Below are positions 1-64,000 of a stretch of 64,000 nt of DNA, piece after piece. The position numbers and the translations under genes are program-made. The DNA lies in the IMG/VR virus record IMGVR_UViG_3300035689_000007, positions 1-64,000 of that record. One strand, 5' to 3'. The notes under the pieces were generated by a model that ran no database searches, had not been told where the DNA came from, and was given only the letters and a program-made list of their open reading frames with translations. The first letter of the stretch is position 1, and each line of letters starts with the position of its first letter. The stretch is from a virus.

Positions 1-338
1 TTTATCCAATTAGCCAAGACAATGGTCAAAAATGTGTTATTGTTAGAAATCCAATTGAAAGATTTCGATCTATGGTGGCTCATAGAAATAGAACAGTTGA
101 AGAACAATTAGAAAATCCAATATACGGTTGTGAGTTCTGCCATATTACAAATTATGACAGAGCATTTTTATTTGAAACGCAACTACAAGACTGTGCAGAT
201 TGGCTTGGGATTACCGTGCCATTACCACATTTGGATGCTAGTGAAAATAAGCCCGTTTTAACAACAGAACAAGAAAATAGAGTTCGTGAAATATATGCAA
301 TAGATATTGAATTATGGGAGTCATTACAGAACGAATAA
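1..338 (+). CDS. Sulfotransferase-like protein, C-terminal part (cut by window edge)
   Basis: The frame is open from base 3 without a start, so the gene begins outside the window; about 111 C-terminal residues are visible. Just before the first internal Met the translation reads VIVRNPIERFRSM. This matches the R-x-P-x-x-R-x-x-S pattern of the 3'-phosphate (PAPS) binding loop of sulfotransferases. The tail, with Asn/Lys-Pro-Val-Leu and a closing Arg-x-Ile-Tyr-x-x-Asp-x-x-Leu-Trp helix, also resembles the end of small Golgi-type and bacterial sulfotransferases. The expected role is sulfate transfer to a glycan or other acceptor, which suits a phage rich in glycosyltransferases. The N-terminal PAPS 5'-phosphosulfate loop is not visible, so activity cannot be judged. 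Confidence 0.65.
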   Translation, partial: YPISQDNGQKCVIVRNPIERFRSMVAHRNRTVEEQLENPIYGCEFCHITNYDRAFLFETQLQDCADWLGITVPLPHLDASENKPVLTTEQENRVREIYAIDIELWESLQNE

Positions 339-376
339 TTAAATTAACTAAAAGGTTAAACAAACCTGTTTAAAAA

Positions 377-414
377 TTGTTAAACTTTTAACATGTAAGC
401 TACTATAGATAGTA
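377..414 (+). promoter_or_regulatory. Candidate promoter with two short palindromes
   Basis: This is the only sizeable spacer (339-452) in the first 2 kb. A weak sigma-70-like pair is present: TTGTTA (377-382) and TACTAT (401-406), 18 bp apart. Two 14-bp dyads overlap these boxes: GTTAAA-CT-TTTAAC (379-392) and TACTAT-AG-ATAGTA (401-414). They could be operator sites or simply AT-rich chance symmetry. The strong Shine-Dalgarno AAAAGGA for the 453 gene lies downstream. Confidence 0.3.
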
Positions 415-452
415 AATAAATATTTATAAACCCAACCTAAAAGGAAATAATC

Positions 453-689
453 ATGCCAGTATCTACAACAGATGTTGTTCAAAATGTAACAAGTTCAGAA
501 ACCATAAGAAACGGTGTTTTTGTAACGTCGTGTTTCGCAACAGGTGAATATCACACAATTAGCACAAGCACAGATAGTAATTTTGTTAATTTTGATGTAA
601 GTTTAACCTATGACCAATTAGAAGATAAGTATACATCTAGATTTGATAAAATATCATATTACAATGCCGTTGATGGGGGTTCTCCATGA
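453..689 (+). CDS. Hypothetical 78-aa phage protein
   Basis: I do not recognise this protein. It is a small, Thr/Ser-rich, mildly acidic product with no signal peptide or membrane segment. The ATG at 453 follows a good ribosome binding site (AAAAGGAAATAATC), so translation is credible. It is the first gene after the 114-bp spacer and its stop overlaps the next start (ATGA), so it probably leads a short operon with the lipoprotein and membrane genes that follow. The alternation of polar and hydrophobic residues suggests a small beta-rich fold, but this is only an impression. Confidence 0.6.
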   Translation: MPVSTTDVVQNVTSSETIRNGVFVTSCFATGEYHTISTSTDSNFVNFDVSLTYDQLEDKYTSRFDKISYYNAVDGGSP

Positions 690-979
690 GATATAGTTTT
701 TATTGTGCATTATGCTTTTTAATAACTGGTTGTTCTACTCAATATTCTTGTGATATTGATGTTGCGTTTAGCAATGTTACACCAATGGTAGAAGAAGCAA
801 ATGCGGCATTTGATAAGGCTGAAAAGGAATTGTTAAATATAAAACCAGATGATATTGTTAGGCCAGATCCAGATATTAGTAAATGCCCATGCAAAGGAAG
901 TGGTGTAATTACACATGGCGATGGACATCAAACACAATGCCCGTATCACTCAAAAACGATGAATATTTTAAAGAGGTAA
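686..979 (+). CDS. Putative small lipoprotein with Cys-rich CxCxGxG motif
   Basis: The N-terminus has a short hydrophobic stretch ending in L-I-T-G-C16, a lipobox, so Cys16 would be lipidated after signal peptidase II cleavage. The middle is a charged helical segment. The C-terminal part reads CPCKGSGVITHGDGHQTQCPYH, shown here as C-x-C-K-G-S-G ... G-D-G-H-x-T-x-C-P-x-H; it resembles one half of a DnaJ-type zinc knuckle and could bind a metal. The start overlaps the upstream stop (ATGA). With the neighbouring single-pass membrane proteins it may belong to an envelope or lysis cassette (spanin-like outer-membrane lipoprotein), but no spanin signature is recognisable. Confidence 0.65.
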   Translation: MRYSFYCALCFLITGCSTQYSCDIDVAFSNVTPMVEEANAAFDKAEKELLNIKPDDIVRPDPDISKCPCKGSGVITHGDGHQTQCPYHSKTMNILKR

Positions 980-982
980 CAA

Positions 983-1255
983 ATGGAACTAGATTTTTAC
1001 ACAAGGATAGGATTACTACTAGCAGGGCTGCTACTTCTTTTATTTGTAAATGTTGATATAACATATGTTTTATCAAGATTACTATTTCGTAAAACAGTCT
1101 CAGAAAACACAACTAATGAAAAAGAATTTTTAAACATGGTTAATTTATGGTATAAGCTTAAAGAAGCTTGTGAAAAACATGGATTTATAGACGCAAGTAA
1201 TAAATTAGACGAAGTGTTTCCACTATTAAATGATAGGTCGCCTAATGATGAATAA
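983..1255 (+). CDS. Small single-pass membrane protein (90 aa)
   Basis: Residues about 7-32 form a strongly hydrophobic helix (Leu-rich, GLLLAGLLLLLFVNV). A basic segment follows and then a soluble charged helical domain of about 50 residues, so it is probably an N-terminally anchored protein. It starts 3 bp after the lipoprotein gene and its end overlaps the next gene. A role in lysis (inner-membrane partner of the preceding lipoprotein) or superinfection exclusion is possible from size and context. No family was recognised. Confidence 0.6.
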   Translation: MELDFYTRIGLLLAGLLLLLFVNVDITYVLSRLLFRKTVSENTTNEKEFLNMVNLWYKLKEACEKHGFIDASNKLDEVFPLLNDRSPNDE

Positions 1256-1703
1256 AAAATTTGCTAACATTATAGCGGTATTAGCTATTATAATTGCTAT
1301 ATTTCCTGCTATTAAATTACCTATACTTCCTTTACCAACTCCACAACCTTCTATCAATCTTGATGTTAATAAGCCAGATCAAGATATACTAAATAAAGTC
1401 AATGCGATTAACTTAATTGTTACCAACAGAGAAGATAGAATTAAATTAGCCGTATTTAACTATTGTTTTAGTAAAAGGCTAAAGGGTTATAACACAGACA
1501 CACAAAAGCTAAATGACATTTACGTTAAAGCAGCCGCATATTATTTTGGTGAAACGATGAAAGATAAATACAATAATCTGGATGTAGAATTAACTAAAAT
1601 GTTTGTAGATATTTTGGGAGACAAAAATCATATTCTAAGCGAAGATGAAAAAGTACAATTACATAATACTTTTGGAGGTCTTGCTTGGAGTCTAATTCAA
1701 TGA
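1245..1703 (+). CDS. Small N-anchored membrane protein (152 aa)
   Basis: An open frame continues to an earlier ATG at 1230, but the ATG pair at 1245/1248 fits the junction better: it overlaps the preceding stop and is followed at once by Lys-Lys and a hydrophobic helix (about residues 5-22). After the helix comes a Pro-rich hinge (PILPLPTPQPS) and a soluble helical domain of about 115 residues. The pattern is that of a periplasm-facing protein on a proline-rich stalk, as seen in some spanins and lysis regulators, but there is no diagnostic motif. The stop overlaps the next start (ATGA). Confidence 0.6.
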   Translation: MMNKKFANIIAVLAIIIAIFPAIKLPILPLPTPQPSINLDVNKPDQDILNKVNAINLIVTNREDRIKLAVFNYCFSKRLKGYNTDTQKLNDIYVKAAAYYFGETMKDKYNNLDVELTKMFVDILGDKNHILSEDEKVQLHNTFGGLAWSLIQ

Positions 1704-2332
1704 TAACATTACCTATTAGAGATATAAAAAAAACGCTAGATGAAATATTTTCTAATTCTGGATATTCATTTAAAGACTTCTCTATAAAACTACCACAGCC
1801 ATTGAACATGACTTTTGGTACTGTTGATGGTGACAAAATATCTCTCAAATTTGTTAATAAACTACCAATTATTAGTTGGAAAAAACTTATCACTATATCC
1901 GCATCTATCCAAGAAATAATCCTTGGTAATGATGGCGGAATTATAAGAATTAAGTACTTTCCAGATTTGAAATTTAAGTATACGGAAGATGTTGATGGTG
2001 TTACTTTCTTTAATTATGGCATAAATTTTAATGACATCAAGTCAGAAATCAACGAAGTTTATGACGATGAGGAGCGTAGAAAAATTGCAAATCAGTGCTT
2101 GCGTTATGCCGATGAATGGGTTACAATGTGCTGTGCGTCTGGAGTGCAGCGTTCAGAATTTTCCAATAAGCGTTTAAAAAATGACTGCTATCGTTTCGTA
2201 AAAGATAATGTTATTACAGAATACAAACAAAATCATGGATCAGTTGTAATCAGCTTTATAGTAATATATGTGATATTACCAATAATATTGAAATGGATTA
2301 TTGAGAAGATATTTAAAAAGTTAACTAGCTGA
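1700..2332 (+). CDS. C-tail-anchored membrane protein, unknown (210 aa)
   Basis: The ATG at 1700 overlaps the preceding stop (ATGA) and is preferred over an in-frame TTG at 1685. The first 180 residues look soluble and mixed alpha/beta. The last 30 residues are a hydrophobic segment (VVISFIVIYVILPIILKWII) followed by a basic tail, typical of a C-terminal membrane anchor. It closes a run of three membrane proteins and a lipoprotein, which argues for a shared envelope role. No family was recognised. Confidence 0.6.
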   Translation: MITLPIRDIKKTLDEIFSNSGYSFKDFSIKLPQPLNMTFGTVDGDKISLKFVNKLPIISWKKLITISASIQEIILGNDGGIIRIKYFPDLKFKYTEDVDGVTFFNYGINFNDIKSEINEVYDDEERRKIANQCLRYADEWVTMCCASGVQRSEFSNKRLKNDCYRFVKDNVITEYKQNHGSVVISFIVIYVILPIILKWIIEKIFKKLTS

Positions 2333-2357
2333 TTTCAGATATTTACTTACACATTAT

Positions 2358-2362
2358 AGGAG
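2358..2362 (+). promoter_or_regulatory. Ribosome binding site of nrdA
   Basis: AGGAG lies 8 bp before the ATG at 2371. It is the only clear signal in the 38-bp gap between the membrane cassette and the dNTP operon; no convincing promoter was seen there. Confidence 0.7.
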
Positions 2363-2370
2363 CAATATAT

Positions 2371-4608
2371 ATGTTGGTCAAGAAACGCAGTGGCGAAGTT
2401 GAAGAATACAATGTGGAGAAAATACACAAAGTTTTAGAATGGGCCACTTATGATATAGCTAATGTTTCTTTTTCCGACATAGAGATGAACGCTCACCTAT
2501 CTTTACATGATGGTATAAGTACTAAAGAAATACATCAAATTTTAATTAAATCTGCCAATGATTTAACTTCTAAAACATGTCCTAATTATCAATATGTTGC
2601 CTCTCGTTTATTAAATATGTCTCTTCGTAAAGACCTGTGGGAAAGGCATGATTCTCCACCATCTTTGTATGATCATATATGTAAAAACGCCCAAGAAGAA
2701 GTGTATGATAAAAATCTTTTTACTAAGTGGACGAAGGATGATATAGAAGAAATAGAAAAACACCTAGACCATAATCGAGATTATTTATTTACATATGCCG
2801 GTTTGCAACAAATGATTGACAAATATCTTGTAAAAAATAGGAGTACAGGTAAAATTTATGAAACTCCACAATTTGCCTACATGTGTATAGCACTATCATT
2901 ATTTCACACAGTTTCAGAAGTATTAGAAGCGTATGAATACTTCTCTACACACAAAATAAATCTACCTACACCAATCATGGCCGGTGTAAGAACCAAAATA
3001 AAACAGTTTGCCAGTTGTGTTCTAGTCGATGTAGAGGACGATTTAAACTCTATTTTTGCTAGCGTACACGCTGTTGGTAAGTATACTGCAAGAAGGGCTG
3101 GCATCGGATTAAATATTGGAAGAATTAGACCTATCAATTCTAGTATACGTGGTGGCGAAGTAATACACACGGGCTTAATTCCTTATCTCAAAATATTTGA
3201 ATCCACAGTAAAAGCAACTAGTCAAAATGGTATTCGTGGTGGTTCTGCCACTGTGCATATCCCCTTCTGGCATTACGAGATAGAAGACGTTGTGTCTTTA
3301 AAGAATAATGCCGGAACTGACGATAATAGAGTTAGAAAGCTAGATTATTCTGTGCAATTTAATAAGCTATTCTACGAACGGCTAATTAATAATCAAGATA
3401 TAACTTTAATGAGTCCAGAAGAAACCGATGGACTTTATTCTGCAATGGGTGATGATTATGAAACATTTAAGAGATTATATGAGAAGTATGAAAATCACAG
3501 ATCGATAAAAATAAAAAAGAAAATCAATGCACGAAAACTAGCAGAAATATTTGCTAAAGAAAGACTCGAAACTGGTAGAATATATGTGATGAACATTGAT
3601 AATGCTAACGAACATGGTTCTTGGTCTGTACCAGTTTATATGAGTAATCTATGTCAAGAAATTATACATCCAACAAAGCCTATTCATGATATAGCAGATA
3701 AGGATGGAGAAATTGGAATCTGCATATTATCAGCCTTAAATCTACTAGAACTACACTCCGATCAAGATATTGAAAAGGCTTGTTCTATAACTGTTAAGAC
3801 TTTAGAATCCATTATTGATTATCAAGATTATCCAGTATTAGCTGGGGAAAACTTTACTAAGAATAGGAGATCTCTAGGTATAGGAATTACAAATTTTGCT
3901 GGATATCTAGCTAAAAATAAACTAAAGTATGATGATCCTGCAACTTTAAAGTTTGTACATACAGCTATGGAAAAAATACAATGGTATTTACTTAATGAGT
4001 CGTGCAAACTGGCAGAACAACTAGGACCGTGTAATAAGTTTAACGAAACAAAATATTCTCATAAACTTTTACCTATTGATTGGTACAAAAAAACAGTTGA
4101 CGAGCTAGTCAGTCCAGAGTATACTATGGATTGGGAGGGTTTGCGAAACAGAATAGCACAACACGGTCTGAGACACTCCACTCTTACTGCTATTATGCCA
4201 TGCGAGTCATCTAGTGTGATTCAAAATAGTACAAATGGAATTGAACCTGTGCGTAACTTAATTTCATATAAGAAAGCTAAGAACGGTGTACTTAAACAGT
4301 TAGTTCCAAATTATAGTTCCAGAAAGAATTTTTACACTTTAGCGTGGGAAATGCAAGACAACAAAGCTATATTAAACATTTGTGCTGTATTGCAAAAGTT
4401 TGTTGACATGAGCATTAGCGTAAATCTGTACTATAATTATTCACATTATCAAGATGGAAATATTCCACTAAGTACGTTGATTAAAGATCAAATATACGGT
4501 TATAAATACGGTATCAAAAATTTCTATTACTGTAACACTCCAGATTCTGATGGAGATACAGAAAAAGAATTATCTAACAACTGTGAAAGTGGAGCGTGTG
4601 CAATATGA
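2371..4608 (+). CDS. nrdA: Class Ia ribonucleotide reductase, large (alpha) subunit
   Basis: This subunit reduces ribonucleoside diphosphates to deoxyribonucleotides together with NrdB. At 745 aa it is close to the E. coli enzyme (761 aa). An ATP-cone occupies roughly residues 1-90 (KRSGEVEEYNVEKIHKVL), so dATP feedback is possible. Active-site residues are all in place: redox pair C216 and C451, thiyl Cys428 in the S-N-L-C-Q-E block with N426 and E430, a PCESSS...NGIEP phosphate-binding loop, a Tyr-Tyr radical-transfer pair near the end, and the C-terminal redox tail CESGAC (C738, C743). It looks fully functional. Its stop overlaps the start of the DUF1501 gene (ATGA), giving the unusual order nrdA-DUF1501-nrdB. 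Confidence 0.97.
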   Translation: MLVKKRSGEVEEYNVEKIHKVLEWATYDIANVSFSDIEMNAHLSLHDGISTKEIHQILIKSANDLTSKTCPNYQYVASRLLNMSLRKDLWERHDSPPSLYDHICKNAQEEVYDKNLFTKWTKDDIEEIEKHLDHNRDYLFTYAGLQQMIDKYLVKNRSTGKIYETPQFAYMCIALSLFHTVSEVLEAYEYFSTHKINLPTPIMAGVRTKIKQFASCVLVDVEDDLNSIFASVHAVGKYTARRAGIGLNIGRIRPINSSIRGGEVIHTGLIPYLKIFESTVKATSQNGIRGGSATVHIPFWHYEIEDVVSLKNNAGTDDNRVRKLDYSVQFNKLFYERLINNQDITLMSPEETDGLYSAMGDDYETFKRLYEKYENHRSIKIKKKINARKLAEIFAKERLETGRIYVMNIDNANEHGSWSVPVYMSNLCQEIIHPTKPIHDIADKDGEIGICILSALNLLELHSDQDIEKACSITVKTLESIIDYQDYPVLAGENFTKNRRSLGIGITNFAGYLAKNKLKYDDPATLKFVHTAMEKIQWYLLNESCKLAEQLGPCNKFNETKYSHKLLPIDWYKKTVDELVSPEYTMDWEGLRNRIAQHGLRHSTLTAIMPCESSSVIQNSTNGIEPVRNLISYKKAKNGVLKQLVPNYSSRKNFYTLAWEMQDNKAILNICAVLQKFVDMSISVNLYYNYSHYQDGNIPLSTLIKDQIYGYKYGIKNFYYCNTPDSDGDTEKELSNNCESGACAI

Positions 4609-5849
4609 AACGTAGAAACTTCTTACTATCGACGGGTGTTGCTGGTATAACAGCAACTATGAATAATATCAGTTTTTCTATCAACTATAACAATGATCCA
4701 AAATTTACCTCAAATGATAATAGCGTTATATATCTATATCTTAGCGGTGGACCAACACACATTGAAACATTCAATCCGCTGCCATTAGCTCCATCTGATA
4801 GAAAATCTATTACTGGTAATATACATACCAAAATACCCGGATTTGCAATTGGTGGTATGTGGGATAAAATAGCAAATCAAACAAACAAAATTACGGTAGT
4901 AAATAGTTTCCACCACTCTGATCCAAACCATGAAAGTGCAACACACTGGATGTTAACGGGAGAAAGAACAACTCCAAATAGTCCACCTAAATGGCCTAGT
5001 TTTGGTAGCGTTATTTCTGGACAATATGGAACGAATATAAAAAATGGTCTACCTTCCTATATCAAGTTAAATACAATTCAATACGATGGTGCCGCATGGA
5101 TGGGTACTAAATACATGGGCTATACTGCTAGTAGAGAAGGTGTAGATGATCTGTTTATGAAAAATGAGAAGAAGTTCAAAGATAGAATGAAGATGTTAGA
5201 GGTACTTGAAAAGCATAGCCCAATACCGGATGATCGTAATGCTAACGCTTGGCTTGAATTAAGAAGTCAGGCTGTAGACGTATTAGTAGGAAAAGCTAGT
5301 GAAGCTTTCCTAATAGAAAAAGATAAAGACTTTGCTAACTACAAAGATAGCCAACTTGGCAAAGATATGCTTACTGCTATTAGACTTATAGAGGCCGGTG
5401 TAAAATTTGTTACAATTAATTACGGCGGATGGGATATGCATGATAACATACTAAACGGTCTAAAAAGTAAAGTACCGGCATTAGATCATGTATTGTCCAT
5501 GTACTTTAATTCAGCGGAGCAAAGAAATATCAACTATAAAAATCTATTAGTAATGAGTGGTGACTTTGGAAGAACTCCAAAAATCAATAAAGATGCTGGT
5601 AGAGATCATTGGCCGCATCTAGTTCCACTATTACTAGCTTGTGATACATATGAAATGAATAGAGTAATTGGTGCCTCTGATAGTAATGGAGAAAGGCCAG
5701 TAGACCATCCATTTGAACCAGAAGATTTAAAATGGACTATTTTAGAGCATATGGGTGTAAATAAAGATGCAGATTGGTATAGCATAGAAAATAGGCCAAT
5801 GATGTTCGTACAAGAAAACGCAAAAAATATTCTGAGGTATTCAATATAA
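4605..5849 (+). CDS. DUF1501 family protein with Tat signal
   Basis: The start is ATG 4605 (ATGA overlap with nrdA); an upstream in-frame GTG lies inside nrdA and is unlikely. The protein begins MKRRNFLLSTGVAGITA, a twin-arginine signal (K-R-R-N-F-L plus hydrophobic core), so it should be exported folded. Family landmarks follow: YLSGGPTHIETFNPLP near residue 45, GGWDMHDN in the middle, SGDFGRTPKINK...GRDHWPH and the closing DHPFEPEDLKWTILEHMG. DUF1501 belongs to the alkaline-phosphatase/sulfatase-like group of uncharacterised secreted proteins, very numerous in Planctomycetota. Length (414 aa) is normal and no key block is missing. It ends 1 bp before nrdB. Its role in a phage is unknown; host-envelope or extracellular sulfate/phosphate chemistry is only a guess. 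Confidence 0.9.
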   Translation: MKRRNFLLSTGVAGITATMNNISFSINYNNDPKFTSNDNSVIYLYLSGGPTHIETFNPLPLAPSDRKSITGNIHTKIPGFAIGGMWDKIANQTNKITVVNSFHHSDPNHESATHWMLTGERTTPNSPPKWPSFGSVISGQYGTNIKNGLPSYIKLNTIQYDGAAWMGTKYMGYTASREGVDDLFMKNEKKFKDRMKMLEVLEKHSPIPDDRNANAWLELRSQAVDVLVGKASEAFLIEKDKDFANYKDSQLGKDMLTAIRLIEAGVKFVTINYGGWDMHDNILNGLKSKVPALDHVLSMYFNSAEQRNINYKNLLVMSGDFGRTPKINKDAGRDHWPHLVPLLLACDTYEMNRVIGASDSNGERPVDHPFEPEDLKWTILEHMGVNKDADWYSIENRPMMFVQENAKNILRYSI

Positions 5850-5850
5850 T

Positions 5851-6930
5851 ATGCAAACAATACTAAATAAAAAGAACGTCAATTATCTAAATCAACCTAT
5901 ATTTTTAGGTGAAGATCTATCATTACAGCGATATGATAAGTTTAAATATCCTGTCTTTTTTGATCTATATAAGAAACAGCTAGAATTTTTCTGGAGGCCA
6001 GAAGAAATAGAATTAAAAAAGGATCGAAACGATTTTAAGAATGACAGTATTATGAGTCCAAACGAAAGATTCATTTTTACGTCGAATCTAAAATATCAAA
6101 CAATGATGGATTCTGTGATATGTCGTGGAGTTCCAACTTTAGTAAATTATGTTTCTAATCCAGAATTAGAAGCATGTATGAACGTGTGGCAATTTTTTGA
6201 GCAAATCCATAGTTATAGTTATACGTATATCATCAAAAATGTGTATAGCGATCCTAGCGAGATTCTAGATAGTTGTCTTACCGATAAAGAGATCTTAAAA
6301 AGGGCAGATGTAGCAATTAAGGAGTATAATGCTCTTAGGGAGCTTGGTAATTCCACAAAGAAAAAAGATCTTAAAAAACAGATATACTTAACCTTAATTA
6401 GTGTAAATATATTAGAAGCAATTCGTTTTTATGTCTCATTTATTTGTGCGTTTGCCTTTGCGGAAAATAAAAAGATGATAGGCAATGCAGATATCATCAA
6501 ACTTATTAAGAGAGATGAGGCTTTGCATCTATATAATACCCAAGAAATAATTAAGATTTTGAGGACTGTTCCAGAAGAAGGTTTTGTCGAAATAGCTTCC
6601 GAGTGCGAAGAGGAGGCTTGTAAAATGTTTGATTCTGCTGCTGCGGAAGAAAAAGCTTGGTCACAGTACCTGTTTAAAGATGGCTCAATTATAGGATTAA
6701 ATGACAGGGTAATGTGTGAATATATAGATTGGTTGTGCATGACTAGGCGTAAGAATATAGGATTGCCATACGAAAAAGGATATAAAAATCCAATAGCTGG
6801 ATGGACTGATCCTTGGATGAATAGTGAATCTGTACAAGTTGCACCACAAGAACATGAAATTACTTCATATAAAATTGGTGCTAGTAAGAACGATTTAGAA
6901 GAAGTTGACTTAGGAGGTTTTAGTCTATGA
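5851..6930 (+). CDS. nrdB: Class Ia ribonucleotide reductase, small (beta) subunit
   Basis: This is the di-iron tyrosyl-radical subunit partnering NrdA. Metal ligands align with the E. coli protein: D87, E117 and H120 (in FFEQIHSYSY), E189, E223 and H226 (RDEALH). The radical Tyr is Y124, four residues after the histidine. The C-terminal tail (EEVDLGGFSL) is the acidic/hydrophobic peptide that docks on the alpha subunit. At 359 aa it is of normal length. The start is the ATG 1 bp after the DUF1501 stop, and its own stop overlaps the dUTPase start (ATGA). Translation of the operon is therefore probably coupled. Confidence 0.97.
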   Translation: MQTILNKKNVNYLNQPIFLGEDLSLQRYDKFKYPVFFDLYKKQLEFFWRPEEIELKKDRNDFKNDSIMSPNERFIFTSNLKYQTMMDSVICRGVPTLVNYVSNPELEACMNVWQFFEQIHSYSYTYIIKNVYSDPSEILDSCLTDKEILKRADVAIKEYNALRELGNSTKKKDLKKQIYLTLISVNILEAIRFYVSFICAFAFAENKKMIGNADIIKLIKRDEALHLYNTQEIIKILRTVPEEGFVEIASECEEEACKMFDSAAAEEKAWSQYLFKDGSIIGLNDRVMCEYIDWLCMTRRKNIGLPYEKGYKNPIAGWTDPWMNSESVQVAPQEHEITSYKIGASKNDLEEVDLGGFSL

Positions 6931-7370
6931 GTTGTACAAAGTTTATGGATTATATACAGGTATCATTACTAAATAGTAATGCTAAAATACCCACAAAAGC
7001 TCATAATGATGATGCTGGATTTGATTTATATTCTAGTGTTGATATAAACATAGCACCTAAATCAAGAGCTACAATCAATACATCAATAGCAATAGCGATG
7101 CCAAGCAATTTTGCCGGTTTAATTTGGCCTAGATCTGGCCTATCTGTTAAACATGGTATAGATGTTTTGGCTGGAGTGGTAGATAGTGGTTATAGGGGAG
7201 AAATACTAGTATGTCTATACAATACTTCAGATGATATCGTAGAGATTCATACTGGGGATAGAATCGCTCAGATTATATTCCAAGAGGTTCCTCGCGTATC
7301 ATTATCAGTCAATGCAACGTTAGGTTCCTCGCAACGAGGGAGTAATGGCTTTGGAAGCACAGGCACATAA
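6927..7370 (+). CDS. dut: dUTP diphosphatase, trimeric type
   Basis: It hydrolyses dUTP to dUMP and pyrophosphate, preventing uracil incorporation and feeding dTMP synthesis. All five motifs of the trimeric family are present: motif 1 DAGFDLYSS (29-37), motif 2 PRSGLS (68-73), motif 3 GVVDSGYRGE (83-92) with the catalytic Asp, motif 4 GDRIAQIIF (110-118) and the C-terminal Phe-containing loop RGSNGFGSTG (137-146). At 147 aa it is complete. A GGAGG lies 10 bp before ATG 6927. Its end overlaps the phoH-like gene by 26 bp. Confidence 0.96.
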   Translation: MSCTKFMDYIQVSLLNSNAKIPTKAHNDDAGFDLYSSVDINIAPKSRATINTSIAIAMPSNFAGLIWPRSGLSVKHGIDVLAGVVDSGYRGEILVCLYNTSDDIVEIHTGDRIAQIIFQEVPRVSLSVNATLGSSQRGSNGFGSTGT

Positions 7371-8037
7371 TAACAACCGAAAAGATAAAAAAGCAAATAA
7401 GAAAAAAACCAGTTCCACAAATTCGCTAGAAGCTAAGACAGAAAATCAAAAAAATTATATACGCTCTATTATAGAAAACGATATTATTTTTTGTACTGGA
7501 CCGTCTGGCAGTGGTAAATCTTTTATTGCCGCTGGACTAGCTGCACAAAAATTACTAAAAGATGAAATAGATACTATTATTGTAACTAGACCTTTAGTAT
7601 GCACTGGAAGAGACATAGGCTCACTACCCGGAGAATTGAATGAAAAAATTAAACCATATCTACAGCCAATGGAAGAAAATTTAAGGTTTTTCCTTGGTAG
7701 AGATTTATTTGGTTTATATTTTAATCAACGTAGAATTAGATTTGAACCTCTGGAAACTATGCGTGGATCTACATTTCATAAATCTTATATGATTTTAGAT
7801 GAAGCTCAAAATTGCACTCTAGAACAAATTAAAATGTTCATAACTAGAATGGGACAGGATAGTAAAGTGCTTATAAATGGAGATAATAAACAAACCGATA
7901 TCTATACTAAATGTGGATTAGATTTTTGTATGGATAGGTTGTCTAGCGTTCAAGGTGTCGGAATCTGTCGATTGGAGTATCATGATATACAGAGGAACGG
8001 AATTTTAGGGGCTGTGCTTTACGCATTAGAAAAGTAA
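7345..8037 (+). CDS. phoH: PhoH-like ATPase
   Basis: This is a P-loop ATPase of the PhoH/RhaB family: Walker A GPSGSGKS (52-59), Walker B MILDEAQN (D152, E153), and a family-typical TRPLVCTGRDIGSLPG block after the first strand. The first ~30 residues are Lys/Asn-rich and probably disordered. At 230 aa it has the usual phage PhoH length. The cellular role of PhoH is not settled; an RNA-related helicase/nuclease-associated function is proposed, and in phages it is a common auxiliary gene. A Shine-Dalgarno GAGGGAG inside the dUTPase 3' end supports the ATG at 7345. Confidence 0.95.
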   Translation: MALEAQAHNNNRKDKKANKKKTSSTNSLEAKTENQKNYIRSIIENDIIFCTGPSGSGKSFIAAGLAAQKLLKDEIDTIIVTRPLVCTGRDIGSLPGELNEKIKPYLQPMEENLRFFLGRDLFGLYFNQRRIRFEPLETMRGSTFHKSYMILDEAQNCTLEQIKMFITRMGQDSKVLINGDNKQTDIYTKCGLDFCMDRLSSVQGVGICRLEYHDIQRNGILGAVLYALEK

Positions 8038-8381
8038 TGCTATACGATTATCAATGTGCTAGTTGTCAATATTTTATGATCGATGTATATCAATCGATTC
8101 ACGATGCCCCATTAGATACATGTCCTAATTGTGATAGTAAATCTTTGGAAAGAATAATTAGCGGTGGACTTGGGGCATTTGTTAAAGATGTAAAAACTAT
8201 TGGTCAACTAGCGGACCATAATTGGAAAAAATTAGGATCATACGAAAAATCAGACAGGGTGCATCAAGACAAAAGGGTGATAGAAGAAAAACCCCAGTTT
8301 TATGGAAATGCTAGCAAGTCCCAAATAAGTAAAATGACAGAAGCACAAAAACAAAAATACATTATAACAGGTGAAACATGA
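8037..8381 (+). CDS. FmdB-type zinc ribbon protein
   Basis: It begins MLYDYQCASC and has two CxxC knuckles (C7/C10 and C29/C32), followed by a G-G-L-G-x-F segment, as in the FmdB family of putative regulatory zinc ribbons. The remaining 75 residues are charged and likely flexible, and the last third is Gln/Lys-rich. The start ATG shares bases with the PhoH stop (TAATG). In phages such proteins are common and uncharacterised; nucleic-acid or protein binding is likely. Confidence 0.8.
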   Translation: MLYDYQCASCQYFMIDVYQSIHDAPLDTCPNCDSKSLERIISGGLGAFVKDVKTIGQLADHNWKKLGSYEKSDRVHQDKRVIEEKPQFYGNASKSQISKMTEAQKQKYIITGET

Positions 8382-8716
8382 AGTATGTTGAGAAGAATAC
8401 AGACCTATCTGAAATAGATACTAATATAACGGTTACCTTCTTTGACAAGAAGGGAAATATTACAGATGATAATAGAAATGCTTTTGGACAAATCATTACA
8501 AAGCAAAAGGCAGATGGTTCTAATCATAAACAGTATCAAATATCAACATATAATAATGTGTTATATGACCCAATGGGTGCAGACGGTCACAGAAAAAATA
8601 TCAATCTTGTACTCAAAACTGTGGACCAACAAACGTTTGATTATTATATCATGTACCTAAAAACAAAAAATTCATTATATATGACTAGAGCGCAAAGGAG
8701 TTTTATCAATGGCTAA
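8378..8716 (+). CDS. Hypothetical protein (112 aa)
   Basis: I do not recognise this protein. It is soluble, polar and Asn/Lys/Asp-rich, with a beta-rich N-terminal half (NITVTFFDKKGNI) and a helical C-terminal end rich in Tyr and Arg. The start overlaps the FmdB stop (ATGA) and the stop overlaps the next start by 8 bp, so it is clearly part of the operon. Its position between dNTP and recombination genes says little about function. Confidence 0.65.
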   Translation: MKYVEKNTDLSEIDTNITVTFFDKKGNITDDNRNAFGQIITKQKADGSNHKQYQISTYNNVLYDPMGADGHRKNINLVLKTVDQQTFDYYIMYLKTKNSLYMTRAQRSFING

Positions 8717-9005
8717 AAAAGGACCGATTGGGAAAGTAGAAGCATTTTATATAGACAACAATTACAAGAACATGACTGTTGCAGAAATCGCTACAGATCT
8801 AGATAGAACAATAACATCTATAGAAAGCTACATTAAAAAGAATCATGTCAGACAAAAGCCAACAATTACTGTCGGTGATCAATTTGCTAGAACTAATGGT
8901 GTTACGATCATGACAGAAAATGCGTCAAGTATGTCTGATGAAAAAAGAAGAAATAATAAAACTATTAACAAGCCTAAAACATCTTGTATAACTAAAATAA
9001 AATGA
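8709..9005 (+). CDS. Small helix-turn-helix-like protein
   Basis: Residues ~8-45 read as a compact three-helix unit (KVEAFYIDNNYKNMTVAEIATDL, then R-T-I-T-S-I-E-S-Y-I-K-K). The hydrophobic spacing is like that of small homeodomain-type helix-turn-helix folds. The second half is basic and Asn/Thr/Lys-rich, suitable for contacting nucleic acid. A role as a DNA-binding regulator or replication accessory factor is plausible but inferred. Starts and stops overlap its neighbours on both sides (8 bp upstream, ATGA downstream). The strong AAAGGAG lies just upstream, at the end of the previous gene. Confidence 0.6.
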   Translation: MAKKGPIGKVEAFYIDNNYKNMTVAEIATDLDRTITSIESYIKKNHVRQKPTITVGDQFARTNGVTIMTENASSMSDEKRRNNKTINKPKTSCITKIK

Positions 9006-9436
9006 GCTATATATTTGGCAAAGAACAATTCCTACAAAGGTATAAACAGCTTTCTAGCCAAGACAGAAGAAATATATGGATCATTGTTCATACATCAGAT
9101 GAATCTGATATTTATTTAGAAGACTATAGTGATTGGCTAACGATTGGGAATTATTGTAACGCTAACAAGTTAACTATTAGTAAAATTTCTCTACAGTATA
9201 AAAGTCATGTTGTAGATTTTGATACTACTAATGCCGATGGTGTTTATTTATCTAAAACGGCAAAAGGTACACTTGGTGGTGAAACAAAACAATGCTATAG
9301 CATTGGTGTGTTAAGGGAAAATAAAATATATCGCACACTATATGCTATACCAGAATTGATAGAAGATCTAAAATTAGAAGACGAAGTTGAAAACTGTTTG
9401 AAAGAGGCTTTAGTTGTATATGACAAAGAAAGATAA
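9002..9436 (+). CDS. Hypothetical protein (144 aa)
   Basis: No family was recognised. It is a soluble alpha/beta protein, notably acidic at the C-terminus (EDLKLEDEVENCLKEAL). The central part (IGNYCNANKLTISKISLQYKSH, abbreviated here to its Asn/Lys-rich core) suggests beta strands around residues 60-110. Its start shares bases with the upstream stop (ATGA), and its last 17 bp overlap the next gene. Operon membership supports it being real. Confidence 0.6.
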   Translation: MSYIFGKEQFLQRYKQLSSQDRRNIWIIVHTSDESDIYLEDYSDWLTIGNYCNANKLTISKISLQYKSHVVDFDTTNADGVYLSKTAKGTLGGETKQCYSIGVLRENKIYRTLYAIPELIEDLKLEDEVENCLKEALVVYDKER

Positions 9437-9941
9437 ACCTTCATTATTCAACCAAAAGTATCAATCTCAATGGTCAGAAACTCACAAGTATAAACATATA
9501 CACACTGGTGAGTATTGCACTTTTGAAGCATATGTTGCTGAATATATTGTACTTAGAAGGGCTGAAAAACTAAATCTAGGTAAACCTTCCTATAAGTTTT
9601 GGACTAAGGGAGATCCTAATCACTGGTTGTGGAAAAAACAACTTGGTGCAGCAAGACAGCTTAAAAAGAAATATAGCGAAGAAGCAATATTGAGAGCAAT
9701 CAAATCAAAAGAATTTGACAAATTGCTAGTACTTGGTGTGCAAGATGGTAGGGGCTACAAGATTAATCCGCTTGCGGAACGTGTTATCGCAATGTATGAT
9801 AGTAGGGTAAGGGAAGAAGCAGACAAGCAAAAGGCACTTGAAGCACCAGTTACTACCGAACCTCCACAACAATTGGAACTAAGAAAAACTCAAACATCAA
9901 CTAAAAATAAGACAATGTTAAATAAATTGAGGGACTTATGA
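9420..9941 (+). CDS. Hypothetical basic protein (173 aa)
   Basis: The start is ATG 9420; an in-frame TTG two codons upstream is less likely. It is a basic, aromatic-rich protein: the first 60 residues carry many Tyr, His and Lys, and residues 60-120 form charged helices including KPSYKFWTKGDPNHWLWKKQ. The C-terminal tail is disordered, Pro/Thr/Gln-rich and ends in a short basic helix. Its place immediately before the recombinase (ATGA overlap) suggests a DNA-associated accessory role, which is inference only. Confidence 0.6.
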   Translation: MTKKDKPSLFNQKYQSQWSETHKYKHIHTGEYCTFEAYVAEYIVLRRAEKLNLGKPSYKFWTKGDPNHWLWKKQLGAARQLKKKYSEEAILRAIKSKEFDKLLVLGVQDGRGYKINPLAERVIAMYDSRVREEADKQKALEAPVTTEPPQQLELRKTQTSTKNKTMLNKLRDL

Positions 9942-11044
9942 ATAAAACAAAAAAGAAATCAATATCTAAGTTTGACTCCGATGTAGTAAGCAATTCTGTC
10001 ATTACTAAGTATGGAGATGTTGTGCGAAGCGGAACGGAAGTTCTAGAGTCCATTAATAGTCTAGAAGTTATAGGCTTATCTCCAGCATTAGATATTGCAC
10101 TAGGTGGAGGTTTAAGAGAAGGTTCTGTTGTAGTCATGACGGGCGATCCGAAAAGTGGTAAAACTACAACCGCTTTGCATTTTGCTGCTAAATGTCAAGC
10201 TAAAAATAAAAGAGTAATCTATGTCAATACTGAAGGTAGATTATCAAAACAGAATTTTGAAGGAATAAAGGGTCTAAATCCAGACAATATTATTATCATC
10301 GAATCAACAGATGATAGAATACTAACAGCCGAAGATTTTCTCAACATTATAGAGTACTATATCAACAATGATCCCGGCTGTTTAATAATAGCAGATTCTT
10401 TATCAAACATGGTTCCCGCTTGTGAACTTGAAGGGGAGGTTAGGACCGGTGTTAGAAATGCTTTACCTAGATTACTATCTATGTTTTTTAAGCGTATTAG
10501 TGGCACGTTGATGAAGAATAAAATTATGCTAATTTGCATCACACACAATATTGCTAATACCGGAGGATCTCCATATGCACCATCAAAAATGGCAGATTGT
10601 GGAAACATGTTACAATATCAAGCTGGAACCAATATGATTATTACACATCGTGGTAAGTGGCAAGTACCAAAAGACACTGGCGAACACGTTGGACAAATTG
10701 CTAACTGGTCTATTAAAACTTCTAACGCTGGTGGAAGACCAAATAGCACCGCCGAAAGTTGGATTCGATATGGTGTAGGAATAGACGAAGTGCAAGAAAT
10801 TATTCACATAGCTTGTGAGTTTAGATTAATAAAGGCTAGTGGAGCTTGGTACACTATATCGTGTGCTGTAGAAAATACAAATCATCCAATAATCTCAAAG
10901 ATATTATCAGACAATAATATATCTGGAGAAGAAAACGTTGAAAAATTCTTTAAGTTTCAAGGTGTTAACAATGTATGCGAATTCTTAACACAGAATAAAC
11001 TGATTGCGGATTTTGTATACGAAAAAATAAAGGAGCTATATTGA
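9938..11044 (+). CDS. RecA/UvsX-like recombinase
   Basis: This is a RecA-superfamily ATPase expected to form filaments on single-stranded DNA and drive strand exchange. It has a core of G-L-x-x-A-L-D-x-A-L-G-G-G-L followed by Walker A GDPKSGKT (69-76), Walker B CLIIADS (D153), and an ITHN element like the RecA sensor loop. A Glu in VNTEG (99) fits the catalytic position. At 368 aa it is close to T4 UvsX and RecA. The C-terminal ~70 residues are variable. It overlaps the previous gene (ATGA) and leads directly into a Vsr-like nuclease, making a compact recombination pair upstream of helicase and primase. Confidence 0.88.
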   Translation: MNKTKKKSISKFDSDVVSNSVITKYGDVVRSGTEVLESINSLEVIGLSPALDIALGGGLREGSVVVMTGDPKSGKTTTALHFAAKCQAKNKRVIYVNTEGRLSKQNFEGIKGLNPDNIIIIESTDDRILTAEDFLNIIEYYINNDPGCLIIADSLSNMVPACELEGEVRTGVRNALPRLLSMFFKRISGTLMKNKIMLICITHNIANTGGSPYAPSKMADCGNMLQYQAGTNMIITHRGKWQVPKDTGEHVGQIANWSIKTSNAGGRPNSTAESWIRYGVGIDEVQEIIHIACEFRLIKASGAWYTISCAVENTNHPIISKILSDNNISGEENVEKFFKFQGVNNVCEFLTQNKLIADFVYEKIKELY

Positions 11045-11463
11045 AAGTTATTGGAATAAATGGTAAAGAATACGTATGGAATTTAGCTGGATATGATGTC
11101 AAAGCCAATGATACAAGATCAAGATCTAAGTACCATTTAAGAGCTAGAATCTTACTAAAAGATATATTCCATAGTTATAGGATACTTGAAGAGGTTAAGT
11201 TACCCGGAAGTACCGCAAGGCATCGAAGAGGGGTTTTGTATTTAGACTTTTTCATACCACAGGTTAATATGGCAATTGAAGTTCACGGTCAACAACACTA
11301 TGAATTTAATCCATTTTTCCACAAGAACAAAGCAGATTTTGTCTTGTCTCAAGCCAAGGACTATGATAAAATGGAGTGGTGCCGCATCAACAAATTAAGA
11401 TTAGTTACTCTAAAGTATTCTGACTCAAATGAAGATTGGAGACGACAAATTGTCAACCGCTAA
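11041..11463 (+). CDS. Vsr/DUF559-like endonuclease
   Basis: The start is a TTG at 11041 overlapping the recombinase stop by 4 bp. The core reads L-Y-L-D69-F-F-I-P ... A-I-E80-V-H82-G-Q-Q-H86-Y, the D/E/H pattern of Vsr-like and DUF559 nucleases in the restriction-endonuclease-like fold. At 140 aa it is a single small nuclease domain with a basic N-terminal helix. Coupling to the recombinase suggests processing of recombination intermediates (flap, mismatch or Holliday junction cleavage); the exact substrate cannot be told. A mobile endonuclease that has settled here is the alternative. Confidence 0.72.
   Translation: MKVIGINGKEYVWNLAGYDVKANDTRSRSKYHLRARILLKDIFHSYRILEEVKLPGSTARHRRGVLYLDFFIPQVNMAIEVHGQQHYEFNPFFHKNKADFVLSQAKDYDKMEWCRINKLRLVTLKYSDSNEDWRRQIVNR
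11438..11442 (+). promoter_or_regulatory. Ribosome binding site deciding a TTG start
   Basis: GGAGA sits 7 bp before the TTG at 11450, whereas the upstream ATG at 11429 lacks a Shine-Dalgarno. This favours TTG 11450 as the start of the coiled-coil gene. Confidence 0.5.
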
Positions 11464-11911
11464 AGAAAATCTTGAACAACATATTAAAGACATAGACGAC
11501 TACATCAATGGACACAACACAAAATTCTCATCTTTTAGAGAAGAGTTTTTGTTGGTAGCAGATATGTCAATAGAAAATCTGAAGAAACTTACTAAAGATG
11601 AACTATTTGATAGTGCTTATATGTTATATAGTTATGCTTCATATATACAAGACGATATAAATCGTAATAAAATTGCGTTAGATTGGTGCAATGATCAATT
11701 AGAGAAATTAGTTGTAAAACATAATGACACTTTTGATAAATATACCAAACACGAATCTAAGAAACAAATTATAGTTCAAGAAAATAGCTATGCAGCAAAA
11801 GTAGATCAAATGAGATTAGTAGCAGAAGCAAGACTACAATCTCTAGATGGCAAGGTTTATGAGATCAAGAGAAAAGCGGATATCCTACTAGAAAAGGGCA
11901 AAAGATCATGA
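11450..11911 (+). CDS. Coiled-coil protein, unknown (153 aa)
   Basis: An upstream ATG at 11429 is in frame, but TTG 11450 has the better ribosome binding site and a shorter overlap with the nuclease. The protein is almost entirely charged helix with heptad-like hydrophobic spacing, particularly residues 55-153, and resembles the coiled-coil stretch of SMC-like or scaffold proteins. There is no enzymatic motif. Located between recombination and replication genes, it may bridge or organise those proteins. No family was recognised. Confidence 0.6.
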   Translation: MSTAKENLEQHIKDIDDYINGHNTKFSSFREEFLLVADMSIENLKKLTKDELFDSAYMLYSYASYIQDDINRNKIALDWCNDQLEKLVVKHNDTFDKYTKHESKKQIIVQENSYAAKVDQMRLVAEARLQSLDGKVYEIKRKADILLEKGKRS

Positions 11912-12309
11912 GTATGGAAGAATTTATAAAGACGTTAAGCGAAGAACAAAAGCAAGCTTTGTTAAAAGCTTTAAGTGATAATAAGCCCACGACAGAGCAA
12001 AGTGAACAAACAACAATAAAGAAACATATTAGCAACAGTCAAAGTCAAAATTTTATCACAGAAACAAAACCTAAGATACAAAATCAACAAAGGAGAGAGC
12101 CAGTGAGAGGAAGGGGAAATGAATGGGTTGATACTGGAGAGGGTAGAGATATTTTTACTCCAGAAACAGAAAGAACTCCTAGGAAAAGACCGCCACCAGT
12201 AAAACAAATGGTAGAATGTCACGCCTGTGGAAAAACATTTAAAGCAGACAAGAGATTTATTTATGGAGAATATGTCCGATGCGATAGGTGTGTGGGGAAA
12301 AAGCGATAA
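11908..12309 (+). CDS. Zinc-ribbon protein with disordered linker
   Basis: It has three parts: an N-terminal short amphipathic helix (EEFIKTLSEEQKQALLKAL), a long polar linker of about 70 residues rich in Gln, Pro, Arg and Thr, and a C-terminal zinc ribbon with C104/C107 and C125/C128. Proteins of this build often act as adaptors, using the helix to bind a partner and the ribbon to bind nucleic acid. It directly precedes the replicative helicase, sharing its stop with the helicase start (TAATG). It could be a helicase loader or primosome adaptor; this is inferred from position only. Confidence 0.65.
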   Translation: MSMEEFIKTLSEEQKQALLKALSDNKPTTEQSEQTTIKKHISNSQSQNFITETKPKIQNQQRREPVRGRGNEWVDTGEGRDIFTPETERTPRKRPPPVKQMVECHACGKTFKADKRFIYGEYVRCDRCVGKKR

Positions 12310-13784
12310 TGGAAGAAAAACTAATTGATGTTGGGTCTGAACGTGCAGTGTTGGCTGGGCTTATACAACACGGATTAGATGGACATATTACAGTATGTGA
12401 CTTGATATCTCAGGATACGTTTGGTAATCATAATAACCAAATGTTATATAGGTGTATTGAACATATTCTTCACAAAGAACAAAAAATAGATATACCTTCT
12501 CTTCTCGCTGCCGCAGAGGTTCTACATTATTCAGAAACTATAAATACTACTCAAGAACTAAAGTATATTAAATCGTTGTTTGATTTTCCAATCAGTATAG
12601 AAAATATACTAAGTTTTACAATACAGCTAAAGAAGTTTGAATTTGCCAGAAAGATAAAAAAGTTAACCGCTAAAATTCATAAAGATGTAGATAAGGTAAC
12701 TGGCAATGAGAGCATCAATGAAATTGTTCAAATCTTAGAAAGTCCAGTAACAGATTTTCTTAGAGAAGAAGATAACAGTGGAGAAACTCCAGCTAAAATT
12801 GGATCTAACATAAATGAGTATATAGATTTTCTAATAGAGAACAAGTGCGATATAATTGGTATACCAACAGGCTTTAGTAGATATGATCAAGCAATTGGTG
12901 GTGGACTACGCAGAAAGTGTGTAGACTTAGTATCTGCAAGACCTAAAGTGGGTAAATCTGTTTTTGCTGATAATGTTGCTTTGAATATTACATCTCTTGG
13001 CATTCCGGTTCTAGTGCTAGATACGGAGATGTCCAAAGAAGATCATCTTAATAGATTGTTAGCTAATATTAGCGGCATACCAATAAATGATATTGCAACT
13101 GGAAAATTTTCTGAGGATGAAGATAAACACAGAAAAATACAACAGGCTATGGCAACCCTAGAAAAGGTTCCATATAGTTACATTAGTGTTGCTGGTAAAC
13201 CGTTTGAGTCAATCTTAAACTTAATCCGTAGATGGGTTGTACAAGAAGTTAAAACTGATGAAACTGGTAAAACGAATGATTGCGTAATAATTTATGATTA
13301 TTTGAAGTTGATGTCTTCCGAGTCTATAACTAATAATATACAAGAATATCAAGCTCTTGGATTTCAAATAACATCTTTACATAATCTATGTGTTAAATTG
13401 GATATACCATGTCTATCATTTGTTCAGTTGAATAGAGATGGCATTACTAAAGAAAGTACAGACGCTGTTAGCGGTTCTGATAGATTAATTTGGCTATGTA
13501 CATCATTTACTATATTCAAAGCAAAATCTCCAGAAGAACTAGCAGAAGATGGTCCTAATGCTGGCAATAGAAAGTTAGTCCCAATTGTAACAAGGCATGG
13601 TGCTGGACTAAACGACGGAGACTATATTAATATGCAAATGGTCGGTTCTCATGCTAAATTATTAGAATTGAGAACTAGAAATGAATTTAAAAATCAACCA
13701 GTTGGTGATACCGGACTAGTAGCAAAAGAAGCTATGGATAAAATCAAAAATGAACTTACAGACGATCAAGAATCAACTGAATAA
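12309..13784 (+). CDS. dnaB: Replicative DNA helicase, DnaB family
   Basis: ATG 12309 overlaps the preceding stop; an in-frame GTG 21 bp upstream is less likely. At 491 aa it has both DnaB domains: an N-terminal helical domain (ERAVLAGLIQHG, then F-x-x-x-x-N-Q-M-L-Y) and a RecA-like C-terminal motor. Motor motifs include Walker A RPKVGKS (K216), DTEMSKEDHLNRLLA for the arginine-rich helicase motif 1a region, and Walker B CVIIYDYLKLM. The VQLNRDG sensor and SGSDRLIWLCT segments are also typical. It should unwind the phage fork 5'-3' and pair with the primase encoded immediately after it. Confidence 0.93.
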   Translation: MEEKLIDVGSERAVLAGLIQHGLDGHITVCDLISQDTFGNHNNQMLYRCIEHILHKEQKIDIPSLLAAAEVLHYSETINTTQELKYIKSLFDFPISIENILSFTIQLKKFEFARKIKKLTAKIHKDVDKVTGNESINEIVQILESPVTDFLREEDNSGETPAKIGSNINEYIDFLIENKCDIIGIPTGFSRYDQAIGGGLRRKCVDLVSARPKVGKSVFADNVALNITSLGIPVLVLDTEMSKEDHLNRLLANISGIPINDIATGKFSEDEDKHRKIQQAMATLEKVPYSYISVAGKPFESILNLIRRWVVQEVKTDETGKTNDCVIIYDYLKLMSSESITNNIQEYQALGFQITSLHNLCVKLDIPCLSFVQLNRDGITKESTDAVSGSDRLIWLCTSFTIFKAKSPEELAEDGPNAGNRKLVPIVTRHGAGLNDGDYINMQMVGSHAKLLELRTRNEFKNQPVGDTGLVAKEAMDKIKNELTDDQESTE

Positions 13785-14778
13785 TAATATTGAAAAAGTG
13801 TTGACAAAGTTAGATATTGACTATGAATTATTTTCAGAAAATATCTATTCAATATGTCCAATTCATCAAGACAGTGATAATCCAAGAGCATTTTCTTTTT
13901 CTAGAAATAAAGGAATTTGGAAGTGTTGGACTAGAGACTGTCAAAATGAACATGGTAATGATATATTTGGTCTAATAAAAGGTGTCTTATCACAACAAAA
14001 GAATCAACCAATAGACTTTTCAGATGTTCTAAAATGGTCTAAAAATCTATTAGAAATCAATGGAAGCGTTAGGATAGAACATAAAACAGAAGAAGTAGAA
14101 GAAGATCAATTTGTACAATTAGTCAACAATATAAATAAATTTCATTCAAAAGTTCAGAACACTAAAACGCCGTCTATTAAGATTGACTTTGAGTTACATA
14201 ACTCGTCTGAATATTTTATAGACCGTGGATTTGATAAAAAAACGTTAGATCATTTTGGTGTGAAAGATTGTGAGCAAAGCGGTATAATGAAAGATAGAGC
14301 AATCATACCAATTCATGATGATCTTGGAAGAAATATTATTGGCTTAATTGGAAGATCTACAAAAGAATATCGTACACCTAAGTTCATAATATACCCCAAG
14401 GGTTTTGACAAAAGAAACTATTTTTACAACTATCATAGAGCAATAGAAAAAGCAAAAGAAACTTCATGTCTATATATATTAGAAGGTCAAGGTGATGTTT
14501 GGAAAATGTACGAAGCTGGAGTAATAAACGCTGTCAGTATTTTTGGTAAAACTTTAACAGAACAACAGATAGATAAATTATTAAAGTTACCGATAACGCA
14601 CTTAATCATCTTAACAGATAATGATCAGTCTGGTAAAGAATCAAAAGTACAAATAAAACGTCAACTAGGCAGAATATACAAATTGTCATTTCCCAAAATT
14701 ACAGAAAAGGACATTGGAGATATGACAATAGAAAAAATACAAACATCCATTTTGTCAAATATGAAAGGAACATATTGA
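13750..14778 (+). CDS. dnaG: DNA primase, DnaG type (short)
   Basis: It contains a CHC2 zinc finger (C36, H39, C59, C64) and a Toprim catalytic domain with LEGQGD (E245) and LTDNDQSGK (D290, D292). It therefore should synthesise RNA primers on single-stranded DNA. At 342 aa it lacks the C-terminal helicase-binding domain of bacterial DnaG, as is common in phages. The RNA-polymerase-like N part of the core between the finger and Toprim is compact. It overlaps the helicase gene by 35 bp in another frame, so the pair is co-expressed; there is no clear Shine-Dalgarno at ATG 13750, and coupled re-initiation is likely. Confidence 0.9.
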   Translation: MNLQTIKNQLNNNIEKVLTKLDIDYELFSENIYSICPIHQDSDNPRAFSFSRNKGIWKCWTRDCQNEHGNDIFGLIKGVLSQQKNQPIDFSDVLKWSKNLLEINGSVRIEHKTEEVEEDQFVQLVNNINKFHSKVQNTKTPSIKIDFELHNSSEYFIDRGFDKKTLDHFGVKDCEQSGIMKDRAIIPIHDDLGRNIIGLIGRSTKEYRTPKFIIYPKGFDKRNYFYNYHRAIEKAKETSCLYILEGQGDVWKMYEAGVINAVSIFGKTLTEQQIDKLLKLPITHLIILTDNDQSGKESKVQIKRQLGRIYKLSFPKITEKDIGDMTIEKIQTSILSNMKGTY

Positions 14779-15524
14779 TGGCTAAAATAATAGCTATATC
14801 TGGAAGAAAACAGTCTGGTAAAAATACTGTAGCTAATTTTATTACTGGGTCTATTCTGAAAAATAAGGGTATGATCCAAGATTTCAATATAAATAATGAT
14901 GGTAATCTTGAGATAAAAACTACCAATTCTAAAAATGAAGTTGGTTGGGGCGTACTAGATTTAATGAGAAAAGATGAAATTTTTATTAACTATGCAGAAA
15001 ATGAATTGTGGCCGCACGTAAAAATCTATCACTTTGCTGATCCACTAAAAGAGATTTGCACAAATCTATTTAATATAGATACAAAAACTGTTTATGGTAA
15101 TGATAAACAAAAAAATAACAAAATCAATCTTAACTGGGAAGATATGCCAGAAAATCATGATAGTAAAAAGGGACGCATGACTGCTAGAGAATTCATGCAA
15201 CATTTTGGCACAAATATATTAAGAAAAATGAAAGACGACATTTGGGTACAAGCTACAATCACTAGAATATTTGGTGAAAATTCAGAAATTGCTATTATAC
15301 CAGATGTCAGATTTCCAAATGAAATAGAAGCAATTAAAGACAATGGCGGAACTGTTATCAGACTTACAAGAAATGTATTCAACGATCCACACCATTGTGA
15401 GAGTATTCTAGATAAAAATGTGTATGATTGGTCAAACTTTGATTATGTAATAGAGAATCATGGTGTATCTGTCAAAGATTTGACATGCGAGTTGAACAAA
15501 ATTAATAACCTCTGGAACATATAA
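14778..15524 (+). CDS. Deoxynucleoside monophosphate kinase-like P-loop protein
   Basis: It begins with a strand and Walker A G9RKQSGKN16, as in phage dNMP kinases (T4 gp1-like). Later blocks fit the family: HFADPLKEIC near residue 90, TAREFMQHFGT near 135, and PDVRFPNEIEAI (about 180), followed by V-I-R-L-T-R-N. The reaction would be phosphorylation of dNMPs to dNDPs, feeding the RNR/dUTPase pathway. ATG 14778 shares a base with the primase stop (TGATG). The length (248 aa) matches T4 gp1 (241 aa). Substrate specificity cannot be read from sequence. Confidence 0.82.
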   Translation: MAKIIAISGRKQSGKNTVANFITGSILKNKGMIQDFNINNDGNLEIKTTNSKNEVGWGVLDLMRKDEIFINYAENELWPHVKIYHFADPLKEICTNLFNIDTKTVYGNDKQKNNKINLNWEDMPENHDSKKGRMTAREFMQHFGTNILRKMKDDIWVQATITRIFGENSEIAIIPDVRFPNEIEAIKDNGGTVIRLTRNVFNDPHHCESILDKNVYDWSNFDYVIENHGVSVKDLTCELNKINNLWNI

Positions 15525-15525
15525 T

Positions 15526-16545
15526 ATGATTGTAACATATATTCGGTCTTCTAGTTATAATAACTACTCGTATTGTGAAATGCAGTATTTCATAACGTAT
15601 GTGCTTGGATACCAACCGGTTAGTGGTAAAAAGGCAGATTTAGGAACAATTACCCATAAGGTTATGGAAGTATTAGCAAAGCTAAAAAAAGAATTACAGG
15701 ATAATCATAATCAAAAAACTTTACTAGTCAATGATGACGCATTGGGAAAAATCAGTACATCTAAATCAGATTTTTCTAGTGATAAGCTAGTAGATAAAAT
15801 ACTGGACAAAAGTTTTAGTTTCTATTCGTCTAAATCTACTCATACTTTTACAAAAGCCGATAAAAATACATGCTTAGATATGTGCTGGTCGGCTTTAAGT
15901 TTTAACAATGGACAATTTGATCCAAGAAATAGAAATATAGTTGCAGCAGAGCCTCATTTTGATATTCCAATAGATGAAGATTGGGCGCACTACGAATATG
16001 AAATAAATGGTAAACTTATTAAAGGGCAACTGGCTATTAAAGGCACAATAGATCTAGTAACTGAAATTTCTAATGGCACACTTGAGGCTGTAGATTGGAA
16101 AACTGGTAAAAGGCTAGATTGGGCAACTGGTGAGGAAAAAGACTACGAAAAATTAAATAAAGATCCACAATTACTACTCTATAATTACGCCCTATCCAAG
16201 TTATTTCCAGAATACGAACAGTCAATAATGTCCATCTTTTTTATTAAGGATGGAGGTCCATTTTCTCTATGTTTTGACAAGTCTGATCAAGACAGATTTC
16301 TTAGTATGCTAAAAGACAAATTCTCAGATATACAGAAAAATAACCTACCAAGACCAATATCTGTAGATCGTACCAATTGGAAATGCACTAAATTATGCCA
16401 CTATTGTAAGACAAATTGGCCCGAAACGGATAAAAATATGTGTATCTATATAGACGAGTACTTAAAAAAACACGGAATGCAAAAAACTGTAAACGATTGT
16501 ACAAGATCTGGATTTGACATAGGATTTTATGAGGCTCCGGGTTGA
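15526..16545 (+). CDS. PD-(D/E)XK nuclease, RecB/Cas4-like, probable Fe-S cluster
   Basis: The fold motifs occur in order: an N-terminal S-S-S-Y-N-N-Y-x-x-C17, G-T-I-T-H44 (the conserved GxxxH), G-T-I-D176, A-V-D190-W-K192-T-G-K and Q-L-L-L-Y. This is the arrangement of RecB/AddB/Cas4 exonucleases. The C-terminus adds C287, C291, C294 and C306, which with C17 could hold a 4Fe-4S cluster as in Cas4 and AddB. There is no Cas1 or CRISPR nearby, so a replication/recombination role (single-strand end processing) is favoured over adaptation. It follows the dNMP kinase by 1 bp. Length (339 aa) is longer than typical Cas4 (about 200), with an extra insert at residues 55-120. Confidence 0.8.
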   Translation: MIVTYIRSSSYNNYSYCEMQYFITYVLGYQPVSGKKADLGTITHKVMEVLAKLKKELQDNHNQKTLLVNDDALGKISTSKSDFSSDKLVDKILDKSFSFYSSKSTHTFTKADKNTCLDMCWSALSFNNGQFDPRNRNIVAAEPHFDIPIDEDWAHYEYEINGKLIKGQLAIKGTIDLVTEISNGTLEAVDWKTGKRLDWATGEEKDYEKLNKDPQLLLYNYALSKLFPEYEQSIMSIFFIKDGGPFSLCFDKSDQDRFLSMLKDKFSDIQKNNLPRPISVDRTNWKCTKLCHYCKTNWPETDKNMCIYIDEYLKKHGMQKTVNDCTRSGFDIGFYEAPG

Positions 16546-16546
16546 A

Positions 16547-17404
16547 ATGTCAAAATTATTAACCATAGGAATGGCTACTTATGATGATTTTGATGGTGTT
16601 TACTTCACCATACAGGCTCTTAGGTTGTATCACCCAATCTGTAATTCTGGAGATGTGGAAATTATTGTAATAGATAATAATCCAAATTCAAATCACGGTG
16701 CCACTAATAAACAATTTATCAGTTGGGTCAAAAATGGTAGATACATTCCATACACTCTAAAAACAAGCACGGCGATCAGAAATGAAATTTTTAAACAGGC
16801 CCAAGGCAAGTACTGCATATCTATGGACTGCCACGTATTGCTTTGTGGGGGCGCTATTGAAGCATTGCTAAAGTACTATGAAGTCAATCCAGACTGCAAA
16901 AATATCGTACAGGGACCACTAGTTTACGATCATCTAGATTTTGATTCTGCGTCAACACATTTTAATCCGTGTTGGGATTCTTGTATGTATGGCAAATGGG
17001 CAACCAATCATGAAAAACTCAATGAGGGAAAACCGTTTGAGATTCCTATGCAGGGTTTAGGAGTGTTTTCTTGCGAAACAAAAAATTGGGTGGGTTTTAA
17101 TAAACATTTTAAGGGTTTTGGTGGAGAAGAAGGATATATTCATGAGAAGTTTAGACAATTTGGTGGCAAGGCAATATGTCATCCAGAATTTACTTGGGTG
17201 CATAGATTCAATAGACCAAATGGTGTTAAGTATCCACTAATCTTAGAAGATAGAATATGGAACTATTTTGTTGGGTGGTTAGAGTTGACCCAAGATCCAA
17301 ATCATACAATTATCCAAGAAATATATAATCATTTCAAAGATAAGATTCCAACAGGCAGTATAGATAATATTTTTCAAATGGCAAAAAACAAAATTTTAAT
17401 ATAA
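16547..17404 (+). CDS. Family 2-like glycosyltransferase (GT-A)
   Basis: The start is ATG 16547, 1 bp after the nuclease stop; an in-frame ATG at 16529 would overlap it. The N-terminus TIGMATYDDFDGVYFTIQAL is the standard GT-A opening, followed by IVIDNNPNS. A metal-site acidic residue is D94 in SMDCHV. The FGGEEGYIHEK block near residue 195 is a typical acceptor/base region of polymer-forming GT2 enzymes. At 285 aa it is complete, with no membrane segment. Donor and acceptor are unknown. It sits apart from the main sugar cluster, among replication genes, so DNA-base or virion glycosylation are both possible. Confidence 0.82.
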   Translation: MSKLLTIGMATYDDFDGVYFTIQALRLYHPICNSGDVEIIVIDNNPNSNHGATNKQFISWVKNGRYIPYTLKTSTAIRNEIFKQAQGKYCISMDCHVLLCGGAIEALLKYYEVNPDCKNIVQGPLVYDHLDFDSASTHFNPCWDSCMYGKWATNHEKLNEGKPFEIPMQGLGVFSCETKNWVGFNKHFKGFGGEEGYIHEKFRQFGGKAICHPEFTWVHRFNRPNGVKYPLILEDRIWNYFVGWLELTQDPNHTIIQEIYNHFKDKIPTGSIDNIFQMAKNKILI

Positions 17405-17413
17405 GGAGATATC

Positions 17414-18403
17414 ATGCCCCTTCCAAACAGAAATAAAGATGAAAAAAGAGACGATTTTGTTGCTAGATGTATGCAAAACGACACAATGAAAAGTGAATAT
17501 CCAGATCAAGCTCAAAGAGTAGCTATATGTATTAGGCAGGCTACCGCTGATTGTAGCATGATAGAAGCAGCAGACTTCGAATTACAAATGGAATCTGGAT
17601 ATGAAGAAGAATTGACAGAAGATAATTTCTACATACCCGTAGCAGCAGAATATGTAGATTTTGGAGAAACAGCAGAAGAATGGGATTGTGCTAAAGAACG
17701 TCCCGGATTGTGGGAGAATATTAGAAAGAAAAAGGAAAGAGAAGGTAAAAACTATAAGCCAGCAAAGCCGGGAGATCCAGATAGACCAGATAAAGACGCT
17801 TGGAAAAAAGCCCAATCCGATAGCGGAAACGAAATGGCTATTGAACAACTACAAAAAATGCATGATCAATTAATGGGAGTTGTCATGAAATTAAAACTTA
17901 TGGAAGTTGAATTTCAAGATTGGACAAAAGATATGATTTCTAAAGCAGAAGTATATATTCAAAATGTCTTTGATTTTGTTACATATTATGAACCCGGAAA
18001 ATATGAAGACGAATATGTAGAGGAACCATCAGAAATAGAAGATGAGGAAACAGAATCTAAATATCAATATGAAGATCCAGTTACTAGAGAAGTATTTACA
18101 TATACGCAGAGAAAAACATACAAAAAAGATGGCAAGACTTTAATCTATCTAGGTGAAGCTAGTGAATATCAAGGTAGAAAGGTACAACTAAATAAGCCAT
18201 TTAGAACACCAAAGGGTCCAAAAAAGTTTAGCGTATACGTTAAGAACGAAAAGGGTAATGTGGTCAAGGTAAATTTTGGTGATCCAAATATGAAAATAAA
18301 GAAAAATATACCGGAACGAAGAAAAAGCTTTAGAGCAAGACACAATTGTGATAATCCCGGCCCCAAGTGGAAGGCTAGATATTGGTCATGCAAAGCTTGG
18401 TAA
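17414..18403 (+). CDS. Phage protein with conserved N- and C-terminal motifs (possible virion/head-associated)
   Basis: A strong AAGGAG precedes ATG 17414. The N-terminus (PLPNRNKDEKRDDFVARCM, then YPDQAQRVAICIRQA) is a short helical module that recurs at the start of many phage head or capsid-associated proteins. The middle is acidic and carries a RPGLWENIRKKK block with Lys/Pro-rich continuation. The last ~70 residues (KKFSVYVKNEKGNVVKVNFG, then RRKSFRARHNC and ARYWSCKAW) form a second recurrent phage module with two Cys. The function of both modules is uncharacterised as far as I know. At 329 aa with long acidic linkers it looks like an adaptor or structural protein rather than an enzyme. 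Confidence 0.65.
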   Translation: MPLPNRNKDEKRDDFVARCMQNDTMKSEYPDQAQRVAICIRQATADCSMIEAADFELQMESGYEEELTEDNFYIPVAAEYVDFGETAEEWDCAKERPGLWENIRKKKEREGKNYKPAKPGDPDRPDKDAWKKAQSDSGNEMAIEQLQKMHDQLMGVVMKLKLMEVEFQDWTKDMISKAEVYIQNVFDFVTYYEPGKYEDEYVEEPSEIEDEETESKYQYEDPVTREVFTYTQRKTYKKDGKTLIYLGEASEYQGRKVQLNKPFRTPKGPKKFSVYVKNEKGNVVKVNFGDPNMKIKKNIPERRKSFRARHNCDNPGPKWKARYWSCKAW

Positions 18404-18639
18404 AGAAATGGAAGGATCATCTCGACTCTAATAACATGACATACTGTGAACATTGGATGTTTGCAGTGTGTCATGGGTTGAGATGTATAAAAGCCGGATT
18501 TTGTCTTATATTACATGGTAATTTTCCATGTTTTTTAGTGCATACTGGTAGTGAATTGATACATAAATTAGAACAAGATTTTACTAAGAGAGAAAAGGAT
18601 ATTGATGATGAAAAAACCAATACTAAGACCGTTAAGTAA
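18388..18639 (+). CDS. Small DUF6356-like protein (83 aa)
   Basis: The start is probably ATG 18388 inside the end of the preceding gene. Residues 15-60 contain N-M-T-Y-C-E-H-W-M-F-A then a hydrophobic segment ending I-L-H-G-x-x-P. This spacing matches my recollection of the DUF6356 family of small, membrane-associated proteins of unknown role. The final 25 residues are charged (KREKDIDDEKTNTKTVK). Two or three Cys could be structural. Confidence 0.5.
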   Translation: MQSLVKKWKDHLDSNNMTYCEHWMFAVCHGLRCIKAGFCLILHGNFPCFLVHTGSELIHKLEQDFTKREKDIDDEKTNTKTVK

Positions 18640-18703
18640 TGGCCCTAGATCTTCTGACAAAGAACCAAAAAAAAGACCTCTCTTGCCGTTGAAAAATTCT
18701 TGA
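18605..18703 (+). CDS. Possible 32-aa basic, proline-rich peptide
   Basis: The tandem ATG at 18605/18608 follows AAAAGGATATTG. The product is only 32 residues, basic and Pro-rich (ILRPLSNGPR, then KKRPLLPL). It overlaps the end of the previous gene by 35 bp and fills otherwise empty DNA before the polymerase gene. It may be a real small phage peptide or chance. Confidence 0.35.
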   Translation: MMKKPILRPLSNGPRSSDKEPKKRPLLPLKNS

Positions 18704-18739
18704 TCGTAGGGTAAGATAGAGTATCGACACGTTGCACAT

Positions 18740-18744
18740 AGGAG
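18740..18744 (+). promoter_or_regulatory. Ribosome binding site for the TTG start of dnaE-N
   Basis: AGGAG lies 9 bp before TTG 18754. There is no in-frame ATG near the protein's conserved beginning, so the TTG start is the best choice. Confidence 0.55.
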
Positions 18745-18753
18745 AAATATACA

Positions 18754-20346
18754 TTGAATTGGTTTCCACTTAAAAACTTGACACATTACAGTTTGTTAAA
18801 AGCGTTTTCTAAGCCAAAAGAATTAGCATCTCTATGTGCTAAGTTCGATTATCCAGCCTGTGGAATATGTGATTATAAATCTATATCTGGTGCAGTGTCG
18901 TTTTTTCAAGCTTGTAAAAATGTTGGTATAAAACCAATTATTGGCTGCACGTTTGATAATAACACCGTGTTTGCAAAAAATAAAAATGGATGGCTGGATC
19001 TAATTACTCTTGTATCTTCAATGGATGATAACGGTCAAATACCAAATGACATCGTTCAAGATATCAACGATAGAAAAAATCTTATATATGTAAATGAGAT
19101 CGGCATTAACAATAGTTTTTATACTAAACCGGAACATGCGAACTTACACAGAGTATTATTATGCTCAGAATTAAAGACTACACTTCCAAAGATTCAAAAG
19201 CAGGTTCGTAAAGGAGAATTATCTGAAGATATATCAGACTACTTTAAAAGTGATAATAAGCATATTGTTCCACAAAAAGTATGCAAGAAATTACAAGAAG
19301 TTTATAACACATGCGAGGATTATGACATTCTTAGTAAGCCAATTTTACCAAAGTTTGAGTGTCCAAATAATTTATCCGAAGAGGAATATCTTAAAACGTT
19401 GGCTAGGAATGGATGGAGAGAATTGCTAATTAACACTGGCAAGGTAAAAGACAGTCATAACAAAGATATCTATCTAAAAAGATTTAACCTAGAACTAGAA
19501 GTAATTAAAAATGCAAACTTGTTCGGATATTTTCTCATAGTACAAGATATTATGAACTATGTCCAAAAAATGGGATGGATGATAGGACCGGGAAGAGGTT
19601 CTGCCGCAGGGTGTTTAATATCATACCTTATAGGTATAACACAAATAGATCCAGTAGAATATGATTTATTGTTTGAAAGGTTCTATAATGCTGGCAGAAA
19701 TTCAGATGATCATATATCATTACCAGATATAGATATGGATGTGCCAGCACAAAAAAGAGATTCTGTAATACAGTACTTAAAAGAAAAATATGGACATCAA
19801 CATGTAAGTCAAATGATCACTTTTGGAAGATTGCAGGGAAGAAGTGCCATCAAAGAAGTATTACGAATTAATGAGGCTTGTTCTTTTGCTGAGATGAATG
19901 CTATCACAAAGAGTGTTCCAAATGAAGCAGAAATTTCAGATCAGCTTGCAGAGATGGATGATGAAGATCGATCAATTATCAAGTGGTCACTAATAAATAG
20001 ATCTAAAGAATTACAAGATTTCTGTTATCTAGATGATAATGGAGCATTGCAGGGACAATATTCTGAATTTTTTCAACAAGCAATAGAAATAGAAGGGACA
20101 TTTAAAACACAAGGCAAACACGCTGCCGGGGTTGTTATATCAGCAAATCCTCTGAATGGTGTATGCCCAATGGTTAAACCAAAACATGGTACAGAAAAGG
20201 TGGCTGGACTAGAAATGTCGGACTTAGAGGCTTTAGGTCATGTTAAGTTTGATGTTCTTGGGATTAATCTGTTAGATAAGTTGATGAAAATTAAAGACAT
20301 AACAATGAACGATACTAACAAAGCATCGGAGACAATATATGGCTAA
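18754..20346 (+). CDS. dnaE: DNA polymerase III alpha subunit, N-terminal half (PHP remnant plus palm)
   Basis: This 530-aa half carries a reduced PHP domain (residues ~1-140) and the polymerase palm. The palm is intact: the G-P-G-R-G-S-A-A-G loop near residue 280, catalytic L-P-D325-I-D327-M-D329, and the third carboxylate in H-V-K-F-D500-V-L-G. The PHP metal site looks dead: the usual HxH at the start is reduced to THYSLLKA, and D-H has become CDYKS, so no intrinsic PHP activity is expected. The reading frame stops 30 residues after D500, in the linker before the fingers. The matching fingers/C-terminal half is encoded at 22034. The start is TTG with AGGAG 9 bp upstream. Confidence 0.93.
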   Translation: MNWFPLKNLTHYSLLKAFSKPKELASLCAKFDYPACGICDYKSISGAVSFFQACKNVGIKPIIGCTFDNNTVFAKNKNGWLDLITLVSSMDDNGQIPNDIVQDINDRKNLIYVNEIGINNSFYTKPEHANLHRVLLCSELKTTLPKIQKQVRKGELSEDISDYFKSDNKHIVPQKVCKKLQEVYNTCEDYDILSKPILPKFECPNNLSEEEYLKTLARNGWRELLINTGKVKDSHNKDIYLKRFNLELEVIKNANLFGYFLIVQDIMNYVQKMGWMIGPGRGSAAGCLISYLIGITQIDPVEYDLLFERFYNAGRNSDDHISLPDIDMDVPAQKRDSVIQYLKEKYGHQHVSQMITFGRLQGRSAIKEVLRINEACSFAEMNAITKSVPNEAEISDQLAEMDDEDRSIIKWSLINRSKELQDFCYLDDNGALQGQYSEFFQQAIEIEGTFKTQGKHAAGVVISANPLNGVCPMVKPKHGTEKVAGLEMSDLEALGHVKFDVLGINLLDKLMKIKDITMNDTNKASETIYG

Positions 20347-21019
20347 TAGAGACTATATCATTTTTGACTTTGAAACCGGATCTAGAAATCCACACAAAAC
20401 TCAACCAACCCAAATTGCCGCAATAGCACTAGATGGAAGAAATTTTTCAGTCAAAGGTACTTTTAATAGTGAAATATGTCCAATTTTTGATGAAGAAGAA
20501 GCAATAAAACTTGGATTAGATCCAGTAGAAGATGAAGCTCTCAAAATAACACATAAAACAAAAGAACAGCTAGAACAAGCTCCAGATGTAAAATCTGTTT
20601 GGAAAAAATTTGCTAAGTTCGTAGAACAATACAATTGGAAAAATGATCCATTTTTTAATCCTGTTCCAGTAGGATTCAATATTATTGGGTTTGACATGAT
20701 TATTGTGAATAGGTTGTGTCAAGAATATGGCCCTTGGGACAAACAAAAAAACGTACAGAAAATATTTAGTAAAGTCTATAAGATAGATATTATGGATATG
20801 ATATTTTCTTGGACTGAGGGCGATCCAAGCATAAGATCAATAAGTATGGATTCTTTAAGAGACATTATGGGATTATCAAAAGATAATGCACATGACGCAT
20901 TACAAGACGTAAAAGATTCAGCAAATATCTTCATTAAGATGATGAAAACCCATAGAGCGGTTTATAGAAATATAGAATTTGAACAAGCTTTTGCTAATGG
21001 AAATTTATATGTCAAATAA
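20339..21019 (+). CDS. DEDDh 3'-5' exonuclease (DnaQ-like)
   Basis: All DEDDh motifs are present: Exo I I-F-D10-F-E12-T-G, Exo II V-G-F-N-I-I-G-F-D119, and Exo III H185-D-A-L-Q-D190. At 226 aa it is a single exonuclease domain like DnaQ or RNase T. It starts 8 bp inside the end of the polymerase N-half and so probably serves as the proofreading subunit acting in trans, which fits the apparent loss of the PHP site. It lies between the two polymerase halves, before the glycosyltransferase and HNH genes. Confidence 0.88.
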   Translation: MANRDYIIFDFETGSRNPHKTQPTQIAAIALDGRNFSVKGTFNSEICPIFDEEEAIKLGLDPVEDEALKITHKTKEQLEQAPDVKSVWKKFAKFVEQYNWKNDPFFNPVPVGFNIIGFDMIIVNRLCQEYGPWDKQKNVQKIFSKVYKIDIMDMIFSWTEGDPSIRSISMDSLRDIMGLSKDNAHDALQDVKDSANIFIKMMKTHRAVYRNIEFEQAFANGNLYVK

Positions 21020-21692
21020 TATAGTAGCTTTTAGTAATTACGATAATAACTTTTCGGCTGTTAACAGTATAACATATCCACACAATAAAACATACTTTGA
21101 TAAGCATGACATAGAATATATTGTGTTTAATAACAGCGCAATAAATATGATTAAAACATCTAGTCAACATGTAACTAAGTGCTATTATATTAAGTGGTTA
21201 TTACTTCAACACATGCTAGAAACAAGGTATGATGTTGATTATTTTTTTGCTATAGATACAGATATAATCATATGTGACTTTGATATAGATTTAAGGCTTT
21301 TTACTAAGCTATCGAATAGGGATATTTTGTTGTGTTCTGTAGAAGACTGTTCGCCAAATATGTTTTGGAATATAAATGCTGGATCTATGATTGTAAAAAA
21401 TAGCGATGCTGTTAAATCTTTCATACGTGCATATTTAGAGATAGCAAAATTGTACGACTATAATATTATTGACCAAGTACTATTGCAGGGATTTATAGAT
21501 AAAAAGCCAGAATACAGACATCTATTTGCTATATTTCCATCTTGCACATTTAATCACGGTGGAGTTGATTCATTCTTATATCACGATTGTAGCATTAGTA
21601 CATCTAATAGATCTTTAGAAGAATGTATAGCAACAAAGACACGCAATTTAAAAACCGCTATTAATAAACTAACCAATAAACATGAACAATAA
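21009..21692 (+). CDS. Glycosyltransferase, GT-A type
   Basis: ATG 21009 overlaps the exonuclease stop. The protein (227 aa) has a nucleotide-binding DxD (D83-T-D85 in YFFAIDTDIIICDF) and the N-A-G-S-M-I-V-K-N-S-D block followed by D-Q-V-L-L. These are features of galactosyltransferase/GMA12-like GT-A enzymes that use UDP- or GDP-sugars. No membrane segment is present. It is one of three genes separating the polymerase halves and has no obvious link to replication. Either it was carried in together with the HNH gene or it modifies phage DNA or virion. Confidence 0.75.
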   Translation: MSNNIVAFSNYDNNFSAVNSITYPHNKTYFDKHDIEYIVFNNSAINMIKTSSQHVTKCYYIKWLLLQHMLETRYDVDYFFAIDTDIIICDFDIDLRLFTKLSNRDILLCSVEDCSPNMFWNINAGSMIVKNSDAVKSFIRAYLEIAKLYDYNIIDQVLLQGFIDKKPEYRHLFAIFPSCTFNHGGVDSFLYHDCSISTSNRSLEECIATKTRNLKTAINKLTNKHEQ

Positions 21693-22056
21693 ACAAACAA
21701 TACAACATAGAAAAAAATGGATAGATACATATAAAATATCCAGAGGTTGCGATATTTGTGGCTACAATAAGCATCCAGCCAGTTTATGTTTTGATCATTT
21801 GCCTAATTTTGAGAAAGCAGAAATAACTAAAAACGGATGTTCAAAAAGAAGTTGTGCTGGTGGTATGTTTATGATGTATGGTAAAAAATACGATGTTGAA
21901 GAGTTGATTTCTGAGATCAAAAAATGTAGAATACTGTGTCACAATTGCCACATGGAGTGTACCCATAAAAAAAACATACATCTCAATATTATTCCAGAAA
22001 TGACAGTTGAAGATTTATTCACAAAGTTGAGAAATGAAAACTATGAAATACAATGA
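21682..22056 (+). CDS. HNH endonuclease
   Basis: The 124-aa protein holds a zinc pair C23-x2-C26 (GCDICGY), a F-D38-H39 catalytic-type motif, and the closing C86-H-N-C89-H. This is the standard HNH/zinc arrangement of small phage and homing nucleases. The first ten residues are basic. It overlaps the glycosyltransferase by 11 bp and the polymerase C-half by 23 bp, so its 3' end contains the start of the second polymerase gene. A freestanding homing endonuclease that invaded and helped split dnaE is the most natural reading. Confidence 0.85.
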   Translation: MNNKQTIQHRKKWIDTYKISRGCDICGYNKHPASLCFDHLPNFEKAEITKNGCSKRSCAGGMFMMYGKKYDVEELISEIKKCRILCHNCHMECTHKKNIHLNIIPEMTVEDLFTKLRNENYEIQ

Positions 22057-23602
22057 TGATAAAACATGGCAGCTATTTGCAGAAGGCAAAACTAAGGGAA
22101 TCTTTCAATTAGAAAGCAACCTTGGAAAGTCTTGGTCTAAAAAGTTGGCCCCAACAAACATAGAAGAATTATCTGCTTTAATTGCTATTATTAGACCGGG
22201 ATGTTTAAAAGCATATGTAGATGGAAAATCTATGACACAACATTTCGTAGATAGAAAACACGGAAGAGAAGAGATAACATATCTTCATCCATCGCTAGAA
22301 GAAGTGTTGAAAACAACATATGGCGTTCTAGTATATCAAGAACAATCTATGCGTATAGCACAAAAAATAGCTGGATTTGATTTACAAGAAGCAGATATGT
22401 TAAGAAAAGCCATAGGAAAGAAGAAGGCTGATCTTATGGCTAAAGTGAAAAAGTCTTTTATAGAGGGTGCTGCAAAGGTTAATATAGTTACTAAAGAAGA
22501 GGCAGAAGAAATATTCGGCTGGATAGAAAAATCTTCAAGATACGCTTTTAATAAGTCTCATAGCATTTCATACGCCGTGTGTTCATATTGGAGTGCTTAT
22601 CATAAAGCTCATTTTACCAAAGAGTTTTTTCTTTCTTATTTATACTACGCTCATGAAAAACAAGACCCACATCAAGAAATATATGAATTAGTTTCTGAAG
22701 CTAAAATATTTGATATACAGACTAAAACTCCTAGTGTTAAAAACTTTGCTGAAAAATTCAACATAAAGCATAACAAAATCTATTTTGGATTAAAGGATAT
22801 CAAATCTTTGAGTGGAAAAAATGGAGACGCAATAATAGAAATTATTGGCGAAATACAAAAAGAACACAAGAAAAAAATTCATGAGTTTACTTGGTTAGAA
22901 ATATTATTATTTATGTCTCCAAGAATCAATTCTACAGCATTCAAGGCTTTAGTATCTATTGGATTCTTTAGAGATTTAAAAGATCAAGTAACAAGAAACA
23001 AAGCTTTATATGACTTTGAAATCATAAAAACTCTAACTAAAGCAGAGTTTAATTGGGTACAACAAAATTATCATACTAATAAGTGGGAAGATTTAATATC
23101 ATGTTTAAGATCTTTAGCACCGACAAAGAAAAATGGGGGAGGAACGCACAGTGAGGATAGAAAACAGTCTATAGAAAATGAAATCAACTTATTAATTAAT
23201 CCTCCGTATGATTTAGAAGATGATCCAAACTGGATTATTGATCAAGAAACTAAATTCTTAGGATGTCCCGTCAGCATGACTAAGATAGAAATATCAGACA
23301 CATCATCCGCAAATACTTACTGTAAAGATATTGTTAATGGAAAACGTGGTAAAGATTTGTGCATTGTGGGTAATATAGTTAAGTTGTCAGACTATAAAAT
23401 CAAGAAAGGTGAATCAAAAGACAAATTAATGTCATTTTTGACTATTGAAGACGAAACTTGTATTCTAGATAGTGTAATAGTTTTCCCAAAAGTTAAAGAA
23501 AAATATAAGTATATCCTATACGAAGGTAATAATTTACTTTTTTGCGGCTCTGTAAGCGGACAAGATAATGCTTTCATAGTTGATAAAATTCATGAAATTT
23601 AG
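22034..23602 (+). CDS. dnaE: DNA polymerase III alpha subunit, C-terminal half (fingers and tail)
   Basis: The 522-aa product picks up where the N-half stops: D-D-K-T-W-Q-L-F-A-E-G-K-T-K-G-I-F-Q-L-E-S matches the start of the DnaE fingers. It continues with I-I-R-P-G, V-Y-Q-E-Q-S-M, the R-K-A-I-G-K-K-K motif and F-N-K-S-H-S-I-S-Y-A, the block where cyanobacterial DnaE inteins sit; here it is uninterrupted. The last ~110 residues resemble an OB domain. Starts at ATG 22034 or 22043 are both possible inside the HNH gene. Together the halves total about 1050 aa, a shortened but complete DnaE, presumably reassembled as two polypeptides. Confidence 0.93.
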   Translation: MKTMKYNDDKTWQLFAEGKTKGIFQLESNLGKSWSKKLAPTNIEELSALIAIIRPGCLKAYVDGKSMTQHFVDRKHGREEITYLHPSLEEVLKTTYGVLVYQEQSMRIAQKIAGFDLQEADMLRKAIGKKKADLMAKVKKSFIEGAAKVNIVTKEEAEEIFGWIEKSSRYAFNKSHSISYAVCSYWSAYHKAHFTKEFFLSYLYYAHEKQDPHQEIYELVSEAKIFDIQTKTPSVKNFAEKFNIKHNKIYFGLKDIKSLSGKNGDAIIEIIGEIQKEHKKKIHEFTWLEILLFMSPRINSTAFKALVSIGFFRDLKDQVTRNKALYDFEIIKTLTKAEFNWVQQNYHTNKWEDLISCLRSLAPTKKNGGGTHSEDRKQSIENEINLLINPPYDLEDDPNWIIDQETKFLGCPVSMTKIEISDTSSANTYCKDIVNGKRGKDLCIVGNIVKLSDYKIKKGESKDKLMSFLTIEDETCILDSVIVFPKVKEKYKYILYEGNNLLFCGSVSGQDNAFIVDKIHEI

Positions 23603-23649
23603 TTGTTTTTTTGATGTGTACCAGCTAAAATATAAAGATAGGAGTTAAT

Positions 23650-23973
23650 ATGAATAATTGTTGTTTTACTGGCTATTTAGTTGATAATCCTAATACTTCT
23701 GTGGTAAACGATGTTGTATTAGCAGAATTTACAATAGTGGTATATACTTATCGTAGAACTAAAAGTACTGGAGAAAAAAGTAGAATTCCAACATATATAA
23801 AGTGTGAAGCTTGGCATACTGGGGCAGAAACTATAGAACGGTTTGCTACGAAAGGTACTAAAATCAGTATACAAGCATCTGCTAAAAATCCGTCAAAAAA
23901 TAGTGATGATATAATTTTTAGAGTTAATGAATTCGATTTATGTGACACAGAAGACTTTGAGGATTGTATATGA
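23650..23973 (+). CDS. ssb: Single-stranded DNA-binding protein
   Basis: The 107-aa OB-fold protein opens with C-F-T-G-Y-L-V-D-N-P and continues with F-T-I-V-V, I-K-C-E-A-W and E-R-F-A-T-K-G-T-K-I-S-I-Q, the classical SSB pattern. The last residues (DTEDFEDCI) form an acidic tail ending in a hydrophobic residue, like the SSB tip that recruits partner proteins. AGGAG precedes the ATG by 6 bp. It directly follows the polymerase C-half, completing the replisome set. The linker between fold and tail is very short. Confidence 0.88.
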   Translation: MNNCCFTGYLVDNPNTSVVNDVVLAEFTIVVYTYRRTKSTGEKSRIPTYIKCEAWHTGAETIERFATKGTKISIQASAKNPSKNSDDIIFRVNEFDLCDTEDFEDCI

Positions 23974-25628
23974 GAAAGAAACGTATTTTATTTTGTAGCG
24001 AGGCCACTTTTCTTAATACCGGCTACGCCACATACACAAGGGAAATATTACAATATCTATATCAAACTGATAAATACGAATTGGCAGAATTAGCTGCTTA
24101 TGGAGATAGCGGCGATAGAAGATCTCTATATATACCTTGGAAATTTTATGGGGCTACCCTACCAAGAAACGCATCCGAAGATCAAAAAAGATTATATCAA
24201 TCAAAGTATTCTTATCAGTTTGGAGAGTACGCTTTTCATGATGTATGTCTTGATTTTAAGCCAGATATAGTGTGTGATATACGAGATTTTTGGATGTTAG
24301 AATTTGTTGAGAGGTCACCATATAGACCTTTCTTTAAGTGGTGTATTATGCCAACTGTCGATGCCTATCCACAGGCAAGACAATGGATTTCTACATATCA
24401 ATCAGCAGACGCTTGTTTAACTTATTCTGATTGGGCTGGCGAAGTATTAAAAAAACAGTCTAATGGAAATATTAATTACTTAGGATCTGCACCACCTTCA
24501 GCACATGCAGCGTATTGCATGATTAGAGACAAGAACGAATCTAGAAAATACTTAGGTATACCAGATCATTGCAAAGTTGTTGGAACCGTGATGAGAAACC
24601 AACGTAGGAAGTTATATCCAGATTTATTTAAAGCGTTTAGATTATTACTTGACAAAGTAGAAGATCCACAAAATTATCTTTTGTATTGTCATACAAGTTA
24701 TCCAGATATGGGCTGGGACATACCAGAATTATTACAAACATACAATTTATCGTCAAACACAGTATTTACATACGTTTGTACTGAAACCAAGAAGCCATTT
24801 GCTTCTTTTTTTCAAGGCCCACACGTAGTATCACCATTTACTAAAAAATTAACTGGTATTATGTCTAACGTTAAGTGCGGTATAGATTATCCAGAATTAG
24901 CAACTATTATGAATAGTTTTGATATATATGTACAATATGCTAATTCAGAAGGTTTTGGTTTACCACAAGTAGAAGCTGCCGCCTGTGGAATACCAGTAGC
25001 GTCTGTAAATTATTCAGCAATGGAAAGTGTTGTTAAACAATTAGGTGCAATACCACTAGATGTAAAGGCTCTATATCAAGAAATGGAAACTGGATGTATG
25101 AGGGCTGTTCCAGATAATCAAGATACTGCACAAAAACTATATGAATTTTTTCAGCAACCATCATTCAAAAGAAGTAAACTTGGTTTTGATATAAAACAGA
25201 ATTTTTTGAAATATTTTCAGTGGGATATTAGCGGATCTGTATGGGAAAGATATTTTGATAGCGTAGAAATATTGGACGAAAGAGAAACTTGGTTTTCTAC
25301 CCCTAGAATATTTAAACCGGCATCAAAGCCAGATTTCAAAAAGTTTAGTGATATACAGGAATATGCCACGTTTCTAATTAAACATGTTCTATGTAAAGAA
25401 GAAAAAATTAATACGTTTTTTCATTCTAAACTGGTTAGAGATTTACTATATGGTTTTACTACCGGTATTTCTGGCGGGGTATATCAAAATGATAGCTCTA
25501 TGATAGCTGATGGTAATGTTCAAAAAATATCTTTTGATTTTGATAGAGCTTATGAATATATGCTATCAATACGACTAGAAGAAAATGCAATAGAACAAAA
25601 AAGAGCGGAGGTATTTAAATTACTATGA
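23970..25628 (+). CDS. Glycosyltransferase, GT-B (GT4-like), large
   Basis: ATG 23970 overlaps the SSB stop (ATGA). The protein (552 aa) opens with the GT-B strand R-I-L-F-C-S-E-A-T and a short G-Y-A-T-Y motif. The C-terminal Rossmann domain carries N-S-E327-G-F-G-L-P-Q-V-E335, the E-x7-E donor-binding signature of GT4 retaining enzymes, followed by ACGIPVASV. About 150 further residues extend past the core and are unrecognised. It starts the main run of sugar genes and is translationally coupled to the next one. Confidence 0.85.
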   Translation: MRKKRILFCSEATFLNTGYATYTREILQYLYQTDKYELAELAAYGDSGDRRSLYIPWKFYGATLPRNASEDQKRLYQSKYSYQFGEYAFHDVCLDFKPDIVCDIRDFWMLEFVERSPYRPFFKWCIMPTVDAYPQARQWISTYQSADACLTYSDWAGEVLKKQSNGNINYLGSAPPSAHAAYCMIRDKNESRKYLGIPDHCKVVGTVMRNQRRKLYPDLFKAFRLLLDKVEDPQNYLLYCHTSYPDMGWDIPELLQTYNLSSNTVFTYVCTETKKPFASFFQGPHVVSPFTKKLTGIMSNVKCGIDYPELATIMNSFDIYVQYANSEGFGLPQVEAAACGIPVASVNYSAMESVVKQLGAIPLDVKALYQEMETGCMRAVPDNQDTAQKLYEFFQQPSFKRSKLGFDIKQNFLKYFQWDISGSVWERYFDSVEILDERETWFSTPRIFKPASKPDFKKFSDIQEYATFLIKHVLCKEEKINTFFHSKLVRDLLYGFTTGISGGVYQNDSSMIADGNVQKISFDFDRAYEYMLSIRLEENAIEQKRAEVFKLL

Positions 25629-26737
25629 AAATACTATATGTGGGCCACTATAAAGAAAATAGTGGATGGTCTAATGCGGCAATTAATAATATATTGGCAT
25701 TAGATTCTATAGGTGTTGATGTAGTGTGTAAAGATATTAAACTGACAAACAAGCCATTCAATATTCCTAATAGAATTTTAGAATTAGAACAAAAATCTCT
25801 TAATGGTGTAACACATTGCATACAGCATATCTTACCACATCATATGGTAGGATCTGATCAATTCAAAAAGAGCGTTTGTTATTATGTTGGAGAATCAATA
25901 CATACTAAGAAAAATAGCTGGCATTCTTATTTAGAACTCGTTGATGAAGTTTGGGTTCCAAATATTGATTTGCATAAAAATACTCAACAGTTCGTTAGCA
26001 ACGCGGTGCGTATACTTCCACACACATTTGATATAAATAAATATCGTCAGGAGTTTAAGAAGATAAATTTTGGATCTGAATCAAGTTTTTTTAAGTTCTA
26101 TACTATTGGTGACATCAATGATCGAAAAAATATGATTGAAACCATTAAATGTTTCTATCACGCATTTTCTAGCGATCAAGATGTGTTATTCATTGCTAAG
26201 ATTAAGAAGCATGGATTAACACAATCTAATCTACAAAAATATACAGAACAATTATGTGAATCTATACAAAATAGTATGAAATTATATTCAGATAAGACAA
26301 AATATGGAAACGTAAGATTTATTACGAGTGATTGCGATGACGATTTCATATATGCATTGCACAACTCTTGTGATTGTTTTCTTAATATTTCACATGGAGA
26401 AGCTTGGTCTATACCATCTTTTGAAAGCATGTGTTTTGGAAATACGCCAATATGCTCTAATGAAGGTGGTCCAGCGATGTATATAAATGATGATAAAGCA
26501 CACGGAACATTGATAGATGGCACATATACCATATGTAATCAATCTGACGCTGCTTTTGATCATATATTCACCGGTTCAGAATTTTGGTTTCAACCGAATC
26601 ATATATCAACAGTAAATGCCATGAAATTTTACTATGAACACAGAGATGTTAAAAACAAGGAAGAGTGTTTAACTTATGCATCTAAGTTTGATTATAGTAT
26701 TATTGGACAACAAATAAAGGATATGTTAAATGACTAA
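25625..26737 (+). CDS. Glycosyltransferase, GT-B (GT4-like)
   Basis: At 370 aa it has the two-Rossmann build: the N-terminus K-I-L-Y-V-G-H-Y-K-E-N-S-G-W and a C-terminal H-G-E259-A-W-S-I-P-S-F-E267 (E-x7-E) followed by G-N-T-P-I-C-S. A retaining transfer of an activated hexose is expected. ATGA junctions on both ends place it in the same transcript as the enzymes around it. The acceptor is unknown. Confidence 0.83.
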   Translation: MKILYVGHYKENSGWSNAAINNILALDSIGVDVVCKDIKLTNKPFNIPNRILELEQKSLNGVTHCIQHILPHHMVGSDQFKKSVCYYVGESIHTKKNSWHSYLELVDEVWVPNIDLHKNTQQFVSNAVRILPHTFDINKYRQEFKKINFGSESSFFKFYTIGDINDRKNMIETIKCFYHAFSSDQDVLFIAKIKKHGLTQSNLQKYTEQLCESIQNSMKLYSDKTKYGNVRFITSDCDDDFIYALHNSCDCFLNISHGEAWSIPSFESMCFGNTPICSNEGGPAMYINDDKAHGTLIDGTYTICNQSDAAFDHIFTGSEFWFQPNHISTVNAMKFYYEHRDVKNKEECLTYASKFDYSIIGQQIKDMLND

Positions 26738-27713
26738 ACTTGCATCACTATTTCGTAAACTCAGCGATGTAGAAAAATATAACATTATTACCTTTCCAAC
26801 ACACGAAAGGTATGAAACACAGTTATGCAAAACTGGACACAACTTCTTTTCTTTAAATAGGGAAGGAAGAAAAACTTGGAATACTCAACAGGTTAATATT
26901 CCAGAAAACTACTTTATACAAAATGGTAAATTCAATTCATATATAACATATGACATGATATTAGTTCAAAGTAGATTTGATGATCAATTTAGCTTGGCGC
27001 ACCAAATAAAACAAAGTTTAGATATACCAATTATAGTATTAGATCATAGCTTACCACCACCAGAAATCAATACAAAAATAAGAGATATGATAAGAAGTTA
27101 TTCTGGTAATGTCAATGTATTTATTTCTGAATTTTCTAGGGACTGTTGGCAAATAAACAGTCAAAATAATATCGTTATACATCACGGTATCGATAGTAAT
27201 ACATTTACACCTAAAGATAATATAGATAAACAAAAATATGTATTAACAGTTGCAAATGGATTTACACAACGAAAAGATTTACATTTCAACGATTGGTTAG
27301 AAATAACTAAAAATATCGAAAACAAAATTGTGGGAGATAATCCCGGTTTATCTGAATCTGCCAAAGATGTCAATCATCTAGTTGAAGAATATAATAAGTG
27401 TAGTGTCTATCTTAATACATCGCGTACACCAATACCAATGAGCTTATTAGAAGCAATGTCTTGTGGGTGTGCGGTTGTTACAGTGAAAGATAGTATGATG
27501 GTTGATATCATAAATAATGGAGTAAATGGCTTTATTAGTAATGACACTAAAGAACTTACCGATATGATAAATTTGTTAATGGGCGATGAAAATTTAAGAA
27601 AGTCAATTGGAAATAAAGCTAGAGATACAATTTTACACAACTTTTCAGAACAATCTTTTATAGATAAGTGGAACACATTATTTAAAGATACATACGAAGG
27701 AAAATATCAATGA
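26730..27713 (+). CDS. Glycosyltransferase, GT-B (GT4-like), short
   Basis: The C-terminal donor domain is clear: V-A-N-G-F-T-Q-R-K-D, then N-T-S-R-T-P-I-P-M-S-L-L-E-A-M-S-C-G-C-A-V-V-T and a terminal N-N-G-V-N-G-F. The usual first Glu of E-x7-E is replaced by Thr/Pro (TPIPMSLLE), so the donor-site geometry may differ. The N-terminal domain is short, giving 327 aa in total. It overlaps the genes on both sides by a few bases. Confidence 0.8.
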   Translation: MTKLASLFRKLSDVEKYNIITFPTHERYETQLCKTGHNFFSLNREGRKTWNTQQVNIPENYFIQNGKFNSYITYDMILVQSRFDDQFSLAHQIKQSLDIPIIVLDHSLPPPEINTKIRDMIRSYSGNVNVFISEFSRDCWQINSQNNIVIHHGIDSNTFTPKDNIDKQKYVLTVANGFTQRKDLHFNDWLEITKNIENKIVGDNPGLSESAKDVNHLVEEYNKCSVYLNTSRTPIPMSLLEAMSCGCAVVTVKDSMMVDIINNGVNGFISNDTKELTDMINLLMGDENLRKSIGNKARDTILHNFSEQSFIDKWNTLFKDTYEGKYQ

Positions 27714-28135
27714 ATTTAAACTTTACATACAAAACAAATCATATTGAAAATTTTATCAACATAGATGCTACGTCCGACAAATTAGAAGCAGAACTGAAAC
27801 GTATATCAGCTTCATCTTGTAGTAATATTATTATTTCAGAATCTATCAATTATCTTAATTATGATGAATCAAAAACAACACTAGTAGAAATAATTAGTAA
27901 ATTGAGAAAGGGTGGAAATATTTCTATATCTACTGTAGATTTTGATGCAATATCAACAAATTTTATTAATGGTGATATAGACATACCATATCTGTGCAAC
28001 ATACTGAGTAGTATTAAATCCATAATACCAAATCAACATGTAATCAGCCTAGTGAAAGATCATAATGTCAAAATAATTAGCATTGAAAAAAGAGATTTTT
28101 TGTTTATTATACGTGGTTATAGAGAAAATACATGA
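27710..28135 (+). CDS. Truncated SAM-methyltransferase-like protein
   Basis: The 141-aa product resembles only the second half of a class I methyltransferase. N-I-I-I-S-E-S-I-N-Y-L corresponds to strand 4 and its following loop. K-L-R-K-G-G-N-I-S-I-S-T-V-D-F then matches the familiar 'K-x-G-G' turn and strand 5. The SAM-binding G-x-G-x-G loop of the first half is absent, so methyl transfer is unlikely. It may be a decayed gene or a dimerising partner. It is flanked by ATGA junctions with glycosyltransferase genes. Confidence 0.55.
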   Translation: MNLNFTYKTNHIENFINIDATSDKLEAELKRISASSCSNIIISESINYLNYDESKTTLVEIISKLRKGGNISISTVDFDAISTNFINGDIDIPYLCNILSSIKSIIPNQHVISLVKDHNVKIISIEKRDFLFIIRGYRENT

Positions 28136-28899
28136 AGACAAAAAGCTGTATAACATCTACCAAAAAAAGCCATAAAGCAGTAGAACAAGTAAAACATGAT
28201 TGTTTTGTGAGCGTTGTTTTAATACATGATCAGCAGATTAATAGAATGAAATCGTATATGCCATTAGCATTATTACAAATAGATGATAATAACACGCTGT
28301 TAGATTTGCAGATCAAGGCTATAGAAAAAAAGTTTCAAAAATATGAAGTTATAGTGACGGCAGGATCTCATATAGAAAAAATAGTAAGACACATCAAACA
28401 AAAATATAGAAATCAAAATATTAGAGTTATAGAAAATACGATGTCTCAAGAAACTACAAACGCAGAAAGCACCAGATTATCTTTAAATAACATCAACAAT
28501 GATAAAATTTTTATTATTGACGGCCACCTATTTTTTACTGACAAAATTTTTGAAGAAATAAATCCCAATGAATCTTTTGTTTTATGCAATAGAGAAAAAG
28601 ATGATAGTTTAGAAATAGGCGTAAACGTGGGTGAATTAGACAATGTTCAATATTTTTCTTATGGGGCTAATTTCGCATGGTCTGAGGTAATATTTTTAAA
28701 TGCCTCAGTTTCCGTTGAACTAGAAAAGATACTGTCTACAAAACAATTTCAACAAAAATTTCTATTTGAAGCTATAAATGAAATGCTAAAGAGAACTAAC
28801 ATAAAACAAAAATACGTTGATGTAAATAATGTCATCAAAATCAAAAACAATAAAACATATCAAAGAGCTAGGAGTAGACATGAAATTCATAGTCGATAA
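28132..28899 (+). CDS. Nucleotidyltransferase-like (GT-A) protein
   Basis: A GT-A-like N-terminal fold is suggested by V-S-V-V-L-I-H-D, P-L-A-L-L-Q-I-D-D-N-N-T-L-L-D, and V-I-E-N-T then N-D-K-I-F-I-I-D-G-H-L-F-F. The order resembles sugar-phosphate nucleotidylyltransferases and MobA-like enzymes, in which the Asp of the last motif binds metal. The G-G-x-G-T-R signature near the N-terminus is not visible, so substrate binding may be altered. At 255 aa it is short but compatible. It could supply an activated sugar for the surrounding transferases. Confidence 0.55.
   Translation: MKTKSCITSTKKSHKAVEQVKHDCFVSVVLIHDQQINRMKSYMPLALLQIDDNNTLLDLQIKAIEKKFQKYEVIVTAGSHIEKIVRHIKQKYRNQNIRVIENTMSQETTNAESTRLSLNNINNDKIFIIDGHLFFTDKIFEEINPNESFVLCNREKDDSLEIGVNVGELDNVQYFSYGANFAWSEVIFLNASVSVELEKILSTKQFQQKFLFEAINEMLKRTNIKQKYVDVNNVIKIKNNKTYQRARSRHEIHSR
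28870..28874 (+). promoter_or_regulatory. Ribosome binding site choosing ATG 28880
   Basis: AGGAG 5 bp before ATG 28880 is much better than anything before the in-frame ATG at 28829, so the later start is preferred for the next gene. Confidence 0.55.
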
Positions 28900-29725
28900 T
28901 TATAGCGGCAATGCTACATCGCAATCTCTATACATATATAAACATATTAGTGAGAATACGAACCATCAATGTTATTTGAACAATGGACAAATATCAACAT
29001 TTGATCTATTGGATGATGTTAAACCGGAGGTGTATATAAGCAATTTATCTGTGTTGTCTAGAGATGTAATACAATATATAAGACAAAATCAATATGATAT
29101 GAAACTAATGATAAATATTGATAATGTAAAACTGGGCAATATTCTAGATGTAGAAGAAGTATTAGTAGATGAAAAAATCAATTTTAGATTTTTTGGCAAT
29201 CTGTCTGGAATAAATCCAACAAAAGTTAGAAAAACCAAAATATTTAACTTATTAGACGGTTATGATAGCAATATAGAATCTTCAAAAAAGGTGTGGGATA
29301 AAAAAATAAACCATCTAATTGTTGTAAAGAGTGATGTAGATATAACCAATATTGATCTAGAAAAATTAAAAAACAAGACATTTCATGTTGCTTCATTTGA
29401 AAGCACAGTTGAGATACACACAAATGTAATAGATGCAATCAAGAATCTGTACCACAATTATGATAGCGTAATATTTGCTAATCTAGAATATGGTATACCG
29501 CAACCATTTTTTGATTGCCTATATCAAAACTGTAAAGCTTTTTTTGTTTCCAAAATGTATGGCAAAGAAATAAATAATACGCTAACTAAAATACTAAAAA
29601 TTAATGGCAATTTAAATTTTAATGACGATGACAAAATAGAAGATTTTAATGAGATTTTTGACACTGTGAAACAGAATCATAGTTATGTGCGCCGCGTAAA
29701 CAGTTTGCTTTCACAGGTGTCTTGA
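28880..29725 (+). CDS. Glycosyltransferase-like protein
   Basis: An earlier in-frame ATG at 28829 would give a longer overlap; AGGAG supports ATG 28880 (281 aa). The N-terminus M-K-F-I-V-D-N-Y-S-G-N-A-T-S and a late Y-G-I-P-Q-P-F-F-D-C-L-Y-Q-N-C-K-A-F-F-V-S resemble CgeB-type GT-B proteins, in which a similar G-I-P-Q-R-x-x-E element lies at the donor site. Here the usual Glu is Asp, and the fold assignment rests on short similarities. It continues the sugar cluster. Confidence 0.5.
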   Translation: MKFIVDNYSGNATSQSLYIYKHISENTNHQCYLNNGQISTFDLLDDVKPEVYISNLSVLSRDVIQYIRQNQYDMKLMINIDNVKLGNILDVEEVLVDEKINFRFFGNLSGINPTKVRKTKIFNLLDGYDSNIESSKKVWDKKINHLIVVKSDVDITNIDLEKLKNKTFHVASFESTVEIHTNVIDAIKNLYHNYDSVIFANLEYGIPQPFFDCLYQNCKAFFVSKMYGKEINNTLTKILKINGNLNFNDDDKIEDFNEIFDTVKQNHSYVRRVNSLLSQVS

Positions 29726-29727
29726 AC

Positions 29728-30477
29728 ATGATTAATACAAAGAAAATACAGACTCACGCTTTTTTGTGGTATAAAGATACACATGAATATATATTAACAA
29801 AGTTAGCGAAGGCTGGAATAACTCATTTAAATCTATCACTAGAAAGTGGGAATAAAAATAATAAAACTATCATAACTGCTGCAAAAAAATTGATTCCAAA
29901 TGTAAGGTATATTAAAGTTAGACCTTGTGGTAGTGATCAACTTGGTTTTTATTGTTCAGCAATCAAATATAACAAAACAAAAAAAGATTGGATATTATAT
30001 TGTCACGATAAAAGCAAAACAAAGCAAAAGTGGGTAGATAGTATTTTAGATCCAATATTACAAGATAAAATAAATGATATCATTGTAGATAATAATATTG
30101 GCATAATATCGTCTGGTCATCCAGATTATTTTAAACAATTATGGTCAGAAGAAGATTTAGTTAAACTAGATCATCAAACGTTTTTTCATGACAAAAAATG
30201 CATAGTAGAATGTAGACATACTCTAACTTGGCTCAGAGAGTTACAATACATATTATTTAGAAAACACGGCCTAATGGATAAAGAAAATCTTAATTTTAAC
30301 TTTACTGCTGGAAATATGTTCTTGATAAGAAGAGATGTATTACAGGTGGCTCATTCGTGTATTCATAGTAATTTTTTCCCTAATAATTATAGGGCCGATG
30401 GAGATGTGTCACACGCCCTAGAAAGATTTTATTATTACGTATCGATTTGTATGAAATACAAAAATGAATTTATATAG
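29728..30477 (+). CDS. Rhamnan-synthesis-F-like glycosyltransferase
   Basis: ATG 29728 follows the previous stop by 2 bp. Features similar to the RgpF family are: H-A-F-L-W-Y-K-D-T at the N-terminus, a H-D-K-S-K-T segment, and a late A-G-N-M-F-L-I-R-R-D-V-L-Q followed by F-F-P-N-N and D-G-D-V-S-H-A-L-E-R. RgpF enzymes add rhamnose-type sugars during surface polysaccharide synthesis. The length (249 aa) fits one catalytic domain. No membrane helix is present. Confidence 0.65.
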   Translation: MINTKKIQTHAFLWYKDTHEYILTKLAKAGITHLNLSLESGNKNNKTIITAAKKLIPNVRYIKVRPCGSDQLGFYCSAIKYNKTKKDWILYCHDKSKTKQKWVDSILDPILQDKINDIIVDNNIGIISSGHPDYFKQLWSEEDLVKLDHQTFFHDKKCIVECRHTLTWLRELQYILFRKHGLMDKENLNFNFTAGNMFLIRRDVLQVAHSCIHSNFFPNNYRADGDVSHALERFYYYVSICMKYKNEFI

Positions 30478-30487
30478 GAGATTTTAA

Positions 30488-30928
30488 ATGCATAATTTTG
30501 CTATATGTTTGACTAACGATGACAATGTGGCAAACATTGTATTAAACGTCTTGTACAAAAAAATAAAACAAGAAATTCCCAAGTCAAATATATCTGTATT
30601 TGCTAGCTCACACGGTAATTTCAGTTTTGACTGTGGTATATTTTGCTTATCAGAACTGTGGTATTTTGCTGGAGAAATATTTGTTTTTGATATGGATTCA
30701 ATCGAATATATTAACAATTTACATCAAGACATCAAAATAAATTTTGTGTTTTTTAATCAAAATTTAGATATCAAGAAAATGATGGAATTATTAAACGACA
30801 ATATAGTCAATATTCATCTAGACAGGTCTTCATTAGACAATTTTTCAAGAATAACTGGAAGAAATTCTATAAGTCTAGATAAGTATATAGAACTATGTAA
30901 GAATATAGAGGTAAAATCAAATGAATGA
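30488..30928 (+). CDS. Hypothetical protein in sugar cluster (146 aa)
   Basis: The start has a good site (ATAGGAGATTTTAA). The protein is alpha/beta with several hydrophobic strands (I-F-V-F-D-M-D, I-N-F-V-F-F), consistent with half of a Rossmann-like domain, but I recognise no family. It begins 10 bp after the RgpF-like gene and its end overlaps the homing-type nuclease gene by 8 bp. Confidence 0.6.
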   Translation: MHNFAICLTNDDNVANIVLNVLYKKIKQEIPKSNISVFASSHGNFSFDCGIFCLSELWYFAGEIFVFDMDSIEYINNLHQDIKINFVFFNQNLDIKKMMELLNDNIVNIHLDRSSLDNFSRITGRNSISLDKYIELCKNIEVKSNE

Positions 30929-31688
30929 ACAAAAAATTATCGATATGTACAAAGAGAAAAAAATGAGTACATATGAAATAGCGAAAGCTTTAAATACATA
31001 TCCAAATAAAATACGAAGATTGTTGATCAAACATGGTGTCGAACTAAATGATAAAAGTACGGCACAAAAATTAGCTTTAGAAAAAGGTATAGCCAATATT
31101 CCTACAAAAGGAAAAACCAGAACACGCGAAGAAAAACTAAAAATTAGTAGATCTTTAAAAGACAACTGGGAAAATATAGGCGATAAAGAATATGCAAAAC
31201 GAGTAGAATTAGCTAAAGATAGATGGTCCAAGCTATCACAATCAGCTAAAACAAAAATGAACGAAGCAGCAATACAAGCTATACAAAAAGCTGGCAAGGA
31301 AGGATCTAAACTAGAAAAATTTATACGTAATGAATTATCACAATATGGATATAAGGTAGAATCTCATAAAAAAAATCTTATTCCTAATTACAATCTAGAA
31401 ATCGACATGTACTTTCCAGAGGTCAAGGCTATAATAGAGATAGACGGGCCTTCTCACTTTCTGCCAATTTGGGGTGAAGAAAAATTGAAGAAACAAATCA
31501 AGGCAGATGCAGATAAAACAGGTTTAATATTAAGTAGAGGGCTAGCGATCATAAGAGTAAAAAATCTTTCTGATTCTTTATCATTAGCTTCTCAAGAAAA
31601 CTTAAAAACAAGATTGATAAACATACTAGATAGTATGAAGAATAATTTTCCAAAAGAGTCTGAAAGATATATTGAAATTGAAGTATGA
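30921..31688 (+). CDS. EDxHD (Vsr-like) homing-type endonuclease with N-terminal HTH
   Basis: The 255-aa protein has three parts. First, a helix-turn-helix (I-I-D-M-Y-K-E-K-K-M-S-T-Y-E-I-A-K-A-L). Second, a central charged region of the kind found in DNA-binding modules of homing nucleases (T-R-E-E-K-L-K-I-S-R-S, N-E-A-A-I-Q-A-I). Third, a nuclease core with D162-M-Y-F-P, A-I-I-E173-I-D175-G-P-S-H179-F and D-A-D-K-T-G-L-I-L-S-R-G-L-A-I-I-R. This layout matches the EDxHD family typified by the I-Bth0305I type. It is freestanding, not inside an intron. The target may be a neighbouring gene of a relative lacking it. Confidence 0.78.
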   Translation: MNEQKIIDMYKEKKMSTYEIAKALNTYPNKIRRLLIKHGVELNDKSTAQKLALEKGIANIPTKGKTRTREEKLKISRSLKDNWENIGDKEYAKRVELAKDRWSKLSQSAKTKMNEAAIQAIQKAGKEGSKLEKFIRNELSQYGYKVESHKKNLIPNYNLEIDMYFPEVKAIIEIDGPSHFLPIWGEEKLKKQIKADADKTGLILSRGLAIIRVKNLSDSLSLASQENLKTRLINILDSMKNNFPKESERYIEIEV

Positions 31689-31700
31689 AACATATTAAGA

Positions 31701-31705
31701 AAGGA
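31701..31705 (+). promoter_or_regulatory. Ribosome binding site choosing ATG 31712
   Basis: AAGGA 6 bp before ATG 31712 favours that start over the ATG at 31685, which only has the ATGA overlap in its favour. Confidence 0.5.
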
Positions 31706-31711
31706 CTAAAC

Positions 31712-32479
31712 ATGATTGCACCAGAAGTAGAAAATTTATTTGAAGGAATGTCGGGCGTAGATTCGGTAGTAGATGTAGACACTTCTGTTAAAAATGTTAT
31801 AAGGGGAGACGAGCCATCTATGCTATCTCCAGAGTGGCATGATTATGCTATGGGATTATTTCATGAAACAGAGTTGTTAGATGGACATCCTCTTGTGAAT
31901 GGTTTAAGAAGGGTAGCAGAATTGGTTTTAGGACCAATTAGATTTAGTGGGCCTACGCAAGTATTCCCAGTACAGCGTGATGATCATCACGGTAGAGCAA
32001 CCGTTATTTTTACTATTGAGTTTGCAAGCGGTTTAAAGTGTGCGGAAGTGGCCGATTCTTGGGAGGGTAACACAGATGATACATTCTGTGCTTACGCTGT
32101 TGCGATTGCAAGCACTAGAGCAGAAGCTAGAGCATTACGAAAAGTACTCAAAATACGCGGCGTGGCAGCGGAAGAATTAACTAAGAAGGATACTGCAAAG
32201 ATAGTACGCGAAATGTCAAATTCTAAGTCATCAAGCACTGGCGACTATGATGATCAAAGTAGGATGAGTGAAGCTCAATATAATTTCATAGATATTAAGT
32301 GTAAGCAACTTAATGTTGATGCACTCAAATTGATGAATGAAGAATTTAAAGTAGATCCAAATAAAAAGGTGTCAAAGAAGGTAGCTAGTGATATTATAGA
32401 TAGGCTGAACGATTATCAGCGTGATAAGAATAGTATTCCAGAAGCTTTACTGGGTTACAATGTAGCGTGGAGAAACTAA
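31712..32479 (+). CDS. Putative recombination/annealing-type protein
   Basis: At 255 aa (or 264 from ATG 31685), the central block includes A-E-V-A-D-S-W-E-G-N-T and A-S-T-R-A-E-A-R-A-L-R-K-V-L-K-I-R-G-V-A-A-E-E. Similar 'A-x-T-x-A-x-x-R-A-L-R-x-A-L' helices occur in Rad52/Erf-type phage annealing proteins. The C-terminal ~80 residues after a Ser-rich linker (MSNSKSSSTGDYDD) form a separate small helical domain (MSEAQYNFIDIKCKQL). The two-domain build with a flexible linker suits a DNA-binding recombination mediator. The assignment is tentative, by motif resemblance only. Confidence 0.5.
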   Translation: MIAPEVENLFEGMSGVDSVVDVDTSVKNVIRGDEPSMLSPEWHDYAMGLFHETELLDGHPLVNGLRRVAELVLGPIRFSGPTQVFPVQRDDHHGRATVIFTIEFASGLKCAEVADSWEGNTDDTFCAYAVAIASTRAEARALRKVLKIRGVAAEELTKKDTAKIVREMSNSKSSSTGDYDDQSRMSEAQYNFIDIKCKQLNVDALKLMNEEFKVDPNKKVSKKVASDIIDRLNDYQRDKNSIPEALLGYNVAWRN

Positions 32480-32811
32480 TGAAACTAACATATACTACAA
32501 AAAATGGTAGAGTAAAAGTAGAACTAGAGGGTGAATCTCAAAAGGACATTTTTGAGGCAATTAGTAAATTTCAAGAAGTGTTTGATGAAACTAATTGTGG
32601 AAAGTGTCAATCTGAAAATTTACGATTTGTTGTAAGAAACGTAGATGATAATCTATATTACGAACTACGATGTCTAGATTGTGGTGCTAGATTATCTTTC
32701 GGTGTACACAAGAAGGGTGGCGGTTTATTTCCAAAAAGGAAAGATGGAGATAAGTGGCTACCAGATGGCGGTTGGGTAAAGTGGAACTCAAAGACAGAAT
32801 CTATGGAATGA
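32479..32811 (+). CDS. Zinc-ribbon protein (110 aa)
   Basis: ATG 32479 overlaps the previous stop (TAATG) and has GGAG 7-8 bp upstream; an in-frame GTG at 32467 is less likely. An N-terminal beta-rich segment is followed by a zinc ribbon with C40/C43 and C65/C68, then a Gly/Lys/Trp-rich tail. It ends the plus-strand block just before the terminator. Role unknown; nucleic-acid binding alongside the preceding recombination-type protein is plausible. Confidence 0.7.
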   Translation: MKLTYTTKNGRVKVELEGESQKDIFEAISKFQEVFDETNCGKCQSENLRFVVRNVDDNLYYELRCLDCGARLSFGVHKKGGGLFPKRKDGDKWLPDGGWVKWNSKTESME

Positions 32812-32824
32812 AGTAGTGAATGAG

Positions 32825-32851
32825 GGGGGTAGGATTACTACCCCCTTTTTT
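32825..32851 (+). terminator. Rho-independent terminator ending the plus-strand block
   Basis: A perfect 8-bp stem GGGGGTAG / CTACCCCC with a 5-nt GATTA loop is followed by six T. The T-run ends exactly at the stop codon of the convergent minus-strand gene. The other strand lacks a T-run after the hairpin, so it should terminate plus-strand transcripts mainly. Confidence 0.93.
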
Positions 32852-33594
32852 CATAAATAGTCTACTGTGAAATATAATCCATATTGAGTCTTTTCGCCAA
32901 TATCGTTTGGAGAAGAACTTAGTGCCACATACCAATCGTGTCTTAAAAATTCTCCAGTACCACCTTCGTTATAATCCGTGGCAGTCAAACCCAAAGTGGT
33001 GGTTAGATAAGTTTGATACTCTCCAGTAATATCTAATGCCGTTGTATTAAGACCGCTTGGGCCGGGTGAATTTGTTAATGCCATTGGTGTTGGTATACCA
33101 CCAACTGTTGGATCAAATTCTGTCCACACATTTGTATTGGAAGCTCTATGAGATAAATTTGTAGCGGCTTGATTTGTTAGTGGGTGTCTTACTTCATAAA
33201 CAAAAGTGGTTACTCCAACCGCATGATTATTGACAGAAGAACGGTTAAATATTATTATTCTAGGTTGAGATGTTCTTACAGCGGTAGTATGTTCAAATCT
33301 AATATTTAATGTTGCTAGATAATTAGGCAAATTAGCCAAATTAATTGCATTCGCTCCATTTAACTTAACGGTTGTTGTTTCATTAGCTGTATTTATGGGA
33401 TATTGACAATTATTTAATTGGTGACCAATAGCAGTGCCATTACTAGTAGTAATCCACGTTGTAGATTGGGTTTCTCCAATTGGTACTGGAGCAAAAGCTT
33501 GAGAACCAAAAAATCCAATACCACTACCGGCTTGATGATTAATCAAGTCAGGTGTACCATTTAGGACGTTTCCGTAAAACGTAATTGTTGCCAT
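32851..33594 (-). CDS. Probable virion protein (247 aa)
   Basis: No family was recognised. It is Thr/Asn/Gly/Pro-rich with alternating beta-type patterns and no Cys-rich or membrane segment, as typical of small tail, fibre or decoration proteins. The start has CGGAG 8 bp upstream. As the last gene of the minus-strand tail block, after the 1210-aa protein, it may be a tail-tip or receptor-contacting part. Its stop touches the terminator T-run. Confidence 0.6.
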   Translation of the reverse strand: MATITFYGNVLNGTPDLINHQAGSGIGFFGSQAFAPVPIGETQSTTWITTSNGTAIGHQLNNCQYPINTANETTTVKLNGANAINLANLPNYLATLNIRFEHTTAVRTSQPRIIIFNRSSVNNHAVGVTTFVYEVRHPLTNQAATNLSHRASNTNVWTEFDPTVGGIPTPMALTNSPGPSGLNTTALDITGEYQTYLTTTLGLTATDYNEGGTGEFLRHDWYVALSSSPNDIGEKTQYGLYFTVDYL

Positions 33595-33624
33595 ATTTTA
33601 TCTCCGTTTAGAGTACTCTATAGT

Positions 33625-33655
33625 ATTATACACAAACTTTATGCAATATTAACAA
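33625..33655 (-). promoter_or_regulatory. Weak candidate promoter before the 247-aa virion gene
   Basis: Reading leftward, TTGTTA (33650-33655) and TATAAT (33625-33630) are 19 bp apart in the short gap between two tail genes. A perfect palindrome AGAGTACTCT (33610-33619) follows. The spacing is long, so this is only a possibility. Confidence 0.22.
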
Positions 33656-36600
33656 TAAAATGGTTGGTTAATTGCGGTCCAGTAGTGTATTCTGGCTCAT
33701 CGTGTAAAACAAACATAATATCATTATGTACGTGAAAATAAAGCTCATATTGACCCTTATATTTAGCGTCTGAATTTCCAGAAATTTGTAAACTGGTAGA
33801 TTTTTTACTATATATACGGTCTTGACCCTCGCCGCTAGAACTGGTTAATCTTGTTCTATTTGATCTTGGTTTTGGTCCAGCATCCCATTCTAAGGCATCA
33901 TAGCACAAACCTTCAGTAAATTTTATATATCTAGATGGGCCACCATTCTTGGGCTTAATAATAAATTGTTTTCCAAGATTTTGTGGAAAATCAGATGGTA
34001 AAAATCCACTGCCCATATATGCATAAGTTAAGTTTTGAGTTACTACTGGATTATAAGAAATATCACCGCCAACCGGCATAGATCCTAAATGTTTAGTAAT
34101 TAAATCTTGAATTCTATATAGTTTTACTATGAATCTATTTGGATTAGCCGATTTATATTGTACTATTACTCCACCGGGTAGTTCAAATTCGTCATCTTCT
34201 GCAAAATTATCAGCCCAAGGATAAGTTTCATTAGGTATAGTGCTATCGGGCATAAGTGTCAATGTTGTCCATTTTACACCTATGACTCTTTTATGATAAA
34301 AATACCCATATTTTGTCACCAATTTGCCTCTACGACTAATATCAATATTCCATAATGGTTCTGTTCTTAATATAGTACTATGATTAATAGTTGCTCCAGC
34401 AGGAACGGTAACACCATCATTTCCATATCCAGATGCTGGCACAGTAGATAGAAATCTAAGATCTACTAAAGCTCCGGCACTAGTACTAGTAGCGTAGGCT
34501 GGAAATGAAGATAGAGTTTGATTTTGATTGGTAAAAGATTTCGTCTCACCATAAGTCGGAACTCTATAATCTACATCTGTTTTAGGTGGAAAGTAATAAA
34601 TATCCTCTTGTGGTAAAGATTCCCATTCATCGCTGTATGGCCTCCTGACGGCGTTAGCGTAATTTGCAACTTTTATTTTTTCTGGACGCTCTACAGCCCT
34701 GTCATACGGACCATTAGATCCGGGAAACGTTGGATTAAAATGTAAACATGTAAAATACTGAGGAATCCACACGGTTTGTTCTTCGGGCCAATAATCCCAA
34801 GCTTGAACGTGTATCGCCGCTGTACCAAACTGATCAATATTATCATTCCCTCTAGTACCCCAAGTTGGGACTACGCCCTCTATTCTTCTTCCGCGATTAT
34901 CTGTACTCCATCCTAAAAGCGCCCCAAGTATTGTAACTTCAATATTTCCACCACCTCCACCGCCGAACCATCTACCTTTCATTCCAAATTGTTCCGTTGT
35001 GTTAAATGTAGCAGTCCAAGAACCGCCACTTCCTTGGTTCATAATTAACCTTGCCGCCGTAATGCCAACACCGTTAGAGCCTCTATATGGAGTATATAAA
35101 GCTAAATCTCCACCCCACATAGTCAATGCCCCAACTGGCGTATTTAAAGGTTCATATTGCACATATAAATCATATGGAAGACATGGCGATATGTTAGTTA
35201 CTCCAGCCCCATTCAAAAAAGACCCTTCTCTATTGAGTAGACCCGCAGGTGGAGATGCAGAACGTCTTGCTAAAGTTTTTTGCGCTAAAATACTACCCTC
35301 TCCATAACGCTGAGTAGAACCTGACTGTTCTAATACTCTATTTAATATAGAAGCAGAAGATGTATTAAATGCCCTAATTACATCGCTTCTACTTACACTG
35401 CCATGTATTCTATCCGGCCACCAAGGCGCGTCGTAGTTAGCCACCGTATCGGAAGCACCAACTAATTCTGCACTCAATAAACTAAATTGTATTGTTAATG
35501 GATCGTTTGGTTGCACAAAACCAGAACCATATACTGGATAATCAGATCTATAATTTGGATAGAATGGATAATTAACATTAGACATGTTTAGATGACCATA
35601 AGGCCAAAAACTTAGGTTAGCTTGTTCTTGATTGAATCTTCTTATTAATTCTACAGAATATTGCGCTAAATTATTTGGCATTGCCGCAAAAGCTGGAACT
35701 TCATTTTTATCTGTAAAATTACATTTCCATCTATTATTAGGTCCAGAGCGTGGAGAGGTTAATCTATTTACCACATTTGTCATTCCTCCGGGGAACATTG
35801 GACCCCAAAATAAAGGATAATATATTTGATCAAATTGTCCACCAGTTTGACCCTGCGGTGGAATTGTAACATTGATTTTATTGAAAAAGGTTAATAATTG
35901 CGATGGAGTAGTAACTTCACCATCGTCACCAACTTCTGCTTGTGTCTCTTGTATTAAATCAAAAACTTCCCAAGGATAATATGGAAATATAGTACCTTCT
36001 ACCCAACTATTGTCATAATTATTACCCACCGGTTCATTGGACATAAATGTAGAATAGGCGTAATAATACTTTTTACGATATAGTTGTATGACTTCTTCTG
36101 GAGTAATTGATGGTCTAGCAATTAAAGGTGGTAAAACCATTGTTCTAAAATACTCATCAGAATCCGCATAAAACTGAGAAAAAATCCATCTTCCCGGCCT
36201 TGGTGGAAGTTGAACAATATTATCAGAAGTATATTTGCCAATTATAAACTCACCATCTATTTTATGTACTGTAACTATTTCTCCGCGCTTGAAACTAATA
36301 TTAGATCTGTTAACTACACGTATAGTTTCCACTTTAGATGATGTTTTACATTTAACAATATGTGGACCAAAGCAGTGTGGATTTTTATTATTCATTCCAA
36401 CAGGAGCCGCCGTACCAGTTGTAAAAGAAGACATTTTGTTTGGAGCATTACGTCCATAAAAATCAGAAGCGGTTCTACCTTGAATATTATTAGTGTCTAA
36501 CGCTATATCAGAAATTTCTACGGGTTCAACATCTGTTAATAATTTAGCTAAAAACGTAGAAGAAGCTTCAAATTTTCCCGTATTTGGATTATAATTTAAG

Positions 36601-37271
36601 TCTAATTCTCCAGCAATGGCGTTTTTAGGATCATGCAAAATATCTCCACCCTCAAACGTTCCGGTTTGTCCAGTTTTATTTGTTAGTGATGCAGAATACG
36701 GAGTACCAGCAACTGTTTTTGGAACTCCTACAAAGCCTATATCAGTTCTAAGACCTAGAGTATTATTGTTAGATTTTTTACTATCAGTTTTATTTTCTTG
36801 TAAGTAAATTTTTATTTTTTGACTTCTATCAGCACTATTATCACCTTCTATATATCCATATTGACTATTATTAATTTCTTCTATAATTCTTTCTGTAGCC
36901 GCGTTCGAATCACTCTCTCTTGATTCTAAAGAAGTATTTTCTACATAAGTAATATATGAATCAATTTGTGAGGTAGTTAAAACATTAGGAACAAATTCAG
37001 ATTGAACCTGTCTATAAAATGTCCAGTTTGATACTCCGCTACCCCAAGGACCACTGCTACTTAAAAATGATAAGAACGAATTAGTATTATTCCATATATT
37101 TACATTTTGTGAGTTTAATGTGTTTTTGTGTGATTGAGCAATTTTATTATTAGTATCTCTTAAAGCATCATAAGATTGTTTGGACAATTTATCAAATCCT
37201 GCCACATTTAACAATCTAGGTATTTCAGCCCAATGTTTTGATGGTGGGTCATATATCCTATTTGAAGCCAT
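33639..37271 (-). CDS. Large virion structural protein (1210 aa)
   Basis: The start has AAGGAG 7 bp before the ATG. The sequence is rich in Asn, Pro, Tyr, Gly and Trp with few charged helices, i.e. beta-rich and virion-like. The first ~150 residues are more helical (D-K-L-S-K-Q-S-Y-D-A-L-R-D, repeated Asn). A short segment near residues 320-355 (R-G-E-I-V-T-V-H-K-I-D-G-E-F-I-I-G-K-Y) reads like a small barrel (OB/SH3-like). No enzymatic motif is visible. It follows the hub-like gene with a 16-bp gap, which suits a baseplate, tail-tip or fibre component. I cannot place it in a named family. Confidence 0.7.
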   Translation of the reverse strand: MASNRIYDPPSKHWAEIPRLLNVAGFDKLSKQSYDALRDTNNKIAQSHKNTLNSQNVNIWNNTNSFLSFLSSSGPWGSGVSNWTFYRQVQSEFVPNVLTTSQIDSYITYVENTSLESRESDSNAATERIIEEINNSQYGYIEGDNSADRSQKIKIYLQENKTDSKKSNNNTLGLRTDIGFVGVPKTVAGTPYSASLTNKTGQTGTFEGGDILHDPKNAIAGELDLNYNPNTGKFEASSTFLAKLLTDVEPVEISDIALDTNNIQGRTASDFYGRNAPNKMSSFTTGTAAPVGMNNKNPHCFGPHIVKCKTSSKVETIRVVNRSNISFKRGEIVTVHKIDGEFIIGKYTSDNIVQLPPRPGRWIFSQFYADSDEYFRTMVLPPLIARPSITPEEVIQLYRKKYYYAYSTFMSNEPVGNNYDNSWVEGTIFPYYPWEVFDLIQETQAEVGDDGEVTTPSQLLTFFNKINVTIPPQGQTGGQFDQIYYPLFWGPMFPGGMTNVVNRLTSPRSGPNNRWKCNFTDKNEVPAFAAMPNNLAQYSVELIRRFNQEQANLSFWPYGHLNMSNVNYPFYPNYRSDYPVYGSGFVQPNDPLTIQFSLLSAELVGASDTVANYDAPWWPDRIHGSVSRSDVIRAFNTSSASILNRVLEQSGSTQRYGEGSILAQKTLARRSASPPAGLLNREGSFLNGAGVTNISPCLPYDLYVQYEPLNTPVGALTMWGGDLALYTPYRGSNGVGITAARLIMNQGSGGSWTATFNTTEQFGMKGRWFGGGGGGNIEVTILGALLGWSTDNRGRRIEGVVPTWGTRGNDNIDQFGTAAIHVQAWDYWPEEQTVWIPQYFTCLHFNPTFPGSNGPYDRAVERPEKIKVANYANAVRRPYSDEWESLPQEDIYYFPPKTDVDYRVPTYGETKSFTNQNQTLSSFPAYATSTSAGALVDLRFLSTVPASGYGNDGVTVPAGATINHSTILRTEPLWNIDISRRGKLVTKYGYFYHKRVIGVKWTTLTLMPDSTIPNETYPWADNFAEDDEFELPGGVIVQYKSANPNRFIVKLYRIQDLITKHLGSMPVGGDISYNPVVTQNLTYAYMGSGFLPSDFPQNLGKQFIIKPKNGGPSRYIKFTEGLCYDALEWDAGPKPRSNRTRLTSSSGEGQDRIYSKKSTSLQISGNSDAKYKGQYELYFHVHNDIMFVLHDEPEYTTGPQLTNHFIVNIA

Positions 37272-37287
37272 AACTTACTCCTTATTT

Positions 37288-40200
37288 TTATCCGTATTGA
37301 GTACCATTTGGTAGTTGTCCATTCTTTATGGTTGGTAAACCATCTCCTCCAGATCTACTATATGGATAAAATATATCAGTAATATTTGCTTGTCCAGTTG
37401 TAGATTCTGATACTCCAGCGTCCACGGGATTGCTAGCAAGAATACTTGCGGCATAAGCCATTTGATCATTTGACATCATACCGCCGTGTACATCTTGTTG
37501 AGAATTAGGGCTTTGATATGCTCCATTAGAATTTGGCGCACTTCCCGGAGAATTAGTTACAGATGCAGTTATCATGGTTCCTACCTGAGAATGTCCCTTT
37601 TCGTGAGAAGAATAAAATCTATTTGCAAAACTTTCAACACTTTGTAATTGATTGATCATCTTAGCAAATGTAACATTAGATTTTTGTCCCTTGCCCATAT
37701 TTCTTCTAATTAAATCGTTTCTTTCATCTGTTATTTTTTGTTTCAGCCTATTTAACTGTTTAATATTATCGGATCTTTGTTTTTGCATTTTACCAAATGA
37801 CGCTGTATATATGTCCATAGAAACTGTTGTGCTAATGCCATCAGAATCTACTTTGGTAGAAATATTAGTAACAAGTGGCCCTAAGTTTAATAAATAAGTT
37901 CCAAGTGTCCAACCAGATGGAGCGGTTGGAATTGTAAATCCACCCCTTTCATTCATTAGTGAAGCACTTGTGCCAAACTCAGCAAGTAATCTACCAGCCT
38001 TATCCATTAAATTATATCCACCATAATTCCAAGGTGCCAGAGATTCATCATGAATAAACTCCATTTTTCCACCAATTTGTTCAAAGTCAGTATAAGCAGA
38101 TAGCCAAGGGCCATAACAACGTTCTACGGAGCGTAACGGTAAAGCTACTAAATCTGGATAAATTGGTGATGGTGAAATAATATTGACTCTATTTGTAAGA
38201 TCGTATGTTAAACCTTGATATGCTTTTTTAATTGCTTCTTTTGCGGCAAATTGTATTCGTCTACCCCTTTCGCCACTTGGCATATACATATAGTCTATTG
38301 CTCTATATTCTCCACCAGTTGTTGGACCGGCGGAATTTAATCCCGGCATACCACGAACGACATCTAATAATAGATAGTGTTTTAAGTTCATTGCGTTTAT
38401 TTGCATATTCATACCATCTCTAAATCTTGTGGTCATAGTAGGAACGGCACGTTCTGGCAAAGTTATTAATGCGTACACATGTTTTGGTTTTTCTTGTTCT
38501 ACATAATCCCAACATTTAGATAAATCCATTTGTTCTAATTCTTGAAATTCAGGACTTTGTGTAACTATTGGATAAATATATAAGTATCTCATTCCATATG
38601 ATTTTACTAATTTACAACCGTCTGCCTCCAATACGTCTTTTGGTTCTGTGGTAATACGATGAAAGTTATATTGATTTCCGTGTAGTTGAGAACTAGCCAT
38701 TATAATAGGAGGAGCAAAATAAAAATCTGGATCTAAGTCAACTTTAATGAACGCACAAGCATTAACTGGAGTAGTTGAGGTGCCACCTATATTTACAACA
38801 TTTTGAAATGCTGGAGCGGTTTCATCTAGTTTATCTGTTGGATTGTTAGAATTTTCCATTACATATGATAAATCTGGAATATAGGCGTTACGTATAGGGT
38901 CTATAAATTGTTGACTATATGAATCTTTAGAAAAAGAAGAAAGACTAATAATATGACTATGATCATATCTTATATATGGTTTTATTCTACCATTATCTGA
39001 TTTTAAGAATTTATTATCTATTGGCTCTAATAATAACGCACTAGGTTTTATACCGGTAGCAAAATAATACCAACCACCCTCTGGTTCTGGATAATAATTA
39101 AATGAGTATTCTTCATTTGCTCGATTAAAACCTATTTTTAGCGCTCCAGCATAACCGGTTGGTTCTGATAATACTAATGCTTCTGGAGGATTCAACATAT
39201 TTTCATTCATAAGTGGAGAAGTATCTATGATACTCGTAGGCATTGTCCACGTTGGAGAATTGGTAGGATCTCTTGGCATAAAACCAAATGGGCCAGAAAC
39301 AATAAATTTTGTAGGTTCCCCAAGGGTATTAATTGTATTGGTTACGATATTTTCTGCGTTGTATCTTTTATTTACTCTTTGTGGAATTTTTACAAGAAAT
39401 TTCTTTCCTAAACATTCGTCAGCAACCTTTTTAATAAAGGCGTATATAGTTTTGACATTTTGTAAGCCCATCCTAGATACTTTATCAGCAACCGCTATAA
39501 TAGAAGCCTGCGCCGTAGTTTGAATTGTAGCCCCCATGCTACTTTCATATGTGGGTTGATTTGGAGAATTAGAAGAATTAGTTCCATATACTTTTCTATT
39601 AGAATTTAAATTATTCAATTGTTTTTGCGCCCTAGCAGAAAATCCAGCAGATCCAGCCATTGGAACCCCGATATTTTTGGCTCTCTGCCAATATAGAGGC
39701 CACCCATACGGTGGACTACATGGATTTAATGGTATGTCGGTTCCAGCAACAAAACCGTCTTCAGACGGGTGTGGTGGAGAAACGCACCTAGGAACAGTAA
39801 TATCATATGTATTTGAAAGCTCTAAAATTTGACCATTTCCCGGTAGAACTTGGGCATAGTACATATCTTGAATATCGCCACCTTCAACAGATTCGTAATA
39901 TTTGTCATTATACATTAGTAAGAATTCTATCCATCTTTCCATAGATATAGAAGCTGCTCTAAGTTCTAACTCTGTGGCGACGTAATATTTTCCAACACCG
40001 TCTGCTAATAACTCTCCAGCATCTAATGTAATTTGCTGATAAGAACCAAAGCCCCTTGGGATAGTAACAGTTTTTGGTGCAAGTGTTCCATAATAAGGTA
40101 GTATTTGTTGATTTAAACTATTGTTTATTTGATGCATACCAAACACCGGAGTAGGTGCTTGATATCTAGTAAAATAATACATTGCAACTTCATCTGCTCC

Positions 40201-41547
40201 AGTAACAAACTTATCTGTTGGCTCATTAGTTAATTCATATCCAAAATCTTTAACAGTAACTGGATCTGGAATAGAATCTAAATATTCTCTAATTTTACCG
40301 GGTAGCGGAGGTATGCTCTTATTTATAGTAACTACTTTTATGATTCCGGCGATCATATTTGTTGGAGTACCCGTATTTCTATTATTCCACTGCCACGTTA
40401 CGCTACATGCTGAATGATTAATAACTGGAAGTAAAGTAATAAAAACTTCATGATTTGTAGCATCACATATTTCCATAATCAAATCTAATAAATTCAATTG
40501 ATCATATCCTAAACGATAATGATATGGCAAGGTGGGTAAACCGCTTAAATCCACAACATATTTTAGCCCACGAAAATAAATATATCCACCATATCCGGCA
40601 TTTACATATTCTTGTTTTTGACTGTCGCTTAGTGGATTATTAACAGTTAAACCCATCATATAGTTGACAGCTTGGGCAACTCTATAGTATGGTATACCGG
40701 CGTCTGTTCTCCTTGACATACCAGTGCCAGTTATTGGAAAACCAGTATACAAAGATTTAATGTATATGTCTGCCTGTTGCGCCGCTCGATTAACAGCATT
40801 ACTAGTTGGTAATCCCAAACTTCCATAATATACATCAGTACCAGTTCCATCGGCTTGTAATTTTTTAGAGACTGAAGGGTTGTCAAATGATCTTTGTAAA
40901 GCATTGTCTAATACGTCATGCTCTAAAAATCCATAAACATTAAGTAGGTTAGCATTGTTGGCTGTTGACCCAGCGTAATTATTAAGAATTAAAACACAGT
41001 TAGATAAAATTTCTCTTGGATCAGTAACAATAACATTATATAGTGTTCCTCCATCTGGACTTTGTGTTTGAGTATAGGCTTGTAATATACCACCAAATAC
41101 AAAATGATAATATCCTTTATCGCCACCTGTAACGTTGCCAAAATTAGTACCGGGAGTCCAATCAAAACTGGGAACTATGGCATCATTTGTACCATAATAA
41201 TCATCAAACGCTTTTTTGAAAGCTTCATCTACAGTAGCTCTTATTCTACCAAAATTAAAAAACACTGGAGTACCAACTGGTGGAGGTCTAAATCTATCTC
41301 CCGGAATCGCTCCATCTTCTCCAACTCCGTCGTGATATACATCGTGTCCTTGGCCTATAGGTGTTTGGTCTGAAATATTAAAAGAATCAACAGCTAAATC
41401 TACAGAAAGTTGTGAAGAAGTGTCTCCAAATCCAGCAGTAACATTAAAACCGGCAATAGAACAGCCCAAAAAAGTTTGCTGTTGCATAATGTAGGGACTT
41501 GGAAAACTAGACCCAACCGATCTACTTGTTGAATGTGCTGTAGCCAT
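37288..41547 (-). CDS. Tail-hub/baseplate-like virion protein (1419 aa)
   Basis: ATG 41547 is chosen; an in-frame TTG 21 bp upstream would overlap the previous gene. Parts recall phage hub proteins: V-I-V-T-D-P-R-E-I-L-S near residue 180; D-Q-L-N-L-L-D-L-I-M-E-I-C near 355; a Y-E-L-T-N-E-P-T-D-K-F-V-T-G-A segment near 440. A late S-T-K-V-D-S-D-G-I-S-T-T-V-S-M-D then runs into a basic helix (QLNRLKQKITDERNDLIRR). The last is a common way for tail-hub domains to end. The C-terminal ~120 residues are low-complexity (Ser/Asn/Gly). It could be the central tail-tip protein that contacts the tail tube; the evidence is short similarities and gene position only. Confidence 0.6.
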   Translation of the reverse strand: MATAHSTSRSVGSSFPSPYIMQQQTFLGCSIAGFNVTAGFGDTSSQLSVDLAVDSFNISDQTPIGQGHDVYHDGVGEDGAIPGDRFRPPPVGTPVFFNFGRIRATVDEAFKKAFDDYYGTNDAIVPSFDWTPGTNFGNVTGGDKGYYHFVFGGILQAYTQTQSPDGGTLYNVIVTDPREILSNCVLILNNYAGSTANNANLLNVYGFLEHDVLDNALQRSFDNPSVSKKLQADGTGTDVYYGSLGLPTSNAVNRAAQQADIYIKSLYTGFPITGTGMSRRTDAGIPYYRVAQAVNYMMGLTVNNPLSDSQKQEYVNAGYGGYIYFRGLKYVVDLSGLPTLPYHYRLGYDQLNLLDLIMEICDATNHEVFITLLPVINHSACSVTWQWNNRNTGTPTNMIAGIIKVVTINKSIPPLPGKIREYLDSIPDPVTVKDFGYELTNEPTDKFVTGADEVAMYYFTRYQAPTPVFGMHQINNSLNQQILPYYGTLAPKTVTIPRGFGSYQQITLDAGELLADGVGKYYVATELELRAASISMERWIEFLLMYNDKYYESVEGGDIQDMYYAQVLPGNGQILELSNTYDITVPRCVSPPHPSEDGFVAGTDIPLNPCSPPYGWPLYWQRAKNIGVPMAGSAGFSARAQKQLNNLNSNRKVYGTNSSNSPNQPTYESSMGATIQTTAQASIIAVADKVSRMGLQNVKTIYAFIKKVADECLGKKFLVKIPQRVNKRYNAENIVTNTINTLGEPTKFIVSGPFGFMPRDPTNSPTWTMPTSIIDTSPLMNENMLNPPEALVLSEPTGYAGALKIGFNRANEEYSFNYYPEPEGGWYYFATGIKPSALLLEPIDNKFLKSDNGRIKPYIRYDHSHIISLSSFSKDSYSQQFIDPIRNAYIPDLSYVMENSNNPTDKLDETAPAFQNVVNIGGTSTTPVNACAFIKVDLDPDFYFAPPIIMASSQLHGNQYNFHRITTEPKDVLEADGCKLVKSYGMRYLYIYPIVTQSPEFQELEQMDLSKCWDYVEQEKPKHVYALITLPERAVPTMTTRFRDGMNMQINAMNLKHYLLLDVVRGMPGLNSAGPTTGGEYRAIDYMYMPSGERGRRIQFAAKEAIKKAYQGLTYDLTNRVNIISPSPIYPDLVALPLRSVERCYGPWLSAYTDFEQIGGKMEFIHDESLAPWNYGGYNLMDKAGRLLAEFGTSASLMNERGGFTIPTAPSGWTLGTYLLNLGPLVTNISTKVDSDGISTTVSMDIYTASFGKMQKQRSDNIKQLNRLKQKITDERNDLIRRNMGKGQKSNVTFAKMINQLQSVESFANRFYSSHEKGHSQVGTMITASVTNSPGSAPNSNGAYQSPNSQQDVHGGMMSNDQMAYAASILASNPVDAGVSESTTGQANITDIFYPYSRSGGDGLPTIKNGQLPNGTQYG

Positions 41548-41549
41548 AG

Positions 41550-42404
41550 TTATGTCACCGTGGGCCAATAAAATGGATTGTTAAAAAAAGAATTAATCCA
41601 AGTTCCATCATTAGTAAAATCTACCAGCGTTGCATTGGAATATGGGCTATATGTTGTAATACGTGTAGCATCTATATTTCTATTTCTTCGTTGTATAGGA
41701 CTATCTGGTGTAACTATAAATGGAGTTAAGTTTCCTCTAACTATTATTTCGCCACTACGTCTATTTGGTGTAAAACTAAAGTTTACTAGATTATAGTGTA
41801 CATAATTAAAAAATTCCAAGTCATCGTAAGAAAAATATTCTTGTGAAGAAGAGAGTGGGTTTTTACTGCTACTACCATAAATAGTATCTGGATTATTAAT
41901 ATTTGTTAATCTAGGATATGTATTAACACCTTGTGTAACATTAAATTGTGGTTTTAATATAGAAACTGGTTGGTTTGATGCTAATGTTGTTGATATATAT
42001 CTATTTGTACCAACTATTTGATCTATAGATAATATAGTGCCAAGAAAAGCAACAGAAAGAAAACCTTTCCTCCATGTAGCGCCGGTGGAAAAATCAACGA
42101 ATTCATCGTCTAACGACTCAAGAGATTGTGGGTAGTGAGTCCAAGGATCTTGATATTTAAATCTGTCATGAAATTCTGTTTTAACTTCATCTTCGTATTG
42201 TTCTTGAAGTTTATCAAACTCTTCTCCAAGCGCATTAGATAATGCGGGGGTATATGGTCTATATTGTCTGCGGGTATTTTCAAATGATAAACTCTTAAAA
42301 AGAGCAGAAATTAATCCATCTAGAAAATATTCTTTGTTAGAATTATTTATATCTGAATAATCTGGAAATGTATTATGTTGATCTGAGTTTGTTGGATATG
42401 GCAT
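41550..42404 (-). CDS. Probable tail/baseplate protein (284 aa)
   Basis: It is Tyr/Asn/Ser-rich, with a helical N-terminal third (L-I-S-A-L-F-K-S-L, E-E-F-D-K-L-Q-E-Q-Y-E-D-E-V) and a beta-rich remainder (E-I-I-V-R-G-N-L-T-P-F-I-V). No family was recognised. It lies 2 bp from each neighbour, between the 575-aa protein and the hub-like protein, so a stoichiometric tail-tip role is likely. There is no strong Shine-Dalgarno; translation may be coupled to the upstream gene. Confidence 0.65.
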   Translation of the reverse strand: MPYPTNSDQHNTFPDYSDINNSNKEYFLDGLISALFKSLSFENTRRQYRPYTPALSNALGEEFDKLQEQYEDEVKTEFHDRFKYQDPWTHYPQSLESLDDEFVDFSTGATWRKGFLSVAFLGTILSIDQIVGTNRYISTTLASNQPVSILKPQFNVTQGVNTYPRLTNINNPDTIYGSSSKNPLSSSQEYFSYDDLEFFNYVHYNLVNFSFTPNRRSGEIIVRGNLTPFIVTPDSPIQRRNRNIDATRITTYSPYSNATLVDFTNDGTWINSFFNNPFYWPTVT

Positions 42405-42406
42405 AA

Positions 42407-44134
42407 TTATTCACTAAGTTCATATGTCCAAGAAAGATTTAAAGTATATCTACCCTCTGTTGCATTCCAAGTTTCTGATGGCGCATTTTGAAAATATCTT
42501 CTAATGCCCGGTTCGTTTGCCGGGCTATATATACCTATTAATCTATCTAGCTCTCCTCTAAATGGTTCTAAAAGACTTGGTTTAGAATATAACAAGTTTC
42601 TTCTCAAAACGGGATTTTCTAAATTACTAGCTCTACCATATCCTATCCAAGTTTGATCTAATATAACCTCAATAGATAAATCTCGTTTAAATTCAGTTCT
42701 ACCATAAGTATATTGCAATACCGGGCCGGTTGGTCTGCCCAATATTGGTATAACAGCAAAAACATCTCCGGGATAAGTATCGGTAACTTCGATTTTTTCT
42801 GACATAACTTTAGAAAAGAAATTTGTGGGCCTAGAATCAAACTCAAGATTATATGTAATTTCACCATTTATTGGATTAGTACCTATAGCTACTGATAGTG
42901 GTTGACTATTTAAAGTTAATCCAGTAAGAGCATTACATCGTTTGTATATAGAAGATAAATTACCAAATTGACCATTGCTAGTTAATTTTTGATAAGCAAT
43001 TTTAGCCCTTTCAGCTTCTCCGCCCTCCATAGAGGATAGAGTAGTTCTATTTGTAGTATCAAAAATTCCAGAAGCGTACTCTTCTGGTATCCACTCTGAT
43101 AATCCTTTAATTGTACCATCGATAGAGATTTTATGATATGGAGAATCTTGACCATTTGTGATATTGTGACTAAATGTTTCAATGGCCTTAGATCCAGTTG
43201 GAGCAATAATAAACGTATCTGTAATACTATAAGAACCTTCAGACACGTTTTCTTGTTCAGATCTTTCCCAATTATATAGTTGTAATTGATCACTTCCTGC
43301 ATTGTCAACATTGCGCGTATCGCTAAAAATTTTATTACGTATTGCTAAACGTAGAGCGAGTGGATCTGTGTCTGAAATATAATGATAAAGAAAACTTTTA
43401 GCTAAAATACAAGATTTTACTCCCGGTATATCTTGTCCAAGCATTAGTCCAGTTTGTGGTCCATCTCTGCCTATTATGCCGCTATACACCGCATCATAAA
43501 TAATTGGTTTACCAGTTGCCTGCAATGTCCTAGTATATTTGAAATATCTATTAGTAATTGGATAATGTTGTGCGTCTGATCCGTCATGATAACAATATCC
43601 ATATTCACCAGTTATCGGCTCTATAGATATATCCTCACTTAGGCTACTTATAACAACTGGGTTGTTAAGCTCTGGAAATTCTTCTATATTACTGCAATTT
43701 ATTCCTGGAGTAGAATAGCTTCCTTCCCACTTATCATAAGCTTTAAAGGTAGCGGTGAATTTACAATATTGCCAATATGTTCCTTCCTCAAAATCTAAAG
43801 TTTGTAATATTGGAAAATATGTGGCTTTACAAGCGCCATTAACATCGTTTAATTCTAATCTAAGTTTTTTATCGGTAAAATATTCTCGTAATCTTTCTTG
43901 CCCCTCAAATGCTGCGCCGACTCTAGTACCACCCGGAGTAGATTGTGGTGGAGGATTAAAAGTACCTTGAGCAGAACCAGAAGTCATAATATAACCATTT
44001 AATGTTATATCATATTCTTCTCCATAAGACCTTTGATGATCTCTAAGGTGATTAACAGAAATAGATACAAAAGGCGTTGGATCTAAGAATATTCGTCCAC
44101 CTTCGGTATAAATATATAGCGCATTTGTAGCCAT
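42407..44134 (-). CDS. Probable tail structural protein (575 aa)
   Basis: An AGGAAG sits 8 bp before the ATG. The protein is beta-rich with no Cys-rich or membrane parts. Recurrent strand-type segments (R-I-F-L-D-P-T-P-F-V-S-I-S-V, Y-D-I-T-L-N-G-Y, D-L-S-I-E-V-I-L-D-Q-T-W-I-G-Y-G, and the end R-Y-T-L-N-L-S-W-T-Y-E-L) resemble tail tube or distal-tail-like folds in a general way. The order tape measure, giant protein, this protein, hub-like protein suggests a distal-tail position. No family was recognised with confidence. Confidence 0.65.
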   Translation of the reverse strand: MATNALYIYTEGGRIFLDPTPFVSISVNHLRDHQRSYGEEYDITLNGYIMTSGSAQGTFNPPPQSTPGGTRVGAAFEGQERLREYFTDKKLRLELNDVNGACKATYFPILQTLDFEEGTYWQYCKFTATFKAYDKWEGSYSTPGINCSNIEEFPELNNPVVISSLSEDISIEPITGEYGYCYHDGSDAQHYPITNRYFKYTRTLQATGKPIIYDAVYSGIIGRDGPQTGLMLGQDIPGVKSCILAKSFLYHYISDTDPLALRLAIRNKIFSDTRNVDNAGSDQLQLYNWERSEQENVSEGSYSITDTFIIAPTGSKAIETFSHNITNGQDSPYHKISIDGTIKGLSEWIPEEYASGIFDTTNRTTLSSMEGGEAERAKIAYQKLTSNGQFGNLSSIYKRCNALTGLTLNSQPLSVAIGTNPINGEITYNLEFDSRPTNFFSKVMSEKIEVTDTYPGDVFAVIPILGRPTGPVLQYTYGRTEFKRDLSIEVILDQTWIGYGRASNLENPVLRRNLLYSKPSLLEPFRGELDRLIGIYSPANEPGIRRYFQNAPSETWNATEGRYTLNLSWTYELSE

Positions 44135-44135
44135 T

Positions 44136-47100
44136 TTATAGACTTCCTCTTGTCCTAAGTTGTAGTATCGTGTCCGTTTTGGCTATACCACTACTATATA
44201 ATTCCATTACTCCAGATGGAGAAGCTAAACCACTAGCTATTAGTGGCATATTGCCAGAAGATTGTAATAAATTGAATGTATACAAATCCATCATATTATA
44301 CACATTATTGCTTTCTGGACCATAATTCACTAGTGATAAAGAGCCAGAAACAAATGGTGGAGCGCCATCTACAAATAGATTTATATCTTCATATACAGGC
44401 GTTCCATGTAAAAATGATCCACGAATATGTTCAATATACGGTCTATGTACAACATAACCGCGAGGAACCTTATCTTGTCCAGACGCCTCTATAAATATTT
44501 CTCCATTAATATTTGATAATACAATTCCATTAAATAATACCTTTTGATCAAAATTATTGTCATTCTTAAATGTAAATGTTGTATAATCACTTGGTTTTTG
44601 ATATTCTCCATAAACTCTACCAGCAATAAATGTGTCTGGATGAGAGAATGCTGGCCTGAGACTTCTTAACATTCCGTCGAAAGCATATGTTGAACCAATA
44701 TTATCAAATACATTTCCACTAGTTGAGAATGGATGGTTCATAGCCCCAACTGCTAGTATATAGTCTCCATCGACTCTTCTAGCTCTATCTATTGCTATAG
44801 CGTTTCCAAAGAATGTATTTTCTCCAGAGTTTTGAATTCTAGCATATGGACCTTGTGCCACAAGTTTGTGTATGGGAGTCCACTCTTGAGTTTTAGAACC
44901 CCAATTATTAATTTTGTTTTCATATGTAAATACAGCGCCGTGATTAAACACTACAGTTCCACTAGCTCCATATTGTTCTCTTTCGGAGGGGATTGCTAGA
45001 TCATGTATTATTCGTTGTTGAATATCAAATTGCTCATTAAATTCTTTTCTTATGAACGGCGCTGGCGTGTCTTCTGAATAGTTTTCAAACCTATGGCAAG
45101 GAGCAGATATAGCTAATATATCTCCATTTAGAGCTATGTCATATCCAAACATATCTGATACGAACGCTAGATTCTTTAATTTATCATTAGAATAATTATT
45201 GTTACCAATAACTGTAGAAGAGTTGGATGTTGTTAATCCGCTAAAACCAACACTTATTTCTTCTGGTCTAAACTTTCTTGTTACCGTCCAAGGTATTCCA
45301 GTTGTTTTTTGCTTAGACAGATTTACAGAACCAAGACCACTTCCAACATTTCCAACCTTTTCAATTAAATATACTGCGCCAGCACCGCCGTTGAATCCTA
45401 CTTCTTTGCCATGCTGCATACCGCTAGCAATAATAGTAGACCAAGGAGTAATTTCTTCCGTATTGTATGGTGAGAATGGAGCGCCAACATATACTTTGTC
45501 TTTATGTATCTTTACAGAATATCCAAATAAATCTCCGGGATATCCAGAATAAAATACATCTAAGTCTAAATGATCTTTTCCGATAGCTCTTAGTATTGGT
45601 GGAATTCTACTATAAATTCCAGCGTCTCTATAGAGAGTTCCATTATATGTATCTTGTATTTTAGATGTAGATCCGTAGTGTTGTTCAACTATGTTAAAAT
45701 TATCTATATACCAAGCTTGTCTTAGTGCCGCTTTTTCTTCTTCAGTATATGGTGGAGGTGGAGATAATTCAATTCTAAAGTGTCCGATATCGCTATTGAA
45801 TAATGGCAACATTGGATCAGTTGGTTGTGGCGGTTTTTTACCGGCTATTTCTATTTTACCTTCTAAATCACTATATTTTGTAGCTGGTAAGCTGTTACTT
45901 GTAAATTGACCAAAGCGATAATTTAATCCACTGTTTTCTGGATAAGCATTAACTAATCTACTTGGACTTGATCTTTCTGGTGATATAATCTTAAATGCTG
46001 TTTCATATTGTCTTCCAGATCTTGTTGTATTAAAATTAGTATTTGGATATAGACTTGCTAGGAACCAAGCTAGATTTGGATTAATAGTATTTCCACCTTC
46101 GGACAGAATTGTTCTACCTTGTATTAAACTGGGATCACTTATAACTGTAATTCTAGATTTATTATATCCATTGAAATATCCACCTTGATGATAAACTGTC
46201 TGCGCCATAACTACTGGGCCGTCAGCAATATCAACACCCGGTGTGCCATATCCTTCTGGAGGATCATTTGAACATATACGATTATTTGATATGCAATATT
46301 TAGAGCTATCTGTACTAATTTCTCTATTAAATAATTGTGTATACGAAGTATCTGGTGTGCCGGGAATGGTAACTACTTCTGTTTCATAAATAGGCCACCT
46401 AGCTGTAGAAATAATAGTATTTGATGGTATTCTAACACCAGAAACGCTCAACAGTCTAACAGTTCGTAATTGTTTTGGATTTTGTTGTAATGGATAGCTA
46501 GCAGAATGCGTAAAATACATATCTAGTGTTTCTTGACCAGATGGAATTTGTACATATAGGTCAAGACTATCGTATAATTCTTTTGTATATCCGGCAGACA
46601 CATAAGTTTGTTTAACGTTATTATTTTCATCAGTATCAACTAAAAGTATATTTCTTCCTACTGGTCCAATTGGTTGATTAAGAACCGACGTATTTACAAA
46701 CTCTGAAGCCAAACAATTTCCAACAACTAAATTAATTGGAGAAATTTCTAAAGAACTTTCTTTCAAAATATTGAATCTTAACTTGAATAAGTTATAGTCA
46801 TCATGCTCTTCAAGTTTTTCTGGAACTGTAAACGATACTTTAGTTATGCCAGTATTAAATTTTGGAACTCCGATAGAAAATTGTTCTGTGTCTGTAACTG
46901 GAGCGTCAAAAAAAGCTAAATTAATAGCATTCCTATTATTAATAGGAACAAATTCATGTGTAAATCCGTTTGGTACTGGGTACGGTGGACGATCTGAATA
47001 TGGAACTGTAACAGCGCCATCTCCATATCCGACATAAGAATTACTACTTGCAAAAGAAGAATTTTCGTCTAGCCCATCATATAAATATGTGTTTGCGGCA

Positions 47101-50100
47101 ATTGATAATGAAGATGTTAACTGGCCGATGTTATCAGTTCGAATATCAGATCTATCGGCATATTTATTTTTTCCTTCTAAGAATAGCGGACTCATTGATA
47201 GTCCTAATTGTTCGCAAATATACTTTGCCACATTTGCAGATCTAACATTATAAGCAGATATTGTAGATGTCATAGAGCTAGAATCTAAATTATATGTATA
47301 TGTTGTATTATTACTTATTTCATCTCCTAATGATGGCTCTTGACCATAAGTAATTATCAATGTTTTATTTCCCATGTCTAAGAATCGTTTAATATTCTGT
47401 ATATCTTCACTTGATGGCATATTGTCAGTATTAGCAATCCAAGCTGCTGTATAACCTTTAGAAATATCATATAGATCTTGTGTTAAAACATTTAAGTCGC
47501 CCATATCAATACCAACATTAGTCAATTGTGCCTGTATATCAGATTTATTATATCCATCAGTATATGAAGTTCTATTTGTAAATCCGCCAACTTGTGCAAC
47601 TTTTGCATTACCATCAGCATCAGTTGCTAATAAGTTAAAGTATAGATTAATATTTCTATCGCCCGCAGAGGATAATAAAATATTTCTACTTTCATACATA
47701 GTAGCAGCAATTAAAACTATTTTTGAAGTTGTACTATATTGTTCTGAAGCAATCATGCAAACATTGGGTTTGATATTAATCAATTTAGTTGCAGATTGAT
47801 TAGAGATCGTAGATCTAGCTTGTAGTACAGCATCGTTTCCATTATATTCACTTGGATCAAAAAACAAACTATTACTTACAGTATTATTAATATTGTAGTT
47901 TAATTCTGTATAATTACTGTCATCGTTTGACCAAATAAATGCAACGCCACTATATACAGCATTTCCAAATGTTGTTCTTACAGATGTAGAAGAATCATAA
48001 CCAACTAATTTGGATCTTAATTCTTCAGTGGGTGCAGAGCCGGGAACAATTATTGTTTTAGGTATTGCTTCATATGCTGACAAGATCGGTACTGGCTCAC
48101 TCTTTGTGTTGAAATTGGGATTTTTACCTCTTTCTTCTCCTTCGCAGCCCCAATCAACAATATTGTGTGTGCCATATTGAAAACCAAAATTTCTTTCATA
48201 ACTTATCCATGCTGGACCTCTGGGAGTCATTATCTCACATTGATCTATATATTTGGATCTTAAATCTCCCTCATGAACAATGGGCATTTCGCACTTATCA
48301 TGAAGTTCTCTATATGTTCTTTTTCTTTCAAAGTCAAAACTGAATGGATCAGAAGAACCACTTGGTGGTTTATCGCATATATATAAATCTGATATGTTTG
48401 TATCATATAATCTAATGTCTCCAACACCAGAACCTCTTAATGGAACTGGATAAGCTATGGCGGGAGTAGATTTAGCTGGTACAAAAGAGTTTTGAACATT
48501 GTAAAATGTATTTGTGTTTTGCATTAATGCTTCATATTGATTTCTAGCAGCATAAATGCGCATATTGACATCTAGTTCTTCTAATATATAGTTAATAATG
48601 TTGTTTGAGTTAAAGTAAGCGCCATTGGCTTCCCACTTGGGATCATTTCCAACCAAGACCAAGTGCCTATCGCCTAAAGATAACCAATCTCTAATATTGT
48701 CAATTATCTCATCGCTAGCAGCATTAATGGCTGGAGTAATTATAAAGGCGAGTCCAGCATCTTCTGGTATTTTTAAACCTTCAGCAAAACTTGTTCTAGA
48801 AAATGTATAACCCATACTATTGTATAGATTATTCATAGTAAAACTAAATAATCCAGAATCCTGCGGTGGACTTAATAGTTCGTGTAGATTTCCAAACTTG
48901 TAATACTCTACAACCTTTTTATTGTGTGGATAATAATTTCTACTTTCTAACAGCCTTATAGCTCCAGCATTGGTATAATTTTGCCACTGCCAAGGCTCTC
49001 CACCAAATGCAGTTTCTTGTCCAGATTTTATGTCATATCTAAACCACGTTTGTGTGTAGTCTCTTTCGCCCAAACTGTCTGTTGGAGAACCGATAGCAAT
49101 TAAAGATCCGTCTGAATTTATATCAACACTGTATCCTAATCTTGGTGTTGGTATATAATTCGCCCAAAGGTCTGACCAAGCATCAAAACCAATAGGAACA
49201 CCCATTTCATAAATTAAGTTGTACCTTTTAATTTGTAGGTTTTCTAAAAACTTGAAGTAAGCAAAGCGTAAACCTTCTGAAAACTTATTATATGTTTCTA
49301 AATTAAGATTTGCTATAGATTCTGTTATTGGTAATTTTTCTAAATATTCACTATATAGATCATAACTTTCACCAAATGTAGCATTATTAATTTCTTCATA
49401 GTATCTAGGTTGTAAGAAAGATGTGATAAAATATAAGCTGTTTAATAGCTGATTATTGAAGTTTTCGTTATATTCAAATACCTGCACTGAATGTGGAGAA
49501 TATGGAGATCCTATAGCAATAACTTTGCCATCATCACTTATTGCAACATCGTGTCCAAATCGATCAGAAGTATCATTTGTATAAGAAACTGGAGATTTGA
49601 TTTCTTGAACAACTTTAAACTGTCCATTATTTTCTCTTTCAAAAATATAAACAGATCCACCACTTGGTGGTGGGTAATTAAATTCACCAGCATTTTCATT
49701 GAAGCTACCAAGATTATTTGCTATTAATTTTTGTACATTGTTTTCTTGTAGTGTTTCAATATCAGTTAAATCTAATAAGCAGTTAATAGATTGTGCTATC
49801 CAATTTTCATCAACGTCAACCGTTACGTTAACAAATCCTTCTGCCGGATCTCCATCAAAATCCACCAATCCATTATTCTTAGAATAGTCTTTATAGTAAT
49901 CTATGAACTTATCTAGCGCCCCCTTTCTAAAAGGAATATTGTATCCTAAAGATTTAGAACCAAGTGATCTAGAATCATCTATATAGATTCCTAATAGCGG
50001 CGGTATGCCACTATGTATAGCGCTAGATGTTAGTGGAAATACTTCATGAAAAATATCTTTTAGTTCTTGAAGTATGACATCTTCTCGCTCTTGATATTCT

Positions 50101-53100
50101 GGAGTATTTACATTATAACTGAAATGTCTATGAGTAAGATACTTACTTACAAATGGCGGTTTTGGCTCTAAGAAATCTTTAGAAGTTTCACCAATACCAA
50201 TATTTGAACCAAGCATTGGTTCGCAAAGTATTACTTTAATATCAAACTTAACTGATGGGTCACAGAAATATCTATATACTAAATCTCTGTCTGATAGTTG
50301 ATCTAAAATTTGTCTCCAATTAGCATTATCTGGATCACTAACTAATTCGTTATTAAATACAAATAATCCTATAGTTACTGGAGTAGTTTGTATGGGAGCA
50401 AAAGTTCTACTCCACTCAGCGCCGGGTCCACCGGCAATTAAAATATCTGTATTGTTTCTACGGGCAGAATCTAATGAGTATCCTAATTGCCTTCCTTCTT
50501 GACCAACTATCCAATTAGTTCCTATACCCGTGTACGGCAACAAGTTACCATATCTATCTCTAAAAGAGATATTCCTCTTATAAAAATAATCTCTTCTCCA
50601 ACCAGTTGGTAAAACAATTTCTTGTTCTAACACAAAGTTAGATTTATCTAATTGATTGCTCCAATCATAACCACTTGGCTCTGGATTTTTTCTATAGACA
50701 TAAATTTTTCCTGCATTATTAATTTCGTAATTTGTTTCATCGAAAATATTTTCATATGGACAACCAATCATAACCCTATCATCAAGAACTGTAACACTTT
50801 TACCAAATTTATTTCCAGAAGAGTTCACACTTGGTGTTAATTGTATTCCACTATATGCAACATCTTCATTTGTTCCATATTCCCATTCTGTCATTTCTCT
50901 TGGAACTTGTAGTATTTTATCTGTTCCTGTTTTGCCAGTAATAGTAATTGTGTATGGCGCTTGTGGTATTAAATTACTGAATTTTCTAATTCCATAAAAA
51001 TGACCGCTATATGGAATATTAGTACCAAAGGCACCAACATCTGGATTTGTGTAAACAGTTATTGGTCTAACGACTCCACCGTTAACACATTCTGGATCAT
51101 ACCACAGTGTGTCATGTGTTATAAGTTGATCTTCTTGACACTTAATAGTGCTGATTGTATCACAATTACCATAGCATATGGTTTGTACTCCTCTAATTTC
51201 ATCAATCGCAGGAACTGACGCAAATTGATTATCTAATAATGAAATTTCTTTACCAAAATTTGTGCCATCCCACTTAAATGATTCTAGTTCATTATCTCTT
51301 TTGGAAATTGGTTTTACGTGATATAGATAGAGAGGAAATTGAGAATTAATGTTTTCTTCTTTTGGTCTACTGTTGATATATAAAGCAATATTTGCACTTG
51401 TTGGTTCCCAAGTTCTGTTTGGACCAAGTACATATAAACCAATAGATTCTTCTGTTGAAATATCAAAAGCAGAAAGCGGAAAACCAGCCAACAACATAAA
51501 ATTAAGTTGATCAACCGCTGGCTGATTTACATCATCATATGAAAAGAGATTTAATGAGTTGCTTATAGTATTTTCTATTAAGCCGTTAACATAACAAATA
51601 ATAGAATCTTCTTCATTGTCATATCCACCTTCTACAAAAAGGCTCATGCCTAGTGGATTATTATTTCCAAATAAACTTCCAAAATTTGAATTCGATGTTG
51701 ATGCATTGCCAACTTGAATGGTATATAATGGCATTGATACATTACTGTTAAATACTCCAGAACTAATTAATGACATTATACCAGATTGTTCAATATATGT
51801 TACGCCGCTGGTGTAGATATTAATTTGGTTATTGAAAGCGCTAACATATCCCACTTCATATAATGGTAATGGAGCTTCTTGATAAGCTTTACCAGATTCA
51901 TAAATTGGTAAATTGTTATTTATTTCATCAGATTGGTTAATTCCATTTAGTTCTATATCTACTGAGTGTAATTTAATTTGTGATTTGTTATATGTGCCAG
52001 ATGGATAGATAACATCGTATTGCACAAACATTTGATTTATGTCTTTAACAAAATAATTTTCTTCAAATTCTTTGTATGTAATAGTTTTATCGAAAAATGC
52101 CCAAGGTTCAGATTCATTATCCTTTAAATCTCCCAACTTAAACTTACTTTCTATCTTATTCCAGCAATCTTTTGGATTGAGATAATGAGTAGATCTGCTA
52201 ATCAAGCCAAAATTTTTGGTTGGAAATAATACACTTTCTTTAGATGGAGTATATAAACTAACTATAAGTTTAGCACCAGTTTTGCCATTGGGCCAATTAA
52301 TAGTAGAATCACATTCATGTTGTACAACGCTGTTAACAATTAAAGAATCTTCAGCAACTATATAACTTCTTGGTAAGTTTTTAACCAATCTTGGAGGTAA
52401 AGAATAAAGCCTGTCTTCATTACCAGAAAGACTAAATCTTAACATGTCATTTTCTACTTGAGAATGATATGAAATACCAGATAAATGTATTGAGTTTGGT
52501 AATGTTAGATTGGTTCTGTCTTGATAAGTCTTTCCATCATTATAAAAATTATGATATAGATAGTCTTTTCCATTTCTAAATTTCATAATGTCATACGCAA
52601 CACCAAAACTACAATATTTAAAAGCTCCTAATTTCCAATCTTCTGTTTTTTCATCAATAAATTGCCATAGTTTATTTCTATCATTTATGTGTGAGTCATT
52701 TACATTGCAAAAATGTGCTAAGTGGGTGTTGAAAAATAATTCAATATTGTCTTGCTGTTTAGAAGAATCTGGATTTGCATTATAGACTAGATTACCACCA
52801 CCAGTATCATTATGAGTTGATATACCAATTTCAGAAATAAAAGCATTGATGCCTATTCCAGATCCAGAAGAATATCCAAATAACAAATCACTATTACCAC
52901 TACTTAATACAAACTCATTTGATTCATCACATAGTATGTTTGTGCCACTGGCAATTGCGGCAATTTCACTATTAGTAAATAGTCTTAATTTACGAGATTG
53001 ATTATCATTATAAGTCAATGCAATAGAAAGTGGATATTGATAATTTTCATATGATATAGAATCTTGAAGTTCAATCAAGTTACCATTAGAATCTTTGGCA

Positions 53101-56100
53101 TATGCTGAAAGATATCCATCTTTATATCCTAAAGCATATTCTAGTTCTTCTGCTTCGTCCCATTTAGAAAACAATACTCCAGAATTCCACAAGTTATAAT
53201 CTACACCGCTCATGTTATAATCTGGAGAAAATCTTAAAAATACAGCAAAACCACTAGATGTTGGAACATTACCAAAATTCAAATAACCATTAACACCAGA
53301 AATGCGAACAGCGGAGTCAAACGAATCAAGTATTTTTCCATATAATTCGTGACTATTATCGGCCCAATCTAAACTGGTGTAATCTCTTATAGCGGTGGGA
53401 AATAATGATTCATTATTAAATCTTAAACCAAGATTTCTAACTAAACTAGAAGATAGATTTGCAGTAAACAAACCGCTTACAGTACTGGGAGCATCTTCCA
53501 AACTAGATAAAACATAATTATTGTGCGTATTGTTGAAATCATAATACCCAATAGTAAATGGTTGATCAAGTTGTGGATTACTAAAAGCAAAATCAAATGG
53601 AACAGGATCAAATGGGCCACCAAAAACATTACCGCTGCAACCGCGCCATCTTCTAGCATAATTTGTTTTTAGCGTCGTTTCAGAAGTTGAATATGCGTGT
53701 GGAATATTTTCTATTAGAGATAAAGGTGAATTTAAAATGTTGTATGGTGCGTCTACAGATTTTCTGGATGATGGATAAAGTCTATTTTGTCTTCTGGCTA
53801 TTTCCCTACTAAGAAAACCGGCGGTTGATAGTGGAAGAGCGCCACCGGGTTTATACTTGACAATGAGATTTGCGCTAGCAATCGAAGCGCCACTAGGAAT
53901 TGGATATATATCTATATATAAAGATTCAAAATAACTACTCATAGAGTAGTCTTTAGACATGCCCAATTCTACTTTGTCTTTGTATATCTTTAGTGGTACA
54001 GTATACTTAGTAAATGAAGTGCTATTGACTAGTGGAGATTGAGTAATTAAATAGTGATCTCCAGAATCGTTGGGAACAATATTTTTTGAGAAATATGATC
54101 GTTTATCAGATAGAGATTCTGAAGAAATTCCAAGATCATAAACGGGACCAAAACCAGATGTAGTTGGAATAGTTCCGCTACCAGTAATTGAATTTTGTAG
54201 AAATCCACCAACATCAGAAGTAATGAATAAAACTTTATCATCACTATAACCAACAACGTCTATTGGAAAGTCATTTGTTCCGATAGCTTTTTTAGCAACA
54301 ATTTCTAAGCTAATATCTTCAATAATAAAGAAAGAATCATCTCCATAAACTAATTCTATATCAGCTTTTTTAAATGGATTTGTATACGTGTTACCAAACG
54401 AAAAGTCACCACCCCTTGGAAGTTTTACAGAAAACGGTCTTTGATGCTCATATAGTAACTGAAGTTTGCCAGATGGTGCCGTATGAGAAACTATATTTCC
54501 ATCAACATATAGATTAGTAAGTCTATCTATAAGTTCTAATTGGTGTTTGTCGTCGTTAACAGTATTATTGTATGTAAGATTGTCAAGATCTGGAGAGGTT
54601 TCCCAAACATTATTTAGTCCCGTTGGATAAATATTATTATCGAATGTGTTTAGTAAAACCTTGGTTGGATATATAACTCTTTCTATCCAAGTTCCAGTAC
54701 TTTGAACCCCTAAGAAGAATGGTAGTTCAGAATCTCTCAATATACCTTCCGCTCTACCTAGATTAGCAATTTCTATTGCTGAAATTCTAATAGCGTTAGT
54801 AGGTCTAATGTGATAATCTTGAGATTGTGCAGATAATGGAGCGCCATCCACAGCAAGATAATCGTTTTCAGAAGTATTAACAAATTTGTCATTCAAATTG
54901 GCTTCAAAGGCAAAACCTTTGGCAAATTCTTCTGTAAATGGTTGATAAAAACAGTTGCCTGTAATGTCGAAACTTAACGTATATCCACTTGGTTCTCCGA
55001 GAATGGGATATTTTAATTTCCAAGTATTTAATGTTGCATAATTTATCTCTGGCTCGCTAACATATGTAATGTAATTAAATTGGTCTTTGTCTTCAAAGTT
55101 TGCCTCGCCACGAACTTGAAAATCTTTATATTTAACAATCAAATTGCCAGAAGGATCTTCAAACTTAATATTTGTTATGTCGTATAATGTTGGCTGATCT
55201 GTTTCATAATTAAATGTTGGCGCGGCGGCGCGGAAAAAAAAGAAACTTTCTAGTGGAGTAATTTCTGGAGTATTAACAAAGCACTTATACTTGAATGTGC
55301 CTTTAGTATAAATAGACGATGGAGTAATATATGTTGAGTCATCGTCTGAAATAATATTTCCTACGCGAGAATCTTTAGTAATATTACCTAGACACACGCC
55401 CTCATTAATACTTTCAAATAGATTAACCGGCTTAATTTTCTCATTAACAAGAAAAATATTATTATGTTCGACTGTAATATCTTGAATAGGAAATAATTTT
55501 TGTGTTGGCGTGAAATTATCAAATTGGTTTATTTTGTTAAAATGCCCATGTAATTTTTCAAAATATTTACTTTTAACAATACCAGAGCCAGATATTCTAG
55601 TCCTAAAATTATTAATAGGGCGATTAAGACTAGCTTTTAATTCAAATCTTGTAGATAGTCTAGATAGTTTAAGATTCCAAATACACTGTGGTCCTCTAGA
55701 GATAACTAATACAGAATTATTAGAGTCTAGTGGATCATAAACACTACTTGGAATAGCATCCCATCCACCACTAATAATGCTTGGACTATTTATATTGATT
55801 AATTGAGCTGGTAGATTTGTGGGAGATCTACGTATTAATAATTCGGATGATAATACTTTGATATTTCCAGAAACTTTAATAATTTTTGGAGCAAAGCTTG
55901 GAAAATTAGATACAGTATTAGCAAATAGAGAGCCAAATGTGGGTGTTGAATTAGTTCCAGACCCTCTCTTAAATCCAGAATATATTACACTTACATTAAG
56001 TTTACTTAGATTGCCAGTACCTCTTGATCTAACAAAAGGTTGTACTGTTTTTTTCAAAAACGCTTTGACTTTAGCGTCTGGCGCTATTTTTATTTTTAGT

Positions 56101-56126
56101 CTCGACGATCCATCACAAAGAAACAT
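44136..56126 (-). CDS. Giant tail protein with LamG-like and FG-GAP-like repeats (3996 aa)
   Basis: This is one uninterrupted 12-kb frame with AAGGA 6 bp before the ATG. A concanavalin/LamG-like domain lies near residues 925-1045 (VNGYLNFGNVPTSSGFAVFL, then SIALTYNDN). FG-GAP-like blades with the F/L-G-x-S/D/A-V-x-I pattern and following 'V-x-I-G-x-P' occur near 1770, 2190, 2330, 3530, 3660 and 3770, consistent with beta-propeller repeats. Between ~2440 and 3460 are two or more Rossmann-like segments. No signal peptide or transmembrane segment was seen. A side-fibre, adhesin or tail-sheathing role is plausible. It follows the tape measure gene directly, with its ribosome binding site overlapping that gene's stop. 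Confidence 0.8.
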   Translation of the reverse strand: MFLCDGSSRLKIKIAPDAKVKAFLKKTVQPFVRSRGTGNLSKLNVSVIYSGFKRGSGTNSTPTFGSLFANTVSNFPSFAPKIIKVSGNIKVLSSELLIRRSPTNLPAQLININSPSIISGGWDAIPSSVYDPLDSNNSVLVISRGPQCIWNLKLSRLSTRFELKASLNRPINNFRTRISGSGIVKSKYFEKLHGHFNKINQFDNFTPTQKLFPIQDITVEHNNIFLVNEKIKPVNLFESINEGVCLGNITKDSRVGNIISDDDSTYITPSSIYTKGTFKYKCFVNTPEITPLESFFFFRAAAPTFNYETDQPTLYDITNIKFEDPSGNLIVKYKDFQVRGEANFEDKDQFNYITYVSEPEINYATLNTWKLKYPILGEPSGYTLSFDITGNCFYQPFTEEFAKGFAFEANLNDKFVNTSENDYLAVDGAPLSAQSQDYHIRPTNAIRISAIEIANLGRAEGILRDSELPFFLGVQSTGTWIERVIYPTKVLLNTFDNNIYPTGLNNVWETSPDLDNLTYNNTVNDDKHQLELIDRLTNLYVDGNIVSHTAPSGKLQLLYEHQRPFSVKLPRGGDFSFGNTYTNPFKKADIELVYGDDSFFIIEDISLEIVAKKAIGTNDFPIDVVGYSDDKVLFITSDVGGFLQNSITGSGTIPTTSGFGPVYDLGISSESLSDKRSYFSKNIVPNDSGDHYLITQSPLVNSTSFTKYTVPLKIYKDKVELGMSKDYSMSSYFESLYIDIYPIPSGASIASANLIVKYKPGGALPLSTAGFLSREIARRQNRLYPSSRKSVDAPYNILNSPLSLIENIPHAYSTSETTLKTNYARRWRGCSGNVFGGPFDPVPFDFAFSNPQLDQPFTIGYYDFNNTHNNYVLSSLEDAPSTVSGLFTANLSSSLVRNLGLRFNNESLFPTAIRDYTSLDWADNSHELYGKILDSFDSAVRISGVNGYLNFGNVPTSSGFAVFLRFSPDYNMSGVDYNLWNSGVLFSKWDEAEELEYALGYKDGYLSAYAKDSNGNLIELQDSISYENYQYPLSIALTYNDNQSRKLRLFTNSEIAAIASGTNILCDESNEFVLSSGNSDLLFGYSSGSGIGINAFISEIGISTHNDTGGGNLVYNANPDSSKQQDNIELFFNTHLAHFCNVNDSHINDRNKLWQFIDEKTEDWKLGAFKYCSFGVAYDIMKFRNGKDYLYHNFYNDGKTYQDRTNLTLPNSIHLSGISYHSQVENDMLRFSLSGNEDRLYSLPPRLVKNLPRSYIVAEDSLIVNSVVQHECDSTINWPNGKTGAKLIVSLYTPSKESVLFPTKNFGLISRSTHYLNPKDCWNKIESKFKLGDLKDNESEPWAFFDKTITYKEFEENYFVKDINQMFVQYDVIYPSGTYNKSQIKLHSVDIELNGINQSDEINNNLPIYESGKAYQEAPLPLYEVGYVSAFNNQINIYTSGVTYIEQSGIMSLISSGVFNSNVSMPLYTIQVGNASTSNSNFGSLFGNNNPLGMSLFVEGGYDNEEDSIICYVNGLIENTISNSLNLFSYDDVNQPAVDQLNFMLLAGFPLSAFDISTEESIGLYVLGPNRTWEPTSANIALYINSRPKEENINSQFPLYLYHVKPISKRDNELESFKWDGTNFGKEISLLDNQFASVPAIDEIRGVQTICYGNCDTISTIKCQEDQLITHDTLWYDPECVNGGVVRPITVYTNPDVGAFGTNIPYSGHFYGIRKFSNLIPQAPYTITITGKTGTDKILQVPREMTEWEYGTNEDVAYSGIQLTPSVNSSGNKFGKSVTVLDDRVMIGCPYENIFDETNYEINNAGKIYVYRKNPEPSGYDWSNQLDKSNFVLEQEIVLPTGWRRDYFYKRNISFRDRYGNLLPYTGIGTNWIVGQEGRQLGYSLDSARRNNTDILIAGGPGAEWSRTFAPIQTTPVTIGLFVFNNELVSDPDNANWRQILDQLSDRDLVYRYFCDPSVKFDIKVILCEPMLGSNIGIGETSKDFLEPKPPFVSKYLTHRHFSYNVNTPEYQEREDVILQELKDIFHEVFPLTSSAIHSGIPPLLGIYIDDSRSLGSKSLGYNIPFRKGALDKFIDYYKDYSKNNGLVDFDGDPAEGFVNVTVDVDENWIAQSINCLLDLTDIETLQENNVQKLIANNLGSFNENAGEFNYPPPSGGSVYIFERENNGQFKVVQEIKSPVSYTNDTSDRFGHDVAISDDGKVIAIGSPYSPHSVQVFEYNENFNNQLLNSLYFITSFLQPRYYEEINNATFGESYDLYSEYLEKLPITESIANLNLETYNKFSEGLRFAYFKFLENLQIKRYNLIYEMGVPIGFDAWSDLWANYIPTPRLGYSVDINSDGSLIAIGSPTDSLGERDYTQTWFRYDIKSGQETAFGGEPWQWQNYTNAGAIRLLESRNYYPHNKKVVEYYKFGNLHELLSPPQDSGLFSFTMNNLYNSMGYTFSRTSFAEGLKIPEDAGLAFIITPAINAASDEIIDNIRDWLSLGDRHLVLVGNDPKWEANGAYFNSNNIINYILEELDVNMRIYAARNQYEALMQNTNTFYNVQNSFVPAKSTPAIAYPVPLRGSGVGDIRLYDTNISDLYICDKPPSGSSDPFSFDFERKRTYRELHDKCEMPIVHEGDLRSKYIDQCEIMTPRGPAWISYERNFGFQYGTHNIVDWGCEGEERGKNPNFNTKSEPVPILSAYEAIPKTIIVPGSAPTEELRSKLVGYDSSTSVRTTFGNAVYSGVAFIWSNDDSNYTELNYNINNTVSNSLFFDPSEYNGNDAVLQARSTISNQSATKLINIKPNVCMIASEQYSTTSKIVLIAATMYESRNILLSSAGDRNINLYFNLLATDADGNAKVAQVGGFTNRTSYTDGYNKSDIQAQLTNVGIDMGDLNVLTQDLYDISKGYTAAWIANTDNMPSSEDIQNIKRFLDMGNKTLIITYGQEPSLGDEISNNTTYTYNLDSSSMTSTISAYNVRSANVAKYICEQLGLSMSPLFLEGKNKYADRSDIRTDNIGQLTSSLSIAANTYLYDGLDENSSFASSNSYVGYGDGAVTVPYSDRPPYPVPNGFTHEFVPINNRNAINLAFFDAPVTDTEQFSIGVPKFNTGITKVSFTVPEKLEEHDDYNLFKLRFNILKESSLEISPINLVVGNCLASEFVNTSVLNQPIGPVGRNILLVDTDENNNVKQTYVSAGYTKELYDSLDLYVQIPSGQETLDMYFTHSASYPLQQNPKQLRTVRLLSVSGVRIPSNTIISTARWPIYETEVVTIPGTPDTSYTQLFNREISTDSSKYCISNNRICSNDPPEGYGTPGVDIADGPVVMAQTVYHQGGYFNGYNKSRITVISDPSLIQGRTILSEGGNTINPNLAWFLASLYPNTNFNTTRSGRQYETAFKIISPERSSPSRLVNAYPENSGLNYRFGQFTSNSLPATKYSDLEGKIEIAGKKPPQPTDPMLPLFNSDIGHFRIELSPPPPYTEEEKAALRQAWYIDNFNIVEQHYGSTSKIQDTYNGTLYRDAGIYSRIPPILRAIGKDHLDLDVFYSGYPGDLFGYSVKIHKDKVYVGAPFSPYNTEEITPWSTIIASGMQHGKEVGFNGGAGAVYLIEKVGNVGSGLGSVNLSKQKTTGIPWTVTRKFRPEEISVGFSGLTTSNSSTVIGNNNYSNDKLKNLAFVSDMFGYDIALNGDILAISAPCHRFENYSEDTPAPFIRKEFNEQFDIQQRIIHDLAIPSEREQYGASGTVVFNHGAVFTYENKINNWGSKTQEWTPIHKLVAQGPYARIQNSGENTFFGNAIAIDRARRVDGDYILAVGAMNHPFSTSGNVFDNIGSTYAFDGMLRSLRPAFSHPDTFIAGRVYGEYQKPSDYTTFTFKNDNNFDQKVLFNGIVLSNINGEIFIEASGQDKVPRGYVVHRPYIEHIRGSFLHGTPVYEDINLFVDGAPPFVSGSLSLVNYGPESNNVYNMMDLYTFNLLQSSGNMPLIASGLASPSGVMELYSSGIAKTDTILQLRTRGSL

Positions 56127-56135
56127 ATTTATTCC

Positions 56136-59100
56136 TTATCGACCAACTGTTGATGAAGACTTGCTTAAAGTACCACCTTGTCCAACTTTATATTTACTGA
56201 TTTCTTTAGTTACAGCCTCAATGATTTGATTATTAGCATAATCTTTGATTGCCTTAAATATTCCACCATCCATTAGGTTGACAGTAACAGTAACAGGCGC
56301 TAATGTAATATTTAAACCTAATGAACTTAATCTATCTATATTAGCTTGAAATGCACCCAAAAACGTTGTCAAAGATTGAGAAAAATTGCTTAATGCGGCT
56401 AAATCTATTGGTGGTTGTGCGTTACCATTTGCGGGCGTAGTATTAGTCGCTATAGTAGATAATACACTTTGTAGACCACCAATAGCACTAATAATACCAT
56501 CTGAATTAAATGTTGGCATCATTTGTTGTGGACTAGCTCCAGAACTACTAGTATTTTGTGGTACTTGTGGAACATTGGTTACTGGTGGCGCAGGAGTTGT
56601 AGCGACGTTTGCTGGTGGAGTAGTACCAGTTTGAGATGGTGGAGTATAATTAGTATTTGCAGCTAATCTTGCTTGGAGCGCTGGGCTTCCAGAAACATTT
56701 GCAAGCAGAGCAGAAAATGGAGAACTTGGTGCAGGTTTAGACGCTTGTGCTTCTGGTTGAGCTTGAGCTTTTGGTTCTGGTGGTGGTGCAGCAGGCTGAT
56801 CGGCTTTTGGCGCTTCAGCACCTTCTGCGGCTTTACCAGCCTCGCCAGTTCTTTCTTTAACGTTTTGTACGGCTGCTTCCATTTGTTTCTTTGCTGCTTC
56901 TTCCAAAGCCCTAGCAGCATCTAATTGTAGCTTTGCTGCTAATTCTTGATTTTGTGCTGCTGGAACTAATTGTGCTGCTAAACCTCTAGCCTCTTCTTGA
57001 ATTGCTTTTTCTTCAGCGGTTGTTCCTGCGGCAACTTCTGCCATACCCTTGAGATCACCAGACATTCCAGTATTAGCCAAACCTGCTGCATAAGCGTTTT
57101 CTGTAACCTGATCTATATTTTGACCAAACACTTCTCTTACGCCAGCTTCTTTTTGTGCTTGTAATTGTTTTGTAGCCTCTCCAAAAGCTGTAAAACCAAA
57201 TTGACTAGTTAATCTTGGATCGCCAACCGCCGCTGCTGCGGCTGCTCCAGCGCCAGCTTGTTTGTTTAAAAACTCTTCTATATTTCCACTAAGTAAAGAA
57301 TCGATAGCATCTTTTTCAGCTTTGTTTTTAGCCTTAACAAGTTTTAGTTCTTGACGTTTAACATCAATTAATGCTCTAATGGTTTCTTGTTCTTTAGCTG
57401 CGAGGTCTGCTAGTCTTTGTTCTTGAGCTTCAAATTCTGGATTAATTTGTTGTTGAGCGCCCCTGTCGCCACTTGCTGCCGACTTTCTAACAGCACCAAG
57501 TTCTTCCATTTTTGCTCTAGTTTCTGCACTTCTTTGAGCAAATTCAGCAGCACTGCCTGTCTGTAGACCACTAACACCAGCTTGTGCTGAATCAAGATTT
57601 GCTTTATCTAATATTGCTTGTTTTTGCATTTCTGGAGTGACTGCCGCCCCTCCAAATTCTTCCATAATTTTAGCAGCTTCCATCTGAACATCAATAGTTT
57701 TCTTTTGAGCTTCAATGTATTTATTTTCAAGATCTATTCTTTGTTTTTGTATTTTGAATAATTGTTCTTCAGATTCTTTAACCTTTTGTAAGGCTGGAAG
57801 AACTTGAGATAATGTCTGTTCTCCAAGTTCTCCAAGAGCGTTCTGTAATGGAGCAAAGTTACCATCAACAATTTGTTGCATATCGTCTTCACTGAGTTTT
57901 CCACCCTCGATAGCTTTTTTAATTCTCTCTTTAACTTCTGGCGCAAAATCTTTTAGTTGATTAACAACTGCCTCTCCTAAAGCTTCACGTTTTTCATCTG
58001 CCGTGCCAGTACCACGGGCAACACCTCTCTCAAAATCTGCTTTTAATTTTGCTTTTGCTTCTTCACTCGCTTGAGCGAAGAATTTTTGAGCTTGATTAAC
58101 TGCGCCTAGATTTTCTTCAAATTTCTTTATTTGTGCTGGATCGCCACCAAGTTTACTTAGTTGTCCAGAAGCTTCTTGAACAGCGCTGTTCCAATCAGTA
58201 TCAGAAATACCTTGGGCAGCATTTGTAATACCAGCTTCTAGTGTAGATATTGTTTGTCCAAGTCTTGATGTGCTACCATCTTGTGCTTCAATAAGATTAT
58301 TAATTCCAACAGAGGCGGCGGAAGCTGCGGCATTTACATTATTAAATCCTAAGTTCATAGCATTAAAAGCTTCTCTTGTTCTTTGAGCTTCTTTAGCTAA
58401 ATTATTAAATTCCTTCTCCATTCTTTGTAATTCGCTGTCTCTACCTTTCGCCTTGGCTTCATCTTGTTCTCTTTCTAATGTTGCAACGACATTAGTTCCT
58501 TGTTCTGCGTCTCTTTGCTTTAAGAGATTAAGGACATCTTGAAAAGATCCGCCGGAATTAGCTGTTTGTCTTTGGATTAAACCTATTCCGGGTTTTGCGC
58601 TAGCAAGAACAGTTTTATCTAATTCTTTATTTGCTTTTTGTAATTCTTCTTGTTTTTGTACTTTTTGTTGTTTAACTTCTGCATTAGAATCGACAAATCC
58701 AAAACTTAGCCAAGCTAATGCTTCCCTCATATAACTAAATGTATCTTCTGCTAATTCTTTTTGTAGTGCGCTTAAAGCTTCTTCATTTGCCATTCTTGCT
58801 TCAACAGCCGCTAATTGTGCAGAAGAAGCAGCATTCAAAACATCAATAGCAGAAGCGGTGCCATTTCTAAATTCTTCCATTTTTTGTGAAGTAGCATCCT
58901 GTGCATCTTGGAATTTTTCAGTTGCTTTATTTGTTAAAGCCATAGCCTTGGCGTGTTTAATTATTATGTCGCCATCTACTTCTAAGCTAGCCGTCATTGC
59001 GCCAACACCAGCACCAATGATTGCTCCTGCCGCAGCACCAATAGTAGTTCCAATGACAGGAACAATAGACCCAACAGCAAGACCAATAGCAGCACCAGAA

Positions 59101-62100
59101 GCAGCACCAAGACCAACATTACCTAGTTCATCTCCAGTTGGTCTAACCATTCTTTCTTTGGCACCAACCTCTTCTTCGGCTTTTAACACAGCCGTATTAA
59201 CATCTCCCTCTTTTATAGCTTTTTCTTTTTGCGCTTTAGCAGCTTCAGCAATAGAAGATTGCCATAATGCAAATGCTCCTATAGCGCCAAGAACTGCGGC
59301 AGCTAATAATACAAAAGGATTAGCCAATACTGCTGCTAAATTAGCAGATGTTTCAGCCACTTCTGAAGCAGTATTTGCTGTATTAGCTCCAGTTTCTGCG
59401 CCCTCTGTTATAGTATTTGCGGTATTGGCTGCTGCATTAACTTTAGCAGCAGAACTCATTAATCCTACATTAACTAGCAATCCTTTAAAACCATCAACAA
59501 TGCCTCCAAGAGGTATTTGTTGTAATAAAAAGGCAACAGTAGAAAATTGTAAACCTAATTCTGAAATATTTTTCTTAAAATAATCCATTGATGTAGAATT
59601 TTCATCAATTGTTGGAGCAAGCATTGCTAATGCAGAAGTGACTGCACTAAATGCGGCAAAAGCGGCCATGCCATCTCCACCGCCTCTTCTTGGAGTTCCA
59701 CCACCACCACCACCACCACCACCGCCAGCGCCGCCCCTATTTCCAGCATCAGATGCTCTATTAGATGGAAGTGGAGAACTTGCCCCTTGAACAGTATTGC
59801 GTAAATCTGATCTGGCTGAACGCTCTGCCCTTGTTATCGTGGCTCTACGTTCTAATATTTCTTGCCTAGATCTTTCTTCTCTAAAACCGCCGCCACCAAC
59901 GTCTCTTGATTCAACTCTAGCTCTGTATTCTGGATCTGTAGCTAATCTTCTACCTCGTAAAATTGCTTCTGTTTTTTCGCCACCCTTAGTAAATCCAGCT
60001 TCTTGTAATTGTTGTTTTTTAGCTTTAGCTGCGGCAGTCTTATCAGACATTTCTTTGCCGGTGCGAACATCAATGCGAGACGCAGATGCTCCACTTCTAA
60101 TAGTTTTTCGAGCTTGATCAAAAGCTGCTTGAGCTTGAGCTTTAATTGCTTCTTTTAATCTTTCTCTTTCTTTTTGAATAGCGTCTGTAGCAGTAATACC
60201 TCTTCTAGCTAATTGTTCTGTACTAGTATTATAAGCTAATTCTTTATTTGTAGCAGATAAAATTCTCTGTTTTACATTAGCAATTTCTTGATCGATGTTT
60301 CTATCAACTTCACCACTAGATGAAACTGGAGATTTTGTAACATCTTTACTAGTTTTTGCGGATTCTTGTTTTACTTTAGTATCTTCTAACAAAGCTCTTC
60401 CATAAGCTTCTAATCTTTCTTGAACAATTACATGTTGTGCAGTATTACCATCTAAAGATGAAATATATTGACTAATTTCATCAATAATACCAAATTGAGT
60501 TAATGATCCAAGTTTATTAGCAGCGGCGTTGTCTTTAAGAGCCGTAATAAGTGGACCTCCACTAAAACCTATAACACCTTTAATTTGTTGACTTAAAGAA
60601 GCGTAGCCAGAACTTAATTCTTGATTAAATCCAGCAAAATTAGCTATACGTGAAGATAAATTTTTGGTAACTTTATCAAGAACTTTGAAAGTTGTGGATA
60701 CACCAGTGAATATACTGGGATCAAAATCCACAAACCCCTCACTACCAGATCCTAAAAATTGTGGCGGTTTACTTTTACCACCATTGGCAAATCTTTGAAC
60801 ACCAACTATGCCACCCTTTGCATATTTACCAACTTTATTCATACGGTTAAGAGAACCATAACCAATATTTTGAGCAGATTGTTTATTAATTACGAACTCA
60901 CCGGGAGTCAACAATGCCGGAACAGTATCTGTGCCGACATTTCCACCAGTAGCAAATCGTTTTACTGATCGATCAGCCCTTGGACCCTTTGATCTCATTG
61001 AATCAAGTGCTGGTTGTTTGCTTGCGCCCTGAGTAAATATCATGTTTGCGGTGGGTATACCAAACAATCCACCAAGGTATTCAGCAGCGCCCTTAACTCT
61101 TTTAGATTTGCTGATAATACTAATTTTGCGAGGATCTATTTGACCTGACTTAATTATAGCTTGTAGTTCTTTACCAAATTGAGTTAATGGAGAAGATTTC
61201 AAATCTTGTAATCTTTTTGCTTCATCTCTAAAATATGTTTGTAGAACAGATTGTTTTGCTTCTGGAGTTTTTGCTTTGGCGTATGCTAAATCACCAACTG
61301 TTCGTTTTAGAGTACGATCAATATCTACAGCGCCGCCGCCAGACTTTATTAACGCTTGAATAGCAGAACTTGGGTTTGGCAATATAGAACCAGATGCTTG
61401 TAATATATCATCAACCATTGGGGCTGTTGCCAAACCACCGGCAGCAAATTTTCGAATTATTCCTCCTAAGAATTTTTTTTGTTTTCTAGCAGATACTCTT
61501 TGTTCAGCGGTTGATGCCTTTTTTCTATTTTCTATATCTGAAGTAAATCCACCAACATTTTGTGATATTAGTTCATTGGCTAGTGTAGATCTAAATCCTT
61601 CTACAAGTTTATTTGTACCTTTTTTTGCTAAACTTCCAAGAGAATCTTCAGAAAAAGTTCTTTTGGCGTCTGATATTAAAGATGAATCTAAATTAAATAT
61701 TTGACCAGCAGACCCAAGACCAGAAGGAAAATCGAAAGTGTCATTTGGATTAATTTTATTTTCAGTAAATGGAGAATTAGACAAACCATTAACAAAAGCT
61801 TCAAAAATTCCACCTTCTATTTGTTCAATATTAGCTCTATTTAAAGCAGCACTAAACTTACCAGAATCAAATGGTGGATTATTTTTAAATGTCTGAGAAG
61901 CAAAAGTATTTGAAAAATTTGCTAACGATGTATTGATACCATTTTTATATTGTTCAGAAACTGTTTTAGATAATGAGCCAGATGTTATACCTATGGACAC
62001 ACTGTTAAATTTTCCAATTAATTCTTGAGTTAAAGTTTTAGTGGCAGATTTTCCAAGACCAGAAGTAACGGAGTTTAGCATAGAATTAATGCCAGATTTA

Positions 62101-63833
62101 TCTATTCCTGCTACAGTTTTTCTCATTATCCCTTCTGGTTGTAAAAACACACCACCAATATCTAATTCTTTGTCTTGAGGATCTTTATCTCCAGCGGCAC
62201 GAATAACAGCTTGAATTTGTTGATCATTTATCTTGAATGTAGAACTGACACCATCTGATTCTAATTTTTCCTGTAAATTTTTTCTCGTTCCCTGTTTTCC
62301 ACCCTTTTGGAATCTATTCTCATTCATAGCAGCAAGATTACTAGCACCTAATCTATTGACGCTACTCTTTCTAATAACAAATTCGCCGGGTTGTAACATT
62401 GCTGGAACAGTATCTCTATTGCCACTGCCGGGAACCATACCACCCCTAGCAAAATAATGAACTTGACCTCCGCGAGACATTCTTCTACCACCACCACCGC
62501 CACCTAATCCGGCTGAAATACCACCTAAAAATCCACCAATACCTTGTGCCGCTTTAATGCTAGCAAATGTTAATAATAATGGTATAACGGGTTTTAACGA
62601 ATCTGCAAGTTTAATTAGTGCGCTCGCTAATTTCAAAGTAGTATCAGCAAGAACTTGGAAAGTGCCAGTTTGTGTAATACTTCTAATTAGTGCTAGAAAT
62701 TCTTCTTTAACTTTGATAATTCTTATAGCAAGAGATTGTTGTGCAGTAGCAACGTCATTAGCCAAAGAACCCGCGCCCTCTTGTGCGACATTTAAAGCTT
62801 CTTGAGCAACAGCAAACTGTTGTAAGAGTGGAATAACTTTACCAATCTGTCTAAAGCCACCAAGCTCTTCTGCAACGCGAATAAATGTAATATCGCCCTG
62901 TTCTAATCCACCAAGGGCTTCGCTCAATCTTTTAATGGCTTCAAACGGTCCAACGAATTTACCCTGTAAATCTACAAGCTCTACACCAAACTGTTTTAAG
63001 AATTCAATTGTTTTGGGGCGTTGGATACGTGTAAAAATTGTACGTAAACCAGTACCAATACTTTCTGCACTTTCTCGCGTAGTCGCTCTTACGCTGGTGA
63101 ACAATGCCAAGAGTTCATTAAGACTACCGCCAGAAGATTTAAACACACCGCCCGTTCTACGAACAACGTCGATCAAGTCAGATGATTCAACAGCAAACGC
63201 CGCTGAAACAGCGTTAACTGAACCAAGTTGTTGTTCTAAGGCAGCGGCACCAGCTCTAAACTGATTAAAAATAGCCACAGCGCCTTCTGTGGTTTCTGTA
63301 ATATCATCGAACGTTGGCGACAATTGAGTTTGTGCTAAAGTTCTAAGTGCTATTTCTGTATCTTTGGCAGTTAAACCAGCTTGTGCTAAAATCGTTGAAA
63401 CATTTATCAAACTAGAAGAACTAACACCTAAATTAGTAGCTAAAGATGTAATTGTCTCACTAAGAGAAGAAAGTTGTGTGATAGTCTTGCCAGTGACCTG
63501 ACTTATACGAACTAACTCTCTTTCAAATTTTATAGCTTCATCTACGGCGCTGGAAATTGTATTAGTAAAAAGACTAACAGCCCTAGTTGCTACGGCTAGG
63601 GCTGAAAATCTTCTTACTGATGTTACGAATGTTCTGCCTAGTCTTTCTGACGCTACAGTAGCTCTATCAGTAGACTGAGTTAATTGATCTATTTCAGATC
63701 TAGCTCTTGCAGCATTATTTACCTGTATATTAACTCTAACATTATCAAGTTGACTTTGGATTTGTCTAACAACTTGATTAACATTTGAGGGCGCTTGTAT
63801 ATTTAACTGTGCTGTGAGTACAAATCTTGACAT
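56136..63833 (-). CDS. Tape measure protein with embedded HAD-like region (2565 aa)
   Basis: It sets tail length and is threaded inside the tube. The N-terminal ~420 residues are the TP901-type tape-measure core (R-F-S-A-L-A-V-A-T-R-A, I-S-Q-V-T-G-K, S-A-A-F-A-V-E-S-S-D-L-I-D, G-L-R-T-I-F-T-R-I-Q). The linker motif G-G-x-V ... D-T-V-P-A-x-L-x-P-G-E-F-V-I occurs twice, near residues 458-484 and 959-981. Between the copies is a HAD-like region with D837-I-D839-R-T841, S908 and K939 in order. Hydrophobic segments lie near 1505-1522 and 1568-1616, and a Gly10 run near 1370. The C-terminal half is mostly coiled coil. AGGA sits 6 bp before the ATG. By the usual ~0.15 nm per residue, a tail above 300 nm is expected. 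Confidence 0.92.
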   Translation of the reverse strand: MSRFVLTAQLNIQAPSNVNQVVRQIQSQLDNVRVNIQVNNAARARSEIDQLTQSTDRATVASERLGRTFVTSVRRFSALAVATRAVSLFTNTISSAVDEAIKFERELVRISQVTGKTITQLSSLSETITSLATNLGVSSSSLINVSTILAQAGLTAKDTEIALRTLAQTQLSPTFDDITETTEGAVAIFNQFRAGAAALEQQLGSVNAVSAAFAVESSDLIDVVRRTGGVFKSSGGSLNELLALFTSVRATTRESAESIGTGLRTIFTRIQRPKTIEFLKQFGVELVDLQGKFVGPFEAIKRLSEALGGLEQGDITFIRVAEELGGFRQIGKVIPLLQQFAVAQEALNVAQEGAGSLANDVATAQQSLAIRIIKVKEEFLALIRSITQTGTFQVLADTTLKLASALIKLADSLKPVIPLLLTFASIKAAQGIGGFLGGISAGLGGGGGGRRMSRGGQVHYFARGGMVPGSGNRDTVPAMLQPGEFVIRKSSVNRLGASNLAAMNENRFQKGGKQGTRKNLQEKLESDGVSSTFKINDQQIQAVIRAAGDKDPQDKELDIGGVFLQPEGIMRKTVAGIDKSGINSMLNSVTSGLGKSATKTLTQELIGKFNSVSIGITSGSLSKTVSEQYKNGINTSLANFSNTFASQTFKNNPPFDSGKFSAALNRANIEQIEGGIFEAFVNGLSNSPFTENKINPNDTFDFPSGLGSAGQIFNLDSSLISDAKRTFSEDSLGSLAKKGTNKLVEGFRSTLANELISQNVGGFTSDIENRKKASTAEQRVSARKQKKFLGGIIRKFAAGGLATAPMVDDILQASGSILPNPSSAIQALIKSGGGAVDIDRTLKRTVGDLAYAKAKTPEAKQSVLQTYFRDEAKRLQDLKSSPLTQFGKELQAIIKSGQIDPRKISIISKSKRVKGAAEYLGGLFGIPTANMIFTQGASKQPALDSMRSKGPRADRSVKRFATGGNVGTDTVPALLTPGEFVINKQSAQNIGYGSLNRMNKVGKYAKGGIVGVQRFANGGKSKPPQFLGSGSEGFVDFDPSIFTGVSTTFKVLDKVTKNLSSRIANFAGFNQELSSGYASLSQQIKGVIGFSGGPLITALKDNAAANKLGSLTQFGIIDEISQYISSLDGNTAQHVIVQERLEAYGRALLEDTKVKQESAKTSKDVTKSPVSSSGEVDRNIDQEIANVKQRILSATNKELAYNTSTEQLARRGITATDAIQKERERLKEAIKAQAQAAFDQARKTIRSGASASRIDVRTGKEMSDKTAAAKAKKQQLQEAGFTKGGEKTEAILRGRRLATDPEYRARVESRDVGGGGFREERSRQEILERRATITRAERSARSDLRNTVQGASSPLPSNRASDAGNRGGAGGGGGGGGGGTPRRGGGDGMAAFAAFSAVTSALAMLAPTIDENSTSMDYFKKNISELGLQFSTVAFLLQQIPLGGIVDGFKGLLVNVGLMSSAAKVNAAANTANTITEGAETGANTANTASEVAETSANLAAVLANPFVLLAAAVLGAIGAFALWQSSIAEAAKAQKEKAIKEGDVNTAVLKAEEEVGAKERMVRPTGDELGNVGLGAASGAAIGLAVGSIVPVIGTTIGAAAGAIIGAGVGAMTASLEVDGDIIIKHAKAMALTNKATEKFQDAQDATSQKMEEFRNGTASAIDVLNAASSAQLAAVEARMANEEALSALQKELAEDTFSYMREALAWLSFGFVDSNAEVKQQKVQKQEELQKANKELDKTVLASAKPGIGLIQRQTANSGGSFQDVLNLLKQRDAEQGTNVVATLEREQDEAKAKGRDSELQRMEKEFNNLAKEAQRTREAFNAMNLGFNNVNAAASAASVGINNLIEAQDGSTSRLGQTISTLEAGITNAAQGISDTDWNSAVQEASGQLSKLGGDPAQIKKFEENLGAVNQAQKFFAQASEEAKAKLKADFERGVARGTGTADEKREALGEAVVNQLKDFAPEVKERIKKAIEGGKLSEDDMQQIVDGNFAPLQNALGELGEQTLSQVLPALQKVKESEEQLFKIQKQRIDLENKYIEAQKKTIDVQMEAAKIMEEFGGAAVTPEMQKQAILDKANLDSAQAGVSGLQTGSAAEFAQRSAETRAKMEELGAVRKSAASGDRGAQQQINPEFEAQEQRLADLAAKEQETIRALIDVKRQELKLVKAKNKAEKDAIDSLLSGNIEEFLNKQAGAGAAAAAAVGDPRLTSQFGFTAFGEATKQLQAQKEAGVREVFGQNIDQVTENAYAAGLANTGMSGDLKGMAEVAAGTTAEEKAIQEEARGLAAQLVPAAQNQELAAKLQLDAARALEEAAKKQMEAAVQNVKERTGEAGKAAEGAEAPKADQPAAPPPEPKAQAQPEAQASKPAPSSPFSALLANVSGSPALQARLAANTNYTPPSQTGTTPPANVATTPAPPVTNVPQVPQNTSSSGASPQQMMPTFNSDGIISAIGGLQSVLSTIATNTTPANGNAQPPIDLAALSNFSQSLTTFLGAFQANIDRLSSLGLNITLAPVTVTVNLMDGGIFKAIKDYANNQIIEAVTKEISKYKVGQGGTLSKSSSTVGR
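59698..59721. repeat. (CCA)8 triplet repeat
   Basis: Eight tandem CCA units on the plus strand encode the poly-Gly run of the tape measure protein on the minus strand. It is a likely site of slippage-type length variation, always in frame. Confidence 0.9.
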
Positions 63834-63865
63834 TTAGTATCCTATGCTACAAGGCTATGATATTA

Positions 63866-64000
63866 TTATAGATCTTCCTCTTCTTTAGCAGCTTTTTTCT
63901 TCTTAGGTTTTTCTTCGGGAGTAACATGGATATCATCTTCATAGTCGGCTTGAATTAAGATCTGACCGCTATCTGATAATAAGTTGCCATCCCTATCTAT
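63866..64000 (-). CDS. C-terminal end of a protein upstream of the tape measure gene (partial)
   Basis: Only the last 44 residues are inside the window; the start lies beyond base 64000. The tail is acidic then Lys-rich (E-E-K-P-K-K-K-K-A-A-K-E-E-E-D-L). The place just before a tape measure gene is usual for tail tube proteins or tail assembly chaperones, but the visible sequence has no diagnostic motif. A short gap of 32 bp with AGGA for the tape measure start follows. Confidence 0.65.
   Translation of the reverse strand: MDRDGNLLSDSGQILIQADYEDDIHVTPEEKPKKKKAAKEEEDL

Follow-up and report, generated by a model that had tools for sequence, protein, structure and literature searches.

How does a phage come to encode one DNA polymerase as two proteins, and did the nuclease gene lying between the two cause the break? 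The question is raised by a 78.6-kb uncultivated phage record (IMG/VR IMGVR_UViG_3300035689_000007), of which the first 64,000 nucleotides (hereafter, the window) were analysed here and in which ORF calls show a DnaE-type DNA polymerase III alpha encoded as two ORFs, polN and polC (Table 1). An earlier, sequence-only reading of the window had proposed that an HNH invasion split dnaE at an interdomain linker, with three genes inserted there, and that the pieces reassemble as a two-subunit polymerase.

Table 1. Features of the split polymerase locus and of the neighbouring replication genes (window coordinates)
Feature	Position	Strand	Evidence or remark
DnaB-type replicative helicase	12288..13784	+	same replication gene block
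Primase	13750-14778		replication gene block with DnaB-type helicase
dNMP kinase	14775-15524		replication gene block with DnaB-type helicase
Conserved gene, no assigned function	17414..18403	+	precedes polN within the window's clade
polN, N-terminal half of Pol III alpha (PHP, palm, thumb)	18754..20346	+	530 aa; Pfam, E. coli/PDB and NCBIfam alignment
exo, DEDDh (DnaQ-like) 3'-5' exonuclease	20339..21019	+	RNase_T; PHROG 192
Putative glycosyltransferase (GT)	21009..21692	+	Glyco_transf_34, weak
Free-standing HNH endonuclease, predicted	21682..22056	+	PHROG 2255/3106
polC, C-terminal half of Pol III alpha (fingers, helix-hairpin-helix, OB)	22034..23602	+	522 aa; Pfam, E. coli/PDB and NCBIfam alignment
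Single-strand binding protein (OB/SSB)	23650..23973	+	directly downstream of polC

The division into two ORFs at the interdomain linker is confirmed by the ORF calls, by Pfam and by alignment to one-piece references. Specifically, polN matches PHP and DNA_pol3_alpha (1.7e-69), and polC matches DNA_pol3_finger (1.9e-50) and, slightly below the cut-off, HHH_6; on the one-piece NCBIfam DnaE model PRK05673.1 (1146 positions) polN ends at 573 and polC starts at 585, and on E. coli alpha (PDB) the polN alignment runs up to residue 563, that of polC beginning at residue 591. D325, D327, D329 and D500 of polN, previously read as the active-site carboxylates, align exactly with the E. coli catalytic aspartates. 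The break falls before the fingers in a poorly conserved linker, so that the earlier statement that the second half begins exactly at the fingers holds to within ~20 residues but not to the residue. As also anticipated, each half has its own start (TTG for polN, with AGGAG upstream at 18740-18744; ATG at 22034 for polC, with a second in-frame ATG at 22043 as an alternative), and that of polC lies within the 3' end of the HNH gene, the overlap being 23 nt. The AlphaFold2 models (pLDDT 90.0 for polN, with a disordered C-terminal tail at residues 521-530, and 90.7 for polC) each match the same solved DnaE chains, and the features of a C-family DnaE (Pol-beta-like palm with three aspartates, fingers, PHP) are present in both ORFs jointly and in neither singly. 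An assembly artefact as the cause of the split is ruled out by the occurrence of the same sequence on two more IMG/VR contigs under different dataset numbers, one covering the entire locus at 99-100% (L002) and one covering polN, exo and part of the GT gene (L082), together with the recurrence of the split in every relative.

The relatives comprised 280 loci collected in four scans of viral records and one of genomes; 163 of them are non-redundant, they form 131 clusters at 90%, and polC identity goes down to ~39%. All records of the lineage are metagenomic and uncultivated. The order polN, exo, polC was found in all 280, and none carried the single continuous polypeptide typical of the DnaE family, nor, accordingly, the unsplit gene free of the three inserts that the sequence-only reading had suggested looking for. 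The nearest unsplit sequences were cellular DnaE proteins (~30-42% identity), the stem leading to which is long; on GTDB contigs, 76 of 78 cellular DnaE ORFs lie in a single frame, and in the remaining two the linker is read through without a break. An attempt to assign the lineage through the terminase of one relative gave only ~26% identity to Bacillus phages, and a search for the host turned up no more than two phage-like contigs, whose MAGs belong to conflicting taxa. Across the relatives compared, the split is a fixed trait of the phage lineage, and we read it as ancestral.

The same loci bear on the proposed role of the HNH gene. A phage gene split by a free-standing homing endonuclease has precedent (e.g., Aeh1 nrdA by mobE; PMC2988022), and in the window the HNH gene abuts the start of polC. 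However, exo is the sole gene between the halves in 29 non-redundant loci, the window-type HNH occurs in only 5 of the 163 (five separate tip gains), and the other nucleases found at the exo|polC junction (endonuclease VII, 25; HNH_3, 3) belong to unrelated families gained independently; further, all of them occupy exo|polC and none the polN end, and the inferred root state of that junction is no nuclease. Because the HNH-type genes are scattered, mutually unrelated and absent at the inferred root, the present HNH must have invaded an operon that was already split and in which exo was an ancient resident. Where a homing endonuclease has split a gene, the insertion explains the break and relatives without it are unsplit, whereas here HNH-free relatives are split at the same point, an observation that the sequence-only reading had itself named as decisive against its model but that falls short of proving that no HNH was present in a deeper ancestor. 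A deeper ancestral nuclease insertion may conceivably have been the origin of the split, and the sporadic distribution of the HNH gene fits homing as its putative activity. Taken as a whole, an HNH insertion that split an intact dnaE, with exo and GT arriving alongside or later, is improbable.

Nor do the three intervening genes behave as one unit; the ancestral one is exo, and GT and HNH are cargo that came late and independently. The identity of exo as a DEDDh exonuclease is solid at the sequence level, its catalytic residues (D10, E12, D119, H185, D190) being invariant in 11 divergent members; it overlaps polN by 8 nt and is preceded by GGAG at 20328-20331. The GT assignment is marginal (24.3 bits, the cut-off being 23), with an ATG at 21009 as its more likely start and a TTG at 20979 as the other candidate, and a GT gene occurs at this site in only a few relatives (L098, L100). 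The HNH gene is recognised through PHROGs only (1.5e-13). Downstream, the SSB gene is a conserved neighbour in most relatives.

It is possible to imagine that the split gene is a decayed relic and that a host polymerase replicates the phage, since split genes are often pseudogenes and a search of 15 large records brought up no bacterial-type beta clamp. Yet purifying selection acts on both halves (ten close pairs, used because the wide alignment was saturated, give dN/dS ~0.02-0.07), the catalytic residues are invariant and both halves are retained in every relative. Moreover, each of 30 large records has a single palm match and a single finger match, and neither DNA_pol_A nor DNA_pol_B. Decay is therefore highly improbable, and both halves look functional. 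Processivity might come from a host clamp. The inter-sequence distances of polN and polC correlate (r = 0.92; 0/2000 permutations), which is weak evidence on its own because such a correlation is expected for linked genes. The metal ligands of PHP have decayed in the window's clade, and the PHP HxH and DHG motifs are jointly absent in 100 of the 163 non-redundant relatives; since the ligand motifs persist in 58 of the 163, where exo is present as well, a dead PHP alone does not account for exo.

Alternatively, the halves might be rejoined after transcription or translation (by an intron, a split intein, a frameshift or bypass) into one alpha. Cyanobacterial DnaE, likewise encoded by two genes, is rejoined by a split intein, and some of the relatives carry a split intein elsewhere in polN. 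The cyanobacterial break, however, lies inside the fingers, at FNKSH, and not before them, with IntN ending the first half and IntC beginning the second, whereas no intein residues were found where polN ends or polC begins in the junctions listed, nor any intein match among the window proteins. Rfam detected no intron across the window, and a permissive scan of the junctions gave chance matches only. In addition, polC has its own start, and in compact relatives the polN/exo and exo/polC overlaps are both 8 nt, leaving nothing but the exo coding sequence available for removal. Rejoining is thus about as improbable as decay.

Hence, we favor (with a probability of roughly 0.85) a two-chain alpha that assembles non-covalently, with exo as its proofreader, an ancestral split, and nuclease, GT and methyltransferase genes added later. 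Under this model, a C-family DnaE alpha would be the replicative polymerase of the phage, with polN supplying PHP, palm, thumb and the catalytic carboxylates and polC the fingers, helix-hairpin-helix and OB, each probably translated from its own start within one operon, polN-exo-polC-ssb. The halves would fold separately and most likely join through the palm/fingers interface that is intramolecular in bacterial alpha, and exo most likely acts as a proofreader in trans, in the way that epsilon serves bacterial alpha; its DEDDh residues are invariant, it shares a PHROG with exonucleases found beside intact phage dnaE, and it is the likely third partner, as suggested earlier. We infer the assembly of the halves, their polymerase activity and the exonuclease partnership from these comparisons. 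HNH, endonuclease VII, glycosyltransferase and methyltransferase genes are later and repeated additions at the two operon junctions.

How the split arose is a separate question. One possibility, which we consider tentatively and which is compatible with the two-chain alpha as it concerns origin, is that duplication of an ancestral exo-dnaE pair gave a tandem exo-dnaE-exo-dnaE, from which the leading exo, the 3' half of the first dnaE and the 5' half of the second disappeared, so that polN-exo-polC remained. This single mechanism covers both the split and the position of the exonuclease with no mobile element; in LBL3, SMP and VA-RY-3 the gene just ahead of an intact phage dnaE encodes an exonuclease of the same PHROG, and exo still adjoins polC where polN is 6 kb away (L045, L053). 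On the other hand, neither tandem copies nor remnants that could represent an intermediate turned up, a long stem separates the lineage from cellular DnaE, and exo is short and fast evolving, so that a shared PHROG does not prove orthology with those neighbours. A broader version, that alpha-N, exo and alpha-C form an obligate, lineage-wide three-gene replicase that originated in this way and whose halves are exchangeable between related phages, is somewhat more doubtful still; one pair (L012 and L111) shares polN at dS 0.21 and differs in polC at dS 2.2.

No description of the arrangement turned up in the open-access papers searched. A fully split DnaE as the only recognised polymerase of a lineage would be a natural two-piece C-family replicase, of use for studying the palm/fingers interface, the proofreading partnership and subunit exchange. 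The locus and its relatives also offer a clear comparative case of a homing-type endonuclease beside a split gene as passenger, not cause, a question that had stayed unsettled for gene 43 of phage 25.

Several known systems share elements of this design. The bacterial Pol III core likewise pairs a DnaE chain with a separate DEDDh proofreader (alpha-epsilon), but bacterial alpha is, to our knowledge, essentially always one chain. In Corynebacterium phage P1201, DnaE is annotated as two overlapping ORFs (gp59/gp58) divided at the same palm/fingers linker; however, no exonuclease lies between them, the relative Stickynote is unsplit, and the break is possibly a sequencing frameshift. The isolated Cellulophaga phage phi13:1/phiST (Cbastvirus) has two adjacent dnaE ORFs, but, unlike in the window, the break is inside the palm, before PDIDTD. 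The group 2.2 jumbo phages have a two-protein C-family alpha that is also predicted to reconstitute an enzyme, although theirs is described as minimal, without other Pol III domains, with distantly encoded halves and a family B polymerase alongside (PMC7824862); here PHP and the C-terminal domains are kept, within one operon, with no PolA and with PolB in 0/30 records, which places the locus outside that class. Finally, the split gene 43 of Aeromonas phages 25 and 44RR, whose products gp43A and gp43B co-purify with polymerase activity, and the split nrdA of Aeh1 also combine a two-polypeptide replication enzyme with a homing-type endonuclease nearby (PMC2988022). Those cases involve a B-family polymerase or RNR, as opposed to a C-family DnaE in a very diverse lineage with exo as the constant insert. 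The best reading is that the two-chain alpha would function much as Aeromonas gp43A/43B does, but as a C-family replicase and lineage-wide.

The virus record that contains the window is 78,634 bases long, and its divided Pol III alpha (DnaE) gene belongs to a run of five ORFs, all on one strand and with overlapping ends, that encode the N-terminal half (polN), a DEDDh exonuclease (exo), a putative glycosyltransferase, an HNH nuclease and the C-terminal half (polC; see table). Beyond its annotated domains, polC continues in C-terminal sequence that can be aligned to DnaE models up to the vicinity of their C-terminal OB region. Comparison with E. coli DnaE bore out the catalytic residues named in the sequence-only reading: D325, D327 and D329 of PDIDMD correspond to the aspartates of E. 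coli PDFDVD, and D500 to that of KFDFLG. Since polN covers E. coli alpha to residue 563 and polC covers it from residue 591, and the one-piece NCBIfam model PRK05673.1 sets the break between positions 573 and 585, the alignments place the break in the short, variable stretch that links the palm to the fingers.

Coordinates of the split-polymerase operon, of features in related loci (L-numbers) and of other features of the window
Feature	Location	Content
polN	18754-20346	PHP + DNA_pol3_alpha domain
exo	20339-21019	DEDDh exonuclease
Glycosyltransferase (putative)	ends 21692	
HNH	21682-22056	
polC	22034-23602	finger domain + helix-hairpin-helix match just below Pfam cut-off
SSB gene	23650-23973	next after polC
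Split intein in polN	L138:9829-10252; L139:7802-9000 (=L140); L199:about 5790-6240	between GPGRG and SAAG
Interruption of polN	L141:10065-10355	about 290 bp + frame change, just before PDIDMD
Altered polN	L157:4300-4500	PDIDMD stretch missing, then another frame
Small ORF between polN and exo	L050:8079-8312 and equivalents	about 59-87 aa; no Pfam match
DUF1501 protein gene	4596-5849	between the genes for the large and small ribonucleotide reductase subunits; without PHROG match
Back-to-back giant ORFs	44136-56126 and 56136-63833	minus strand; 3996 and 2565 aa

Five scans, four across viral contigs and one across GTDB contigs, gathered 280 loci with polN, exo and polC (163 non-redundant by polC; 131 clusters at 90% identity), two of them on phage-like contigs in MAGs and the others on viral contigs. 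The gene order is polN, exo, polC in all 280, and a continuous polN-polC reading frame occurs in none. Neither faulty assembly nor a recent frameshift, the alternative raised in the sequence-only reading, can account for the break, because hundreds of relatives keep the arrangement. An IMG/VR contig with a different dataset number (L002) carries the complete arrangement at 99-100% identity to the window, and another (L082) carries polN, exo and part of the glycosyltransferase gene. Two contigs of this phage lineage (L305, L306) were binned into a Flavobacteriales and a Lokiarchaeota MAG, which probably reflects contamination or hints at hosts. The other GTDB matches are cellular DnaE, in a single frame in 76 of 78 cases; the two exceptions read through the linker continuously and break elsewhere. 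In isolated phages (INPHARED) even the nearest matches stay under about 32% across most of a half, and the majority of those inspected have the gene in one piece. Two depart from this: the DnaE of Corynebacterium phage P1201 (L233) is annotated as two ORFs (gp59/gp58) that overlap at this same palm/fingers linker, and the dnaE of Cellulophaga phage phi13:1 (L148) forms two adjacent ORFs broken before PDIDTD, not at the linker, with extra sequence on both new ends. DnaE is unsplit in Stickynote, a relative of P1201, and the P1201 break is either a true parallel split or a sequencing frameshift.

The proposal that HNH invasion split dnaE is contradicted by the relatives, because those free of HNH are split alike. 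In 29 non-redundant relatives exo is the sole gene between the halves, with no junction gap above 60 nt and frequent 8-nt overlaps. The exo-polC junction holds three unrelated nuclease types: the window HNH (5 loci), endonuclease VII (25 loci; Pfam 1.7e-14) and HNH_3 (3 loci). Fitch parsimony on a FastTree tree of 126 representatives, with cellular DnaE as outgroup, gave "no nuclease" as the root state, five gains of the window-type HNH in five taxa, 14 changes for endonuclease VII and two for HNH_3. Judged from this distribution, the junction nucleases are passengers that came after the operon was split. A deeper nuclease, since lost, might conceivably have been the first cause; nothing points there. 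Cargo at the polN-exo junction varies as well (for example FkbM methyltransferases, a uracil-DNA glycosylase family and possible nucleases), and a conserved small ORF occupies it in about 33-46 loci of sister clades only, being missing from the window's clade.

The exonuclease itself suggests another origin. It belongs to PHROG 192 and its D10, E12, D119, H185 and D190 are invariant across 11 divergent members. In Pseudomonas phage LBL3, Serratia phage SMP and Vibrio phage VA-RY-3, a PHROG 192 exonuclease lies directly upstream of an intact dnaE. Because the exo-dnaE adjacency is shared with these phages, a tandem duplication of the exo-dnaE pair followed by complementary loss is suggested, rather than shown, as the source of the split. 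In L045 and L053, polN lies 6 kb off with exo and polC still adjoining, the outcome that this model predicts. In the window's clade the PHP domain has lost its metal-ligand motifs, HxH and DHG (both missing in 100 of 163 relatives, both retained in 58); that the separate exonuclease does the proofreading is a natural inference.

Both halves appear to be functional. Ten close pairs give dN/dS values of 0.018-0.074 (polN) and 0.016-0.065 (polC), and the AlphaFold2 models, built for each half separately, are of high confidence (pLDDT 90.0 and 90.7) and match the same solved DnaE chains. In each of 30 large records there is a single palm match and a single finger match, with no polymerase of family A or B, so the split enzyme is the only recognisable polymerase that they encode; as the records are fragmentary or of uncertain completeness, absence is not proof. 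A Shine-Dalgarno-like motif stands before polN in 116/162 loci, before exo in 129/156 and before polC in 49/143 (random ATGs, 237/1630), which fits separate translation, with that of polC perhaps partly coupled to the preceding gene. Between L012 and L111, polN is similar (dS 0.21) and polC strongly diverged (dS 2.2); the halves differ in history, which suggests that sequence was recombined, or a subunit exchanged, at the exonuclease/nuclease junction. On deeper branches (L045, L046, L053, L054, L074), polC is extended at its N-terminus by roughly 25-55 residues that include a conserved, possibly metal-binding F-x-CGC-x-F motif.

In some of these phages (L138, L139/L140, L199) the PHP-palm half is split a second time, by a mechanism unlike the first: an intein breaks polN after GPGRG, with its N and C parts in separate ORFs. 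The N part starts at C1 (CFLPDT...; CFVPET... in L199) and the C part ends ...GVHN|SAAG; matches to Hint are weak and under cut-off (E 6.5e-4) but start at the predicted splice residue. In L139 the intein halves flank an endonuclease-like ORF (DUF7487/TnsA-like match). In all these phages the alpha gene would be in three pieces, one junction protein-spliced and the other left open. The interruption in L141 may be a second split, an insertion or an error, and the altered polN of L157 an internal deletion or an assembly error.

Most likely, the system is a two-chain, alpha-like polymerase: polN and polC would associate via the palm/fingers interface into one active enzyme, with the exonuclease acting in trans and SSB supplied from the same operon. 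The analysis establishes the split, its presence in every relative, selection on both halves, their single copy and the late arrival of the HNH, whereas binding of the halves, polymerase activity and the partnership with exo are inferences. A search of 15 records revealed no bacterial-type clamp; the phages may use that of the host or one that escaped recognition. Two-chain split polymerases as such are already known, and the present case is a variant. By analogy with Aeromonas phage 25, whose gp43A and gp43B co-purify and are active (PMC2988022), polN and polC would work as two assembled chains; for that phage, a review considers that the endonuclease possibly invaded a gene already split (PMC2988022). 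Unlike genes split by homing endonucleases, the present split does not show the distribution expected of that origin. Group 2.2 jumbo phages encode a split minimal Pol III alpha alongside a family B polymerase (PMC7824862), whereas the enzyme described here differs in domain content and operon structure, and no PolB accompanies it in the 30 large records.
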